IMG/VR virus record: IMGVR_UViG_3300032278_000119
Coordinates: 1 to 23,715 of that record
Source of the DNA: a virus
DNA: 23,715 nucleotides
Direction: 5' to 3' (one strand)
The notes under the pieces are model-generated. The model saw only the letters and a program-made list of their open reading frames with translations, had not been told where the DNA came from and ran no database searches. A program made the position numbers and the translations under genes. Positions 1 through 23,715 of this stretch are shown here, piece after piece (position 1 is the stretch's first letter; every line of letters starts with the position of its first letter).

Positions 1-3000
1 ACAGAATATACCTCTATACATCTAATTAGAGGCTTCACTTACTATTTTAATCAGTCTTCGGGAGGTAACAGCGGCCACCCCATGAATATATATACTTCGT
101 CTCAAGGCGGACAAACCCAAACGAAATATGACACCGACGGAAGTAAAGGCGTTACCATTCAAGGAGCGTTAGGAAACGTAAGTGATCCGAGGATATTGAT
201 ATTCAAAGTACCTTTTAACGCCCCAGATGACCTATGGTATGGCTGTGAAACTCATGATTATATGGGCGGCCCTATTACTGTTTCTGAGGTCGGCGCAGCA
301 GGACCTGAGGGAGAGAAAGGCGCACAAGGAACTCAGGGTGATCCCGGACCTCAGGGCGGCGTGGGCGATACTGGCCCCAAGGGGATTCAAGGCGTGCAAG
401 GTTTACCCGGCGGCCAAGGACCGCAAGGAGAGATTGGTATAGATTGGGATAGTGAATGGACAGATAGTGATTATACTCTCGGTTTGGGCGTATATTACGA
501 AGGAAGTTCTTATATATGTATAAAAGATACAACCAGCAAACAGCCGCCAACCGACGGCTCTTTCTGGTCTCTTCTGGCTAAGGAAGGAAACGTCGGTCAA
601 CTTGGCCCTATTGGTCCTGTCCCGTCACACGAATGGGGCGCTTCAAGCAACTTATACAAGCTTCGTTTTCAAGAAGCCTCTGGAAATTTCGGCAATTGGA
701 GCACTTCTCTAAGAGGGGAGCGGGGAGAACAAGGGGAAGCTGGTGTCGACGGGCCGTTCGGCGGAGATACTCAGTCCTTTGTCGTGGGCCCAGAAAATAC
801 AGTCAATACAATAAACGACGGACAACTTCAACTTAACGAATGGCGAGAACATCTTGTAACAAAAATTATAGTAAGTCATAAAAATTCCGACAACGTAGAT
901 TGTAAGCTCTGGCTTCGCTCCCTTGATGAAGTAAAAAATTCAAGAATTAAACTCATAAATAAAGAAGAGCCCGAATACTTTTGGGTTGGTGAGATTTCTG
1001 AAGACGCAGACGAAAGTAGCGAAGGTTTTATAATTTTCAATGTCAAATATATACATCACTATGGCCAATTTGATAAAGATAAAAAAATTGCATTAACTTT
1101 TGCTCCCGCCGGTAAGGGAACTCAGGGGCCCGCGGGACCCGCGCCCAAGCCGACGCCTACAGGAAAATTTACGGTTACCATCGCTAAACTGAATGACGTT
1201 AATGAGTTACATATAAATGAAACTGCAAACGCTGAACTAACTTTAGTCAAAGGGCACACCTATGAATTTAACCAAGAGCACGCATCAAACGGTACCCACC
1301 CAATAAAAATAGCAACCAAGGTTGATGGCGCTAGTGATAGCGAATACTCGACTGGTTGGGACTATTCTGGTTCTCCGGGTTCAACAGGCAAGGCGTTGTT
1401 TACCGTCCCCGCTGATATAAACGTTGATGTCTTATATTATTATTGCTCCTCACATACTGGTGAGGGAGGAGTAATTAACATAAAAAGCGCTAAAGGAGAA
1501 CCGGGTAACCCGGGCAATCAAGGGCCTGCGGGAAAGACCAGTAAATTTGAAGGTCAATCTAGTTCGATTTTAACAATTGATAACGGTCATACAGTTGTAA
1601 ATCACGGCGTAGCTTTGGAAGTTGGAAGTAGAGGACTTATTTCCCATTGGAAAATGGACGGCATATATGGTAATAATCTTATGCTGGACGAAAACGGAAA
1701 TCATCCCGCCACATTAAAGAATTTTGCGCCTCCTCATGGTATGACTGCCGGTAAGTTTGGTGGAGCCATACGGTTCGATGGCGTTAATGATTACGTCGAT
1801 TGCGGTATACATAACGACTGGTATTTCAAAAAAGACTTTACAATGGCGTTCTGGATCAAGAGGGAAAGAACTGGGCGTGAAGGAGTTATAGGTTTGGGCT
1901 GGGGTGATCCATCTGATGACTCTGTAGACGGTAACGATGTTGTAGGTTGCATCCAAATAATTTTCGATGACAACAATAAATTTAGGGTTCAAGTAGTTGG
2001 GATGGCCACCGGCAGCTCTGCCGGGCCGGTGATAAACACGTATAGTGACTCTGCTATAGCGGATACCGACTGGCATCATTATGTATATAGAAGAGAGGGC
2101 GACACATCTAATCTTTATGTCGATGGCGTAAAGCAAGCATCAGCCCCGACTGCCTCAATGCCCAATGGATTAAACAGCCCCAATAAGCCCCTCTCTATAG
2201 GTTGGGCCTCTGCGTCTCCGGGGAATCCGAATTATTTTAAAGGTTCCGTCGAGGATGTCCGGGTTTATAGAAGGGCTTTGGAGCAAAGCGAGATCAATCT
2301 TTTAAATGCTTCCGCAAATTCTTTACCGGTCAGCCTGATTAGTAGTGGGGCGTCGCCCAACGTAGAAGGCGCATTTATACCAACGGTCCACTTTGACATG
2401 GCAAGCATAAGTGGTACTACTTTAGTTGCAAAGCACGGACCAAATGCGGACCCCGTTAGCGGAACGCTCGTGGATGGCAAATTCGGAAAATCGTTAAAAC
2501 TTTCTGGGACTCAATGGGCTCATGTCTCTGCTGCAAATACGGCCGCAGTGTTCCAACCCGGAAATGCAGATTTTTCAATTTCTTTCTGGGCTAAAACTTC
2601 GAAGCTGTCCTCGGAAGCTACCGCTATGGCGTTCGGGTGGCGAAATGCGTCTGCGGGGGGCTATACTAAAGGCGTAGTATGTTTTATAGCAAAAAATGAG
2701 GTTGAGTTCGTTGTTGGTGGACAAACCGTAAAGAAAACCGTCGACACCGACGAAGGATGGAGACATTTTGCTGTCGTTAGGCAAGGTAATGGATCTAAGG
2801 TATTTATTAATGGTAAATTGTCGTTTACCCATGGCCACACCACTGCGTTTGGGGACCCGACGTATTCGCTGACGATAGGGCGTTCACCAACCGGCGGTGG
2901 GCAGCAGTACTTCGCCGGAGAAATAGACGAATTAAGAATATATAATAACCTCGCTCTTACTCCAGAGCACATAAAAGTATTGTCTAGCAGCGACACGGGC

Positions 3001-6000
3001 GACAAGGATTTAAAAGATCCGCAATGGGTAAAAAGGCTTAAAGCTCGCTGGACGATGGAGAACATTGTCGGCATGAGTGTTCAAGAAACTACCGAAGTCC
3101 ATCCCGGCACTGCAATGCTTCACGCAGCACAAGGATGGTCGGCATCGAAAAACACCGTAGAAGGAAGGTTTGGGCGGGCTTTAGCTTGGCCGAGCAGCCG
3201 TAAAGGCTACATCACTGTCGTTGCTCATGACGATTTTGTTTTTGATGGAGAATTTACTATGGCCGCATGGGTTAATAGCGACCTAGCAGGGAGAAATGGC
3301 GAAGGGAATGATATTTTCTCATCATTAAATTATTATACTGCAAATTATGATGGTAATTGGGTTTTTAGACTATTAGGCAAAGAATCTGCCGGCTATGAGA
3401 TGCAGGTATATAATGGAAAAACCACCGTCTTATATCAGAAAAGCCCGGATGCGGGAACATCGGGCACGGGGCCATTTAAAAAAGACGAATGGAATCATGT
3501 AGCTTTAACAAGAGACGCGGCAAATCTAATAAAATTTTGGTGCAACGGAGAAGTTTTTCACAGCTTTACTTACGCTGGGACGCTCGGTAAAACACCAGAT
3601 AATTTTTGCATCGGATCAAGAAATTATGAATTCAGCGGGAGCATGGACGAAGTTCGCATTTACGAAGCCGCAGCAAACACTAACGAGATAGCAGCCTTAA
3701 TGGAAAACAAGGAACTCATAGGGCCTGATAAATATATAATACCTAAAATAGGAGCCTCGGCCGCAAAGTTTAGTGGCAAAGGCAACGCCGCCCCTTATCC
3801 TAAGGTTGGATACCTCCAATGTCCTGAAGATGACGATTGGAAATTCGGCACGGAAGACTTTACTCTTGAGGCTTGGATTAAGCCCGGTTCCCTTCCGTCA
3901 AGTTTTGGAGGACTTTTTGCTGGTGGCGCGATGAATGGTTGGTCATTTTATCTGTACACAGATGGGCATTTGGGATGGAGCAATGCGATTGGCAACTCGG
4001 GTGGAATACGTTTTTATGGTGGTAAGGTCGTTGTGGGTGTGTGGCAACATGTCGCTGCAGTAAGGCATAATGGGACACTAACAATTTATATTGATGGTAA
4101 AAGTGTGGGCTCGCAGGTGCAAGGCCTCATGCAGAAAGCGCCTTTTAATTTGGCCATTGGCTCCCTTTATAGCACTGGCGGCAGCTCTAATCGGGATGCG
4201 CAGCACTTTTTTGAAGGCACGATGGATGGTGTTCGTGTCACAAGGTCCGCTGTTTATACCGCCGACTTTACACCTCCCGTTGGGAGATTTGGAAACGAAC
4301 CAAAAACAAAACTGTTATTGCACTTTGATGAAATTATAGATATGAGCGCTAATGCTCATCAGATAAGAAAGAGCCGAGATCTTGAGATCGTAGGCGGTAA
4401 ATTTGGCAAGGGGTGCGCCATCTTCAATGGGGAGACTTCTCATTTAACTGTTCCTGACCATCCAGATTGGGCCTTTGGTACTGGAGATTTTACCATAGAG
4501 GCTTGGATAAAAAGAGACGGACTTGTCTACGAGAAGAATTGGGGGACCCATATAATATCCGACTTTACTGCGGCCCATAAACATTGGCACTTAAGCATTG
4601 TTGGCGACGACCACCTTGCACGGTTTGGCGCGCTTCAAAGTGGAGCAGGGAAAGCTTGGAGCAATCTCAATGGAACTACCCCAATAACAGATTCGGAGTG
4701 GCATCATATTGCTGTGGTAAGACGAACCGGGCAAATAGCTCTATATGTAGATGGAATAAAAGAAGATTCAATAGCATTTCCCTATTTCGTGCAGTCGCCC
4801 AACCCGATAGCAATTGGAGTGTTGAACAAAGAAGGGGCCGTGGAGCATTTCAAGGGTTCAATTGACGAAGTGCGTATTTCTGACAAAGCGCGCTATACTA
4901 AAGACAAAGAAGATTTATTTAATAGCCAATTCGTACCGGATGGTAATACTAAATTGTTATTGCATTTCAATGATGCATTTAGGGACTTCGCTCCGTCAGA
5001 GGACCCAATAACCCAAACGGTGCACGGCACAAAAATAAAAGGCTCAGGAAAATGGCAAAATGGCGCTTTGGGTTCGGACAACGAGAAGTCTGCGCTTTGG
5101 TTGTATCGCAGTGGTTTCAGTAGCAGCGTAGAAACCCATATTCTTGACTATGGGGGAGACTGGACGGTAGAAGGTTGGTATAGGTGGGATGATAGTTTTG
5201 GCACCGGGGGCTTTGGCGGCGCGCAATGGGATACCCTTTTGGCAAGCTGTCCCCACACGGGCCAGCCGGCTCCGCCCGAAGGAATAACAGTTTGGGCGTC
5301 CCCGTATATGCAGCTCAGCAAGGGTCAAGAGGGCTCGAAGACTGCTCCGAGATTATTCTGGCGGCTTATAAAGCCAGATGAAAGCTATATTGCCCACGTG
5401 GGCACTTATCCGGAAAGCCAGATTGGGAAATCTATAGGTAGGGAGGTGATGGATTTAAATTCGTGGCACCATATTGTGTTCGAAAGAAAAGGTAATACTT
5501 ATAGAGCCTATGTTAATGGGGTTATAGACATGCAAGTAATAGACTCTAGCTCTATTTACCAGAATCCTGTTTTTCGAATTGGTGATGCCATAACTTCCGG
5601 AGTGCATGGTTTACAAAACGACATCAGACTGTCGGAGATAGCTAGGTATCATGATGGTGACGCTAACGCGGGAGACAAAGTCTTTGATCCCCCAGTCTCT
5701 GTCTTCTTAGATGACGATCAAGACGCCAAGCACTTGTGGCACTTCGATGAAAATTTTGAAAATACTGCTAACTTGGGAGATAGGCATGAGCCCGTTTCTA
5801 CTGAAACTAAAATAGAAAATGGTAGATTCGGTAGCTCTGCATTCTTTAGCAAGGGAAGCAGGGCTATAATCCCCAGTATACCAGAAGACCCAAACAGCAA
5901 CTGGCACCTTTCTGGTTTTAAAACTTTAGAGTTTTGGGCCAAGTTTGATGATGTCAACCCTAGCATGAAAATGGATATTATTTCAAATGAAGGAGATTCT

Positions 6001-6480
6001 GGCGCTTGGGATGCCAATGGATATGACTGGGTTATGTATATCCAAAAAGACCAAGCGGGAGTAAATCATTTGTATTATCAATATCATTCTGGCGCTTTGG
6101 GTAGTCCTCAGACTTTAAAAGTTAAAGCGTCAAGCGTGTTAACCGCAGACACTTGGCATCATATAGCAATTACAAATGACGGCTCCAAGGTAAAGCTTTG
6201 GATAGATGGAACAAACGAAGATGAATCAACCGGTATCCCTTCGGAAGAAAAACTAAATGGGTCTTTTAATCTTTATATCGGGGGCAGGTATTCGGTTGAT
6301 CCAAACTCAGCGACAGGACAAGGCCTGCTGTTTGAGGGTTATCTGGATGAAGTTCGTATATCTAACGCCGTAAGAGATATTCCTGCTAAAGACGCTTTCG
6401 TAGCTGATGACAGCACAATGTTATTGCTTAATATGGAAGATCTCCAAGGAGGGTTCGCAGACTTATCTAATTCAACTTAA
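1..6480 (+). CDS. Giant modular fibre/adhesin protein with cupredoxin-like, collagen-like and seven LamG domains (5' partial)
   Basis: The frame is open from base 1, so the gene starts upstream; the ATG at 82 is internal, because homology to a second domain copy begins before it. Of 2159 visible residues, 1-96 form a cupredoxin-like domain (H26, C82, H85, M88), 98-146 are Gly-X-Y collagen-like triplets, and 149-196 resemble the CBM5/12-type domain often found beside phage collagen repeats. Residues 250-370 are an unassigned beta-rich region. Residues 387-495 are a second cupredoxin-like domain (H433, C482, H485, but E488 for Met). Residues 543-2130 hold seven LamG-like (concanavalin A-like) domains, each with a W-[HRNQ]-H core followed by a [YFW]-[VIC]-[DN]-G turn and most ending in an E/D-[VL]-R strand. 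LamG folds bind glycans, so a virion fibre or decoration protein contacting cell-surface polysaccharide is likely. The last 20 residues resemble the first strand of an eighth LamG. Function as an adhesin is inferred; the domain assignments are fairly secure. Confidence 0.85.
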   Translation, partial: TEYTSIHLIRGFTYYFNQSSGGNSGHPMNIYTSSQGGQTQTKYDTDGSKGVTIQGALGNVSDPRILIFKVPFNAPDDLWYGCETHDYMGGPITVSEVGAAGPEGEKGAQGTQGDPGPQGGVGDTGPKGIQGVQGLPGGQGPQGEIGIDWDSEWTDSDYTLGLGVYYEGSSYICIKDTTSKQPPTDGSFWSLLAKEGNVGQLGPIGPVPSHEWGASSNLYKLRFQEASGNFGNWSTSLRGERGEQGEAGVDGPFGGDTQSFVVGPENTVNTINDGQLQLNEWREHLVTKIIVSHKNSDNVDCKLWLRSLDEVKNSRIKLINKEEPEYFWVGEISEDADESSEGFIIFNVKYIHHYGQFDKDKKIALTFAPAGKGTQGPAGPAPKPTPTGKFTVTIAKLNDVNELHINETANAELTLVKGHTYEFNQEHASNGTHPIKIATKVDGASDSEYSTGWDYSGSPGSTGKALFTVPADINVDVLYYYCSSHTGEGGVINIKSAKGEPGNPGNQGPAGKTSKFEGQSSSILTIDNGHTVVNHGVALEVGSRGLISHWKMDGIYGNNLMLDENGNHPATLKNFAPPHGMTAGKFGGAIRFDGVNDYVDCGIHNDWYFKKDFTMAFWIKRERTGREGVIGLGWGDPSDDSVDGNDVVGCIQIIFDDNNKFRVQVVGMATGSSAGPVINTYSDSAIADTDWHHYVYRREGDTSNLYVDGVKQASAPTASMPNGLNSPNKPLSIGWASASPGNPNYFKGSVEDVRVYRRALEQSEINLLNASANSLPVSLISSGASPNVEGAFIPTVHFDMASISGTTLVAKHGPNADPVSGTLVDGKFGKSLKLSGTQWAHVSAANTAAVFQPGNADFSISFWAKTSKLSSEATAMAFGWRNASAGGYTKGVVCFIAKNEVEFVVGGQTVKKTVDTDEGWRHFAVVRQGNGSKVFINGKLSFTHGHTTAFGDPTYSLTIGRSPTGGGQQYFAGEIDELRIYNNLALTPEHIKVLSSSDTGDKDLKDPQWVKRLKARWTMENIVGMSVQETTEVHPGTAMLHAAQGWSASKNTVEGRFGRALAWPSSRKGYITVVAHDDFVFDGEFTMAAWVNSDLAGRNGEGNDIFSSLNYYTANYDGNWVFRLLGKESAGYEMQVYNGKTTVLYQKSPDAGTSGTGPFKKDEWNHVALTRDAANLIKFWCNGEVFHSFTYAGTLGKTPDNFCIGSRNYEFSGSMDEVRIYEAAANTNEIAALMENKELIGPDKYIIPKIGASAAKFSGKGNAAPYPKVGYLQCPEDDDWKFGTEDFTLEAWIKPGSLPSSFGGLFAGGAMNGWSFYLYTDGHLGWSNAIGNSGGIRFYGGKVVVGVWQHVAAVRHNGTLTIYIDGKSVGSQVQGLMQKAPFNLAIGSLYSTGGSSNRDAQHFFEGTMDGVRVTRSAVYTADFTPPVGRFGNEPKTKLLLHFDEIIDMSANAHQIRKSRDLEIVGGKFGKGCAIFNGETSHLTVPDHPDWAFGTGDFTIEAWIKRDGLVYEKNWGTHIISDFTAAHKHWHLSIVGDDHLARFGALQSGAGKAWSNLNGTTPITDSEWHHIAVVRRTGQIALYVDGIKEDSIAFPYFVQSPNPIAIGVLNKEGAVEHFKGSIDEVRISDKARYTKDKEDLFNSQFVPDGNTKLLLHFNDAFRDFAPSEDPITQTVHGTKIKGSGKWQNGALGSDNEKSALWLYRSGFSSSVETHILDYGGDWTVEGWYRWDDSFGTGGFGGAQWDTLLASCPHTGQPAPPEGITVWASPYMQLSKGQEGSKTAPRLFWRLIKPDESYIAHVGTYPESQIGKSIGREVMDLNSWHHIVFERKGNTYRAYVNGVIDMQVIDSSSIYQNPVFRIGDAITSGVHGLQNDIRLSEIARYHDGDANAGDKVFDPPVSVFLDDDQDAKHLWHFDENFENTANLGDRHEPVSTETKIENGRFGSSAFFSKGSRAIIPSIPEDPNSNWHLSGFKTLEFWAKFDDVNPSMKMDIISNEGDSGAWDANGYDWVMYIQKDQAGVNHLYYQYHSGALGSPQTLKVKASSVLTADTWHHIAITNDGSKVKLWIDGTNEDESTGIPSEEKLNGSFNLYIGGRYSVDPNSATGQGLLFEGYLDEVRISNAVRDIPAKDAFVADDSTMLLLNMEDLQGGFADLSNST

Positions 6481-6485
6481 ATATC

Positions 6486-8924
6486 ATGGCTAATAGAAAA
6501 CAAATAAAAGTAGATAAAGGCTTATCGTTTAAACCGGGACAGCAAATTATATTGTCTAATCGGGGTGCAGACGGTGATAAAGCGGCCGTTATTCATGGTA
6601 AAATTAATAATTATGATGATGGGTTTGGCGTACTAGACTTTGATCAAACATCTAGCGAGGGGGCTGGAACGTTTGGTGACGGCACGTCTTGGGACGTTGC
6701 TTTGAGTGGCGGTGAAGGGATAGAAGGGCCAGCGGGATCACAGGGAGTTCAGGGAGCAGTGGGGCCTCCGGGAGAGCAGGGGCCTCAGGGGCTGGCAGGT
6801 ATCGCTGGTGCTGGCGGACAAATAGAGAGAAGTGTCATAATTAACAATGGGGAGTTAAATATGGATGGGGATGACGCTGACCCGAACGAACCAAAATTTT
6901 TCATCAAGGGGACGAAAAATGTTCTTACTATGAGTGATGATTCTACCGCCGGGGGAACAATATATTTTTCGACAGATATAGCTGGAGGCGAACCTTATAC
7001 GGAGGGATATAGTGACAATGCTGCCGATGGAGGGATTGCGGGCGACGCAGATAACCCTTTAATAATTTCTTTCACTGCGCCGTTATCAAATAACACGCCA
7101 AGCGATATATATATGCATTCGAACTTGGGTAATGGCGTTCCCCAAAGAATTAAACTTTCAGATACTGGCCCAGCCGGACCAATAGGGCTACAGGGCGAAA
7201 CCGGTGACGAAGGCCCTGCTGGCGCTCCGGGAGCCGATGGAGGGAAAGGAGAAGCGGGGGATAGAGGGAGTGATGGACCCAAAGGCCCTGCTGGAGAGCG
7301 GGGCGAACCGGGAGTTACTGGGGTGGGATCTACGGTGATAGTGTCAGGATCGGGAGAATTTGTTCTTGGGTTAAATACGACAAGACAAGCATTCAGCGTC
7401 TTAAACCCTTCTCTCAGTATTGAAAAAACGGGCAGCATTTCCAAAACAGAACTGAACGAAATCGGAGCTTTCTTTGCTGAGCCTACTAATTTTTATTTGA
7501 ATCTTCTTATAGAAAATAATAACACCTCTTCTTCAGAATGGGTCGTTGCAGAGCTTTATAAAAATAATGAACCTACAAACATATCAACTACTATTACTAA
7601 AGATACCCCGGTAGGTATCCGCACTTTAAAAAAGGCTGATTCTGTCTCATCCGGGCACCCCGTCTCTATTGTAGGTAGCCCCTCCTTGGTTTCTCCATCC
7701 GCTCTTGGGGATTCCAGCGTAAGCCTTAATGGCTCACAGAGCTTAATAGTCGATCAGGATGTGTTTCATTGGATTTTTGACAAAGAAGACTTTACCGTGG
7801 AAGGGAGATTTAGTTTTGACAGTGATGGGCTTGCCGTATCGGGAAGTGGTCAAACTTTATTTAGTAATAACGATTGGGGAGTAAAATACATATCCGCTTC
7901 TACTAACGAAAGCCGCACGCACGAATATTTTCATTCCGGCGAAGGAACAAGCGACACGCCTATTATTTCTCACGTGGTAAAAAATACTGGCGACGTTTCT
8001 GTATCTGTAAAAGCCAGCAGCAGTACCCCTCTTAACGACGTAAATATAGAAATTAAAATTTATGTAAACGGAATACTTAATACTTCCTATGAGGCATCAA
8101 ACACAGACATACACTCATCTCCCGTAGAATTAGAAAACACTATTTTAACCGGCTTGGTGTCAGGTAATGTCATATCTTATACCTGTAATCAAACAAACGC
8201 ATTGGTTCTAGATACGGTTGTGACAGAGAGCATGCTGTCTTCAAGGCTTGAAGTGTTTTATGTCCAAAACGGGACAGTAAATACTTTGTCGGCAGATTGG
8301 TCACCGGCCGCAGACATCTTCTACCATATCGCTATGATTAGAATGGTGGATTCTGATGGCTCAAGCCCTGTTTCTAAATTAAATCTTCACGTAGATGGAA
8401 GCAGAGTCATTAATGAAACTATTCCGGGCGATACTAAGATTGGCGGTTTTTCAAATAACAGTTTATTTATTGGGAGCCATCCTTCTCCAAGCGGCGCGAC
8501 CCAAAGCGACTTTTTTGAAGGAAATATAGACGAAATAAGAGTGCTTAAGGACATAGCAGAGTGGACAGTAGATAATTTTTCCGTCCCTACGGAGCCATAC
8601 ACATCAAATAGTTATACTAAACTTTTGTTACATATGGAAGGTGCTGTCGGATCGAGTGTATTTACTGATGAAGCCTCTGGTTCTGATTCGTCTACGATCG
8701 CTGTAGCTGCGGGCGATAAACTAGCGGTAGTTTTTACTTCTAGCAACGTAAAAAAGCCAAACGGCATTGTCACCCTAAGGTTTGCTGGCGTAGTAAGCGT
8801 GGTTGGAAAACAAGGCAAGAGGGGGATGCAGGGTCTCGCCGGACCAACAGGAACACGAGGAAAGGAATCCTCAGGGAACATGACCGCTGCCGACGTAATA
8901 AAGTGGTCTATAGCGTTTGGTTAA
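6486..8924 (+). CDS. Collagen-like/LamG fibre or decoration protein
   Basis: This 812-residue protein starts five bases after the preceding stop and has no evident Shine-Dalgarno sequence, which suggests translational coupling. Residues 1-74 are a small beta domain with a G-Q-x-I pattern often seen in front of phage collagen repeats. Collagen-like Gly-X-Y stretches lie at about 75-110, 228-283 and 774-794. Residues 135-228 match the cupredoxin-like domains of the upstream gene in outline but lack the copper ligands. A LamG-like domain spans about 400-705, with its Y-H-I-A-M-I-R core near 612 and an E-I-R strand near 680; it is interrupted at about 470-590 by a beta-rich insertion. A lone LamG first-strand motif (K-L-L-L-H-M-E) follows near 711. 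It is probably a trimeric fibre partner of the upstream protein. Head or tail location cannot be told from the sequence. Confidence 0.82.
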   Translation: MANRKQIKVDKGLSFKPGQQIILSNRGADGDKAAVIHGKINNYDDGFGVLDFDQTSSEGAGTFGDGTSWDVALSGGEGIEGPAGSQGVQGAVGPPGEQGPQGLAGIAGAGGQIERSVIINNGELNMDGDDADPNEPKFFIKGTKNVLTMSDDSTAGGTIYFSTDIAGGEPYTEGYSDNAADGGIAGDADNPLIISFTAPLSNNTPSDIYMHSNLGNGVPQRIKLSDTGPAGPIGLQGETGDEGPAGAPGADGGKGEAGDRGSDGPKGPAGERGEPGVTGVGSTVIVSGSGEFVLGLNTTRQAFSVLNPSLSIEKTGSISKTELNEIGAFFAEPTNFYLNLLIENNNTSSSEWVVAELYKNNEPTNISTTITKDTPVGIRTLKKADSVSSGHPVSIVGSPSLVSPSALGDSSVSLNGSQSLIVDQDVFHWIFDKEDFTVEGRFSFDSDGLAVSGSGQTLFSNNDWGVKYISASTNESRTHEYFHSGEGTSDTPIISHVVKNTGDVSVSVKASSSTPLNDVNIEIKIYVNGILNTSYEASNTDIHSSPVELENTILTGLVSGNVISYTCNQTNALVLDTVVTESMLSSRLEVFYVQNGTVNTLSADWSPAADIFYHIAMIRMVDSDGSSPVSKLNLHVDGSRVINETIPGDTKIGGFSNNSLFIGSHPSPSGATQSDFFEGNIDEIRVLKDIAEWTVDNFSVPTEPYTSNSYTKLLLHMEGAVGSSVFTDEASGSDSSTIAVAAGDKLAVVFTSSNVKKPNGIVTLRFAGVVSVVGKQGKRGMQGLAGPTGTRGKESSGNMTAADVIKWSIAFG

Positions 8925-8958
8925 AAAAAATAGAATAAAAAGAATTTATTAAAATAAT

Positions 8959-8965
8959 AAAGGTG
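8959..8965 (+). promoter_or_regulatory. Ribosome binding site for the 105-residue protein
   Basis: The sequence AAAGGTG ends five bases before the ATG at 8971, inside an AT-rich leader. It fixes the start of the short gene. Confidence 0.7.
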
Positions 8966-8970
8966 AAATT

Positions 8971-9288
8971 ATGGTTAACAATGTTTTAGTAACAAACGGA
9001 GATACTACGGTATTAGAAGCCGCCGAAGACACAGAGCTCGCTGGCGTAGGACTTTATTTGTGCAATACTACTGCCTCTGACGAAGAAGTAACTATTCATT
9101 TGGTTGGCGGCGGAAGCACTACTGGTAACAGCACTATTATTGTAAAAGATTTAACGGTTAAGGCCGGAGACACTTTTCAATTTGGATACGAGAAGTTCTT
9201 GCTGAGCGAGTTTGAAAAATTGATTATTAACGGAAGAGATGGCGGAAAGGTTTCTGCCACGGTAACCTTTATGGACGTAACAACATAA
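8971..9288 (+). CDS. Small beta-rich virion-like protein A
   Basis: A 105-residue protein of alternating hydrophobic strands with no signal peptide or membrane segment. I do not recognise a named family. Its layout is a strand with L-Y-L-C-N, a turn, V-T-I-H-L-V-G-G-G-S, a V-K-A-G-D turn and a final V-S-A-T-V strand, typical of small phage structural proteins that coat capsids or fibres. The 117-residue protein at 9562 has the same layout (L-Y-A-Y-N, then L-T-I-Q-Y-G-G), so the two are probably distant paralogues flanking a collagen-like peptide. It has a good ribosome binding site, unlike the large genes upstream, consistent with high copy number. The structural role is inferred from context. 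Confidence 0.72.
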   Translation: MVNNVLVTNGDTTVLEAAEDTELAGVGLYLCNTTASDEEVTIHLVGGGSTTGNSTIIVKDLTVKAGDTFQFGYEKFLLSEFEKLIINGRDGGKVSATVTFMDVTT

Positions 9289-9298
9289 AAATAAAATC

Positions 9299-9544
9299 AT
9301 GTCTAGATTCATTAAACAAGTCGAAGAAGATTGTGTCGGCGTTTCTGGCCCAATAGGTCCTGTCGGTCCTCCCGGAGCAAATGGGAGTGACGGTATAGAT
9401 GGCGCTCAAGGTGATGCGGGTCCCACGGGTCCCACGGGGCCAACGGGTGCTGACGGAGCAAAAGGAGACGCGGGAGGCCTCGGACCGCAGGGTCCAATTG
9501 GGATAGCGGCAATCACAGTATTAGAACTACAAATATTTACTTAA
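9299..9544 (+). CDS. Stand-alone collagen-like stalk peptide
   Basis: An 81-residue protein. A 15-residue head containing one Cys (C12) is followed by about 17 Gly-X-Y triplets (residues about 17-67, including G-P-T repeated three times) and a hydrophobic C-terminal tail of about 13 residues (A-A-I-T-V-L-E-L-Q-I-F-T). Phage collagen-like segments form trimeric rods, so this could be a free-standing trimeric linker or stalk whose ends dock onto other virion proteins. No Shine-Dalgarno sequence is visible; it starts ten bases after the preceding stop. The reverse strand is also open here because of the skewed composition, but that frame has no gene-like features. The coding call is secure; the role is inferred. 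Confidence 0.78.
   Translation: MSRFIKQVEEDCVGVSGPIGPVGPPGANGSDGIDGAQGDAGPTGPTGPTGADGAKGDAGGLGPQGPIGIAAITVLELQIFT
9419..9445 (+). repeat. Nine-base tandem repeat in a collagen-like coding region
   Basis: Two perfect copies of GGTCCCACG are followed by a degenerate third copy, GGGCCAACG, each encoding Gly-Pro-Thr. A nine-base unit preserves the frame, so copy-number change would lengthen or shorten the collagen rod. Confidence 0.8.
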
Positions 9545-9561
9545 AAAAAGGATAAAAAATT

Positions 9562-9915
9562 ATGGCAACATATAGCAAAATTAAATTAAGTCAATCCGAT
9601 GGAGGAACCGGAATTAAGATTGCGAATACCAGTACATTAATTCACACCTCAGTTACCGGTACGTCTGATTGGCACGAACTGTGGCTTTATGCTTATAACT
9701 CAAGCACGGATACCCAGAGTTTAACCATTCAATATGGCGGTAGCGCAGGCACGGATTATGATATAACGCAATTGATAACCGCTCAATCAGGATTATACTT
9801 GGTCGTTCCGGGGTTAATTTTACAAGATGGTAAATCCGTGAATGGTATAACGCCAAACACTACGGACAAAGTCTTTGTTTATGGTTATGTAAACACTATT
9901 AACTCGTCCTCATAA
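9562..9915 (+). CDS. Small beta-rich virion-like protein B
   Basis: A 117-residue protein with predicted beta strands throughout and no transmembrane segment. It shares its layout with the 105-residue protein at 8971: a D-W-H-E-L-W-L-Y-A-Y-N strand, L-T-I-Q-Y-G-G, a central I-T-A-Q-S-G turn, a hydrophobic L-V-V-P-G-L-I-L strand and a closing V-F-V-Y-G-Y-V strand. An AAAAGGA Shine-Dalgarno sequence precedes the ATG by about ten bases. It probably belongs to the same class of small virion decoration or fibre-cap proteins; no enzymatic motif is seen. It lies directly before the gene for the large six-module protein, so it may be an attachment partner of that protein. Confidence 0.72.
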   Translation: MATYSKIKLSQSDGGTGIKIANTSTLIHTSVTGTSDWHELWLYAYNSSTDTQSLTIQYGGSAGTDYDITQLITAQSGLYLVVPGLILQDGKSVNGITPNTTDKVFVYGYVNTINSSS

Positions 9916-9941
9916 TTGCATATTAACATTAGTTTAATAAA

Positions 9942-12900
9942 ATGAGGAACGTTAAACAGCAGAGATCTTTAAAGTTTAGGCCCAAAACGAGGGAAAGAGT
10001 ATGCAGAAATGCTATTTTGCCCGTGGTGTCTAACATGAAAGAGAGTGCTCAGCCCGAATCTAGCGGCTTCGATCCTGAAGTAACCGAGTGGGTGTCTAGG
10101 GTTCATGATAACAGTGGATCAATAAATGAGGCAACCATACACGCGGTTAATTCATGGATGCTTGCCATTAAGTCTTCAAATGGATTAAGAGAAAAATTAA
10201 AACGAGTAAATCTTTTTGCTGGAAACGATTTGTTTTCTGCTTTAGTTCCGATAATTAAAGATCATGGTAATAGCATAGATCAAAATAACGGTTTTGCGCT
10301 TAGCGACTACTCACCTTCTGGCAAAGAAGCCGGCTTAAAAGATAGAGGCGTCGTGTCTGGCACATACAAACATTTAGATACCGGGCTAGTCTTGGGTTCG
10401 GCTGGATTGACAAACATTAACGGACACCTTGCAATAAATACGATGGGCGCATATGAAAGAACTAGCTGGGTTCCTTTCCTTGGGGCGGCGGGTAGAGAAG
10501 GCTTTAGCGGCACTTCGTCTACTAGGATGGGGCAGATGGTCTCTGGATTGAAATCGAGAAGGTCTACTTTTGGCTGGGCAGATAATAGCGCTTCGGCATA
10601 TCATACTAACACTAAGTATTATAATCCCGCGATGGGTTTTTACTTAGGCAACGCAAAAACAAACCGCATTTCTTTGTGGTATAATGGAGTAGAGCTCGGT
10701 TATAATGAAACCATTTCCACTTCATCCCATTTGCCGTCAGGATCCGTCTATCTATTCAGAGTAAACAATTCAGATAATATGCTTAATAGGGCTTTCAGGA
10801 AGTCGGTTAATTATTATTCTATTGGCTCCTCCCTTACCGATGACGAAGTAAACGTTTTGACCTCTGCTCTTAACGCCCTGAACAAAACTTTAGGAAGAGA
10901 ATATTATGCGGCCGAAACCAGTGAGGCGTGGGAATGGGCTAACATAAAAACTGTTGAAAAAATTGGTGACCCTTACCTTTACATGGATCAAGCCGTTGTT
11001 GCTGCCGCAGACGAATTCATCAAAAAAATTGATCCAATTAAATCTAAACTAACTAGACTTAATTTATTTTTAGCTAAGGACAGTAGTTATTACGCTTACC
11101 AAGCGGCTTTAGTACCCATCATTTCAAAAGTGGGCGGCAGATATGATGCGTCGTATAATTTCGTGGCTGATAATTATGAGAAAGAAGGATTAAAAGGAGA
11201 CGGTTTTTCTAAATACTTAGAATTAAATATTAACCCTTCGGAAGACTTGCTACAAAATAATTTACATTTTTCTGTGAAAACTGAAACAGTGGCTAGTAAA
11301 TTAGACACCACTTTAATGGGCTGCTCTGGTTCTTCTGCGGGACATAGTGCTTATTTAAACGTGGGCGCCGAAGTGGTTTCCGCCAATTTGGGCATGGGCG
11401 GGGAGGTGCGTTCTTTGCTGTCTTCCGCCGAGAGCAAGGGCCTTATGACCATTTCCGTGTTAAATCAAAACTCCTCTTCTCTTTATGTCGGAGGAACCAA
11501 AAAGGCAGAAAAGGTATCTAAAAATAGCGGCTTATTGCCAGACGTTTCTAGGCTCTCTCTCTTCGCAAGGTATGACCAATCATTGAACAAGAGGATTAAA
11601 CATTCAGACCAAAGAATTTCTTTTTATTCTCTTGGCAAAGGCTTGACTGCTTCCGAAGTCCTTTCTCTGAGCAAGGCCTTAGAAACAAACGACGACAATA
11701 AAACGGTATTTAGCGCTCAGAATGAGGAAGTCTGGGATTGGGCTAATGTCAGAGTGCCTTCTAATGGGGGGATCCTTAGACGGAGAGACGTAGATGCCGT
11801 CGATGCGTGGGTAACTGAAATTAAAAATACTGCTGGTTTGTGGGAAAAATTAGATAGAGCAAATCTGTTTGCGGGACAAGATCTAGCGGCCAAAACTGTA
11901 CCCATAATTAATTCCATGGGACATAAAGTAGATAAAATTTATAATTTTAATTCCTTTAGTGCTGCTTCGCACTTAGGTCTAAAAGGCTCTCTTGGGGGGC
12001 ACCTAGATACGGGCGCCAAAATATCAGATATTATAACAGATGAAAGCGGTCATTTCTCGATAAAAAACTATGCTAATTTTGATTCGATAGGGTCAAGGAC
12101 TTTTGCTCATGGCGTAGAAGGCGGGGGAAGTAAGCCTAGATACTCCATAGATTTTAATTCGGACTCTGTATCGGCTTATGTTTGGGGACACGACGCATTA
12201 AATTATTCTACTAGTGTGGGCGGGATAGAATCCGTGATGTATTCACCAATGTCCCTTCCATATTTGACATCTGATTTCGCTATTTCTTCGACTGCCTCGC
12301 AAGCTTGGGTTACTGACGAAGTGTTCTCATATACGGCTGAGAACAGTGGGATGCATAAAATAAATTTTGAAGGATTCATAACGAAAGGCAAATGGGGTCT
12401 GATTTGGAGAGTTCTTAAAAACGACGAAGTAATATTAACCGGAGATCACAGTACGGGAGCTTCGGGCCCAGAAACGGTAGCTAATGACGGCACTCCGTGT
12501 TCTGAGTTGCTAGGCTCAAACGTTAACCTGCCGGCGCTTCACTGCCCAAGAGACTACGGCATCGTAATTCCTGACCTTTCAGCAGGAGACAAAATCGAAA
12601 TCCAATGGGCTGGGGGAGTAGCAGGAGGCTCTACTGGAGATAACACCTCAGGCGGAGGAATGTCCACGGGTAATCAGCCTGCCGTTGGTTTATACAATAG
12701 CCCTTGGTGGGTTAAGCAATCCCCATATGATTCAGACCAAGAAATACACATTAGAGAATTCAAAATTTATTCTGTGCAGGGGGGGGATTCCTCAGTAAAG
12801 GGATTGTGGACCGCTAATAGAACCACTTCTAATTCTGCTGCGCTTTACTTAGACAAAGTAGCGAAAGCTACCTCTTCTAATGCCGTAGACCCCGAGATAG

Positions 12901-15900
12901 TTACTAGCAACGACATGATTCATATCATGACAAAGTATCCCGACTTTCATCTAAATTCTCATGACAATTCTGCTAGGATGGGTTACTACACCATGGGGGC
13001 AGGCCTGAGTCCGGATGAAGTGGCAGCTGTGAGCGACGCCCTTTCTAATTTAGATTTAAAACTGAAAAGGAACATAGACGAAGAGGTCTATGATTGGGCC
13101 TATACGAGAGTACCCAAAAACGGAGGCACTCTTACTGAAGATTCAATTAATTGCGTTAATGACTGGATGAACACTATCAAGGCCGAGGGCATTAGGCCTT
13201 TCATTAAAAGATTTAATCCTTTTGTGGGGGACGACACAACCCAAAGCGATATAGGAAAAGTGTTCGCCCTTAAGGCCGCAATGGTGCCTCTCATAACGGA
13301 AGAGCTCGGTCATGATGTAGATAAAAGCTTCGGATTTACTTACAAAGATTTTATCCAAGGAATTTATTCTGATGGGTCGACGGACAAGTTTATTGATACG
13401 GGCTTGAAGCCAAGTTCTATGCCCGGAATCGATGCCGATTTGTCTTATGTGGTTAATTTTTTAGAGCCCCCTATTTCAGTTAATAGAAACATCGTATTAG
13501 GTGACGGGGTATTAAATCTGTCTTTTAAAACAGACGATATTTCCTTTGGTTCTAGCGAAACCTGTTTGGCGCATGACGACAACCCGATAGTTAACTCTTC
13601 CGTAGGCTGGTCTTCTAAAGCGTACTTGTATCCTTATGGTATCACGGCTGCCGGAGCGTTGACTTCTGGTGGGCAAGTCATGCTTTCTTTTGTAAAGGAT
13701 CATCAAGGGACAGAAATACAAGATGGGGCAAGGGCCGCTACTTACGCTGGTCCAATTTGCAACCCGGGTCTATCTGATCACCCCATAACAATTTTTGGTA
13801 AAACTAAGCCAGACGGAGGGGGTCTGGGGCAATATGAAGGCAGAATAGCTTCTTATCTGGTCGGAGTTGGATCTTTAGACGCGACGAAGAATACGAAATT
13901 GGCCGCGGCCTTAGGGACGCTTAACAAGAGTTTACGTAGGGGTAGGTTCATATCGAACGATAACGAGGTTTGGGATTGGGCACATGATAAGGTCTTAGAT
14001 TTAAATAATGGCAAGCTTTCTTCAAGAGTAGTAGACTCTGTAGATAAATTCATGACATCCATAAAAGCAGCCGGGATAAGAAATGACATAAAAAGGATGA
14101 ATTTGTTTTGTGGGTTAGATCTAAAAGCCGCTTTAGTCCCTCTAATAGCAGACAGCGGCCCGAACGTAGACTATGTGGCTAATTTTGTAGAAAGCGATTA
14201 CTCTCCCATGGGTAGCGGCGCAGGATTAACCAATACTGGGGTGGGTGGGAAATATCTGAACACCCTTACTCCGATCAGCTCTCTTTTGGGGGACGGGGAC
14301 CACCATATGGCGATAAAATTAATTGGCAGTCATTCCGACGATTTGGAAACCTCGATTGGTCCAAATTTGATTGCGGGTGGAGGAGATCAATTTGGAGTCA
14401 AGTTCAGAGGGTTTGGCTCTAGATACAGGGACACCTCGTTCTTTATTGGTAACGATACATATCAAAGCGTAGAGACTTTTAGGCCTACTTTAAACTGCCA
14501 ATACGACGCCACAAAATATTACGCATGTAATATCCCTTCCTTGATAACAAATGTAATACCTCCCCCAAATCAAACTTTAGCCTTCTATCTAAATAATCTA
14601 TATAGCTGCAGAGGATACAATTACATTAACCCTGCTGATGTCAACATGATTATTTCTCAAGGCAGTATAGACGGACTCGTTTCAGACTGGCTGCAAAGAA
14701 CTGGTCGAGGTTTAGGAGCCTCAGATACTGTATTCGATTTTATAAATAGAACCGATTGGAAAAATCAGGGCTTGAATGTCTTTTACAATGCCAATTACAA
14801 AAATAGATTTTGCTCTACTTCGATGTCTTCAATTTTACAGAACAGCATGAATGGCATCATAAGCTTAAGTCTCGGCACAGACGACATAACCAAAGGTGGC
14901 GGACTATACTCCTTGTCGACTACGAACGGTGGAAAAACGGCGAATTTGCACCACGATGGGGGCTTGAAGCTAAGATATACTTTGTCAGAACTTACTGCTG
15001 CTTCCGGAGAGAACTTGTCCTTGTTTGGTTTTTCTATGAATAATATCGTATCTGCTTATACCAAACAGATAACTATGTCATTCTATTCTGCAGGTAACAC
15101 GGGATCGTTTAAGCCGGACATTATGAACGATGCGCTAGGCACCTTAGATAAGGACCTCGGAAGAAACCAGCATGTCGTAGCGGGCGCCGTGGGCGCCTTT
15201 GACGAGGAGGTCAACGAGTGGGCAAACGAAAAAGTCCCCAATAACGGAGGAATGCTTACTGGTTCCCAAGTGGAGGCCGTTAATGAATTTATGTTGTCAA
15301 TAAAATCCGTTTCGGGATTAAGGAATAAAATTTCTAGATGTAATTTGTTTATAGGGCAAAATATAGATGCCGCGCTTGTGCCATTGATTTCTGACGCCGG
15401 GGGACCGATAGACTTAAGCCACGGATTTACGAATTCTGATTTTAGCGTAGGTGGACCCGGGTCTTTCCCCGGAATAAGTTCTGGCAGCCCAGAAACCAAT
15501 GACGGGAATTGGTCTGCTTTGCAAGCAACGAAGTGGATAGATACGGCTTTGTTTCCTGACAGCAAGAGCAAATTGGTGGATAACGCTGGCCATATAATGA
15601 TGAGTCTTCCTGACATTTCTAAAGTCTTATCAACGGGGACAAGCATACCCCTCTCTATTATCCCCGCAACATCGGATACGGGCACGAAAGGAACGACCCG
15701 TGTTATGATTACTGACAACGGAATTTCTACTTCTATCTTTGGAAACATTAGTACCACCTCTACTGATGCTGCAAGTACATCGTTTGACAGTACAGAAACG
15801 CGTAATGCGGTTGCCGGAGGACTTATCGCCATAACTAAAAGTCCGACTACCGGTGCCTCAAGTATATACGTGCAAAATCCATCCGTAGAAGGCGCAAACA

Positions 15901-16169
15901 TAAGCATGAACGAGAGAGCTTCTAAGGAAGTTCCTGCTCTCGTCGCTCAAAAATCGTCCTTAAAATTGTTCGCGTGGGCCTATGGCAATAGCAATTATAT
16001 TAAAAAGGGTTATTTGGGCACGATGTCTTTCTACTGTGTGGGGGATTTTTTAAGCGTAGAAGAAGCAAGCGTCATAAATGACGCTTTTAAGGCGCTGCAA
16101 GTTAAACTCGCTAAAGCGAATTACTCCGTTTCCGGAAACGTTATGTCTCCGATAAATTGGTTTTATTAA
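9942..16169 (+). CDS. Giant six-module adhesin/fibre protein
   Basis: This 2075-residue protein has a short basic N-terminus (1-45) and then six homologous modules starting near residues 46, 327, 595, 1047, 1341 and 1754. Each module opens with a helical segment with an E-V-W-D-W-A pattern, a conserved N-L-F-x-G-x-[DN] motif and A-A-L-V-P-[LI]-I. A D-[YF]-S region and a K-Y-L-D-T-G-like strand follow, then a beta-sandwich of the concanavalin A-like sort seen in phage fibres. The usual close is an F-Y-S-x-G-x-G-L-T helix ending near L-x-R. Modules 3 and 5 are longer, with extra segments near residues 776-950 and 1520-1625. No catalytic motif, signal peptide or membrane segment is visible. There is no Shine-Dalgarno sequence before the ATG. 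A long receptor-binding or decoration fibre with repeated lectin units is the best reading; glycan binding is inferred. Confidence 0.8.
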   Translation: MRNVKQQRSLKFRPKTRERVCRNAILPVVSNMKESAQPESSGFDPEVTEWVSRVHDNSGSINEATIHAVNSWMLAIKSSNGLREKLKRVNLFAGNDLFSALVPIIKDHGNSIDQNNGFALSDYSPSGKEAGLKDRGVVSGTYKHLDTGLVLGSAGLTNINGHLAINTMGAYERTSWVPFLGAAGREGFSGTSSTRMGQMVSGLKSRRSTFGWADNSASAYHTNTKYYNPAMGFYLGNAKTNRISLWYNGVELGYNETISTSSHLPSGSVYLFRVNNSDNMLNRAFRKSVNYYSIGSSLTDDEVNVLTSALNALNKTLGREYYAAETSEAWEWANIKTVEKIGDPYLYMDQAVVAAADEFIKKIDPIKSKLTRLNLFLAKDSSYYAYQAALVPIISKVGGRYDASYNFVADNYEKEGLKGDGFSKYLELNINPSEDLLQNNLHFSVKTETVASKLDTTLMGCSGSSAGHSAYLNVGAEVVSANLGMGGEVRSLLSSAESKGLMTISVLNQNSSSLYVGGTKKAEKVSKNSGLLPDVSRLSLFARYDQSLNKRIKHSDQRISFYSLGKGLTASEVLSLSKALETNDDNKTVFSAQNEEVWDWANVRVPSNGGILRRRDVDAVDAWVTEIKNTAGLWEKLDRANLFAGQDLAAKTVPIINSMGHKVDKIYNFNSFSAASHLGLKGSLGGHLDTGAKISDIITDESGHFSIKNYANFDSIGSRTFAHGVEGGGSKPRYSIDFNSDSVSAYVWGHDALNYSTSVGGIESVMYSPMSLPYLTSDFAISSTASQAWVTDEVFSYTAENSGMHKINFEGFITKGKWGLIWRVLKNDEVILTGDHSTGASGPETVANDGTPCSELLGSNVNLPALHCPRDYGIVIPDLSAGDKIEIQWAGGVAGGSTGDNTSGGGMSTGNQPAVGLYNSPWWVKQSPYDSDQEIHIREFKIYSVQGGDSSVKGLWTANRTTSNSAALYLDKVAKATSSNAVDPEIVTSNDMIHIMTKYPDFHLNSHDNSARMGYYTMGAGLSPDEVAAVSDALSNLDLKLKRNIDEEVYDWAYTRVPKNGGTLTEDSINCVNDWMNTIKAEGIRPFIKRFNPFVGDDTTQSDIGKVFALKAAMVPLITEELGHDVDKSFGFTYKDFIQGIYSDGSTDKFIDTGLKPSSMPGIDADLSYVVNFLEPPISVNRNIVLGDGVLNLSFKTDDISFGSSETCLAHDDNPIVNSSVGWSSKAYLYPYGITAAGALTSGGQVMLSFVKDHQGTEIQDGARAATYAGPICNPGLSDHPITIFGKTKPDGGGLGQYEGRIASYLVGVGSLDATKNTKLAAALGTLNKSLRRGRFISNDNEVWDWAHDKVLDLNNGKLSSRVVDSVDKFMTSIKAAGIRNDIKRMNLFCGLDLKAALVPLIADSGPNVDYVANFVESDYSPMGSGAGLTNTGVGGKYLNTLTPISSLLGDGDHHMAIKLIGSHSDDLETSIGPNLIAGGGDQFGVKFRGFGSRYRDTSFFIGNDTYQSVETFRPTLNCQYDATKYYACNIPSLITNVIPPPNQTLAFYLNNLYSCRGYNYINPADVNMIISQGSIDGLVSDWLQRTGRGLGASDTVFDFINRTDWKNQGLNVFYNANYKNRFCSTSMSSILQNSMNGIISLSLGTDDITKGGGLYSLSTTNGGKTANLHHDGGLKLRYTLSELTAASGENLSLFGFSMNNIVSAYTKQITMSFYSAGNTGSFKPDIMNDALGTLDKDLGRNQHVVAGAVGAFDEEVNEWANEKVPNNGGMLTGSQVEAVNEFMLSIKSVSGLRNKISRCNLFIGQNIDAALVPLISDAGGPIDLSHGFTNSDFSVGGPGSFPGISSGSPETNDGNWSALQATKWIDTALFPDSKSKLVDNAGHIMMSLPDISKVLSTGTSIPLSIIPATSDTGTKGTTRVMITDNGISTSIFGNISTTSTDAASTSFDSTETRNAVAGGLIAITKSPTTGASSIYVQNPSVEGANISMNERASKEVPALVAQKSSLKLFAWAYGNSNYIKKGYLGTMSFYCVGDFLSVEEASVINDAFKALQVKLAKANYSVSGNVMSPINWFY

Positions 16170-16184
16170 ATAATTTTTTAAAAA

Positions 16185-16189
16185 AGGAG
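16185..16189 (+). promoter_or_regulatory. Strong ribosome binding site for the 72-residue protein
   Basis: AGGAG sits ten bases before the ATG at 16200. This contrasts with the absent Shine-Dalgarno sequence of the giant gene just upstream and suggests higher translation of the small protein. Confidence 0.7.
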
Positions 16190-16199
16190 TCAAAAAAAT

Positions 16200-16418
16200 A
16201 TGAAAATGATAATTTTGAAAAAAGAAGATAAGGCGGAGCTCGACAAATTAAACGACGAGAATGCTCATCTTTACAGGGGTCTTATACCCGTGGAAATAGA
16301 AAATGATAAATATGCTCTCAGCGCAGACGTCTTAGAAGATAAGGTAACTTGGGGTGCTTGGGCAGAATTTCTTGAGGATTTGCACGTCAGAGAAGTGAGC
16401 GAAGACGAACTTATTTAA
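16200..16418 (+). CDS. Small acidic protein following the fibre gene
   Basis: A 72-residue acidic protein that I do not recognise. It starts M-K-M-I-I, so the second ATG is a possible alternative start, but the first is better spaced from the AGGAG site. The N-terminal half is charged and helical; the middle has G-L-I-P-V-E-I-E and Y-A-L-S-A-D-V-L, and it ends with several acidic residues. Many phages place a small fibre chaperone or assembly factor directly after a large fibre gene, so this is one possibility. Nothing in the residues proves it. Confidence 0.65.
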   Translation: MKMIILKKEDKAELDKLNDENAHLYRGLIPVEIENDKYALSADVLEDKVTWGAWAEFLEDLHVREVSEDELI

Positions 16419-16436
16419 TTTTTCCTATCTTTTGCG

Positions 16437-16442
16437 TATAAT
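16437..16442 (+). promoter_or_regulatory. Possible -10 element before the glycosyltransferase gene
   Basis: A perfect TATAAT lies seven bases before the ATG at 16449, within the 30-base gap. The -35 position at 17-base spacing reads TTTAAT, a weak match. Initiation about seven bases downstream would give an essentially leaderless transcript, consistent with the lack of a Shine-Dalgarno sequence. It may be chance in an AT-rich gap. Confidence 0.3.
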
Positions 16443-16448
16443 AAGTTT

Positions 16449-17531
16449 ATGAAAACTATTTGCGCTGCTTTAATTGTAAAAAATGAAAGCAAAATCATAC
16501 GTAGGTGCTTGGAAAGCATAAAGCCCCACATAGATTATTGGGTTATTTGTGATACGGGTTCCACAGACGACACGAAAGAAATTATTTTAGAGGAACTCTC
16601 TGATTTACCCGGCGAACTCCATGAAACGCCTTGGTCTAACTTCGGGCAAAACCGCTCTGTGCTGATGGCTCTAGCCAAGGGGAAGGCTGATTATCTACTC
16701 CTTTTAGATGCGGACATGGTTTTAAAGGTCCATGCAGAAAACTTTAAAAATGACCTGACTGCAGATTCTCATTTTGTGAGAAACGAAGGACCCTTGGACT
16801 ATTCCGAGAAAAGGATCGTAAAAGGAAGTCTGGATTGGCATTACGAAGGGGTGACCCACGAGCATATACATTCGGAAGAAGAAAAGAACGTCGGGGTTTG
16901 CTATTCTGTCTCTTTCCTCCATTTTTGTGACGGAGCGAGAAGACCAAAAAAATTCCTTGATGATATTAAACTGTTAGAAAAGGGGTTAGAGGATGAGCCG
17001 GACAACTCTAGATATAAATTTTATCTGGCACAATCTTATTACGACACGGGAGACTACGCCTCAGCAATCAAGTGGTACGAAGAAAGGATAGAAGACGGTG
17101 GTTGGGAGGAGGAGGTATATTATTCTTTTCTAAGGAGGGCGACTTGCTTGTCTTACGAACTGAAAGAATTCCCCGTGGATGCTTTTGTACAAGCTTACAA
17201 TTACAGGCCCCAAAGACTAGAGGCCATATATGAAATAATCAAATTCTATAGAGAAGAAAAAATGTATAACTTCGCTTATGGTCTAGCTAAAGAAGCTATA
17301 AAAAAACCATATCCAAAAGGAGACATTTTGTTCATAGATAGAGAAATAAGCGAATACAAGCTCGAAGACGAATTGTCTATATGCTCTTATTGGGTGGGAA
17401 ACTATGAAGAAAGTCGTGAATTATTTCAAAAACTGTTAGAAAAAGAGACAGTTCCAGAAAAAGAAAAAGAGAGAATCAAAAAGAATCTACAATTTGCCCT
17501 TGATAAGATTAATCAACAGTGTAATATGTAA
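16449..17531 (+). CDS. GT2-family glycosyltransferase with TPR-like C-terminus
   Basis: A 360-residue protein. Residues 1-180 are a GT-A fold of glycosyltransferase family 2: K-N-E at 11-13, the nucleotide-sugar motif C-D-T-G-S-T-D-D-T at 34-42, P-W-S-N-F-G-Q-N-R at 61-69 and the metal-binding D-A-D at 87-89. Residues about 190-345 are helical pairs resembling tetratricopeptide repeats (for example Y-K-F-Y-L-A-Q-S-Y-Y-D-T-G-D-Y), a combination known in bacterial and viral GT2 proteins, where the repeats may bind a protein acceptor. No membrane segment is seen, so it acts in the cytoplasm. It probably transfers a sugar from a nucleotide-sugar donor; donor and acceptor are unknown. It lies between fibre and neck genes and ends five bases before the connector gene, pointing to late expression and a virion or fibre acceptor. 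DNA or host-envelope modification are alternatives. Confidence 0.88.
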   Translation: MKTICAALIVKNESKIIRRCLESIKPHIDYWVICDTGSTDDTKEIILEELSDLPGELHETPWSNFGQNRSVLMALAKGKADYLLLLDADMVLKVHAENFKNDLTADSHFVRNEGPLDYSEKRIVKGSLDWHYEGVTHEHIHSEEEKNVGVCYSVSFLHFCDGARRPKKFLDDIKLLEKGLEDEPDNSRYKFYLAQSYYDTGDYASAIKWYEERIEDGGWEEEVYYSFLRRATCLSYELKEFPVDAFVQAYNYRPQRLEAIYEIIKFYREEKMYNFAYGLAKEAIKKPYPKGDILFIDREISEYKLEDELSICSYWVGNYEESRELFQKLLEKETVPEKEKERIKKNLQFALDKINQQCNM

Positions 17532-17536
17532 TTGAG

Positions 17537-18040
17537 ATGAAGGTTGTCGATATAGCTGATGAAATTTACAGAGAGCTGGGTAGCCCAAGCGATTTGAACA
17601 TTCCTGTTTTAACTTTTTGGATTAGAGCTAACATGGGGGCGTTAAATAGTCATATTCATGAAGAATATTTCATAAATACAGACTTGGAAATCGTTAAAAC
17701 TGAGGGCGACTCAGATCATGAGGTAGGAGAAGAAGAAAAAGCCATCATGAAAAAAATGTACATGGTCTATCACTACAACAATCTAGTAAGGAACACGATG
17801 GGCGCGGCCAGCCTTGACACCGTAATCGAAATTGAGTCAGACGATACGCGCGTAAAAAAAATCAACAAAAATGAGCAAAGTAAGACTTACGCTTCTCTTA
17901 AGAGGCAAGAATATCAAGAGCTGATGGATCTTATTTCTGCTTATAAAATTACCAAGTCTTCTCCTTCTCAGGTTGCCGGAGACGACACCATCGCTGGCGC
18001 AACTGGTTCGTATAAAGAAAGCAACCGAGCTAACCAATAG
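17537..18040 (+). CDS. Putative head-tail connector (adaptor) protein
   Basis: A 167-residue, mainly helical protein. The N-terminus reads A-D-E-I-Y-R-E-L-G-S-P, followed by a hydrophobic F-W-I-R-A-N-M-G segment. The middle has E-E-E-K-A-I-M-K-K-M-Y, Y-N-N-L-V-R and V-K-K-I-N-K-N-E-Q-S-K-T-Y. The end is flexible and polar. Size, helical character and position ahead of three other neck-size genes fit the HK97 gp6/SPP1 gp15 class of adaptors that bind the portal ring. It starts five bases after the glycosyltransferase stop with only a weak GAG upstream. I rely on context and pattern rather than a diagnostic motif, so the name is tentative. Confidence 0.6.
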   Translation: MKVVDIADEIYRELGSPSDLNIPVLTFWIRANMGALNSHIHEEYFINTDLEIVKTEGDSDHEVGEEEKAIMKKMYMVYHYNNLVRNTMGAASLDTVIEIESDDTRVKKINKNEQSKTYASLKRQEYQELMDLISAYKITKSSPSQVAGDDTIAGATGSYKESNRANQ

Positions 18041-18051
18041 GGACACAAAGA

Positions 18052-18501
18052 ATGGCAGACCTACTAAGTCAGACAGATAAAGATTTTTTTATTAGCGTGT
18101 TAGGAGACATATTCGACACGTTTAAGCGCGATATAGTCATTCACAAAGAGCCCAAAAAGAAAATAATAAATCCTGCTATAGAGCTATATGCTGGATACGC
18201 AGAATCTTCTGCCCCCGCAAATATAGAATATATTCCTGAAAGCAAAACTTTTCCGGGGCTGGTAAGTTATTTGGACAGCATAGGTCAACAGTCAGACAAG
18301 CGAGTTGGCGACATAAATTTAGACGTACGCAGGGGCAAGGTAAGAATAAAAGTCCTTGAAGACGCCAAAGAATATATAATGAAAGGAACCACCGAAAAAG
18401 TGCTGTTAGACGGTAAAGCTTTCAATGTCATCACTTATGATACCGTAAAGTACTTTTTTGGGATGAAGTGGTATGTGTTTTACTTAGAACAAACAATGTA
18501 A
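18052..18501 (+). CDS. Putative head-closure (stopper) protein
   Basis: A 149-residue protein with a helical N-terminus (F-I-S-V-L-G-D-I-F-D-T-F) and a beta-rich body rich in charged residues (D-I-V-I-H-K-E-P-K-K-K, I-N-L-D-V-R-R-G-K-V-R-I-K-V). Its size and place directly after the adaptor candidate match stopper proteins of siphovirus necks, which are small beta-barrels closing the portal channel. AGGGAC lies about ten bases upstream of the start. There is no decisive motif; any other neck component remains possible. Confidence 0.5.
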   Translation: MADLLSQTDKDFFISVLGDIFDTFKRDIVIHKEPKKKIINPAIELYAGYAESSAPANIEYIPESKTFPGLVSYLDSIGQQSDKRVGDINLDVRRGKVRIKVLEDAKEYIMKGTTEKVLLDGKAFNVITYDTVKYFFGMKWYVFYLEQTM

Positions 18502-18502
18502 T

Positions 18503-19105
18503 ATGGCTATTCGATATAACAAAATGCAGTTTTTGAAAGAAGTTTCTAAGGCAATGGACTCGGCAGAAGTAAGAAGAAGGATGCGCGAAAGCGCAGAAAA
18601 CGAGTTCCAGCAAAGAAAAAAGAAGCTTCTATCAGACTTTATTGGCCATCCTGTAACTCAGGAAATATTGTCTGGCCCGAACTCTGATAACTATAGCGGC
18701 ACCTTAACGGGCAGGGGTAATTTATTTACGTTCATCGGATTTTCGGAAAGCTCAGACCCGATCAACCCCCTGTATCAATACTTGAATCGATCTATAAGAA
18801 TGCTAAAAAACCCTCATGTGATCAAGCAAAAATATGGTGCGACATACACGTTCAAATGCTATACGCCCGACGAAAGAGACCTAGTTAAAGTAGCTCCGAT
18901 GCCTTGGGAAAGAGGCAGAAGTTGGGCGACGGGTATATCTAGAGGAATTTCTGGTTTAAGCTATTATATATACAAGGCTACTGAAGGAGCGAGGTCAGGG
19001 GGAGGTGTACAAACCAGCACTCCTTACATCGCCGGGCTAATGTTTAGAAGGCAGCCATACCTATTGGGTATGTTTTCTAAACTTAAAGCGGGAGTAAAGA
19101 TATAA
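18503..19105 (+). CDS. Putative tail-completion or neck protein (HK97 gp10-like position)
   Basis: A 200-residue basic protein. A strongly charged helix at about 10-45 (V-R-R-R-M-R-E-S, Q-Q-R-K-K-K-L-L) is followed by a G-R-G-N-L-F-T-F-I-G-F strand and a conserved-looking P-M-P-W-E-R-G-R-S-W-A-T-G-I segment near 132-146. It starts one base after the previous stop and ends immediately before the next ATG, so translation is coupled within the neck operon. HK97 gp10-like tail-completion proteins occupy this slot in siphoviruses. The assignment rests on gene order and general features. Confidence 0.5.
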   Translation: MAIRYNKMQFLKEVSKAMDSAEVRRRMRESAENEFQQRKKKLLSDFIGHPVTQEILSGPNSDNYSGTLTGRGNLFTFIGFSESSDPINPLYQYLNRSIRMLKNPHVIKQKYGATYTFKCYTPDERDLVKVAPMPWERGRSWATGISRGISGLSYYIYKATEGARSGGGVQTSTPYIAGLMFRRQPYLLGMFSKLKAGVKI

Positions 19106-19996
19106 ATGAAAGGACAATTTGAAAACAAAATAATGTCTAGTATGGTTTTGTGGTTTGACCACGTCCTTACAAAAAAGGGAGAAGCCTATACGAATCATGA
19201 GTCCCTGTTTTACTCGGTAGAAGGCCAGTGGCATGGCTACTATACATATGGTCTTCCGTTCAAGCAGATCGTCTCTGACTTTTCCGTGCCTTCGAATGCG
19301 CCCGCAGACCCCCAAATTCCGACAGGGATATATGTTAACGGGACTTTCGTAAAAAAAGGAGTAAATAATTTTATCGATATAGACTATGCTAATGGTCACG
19401 CATATTTTTCTGCCGACCAAGGATCTAATGTCATTAGCGGTGATTATGCTGTAAAAGATTTTAATATTTATTTAACTAATAAACTAGAACAAGAGCTTCT
19501 GTTTGAAACAAAGGTCCATTTAAGACCAAAAACCTCCGAAAATCCAACCGCGTTAAACACTAATCAATTAGTATACCCAGCGGTTTTTTTAAAAAACAAC
19601 GGAGGGTTCAACGAGCCTTGGGCCTTGGGCGGCGAAGACAGTACTCAAATGAATATTAGGGCTATCGTGCTGTCTGATTCTCAGTTCAACTTGGACGCGG
19701 TTTGCTCTATTTTTAAGGATCAGAACAAAACCAACTTGCCCATTATAGAGGAAGGAGATTATCCTTTTAACACCTTGGGGGGATATAAGTCAGATTTATG
19801 GCAGTTCAATGGGGATACTAGTGTATATAATTATACTGGGCTCGTTAACGGAACTGACGATGCTTGGATCAAAGATGTTAATGTTTCCCAATTCAATATA
19901 GATTACATAGGCGAAATTAAAAGCCAAAACCCAGACGTTTTTAGCGCCATAATCGACTTTGATGTTGAGAAAATCAGACTTCCTAGACAGGAATAG
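19106..19996 (+). CDS. Putative tail terminator or other neck/tail structural protein
   Basis: A 296-residue protein whose ATG abuts the previous TAA. It is beta-rich, with I-Y-V-N-G-T-F-V and Y-F-S-A-D-Q-G-S-N-V-I-S-G-D-Y motifs near 75-120, and has no enzymatic or membrane features. It is last in the four-gene neck block, just before the tail tube gene, where tail terminators commonly lie, but it is longer than the usual terminator of about 130-200 residues. It shows no resemblance to a contractile sheath. ATA isoleucine codons are frequent, unlike in the next gene. I do not recognise the family with certainty. Confidence 0.5.
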   Translation: MKGQFENKIMSSMVLWFDHVLTKKGEAYTNHESLFYSVEGQWHGYYTYGLPFKQIVSDFSVPSNAPADPQIPTGIYVNGTFVKKGVNNFIDIDYANGHAYFSADQGSNVISGDYAVKDFNIYLTNKLEQELLFETKVHLRPKTSENPTALNTNQLVYPAVFLKNNGGFNEPWALGGEDSTQMNIRAIVLSDSQFNLDAVCSIFKDQNKTNLPIIEEGDYPFNTLGGYKSDLWQFNGDTSVYNYTGLVNGTDDAWIKDVNVSQFNIDYIGEIKSQNPDVFSAIIDFDVEKIRLPRQE

Positions 19997-20011
19997 AAGT
20001 TCCCAAAAATA

Positions 20012-20040
20012 TTAACAAACTGTAACTAGAACTATATAAA
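20012..20040 (+). promoter_or_regulatory. Sigma70-like promoter of the tail tube gene
   Basis: TTAACA (20012-20017) and TATAAA (20035-20040) are separated by exactly 17 bases; each matches five of six consensus bases. The pair lies in the 69-base gap before the tail tube candidate, giving a predicted leader of about 20 bases that includes its Shine-Dalgarno sequence. This is the best promoter match I found in the window. Confidence 0.6.
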
Positions 20041-20048
20041 CTTTTTCG

Positions 20049-20057
20049 AAAAAAGGA
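20049..20057 (+). promoter_or_regulatory. Strong ribosome binding site of the tail tube gene
   Basis: AAAAAAGGA ends eight bases before the ATG at 20066, an optimal spacing, consistent with high translation. Confidence 0.75.
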
Positions 20058-20065
20058 TTTAAATT

Positions 20066-21220
20066 ATGGCTAAAAATAGAATTATCTACCAGAGTGAAGC
20101 GCTTTACGCTGGACCCGCTGCCGCCGCAGGAACTTACGTAAGTGAGCTTCCTCACCTTTCTCAAGGACCAAAAAATCTGGCACGCGTTCAAAACGTAAAC
20201 TATGGCTTCGACTTAACACGTACAGACGTTAACCAATTCGGCGAGCTCGCTGCGATCGACAGGGTCATCCTCGAGTCTCCTACCGTATCTCTTGACTTCT
20301 CATACTATCTTTCAAACTTTGCAAATGAAGACCTCCTAGGTTTCCACATCAACGGCGCGGCCGTTGCATGGGGCAATCTTGTGTCTTGTATTTCCGGCAT
20401 GTTGGAGAGAAATACTGATGAGAGAAATTACTACATTAAAGTAGTAAAAGAGGGCGTAGATGCCGTTGGTTATACTGACACAGGTACGACTAATAACGAT
20501 GTGGTTGCCATTGGTAACGCATTCGTTTCTTCTTACAGCACCGAAGCTGCCGTTGGGGACTTCCCGACCGCGAGCTTGAGTGTTGAAGCATTGAACATCA
20601 AGTTTGACGTTGGAACTACGGGTAACCTTGCTCCGCAAGTTGATCCGGCCGATGGCTCAGCAGAGGACACTCTTAAGTATGCTTTGCCGGACACGGAACG
20701 TCATGCAAGCACGACTGCCGACGTTAAGGGTCTCTCCACGTTGAAACCGGGAGACATCACCCTAGACTTCTATCGTGTTGGTTGGGGAAACAACTTGAAC
20801 TCACACATGCTTGGCGCTGATCTTGATCAGACTGGCACCGTGGGTATTAAGATTCAAAACTACAATGTGAGTTTCGATCTTACTCGGGAACCGCTTAGCA
20901 GGCTGGGTACTAAGTTCGCTTTCGCTCGGGAAATTTCATTCCCCGTAACCGTGAGCCTCTCTGTAGATGCTCTCGTGGGCGAGTTTGAAACCGGCAACTT
21001 GGCTAATCTCGTTAATAACGATTCCGATTGGGACGCCGTTGTTAACTTGGACAGTGGCTCGACAAAGCATTGCGCTTATGTCCTCAAGAAGGCTAAGTTA
21101 GACAGCCACGCTTATAGCTCGACTATTGGCGACAACAAGAGTATCTCTCTGAACTTCAGTGCTCAGATTGGCTCCGCTCTGCAAAATGACAGAGGGTTGT
21201 TCATGAGTGGTAAGAAGTAA
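20066..21220 (+). CDS. Putative major tail tube protein with duplicated domain
   Basis: A 384-residue protein. Residues 40-76 and 262-300 are related (V-Q-N-V-N-Y-G-F-D-L-T-R and I-Q-N-Y-N-V-S-F-D-L-T-R, both followed by an R-x-I and a T-V-S-L strand). The ends of the halves also match (V-G-D followed by S-L-S, and I-G-D followed by I-S-L). This indicates two tail-tube-like beta domains. In phage T5 the pb6 tube protein is also duplicated and forms trimeric rather than hexameric rings, so a trimeric ring is a reasonable prediction. The N-terminus lacks a signal peptide. The gene has its own promoter, strong ribosome binding site and terminator, and a codon set without ATA, unlike neighbouring genes, all expected for one of the most abundant virion proteins. 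A major capsid or other abundant beta protein is the main alternative, but the internal repeat and position favour a tube. Confidence 0.7.
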   Translation: MAKNRIIYQSEALYAGPAAAAGTYVSELPHLSQGPKNLARVQNVNYGFDLTRTDVNQFGELAAIDRVILESPTVSLDFSYYLSNFANEDLLGFHINGAAVAWGNLVSCISGMLERNTDERNYYIKVVKEGVDAVGYTDTGTTNNDVVAIGNAFVSSYSTEAAVGDFPTASLSVEALNIKFDVGTTGNLAPQVDPADGSAEDTLKYALPDTERHASTTADVKGLSTLKPGDITLDFYRVGWGNNLNSHMLGADLDQTGTVGIKIQNYNVSFDLTREPLSRLGTKFAFAREISFPVTVSLSVDALVGEFETGNLANLVNNDSDWDAVVNLDSGSTKHCAYVLKKAKLDSHAYSSTIGDNKSISLNFSAQIGSALQNDRGLFMSGKK

Positions 21221-21247
21221 ATTAAATAAATAAATTTAATTATCACA

Positions 21248-21275
21248 CCCCCGATGAAAATCGGGGGTTTTTTTT
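21248..21275 (+). terminator. Intrinsic terminator after the tail tube gene
   Basis: A perfect eight-base-pair stem (CCCCCGAT with ATCGGGGG) closes a GAAA tetraloop and is followed directly by eight T residues. It lies 27 bases beyond the tail tube stop codon and is the clearest terminator in the window. Confidence 0.93.
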
Positions 21276-21303
21276 ATTTCATAGAAAAACAATGAAGTGT
21301 AGT

Positions 21304-21309
21304 TATAAT
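21304..21309 (+). promoter_or_regulatory. Possible -10 element restarting transcription after the terminator
   Basis: TATAAT lies between the terminator and the next gene, 22 bases ahead of its ATG. No good -35 hexamer is visible at 16-18 bases. Its position, where new initiation would be useful, is the main support. Confidence 0.4.
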
Positions 21310-21310
21310 T

Positions 21311-21326
21311 AAGGTAAAAGGATAAA
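21311..21326 (+). repeat. Repeated 16-base translation leader, copy 1
   Basis: AAGGTAAAAGGATAAA occurs here ahead of the 77-residue gene and again, identically, at 21577-21592 ahead of the 335-residue gene. It contains the AAAAGGA ribosome binding site, so it may be a shared leader. Confidence 0.75.
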
Positions 21327-21331
21327 GGGAT

Positions 21332-21565
21332 ATGGATATCAATTCGCAAGGCAAGGCTAAGGACTTTCTGTACTTTCAGCAGCGCCGCAAAATCACTAAT
21401 CTTTACAAACAGTTTCTTTTTATCTTAGAGGATTTGAGAGATGAAAAAGAAGGCATATCTTCCGAGTCTTACGAAAAATCAAGAAAAAGGATACTAGATT
21501 ACGGAAACGATACCATTCGTGAGCTAGAAGAAAACTTAGAAAAATTTGAGGTTTTTCTTAAATAA
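21332..21565 (+). CDS. Small helical protein after the tail tube gene (possible assembly factor)
   Basis: A 77-residue, highly charged and almost entirely helical protein (F-L-Y-F-Q-Q-R-R-K-I, then L-R-D-E-K-E-G, and a final E-L-E-E-N-L-E-K-F-E). I do not recognise the family. It lies between tube and tape-measure positions, where lambda gpG-like tail assembly chaperones are encoded. No programmed frameshift links it to the next gene, which has its own leader. An assembly role is inferred from position only. Confidence 0.6.
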   Translation: MDINSQGKAKDFLYFQQRRKITNLYKQFLFILEDLRDEKEGISSESYEKSRKRILDYGNDTIRELEENLEKFEVFLK

Positions 21566-21576
21566 TTTATTATAGA

Positions 21577-21592
21577 AAGGTAAAAGGATAAA
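21577..21592 (+). repeat. Repeated 16-base translation leader, copy 2
   Basis: Identical to the leader at 21311-21326; it ends two bases before the ATG at 21595. Its GGA core is about eight bases before that start. Confidence 0.75.
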
Positions 21593-21594
21593 AT

Positions 21595-22602
21595 ATGAAA
21601 ACTCTTTACGAATTTAAATCTTCGAAAGAACGGGAGGTCGAAGAGACGCAAACCGTCAAGAACGACAAGGGCGAAGAGGTAACCACAAGCACCAAAGTCA
21701 AAGAGCCTTTTGAGGCTGAATTTGCCTTAAGAAGGCCCACTAGAAAAATGTATGATGAGGCCGAACTCTTTTATGGGGTAAAGCTTTCCGAAGGGATCAA
21801 AGCCGGCCTACTTACTAGAGCCCTGCTTGCGAAAAGATTCAATAATGATGGAGGAGTTTTAAGCGATACAGAGAGAGAAAGATTTTCTGATCTTTACATG
21901 GGTCTTTTTGAAAAACAAGCAGAACTTCAAAGGCTTTCGGTCAAGACTGAAGCTGAAAGAAACTCCGACGAGCAAGAACGTTATAAAGAGTTGATTCTGG
22001 AGTTGACTTCCGCTCGCGAAGAGATTCAAGAATTTGAAATGGCTCAGGCAAGCCTCTTCGACCAAACCGCAGAAAATAGAGCCAGAAATAAGGCTATCCT
22101 TTGGTGGGTTTTGCAACTGGCCCACGAAAAGAAACATATCCTTGACGAAGAGAAATACGTTCCATTTTTTGGTGATGGAGATTTTGAAGAAAGGTTAGAT
22201 AGGTATGATGAAATTGATGAGGGGGATGATGACTCCTCGTTAGAAATACTTAGAAAGTTTTCTTATTATGTAAGTTTTTGGTATATCACAAAGCCAAACA
22301 ACAAAGACGAATTTGAGAAGCTTATAGAAGCTTCAGAAAGTCCTGAATACGGCGGCGCAGGTGAATCTCTTGACGAAGAGGCCCCAGAGCCAGAGGAGGA
22401 AGCGCTAGATCTTGATGCGGACACCGCTAAAGAACCGGAAGAGAAGCCGGAAGAAGAGCCAAAAACGCTCGAGGATGTTCCTCAGGAGGTCGCTCCAGAA
22501 GAGAAACAAAAGAAAAAGTCAAAGAATAATAAATCGGAAGAAAAAGTAGAAAAAGTAGAAAATAAAACGGATCAGGAACCGGTCGGCGAAGCGGGCGTAT
22601 AG
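21595..22602 (+). CDS. Putative tail assembly chaperone with highly charged C-terminal tail
   Basis: A 335-residue protein with a folded, mostly helical part at about 35-240 (for example F-A-L-R-R-P-T-R-K-M-Y-D-E-A-E near 46-60, a coiled-coil-like stretch near 95-150, and W-W-V-L-Q-L-A-H-E-K near 165). The tail of about 85 residues is dominated by Glu, Pro and Lys, with repeated E-E-x-P and K-V-E patterns and no hydrophobic core, so it is probably disordered. Tail chaperones in other phages bridge tube subunits and the tape measure, and this gene is in that position. No known motif was identified and scaffold-like functions are also possible. Translation uses the repeated leader just upstream. 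Confidence 0.6.
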   Translation: MKTLYEFKSSKEREVEETQTVKNDKGEEVTTSTKVKEPFEAEFALRRPTRKMYDEAELFYGVKLSEGIKAGLLTRALLAKRFNNDGGVLSDTERERFSDLYMGLFEKQAELQRLSVKTEAERNSDEQERYKELILELTSAREEIQEFEMAQASLFDQTAENRARNKAILWWVLQLAHEKKHILDEEKYVPFFGDGDFEERLDRYDEIDEGDDDSSLEILRKFSYYVSFWYITKPNNKDEFEKLIEASESPEYGGAGESLDEEAPEPEEEALDLDADTAKEPEEKPEEEPKTLEDVPQEVAPEEKQKKKSKNNKSEEKVEKVENKTDQEPVGEAGV

Positions 22603-22626
22603 GCGACAAGGCTCCTTAATCTCACC

Positions 22627-22654
22627 AAGCCCTGCCCTTAACGGGGTGGGGCTT
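22627..22654 (+). terminator. Terminator-like hairpin between two tail genes
   Basis: AAGCCC pairs with GGGCTT, continuing through two wobble pairs and CCC/GGG, for about 11 pairs around a short TTAA-containing loop. The following CTTTGTT is only a weak T tract, and the next ATG begins at 22662. It may be a partial terminator or a translational hairpin that lowers expression of the downstream gene, which has no AGGA site. Confidence 0.55.
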
Positions 22655-22661
22655 CTTTGTT

Positions 22662-23693
22662 ATGAAACAAATAAAAGACGACGCGCTCAAAGCGCCAAAA
22701 AAGGAGCTCAAATCTATTTATATAAAAATAATAAATGGATATACTGAAATTGAAACATCCTTTGGTCAAATGTATATCAAGCACATAGATACATGGGCTT
22801 CTGGTGAAGTGGATGACGTTTATCAAGAGCACTTGGATAAGGCTAAAGGTCAAGGCCTGCCCACTGAAGAAGAACAGACCGAGTTCCTGCAAAAAGAAGA
22901 AATATGGACGAAAAAAGAAGAACAGAAATTAACCGACTTAGACTTGTCTATAAGAGGAATGCGGTCAACAAAAGGTAAACTCTATTTAGATTCCCAGATA
23001 GAACAAATTAACAAAGAAATAGACGAGGCCGTTGGAAAGGCTAACGATTTAAGAAAAGAAAAAATGGAACTCATGGGTTTTACTGCAGAAGCTTACGCGT
23101 CCAAAAAATTAAATGAATTTTATATGTATACCTCTCTTTATAAAGACAAGGAATTTAAAAATCTTTTTTTTAGCGAGAAAGACTTTGAAGATGTATCTTT
23201 TCGGGGGTTGCATGAACTAATGTCAAAGTATAATGAAGCAACCAAATATTATATAGAAATGAATCTAAAAAGAATCTCATTATCTCCATTTTTTTTAAAT
23301 TATTTTTATTTGTGTGATGATAATCCTATGACCTTTTTTGGAAAGCCCGTCATTAAACTTACTTATTTACAGGCAGAAATGTTTGGGTACGCCAGATACT
23401 TTAAGAATTTGCTGTCCCAAGCAAAAAATCAACCCACCGACGATTTGTACGAAGAACCCGAAAGGCTAGTGGAATTCCTCGAAGGACAAAAGAATGCTGA
23501 AAAGCTGCAACATAAAATGGGCAACTTGGGCAAAGACTACGAGGCAGCCTCTGTAGTTGGCGCTACCAGTAAAGACTTGAAGACTGCAGGCATAGAAGCG
23601 GAAGGAAAAGGCCGTGATATTAGCCTGACGAAGGAAGCGGCCAAAAAAGGTGGACTTGATATGCAAGACTTAATTAAATTGCATGGAGCTTGA
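22662..23693 (+). CDS. Coiled-coil protein of the tail assembly region
   Basis: A 343-residue protein. A lysine-rich N-terminus is followed by long charged helices at about 70-150 (E-E-Q-K-L-T-D-L-D and Q-I-E-Q-I-N-K-E-I-D), with probable coiled coil. A more hydrophobic segment at about 205-260 contains F-F-L-N-Y-F-Y-L-C-D-D-N-P-M. The end is Gly-, Ala- and Lys-rich. I do not recognise the family. It follows the charged-tail protein and directly precedes another gene start, so it may be the second half of a chaperone pair or another tape-measure partner. There is no canonical ribosome binding site, and the start sits just after a stable hairpin. An upstream stop at 22617 excludes fusion to the preceding gene by frameshift. 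Confidence 0.6.
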   Translation: MKQIKDDALKAPKKELKSIYIKIINGYTEIETSFGQMYIKHIDTWASGEVDDVYQEHLDKAKGQGLPTEEEQTEFLQKEEIWTKKEEQKLTDLDLSIRGMRSTKGKLYLDSQIEQINKEIDEAVGKANDLRKEKMELMGFTAEAYASKKLNEFYMYTSLYKDKEFKNLFFSEKDFEDVSFRGLHELMSKYNEATKYYIEMNLKRISLSPFFLNYFYLCDDNPMTFFGKPVIKLTYLQAEMFGYARYFKNLLSQAKNQPTDDLYEEPERLVEFLEGQKNAEKLQHKMGNLGKDYEAASVVGATSKDLKTAGIEAEGKGRDISLTKEAAKKGGLDMQDLIKLHGA

Positions 23694-23715
23694 TGTTATT
23701 TGAGTGTAATCAAGC
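23693..23715 (+). CDS. Start of a further gene, cut by the right edge
   Basis: An ATG overlaps the preceding TGA by one base (TGATG), a common arrangement for coupled translation, and the frame (M-L-F-E-C-N-Q) is open to the end of the window. Gene order would place a tape measure protein here, but seven codons do not allow an assignment. Confidence 0.45.

Follow-up and report, generated by a model that had tools for sequence, protein, structure and literature searches.

The N-terminal part of a truncated fibre-type protein encoded on an IMG/VR virus record is predicted to be a cupredoxin with an intact type-1 copper site (residues 5–94), in which His26 would be provided by one loop and Cys82, His85 and Met88 by the loop that joins the last two strands. 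It probably belongs to a large, hitherto unannotated family whose members occur in aquatic phages, within baseplate-wedge connectors and collagen-like or LamG fibres, as well as in marine bacteria, where they are parts of secreted or surface proteins. Judged from sequence, the most likely role of the module is that of a head that binds copper and is carried by collagen-like fibres and baseplate connectors. We give this explanation as a whole, a type-1 cupredoxin module acting as a copper-loaded stabilising or contact head on tail parts, a probability of about 0.6.

The window, by which we mean the whole stretch of DNA that was analysed (23,715 bases), is the entire record. Its frame 1 is open from base 1 for 2159 residues and contains no start codon before residue 28, which indicates that the 5' end of the gene is missing. 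The features on which the argument rests are the following.

1–6480, + strand: 5'-truncated fibre-type ORF of 2159 aa, with cupredoxin module 1, collagen-like stretches, cupredoxin module 2 and seven LamG-type (concanavalin A-like) domains
13–282, + strand: cupredoxin module 1 (residues 5–94), without its first strand; PHROG 677, E = 4e-15
76–78, + strand: His26, predicted N-terminal copper ligand (GHP motif); family conservation 97%
244–246, + strand: Cys82, predicted thiolate copper ligand; family conservation 97%
253–255, + strand: His85, predicted second histidine copper ligand; family conservation 97%
262–264, + strand: Met88, predicted axial copper ligand; family conservation 97%
292–438, + strand: collagen-like Gly-X-Y stretch directly after module 1; best PF01391 stretch at residues 98–146
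1186–1482, + strand: cupredoxin module 2 (residues 396–494), complete, H-C-H-E; E = 3.4e-9 to module 1
1297–1299, + strand: His433, first ligand of module 2, from the translation
1444–1464, + strand: CSSHTGE, that is Cys482, His485 and Glu488 of module 2, from the translation

In frame 1, positions 1–285 translate as ...NSGHPMNI...LWYGCETHDYMGGPITV, and the first domain of the 2159-residue protein reads TEYTSIHLIRGFTYYF...NSGHPMNI...LWYGCETHDYMGGPITVS. The translation places the four ligands at the very codons that a previous, sequence-only reading had assigned to them (His, 76–78; Cys, 244–246; His, 253–255; Met, 262–264), and the C-x2-H-x2-M spacing that it had likened to amicyanin is an exact match in module 1. 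Its equation of positions 1–285 with the domain stands as far as the presence of the ligands is concerned, but the window begins inside the domain and the cupredoxin is therefore truncated. Homologues carry about 20 extra N-terminal residues that include the first strand, which module 1 lacks because the contig starts within the domain. The same reading had called the protein virion-type, a label that is well founded, though unproved for its own virus, since the ORF contains LamG and collagen domains in Pfam (Laminin_G_3, E = 3.5e-126, seven stretches; Collagen, E = 2.8e-6), matches tail-fibre, baseplate and virion structural families in PHROGs, and is followed at 6486–8924 by a gene for a second collagen-like fibre protein.

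Further genes lie in the remainder of the window. An 81-residue protein that is almost purely collagen-like lies between fibre genes (9299–9544), and a 2075-residue protein without a Pfam match (9942–16169) appears by eye to consist of about six repeats of about 350 residues, which have the motifs 'VNLFAGxDL..ALVPII...G..VD...F' and 'EV.DWA..VP.NGG' in common. A family-2 glycosyltransferase with TPR repeats is encoded within the structural gene cluster (16449–17531). The structural genes at 17537–23693 belong to a phage lineage that is nearly absent from databases; a search of 50,697 phage records gave no match for two of their proteins, and for one protein IMG/VR yields 11 relatives, among them a record of 136 kb.

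The principal evidence that the ligand motif is genuine is its conservation across the family. A single-sequence search of viral contigs with module 1 returned eleven contigs. A first wide alignment contained no stretch conserved enough for scanning, so a narrower alignment was used; the fetching patterns were HPF[WY]IK[TN] and L[IVS]R..TY.F. The family alignment search yielded at least 577 viral stretches, from which 79 loci were retained, as well as 50 loci of bacteria or archaea, and an iterated HMM found 181 domain copies in these viral and bacterial contigs, 145 of them distinct at a length of at least 60 residues. Among the 145 distinct domains each of the four ligand columns (H, C, H and M) is 97% conserved, and the complete H-C-H-M set is present in 135. 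Since the fetching patterns do not contain the Cys, His85 or Met columns, search bias is confined to the first His and the Pro that follows it. Within the 2159-residue ORF the C-x2-H-x2-M motif occurs once, and when the ORF is shuffled with its composition preserved, only 0.5% of the shuffles contain any C..H..M arrangement. The family conservation is stronger evidence against a chance motif than these shuffle statistics, and the motif in module 1 is not a chance motif.

Structure prediction leads to a cupredoxin fold once a complete copy is used. Modelled alone, the truncated module 1 of the window reached a pLDDT of 74, with residues 49–60 below 50, and a Foldseek search with this model listed immunoglobulin folds first, mixed with cupredoxins and none better than E = 0.01. 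A complete homologue (L016:5001–5312, 45% identical to module 1) was predicted with a pLDDT of 96.4 and a pTM of 0.88 and has eight strands. Its first ligand lies just before strand 44–46 and its Cys right after strand 82–86, and the loop preceding strand 94–100 carries the His and Met, a placement as in cupredoxins. The 50 best PDB matches listed for this model are all either cupredoxins or copper proteins made up of several cupredoxin domains (rusticyanin, AcoP, NirK, plastocyanin, laccase/CueO and similar; probability 0.99–1.00, best E = 3.7e-5). The outcome named in the sequence-only reading as fatal to it, a fold other than a cupredoxin sandwich, thus did not occur in the homologue. The order of the Foldseek list obtained with the truncated copy speaks for a chance arrangement of the four residues in a fibre domain of immunoglobulin type, and family-wide conservation, the profile matches described below and the fold of the complete homologue speak against it; we consider this reading extremely improbable and have rejected both the chance motif and the immunoglobulin domain on these grounds. 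The module fold is also matched by three BFVD entries, A0A481Z6J5, A0A481YVH3 and A0A481Z7Q7 (E = 2e-8 to 2e-7, 21–31% identity), which are 'beta-sandwich proteins' of Pithovirus- or Marseillevirus-like giant viruses.

Module 1 alone gave nothing significant in single-sequence searches of Pfam or the PDB and falls below every Pfam cut-off, and neither module 1 nor module 2 matched PF00127 at E ≤ 10 (cut-off 21.2 bits). The 92-row family profile, searched against PDB sequences, gave 51 matches, nearly all of them plastocyanins, auracyanins, azurins, amicyanins, pseudoazurins, copper nitrite reductases and copper oxidases, the few others being ribosomal L23 and glutamyl-tRNA synthetases. The best E-values were 1.5e-4 and 6e-4, with plastocyanin at 0.0085; no single match is overwhelming, and it is the composition of the match list that points to cupredoxins. 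Aligned by hhalign to a profile of 12 cellular cupredoxins, collected through PF00127 and TIGR02657 searches of family-carrying genomes, the family profile scored a probability of 97% (E = 9e-11), and the four ligands fell in the same columns. A reversed-profile control gave 0.1% probability, and 59 of 60 column-shuffled controls scored 17 or less against 58 for the real profile; the remaining shuffle, which scored 137 over four columns, was set aside as an end-gap artefact. Two bacterial relatives exceed the PF00127 Copper-bind cut-off of 21.2 bits (L134, 32.4; L131, 25.0), one bacterial relative passes PF25489 (At5g54830-like domain), and in a Prochlorococcus genome a PF00127 match above the cut-off lies at the position of a family member (L144). 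By fold, ligand order and profile homology, the module belongs to the cupredoxin superfamily. The earlier proposal of a cupredoxin-type domain with a full type-1 ligand set is thus borne out by ligand conservation, profile searches, the fold of the homologue and the fibre context.

The family also has exceptions. The Cys has been lost in five copies, every one of which also lacks His85 (5/5; Fisher p = 2e-9), and a tree made with the ligand columns left out requires at least four changes to account for the ligand losses; the copies that lost Cys and His85 keep the family fold residues. In one bacterial copy Gln takes the place of Met, a swap of the stellacyanin type. Only one Cys is present in 127 of the 135 complete domains, which rules out a disulphide or a two-Cys zinc site for most of them. 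The sequence-only reading had noted one copper-type domain; module 1 is confirmed, and a second copy is present in the same protein at 1186–1482. This module 2 is a paralogue of module 1 (34% identity) that keeps H, C and H and has Glu at the axial Met position. Searched alone, it gives a weak alignment (E = 0.35) that covers most of its length and pairs its Cys and His with those of cyanobacterial plastocyanin, and a search of viral contigs with module 2 found no relatives of it. Since module 2 without its Met and a few copies without Cys and His have been retained, copper cannot be essential in every copy.

These exceptions bear on the view that the cupredoxin fold serves purely as a binding or structural domain, its ligands being leftovers or holding another metal such as zinc, and that copper has no role in the virion. 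The H-C-H-E set of module 2 and the five related copies that keep the fold without Cys and His are in line with it, as is the fact that synthesis in the cytoplasm would expose a metal site to zinc first. We nevertheless regard it as unlikely, because retention of each ligand, Met included, at 97% across very divergent sequences and the all-or-none loss of Cys and His are hard to reconcile with a leftover, and Met is a poor ligand for zinc.

With respect to known cupredoxins, the module resembles those of PF00127 (plastocyanin, azurin, amicyanin and pseudoazurin) and the NirK-type domains in its ligand order, with the last three ligands on the loop before the final strand, in predicted fold and in profile homology, and some bacterial members pass PF00127 itself. 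Unlike them, it is built into phage fibre and baseplate proteins, and the first His is followed in the family by Pro-Phe and not by Asn, the usual residue in plastocyanin, azurin and amicyanin; Pro occupies this position in module 1 of the window and in 141 of 145 relatives. Amicyanin is among the PDB profile matches of the family and the fold matches of module 1, whereas the module has neither the Asn after the His nor a methylamine dehydrogenase context. Amicyanin proper was therefore rejected, with Pro instead of Asn after the first His and TIGR02657 not reached: module 1 had no match to this model at E ≤ 10 (cut-off 110.2 bits), and only one relative matched it, at E = 0.04. The type-1 domain of multicopper oxidases (laccase, CueO) is likewise among the fold matches, and its type-1 His lies in an HPxH motif that resembles the His-Pro-Phe found at the first ligand in most relatives; in contrast to these enzymes, the module is a single domain with a much shorter Cys-His-Met loop and has no HxH trinuclear-copper motifs, none being present in the sequence of module 1.

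Within phages, the closest described entity is PHROG 677, the baseplate wedge tail fiber protein connector of T4-like cyanophages, whose C-terminal part (positions 333–410) is matched by module 1 and whose entry makes no mention of copper; in the window, by contrast, the carrier is a giant collagen/LamG fibre protein, and the phage lineage is unrelated. Cyanophage plastocyanin, the product of the auxiliary gene petE, is also a phage-borne cupredoxin; rather than forming part of a virion protein, it is a separate soluble electron carrier of host type that is produced inside the infected cell. The petE gene is listed in PMC3037559. Metal ligands in phage tail fibres have a parallel in the iron-binding HxH motifs of a marine phage fibre, proposed as bait (PMC11705849), which differ in binding iron through histidines on the trimer axis and in having no cupredoxin fold, Cys or Met.

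The module was found in 321 annotated phage records (E ≤ 1e-5, one query), nearly all of them Synechococcus or Prochlorococcus phages, and its carriers there are mostly named 'baseplate wedge tail fiber connector'. In T4-like cyanophages it forms the C-terminal domain of a baseplate wedge protein of about 400–500 residues. Eight isolate records have one to four copies each; the main copies in isolated cyanophages are H-C-H-M in 14 of 14 cases, and the weaker extra copies in adjoining giant fibre genes mostly keep this set. P-SSM2 (AY939844.2) has four module copies in three open frames, two of them in a putative proximal tail fibre. In Synechococcus phage S-SZBM1 the module lies at the C-terminus of SSZBM1_206 (also written S-SZBM1_206), a protein that was detected by mass spectrometry in CsCl-purified virions (51.38 kDa, 498 aa, 24.9% coverage and a value of 9 in the column that we take to give peptides; PMC9146016).

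Carriers on viral contigs are distinguished by their collagen-like context, with such stretches in 70 of 95 viral carrier ORFs against 0 of 51 bacterial ones. Collagen lies on both sides of 53 of 113 viral copies and follows 54 of 113, compared with 29% for positions drawn at random from these ORFs. On the bacterial side, the carriers comprise short proteins whose starts by eye resemble signal peptides or lipoproteins, larger surface proteins, and a two-copy protein of about 430 residues in PS1/OCS116 alphaproteobacteria. In this PS1/OCS116/Rhodobiaceae protein (loci L095–L109, L117 and L120) the two modules follow an N-terminal region reminiscent of RTX-type repeats. The domain tree requires at least nine switches between phage and cell labels, and relatives of the window's virus have the module in only 1 of 11 records, where it lies in a different gene context (several of these records are fragments). 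Both observations suggest that the module is a transferable add-on rather than a core part.

The same distribution can be set against the idea that the site is a working redox centre, a type-1 copper in the fibre that, at contact, passes electrons to or from reactive oxygen or proteins of the host surface or periplasm. The axial Met is kept in 97% of the domains, as in electron-transfer cupredoxins, and among the PDB matches listed the closest folds are electron carriers (rusticyanin, AcoP and plastocyanin). However, carriers occur on phages of different hosts and the module is embedded in collagen-like fibres, with 53 of 113 copies flanked on both sides. No partner protein was found, the window contains no redox gene, and among the loci checked no copper or electron-transport gene lies beside the bacterial single-domain carriers. 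A redox function for the fibre is, in our estimation, decidedly unlikely.

Our preferred mechanism is instead that copper acts as a stabilising and contact element and not as an electron shuttle. Each copy would bind one copper ion. Free copper is scarce in the cytoplasm, the site of virion protein synthesis, and the ion is therefore probably acquired once the virion is outside the cell. Among the cellular neighbours checked, none ties the family to copper metabolism, which weighs against a copper role in general. The copper-loaded module may then form a rigid head on a trimeric fibre and serve in host attachment or in assembly of the fibre or baseplate; this, together with the stabilising role itself, is the least certain part of the proposal. 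With similarly low certainty, a collagen-like trimer would present three copper-loaded heads.

Alternatively, the site could function as a copper Trojan horse, recognised by host receptors for copper or metallophore uptake and used for landing. The iron-binding HxH motifs of the marine phage fibre provide a precedent (PMC11705849), and the module sits in parts that contact the host or connect to the host-contact organelle; against this, evidence for a receptor is lacking, the hosts are diverse, and in gp9/gp10-like proteins the module is located at the connector and not obviously at a tip. We judge recognition by such receptors to be very improbable.

A copper-loaded stabilising or contact head would make new use of familiar components: the fold and the site are known, and what appears undescribed is that phage tail parts employ them as a repeated module. 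In the open literature we found no report of a cupredoxin joined with a virion or a tail fibre, subscription papers, preprints and InterPro superfamily models lying outside the scope of this search; some databases may already flag the fold.

The same unannotated domain is present in the tail parts of hundreds of aquatic bacterial viruses, and many phage particles may accordingly carry copper. A far-reaching and doubtful extension would be that the virions of hundreds of aquatic phages, common cultured cyanophages included, are copper proteins with several type-1 centres each on their baseplate connectors and fibres, that attachment or infectivity depends on copper acquired after lysis, and that infection is sensitive to the copper of the water. 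The copper site is open to direct test in existing cyanophage isolates, for example syn9, S-RIM2 and P-SSM2. A conserved blue-copper site in the tails of abundant aquatic phages would be a virion metal cofactor that annotation has missed, would add copper to a discussion of metals in phage tails that has so far concerned only iron and, if true, would tie phage infection to the copper chemistry of the water.
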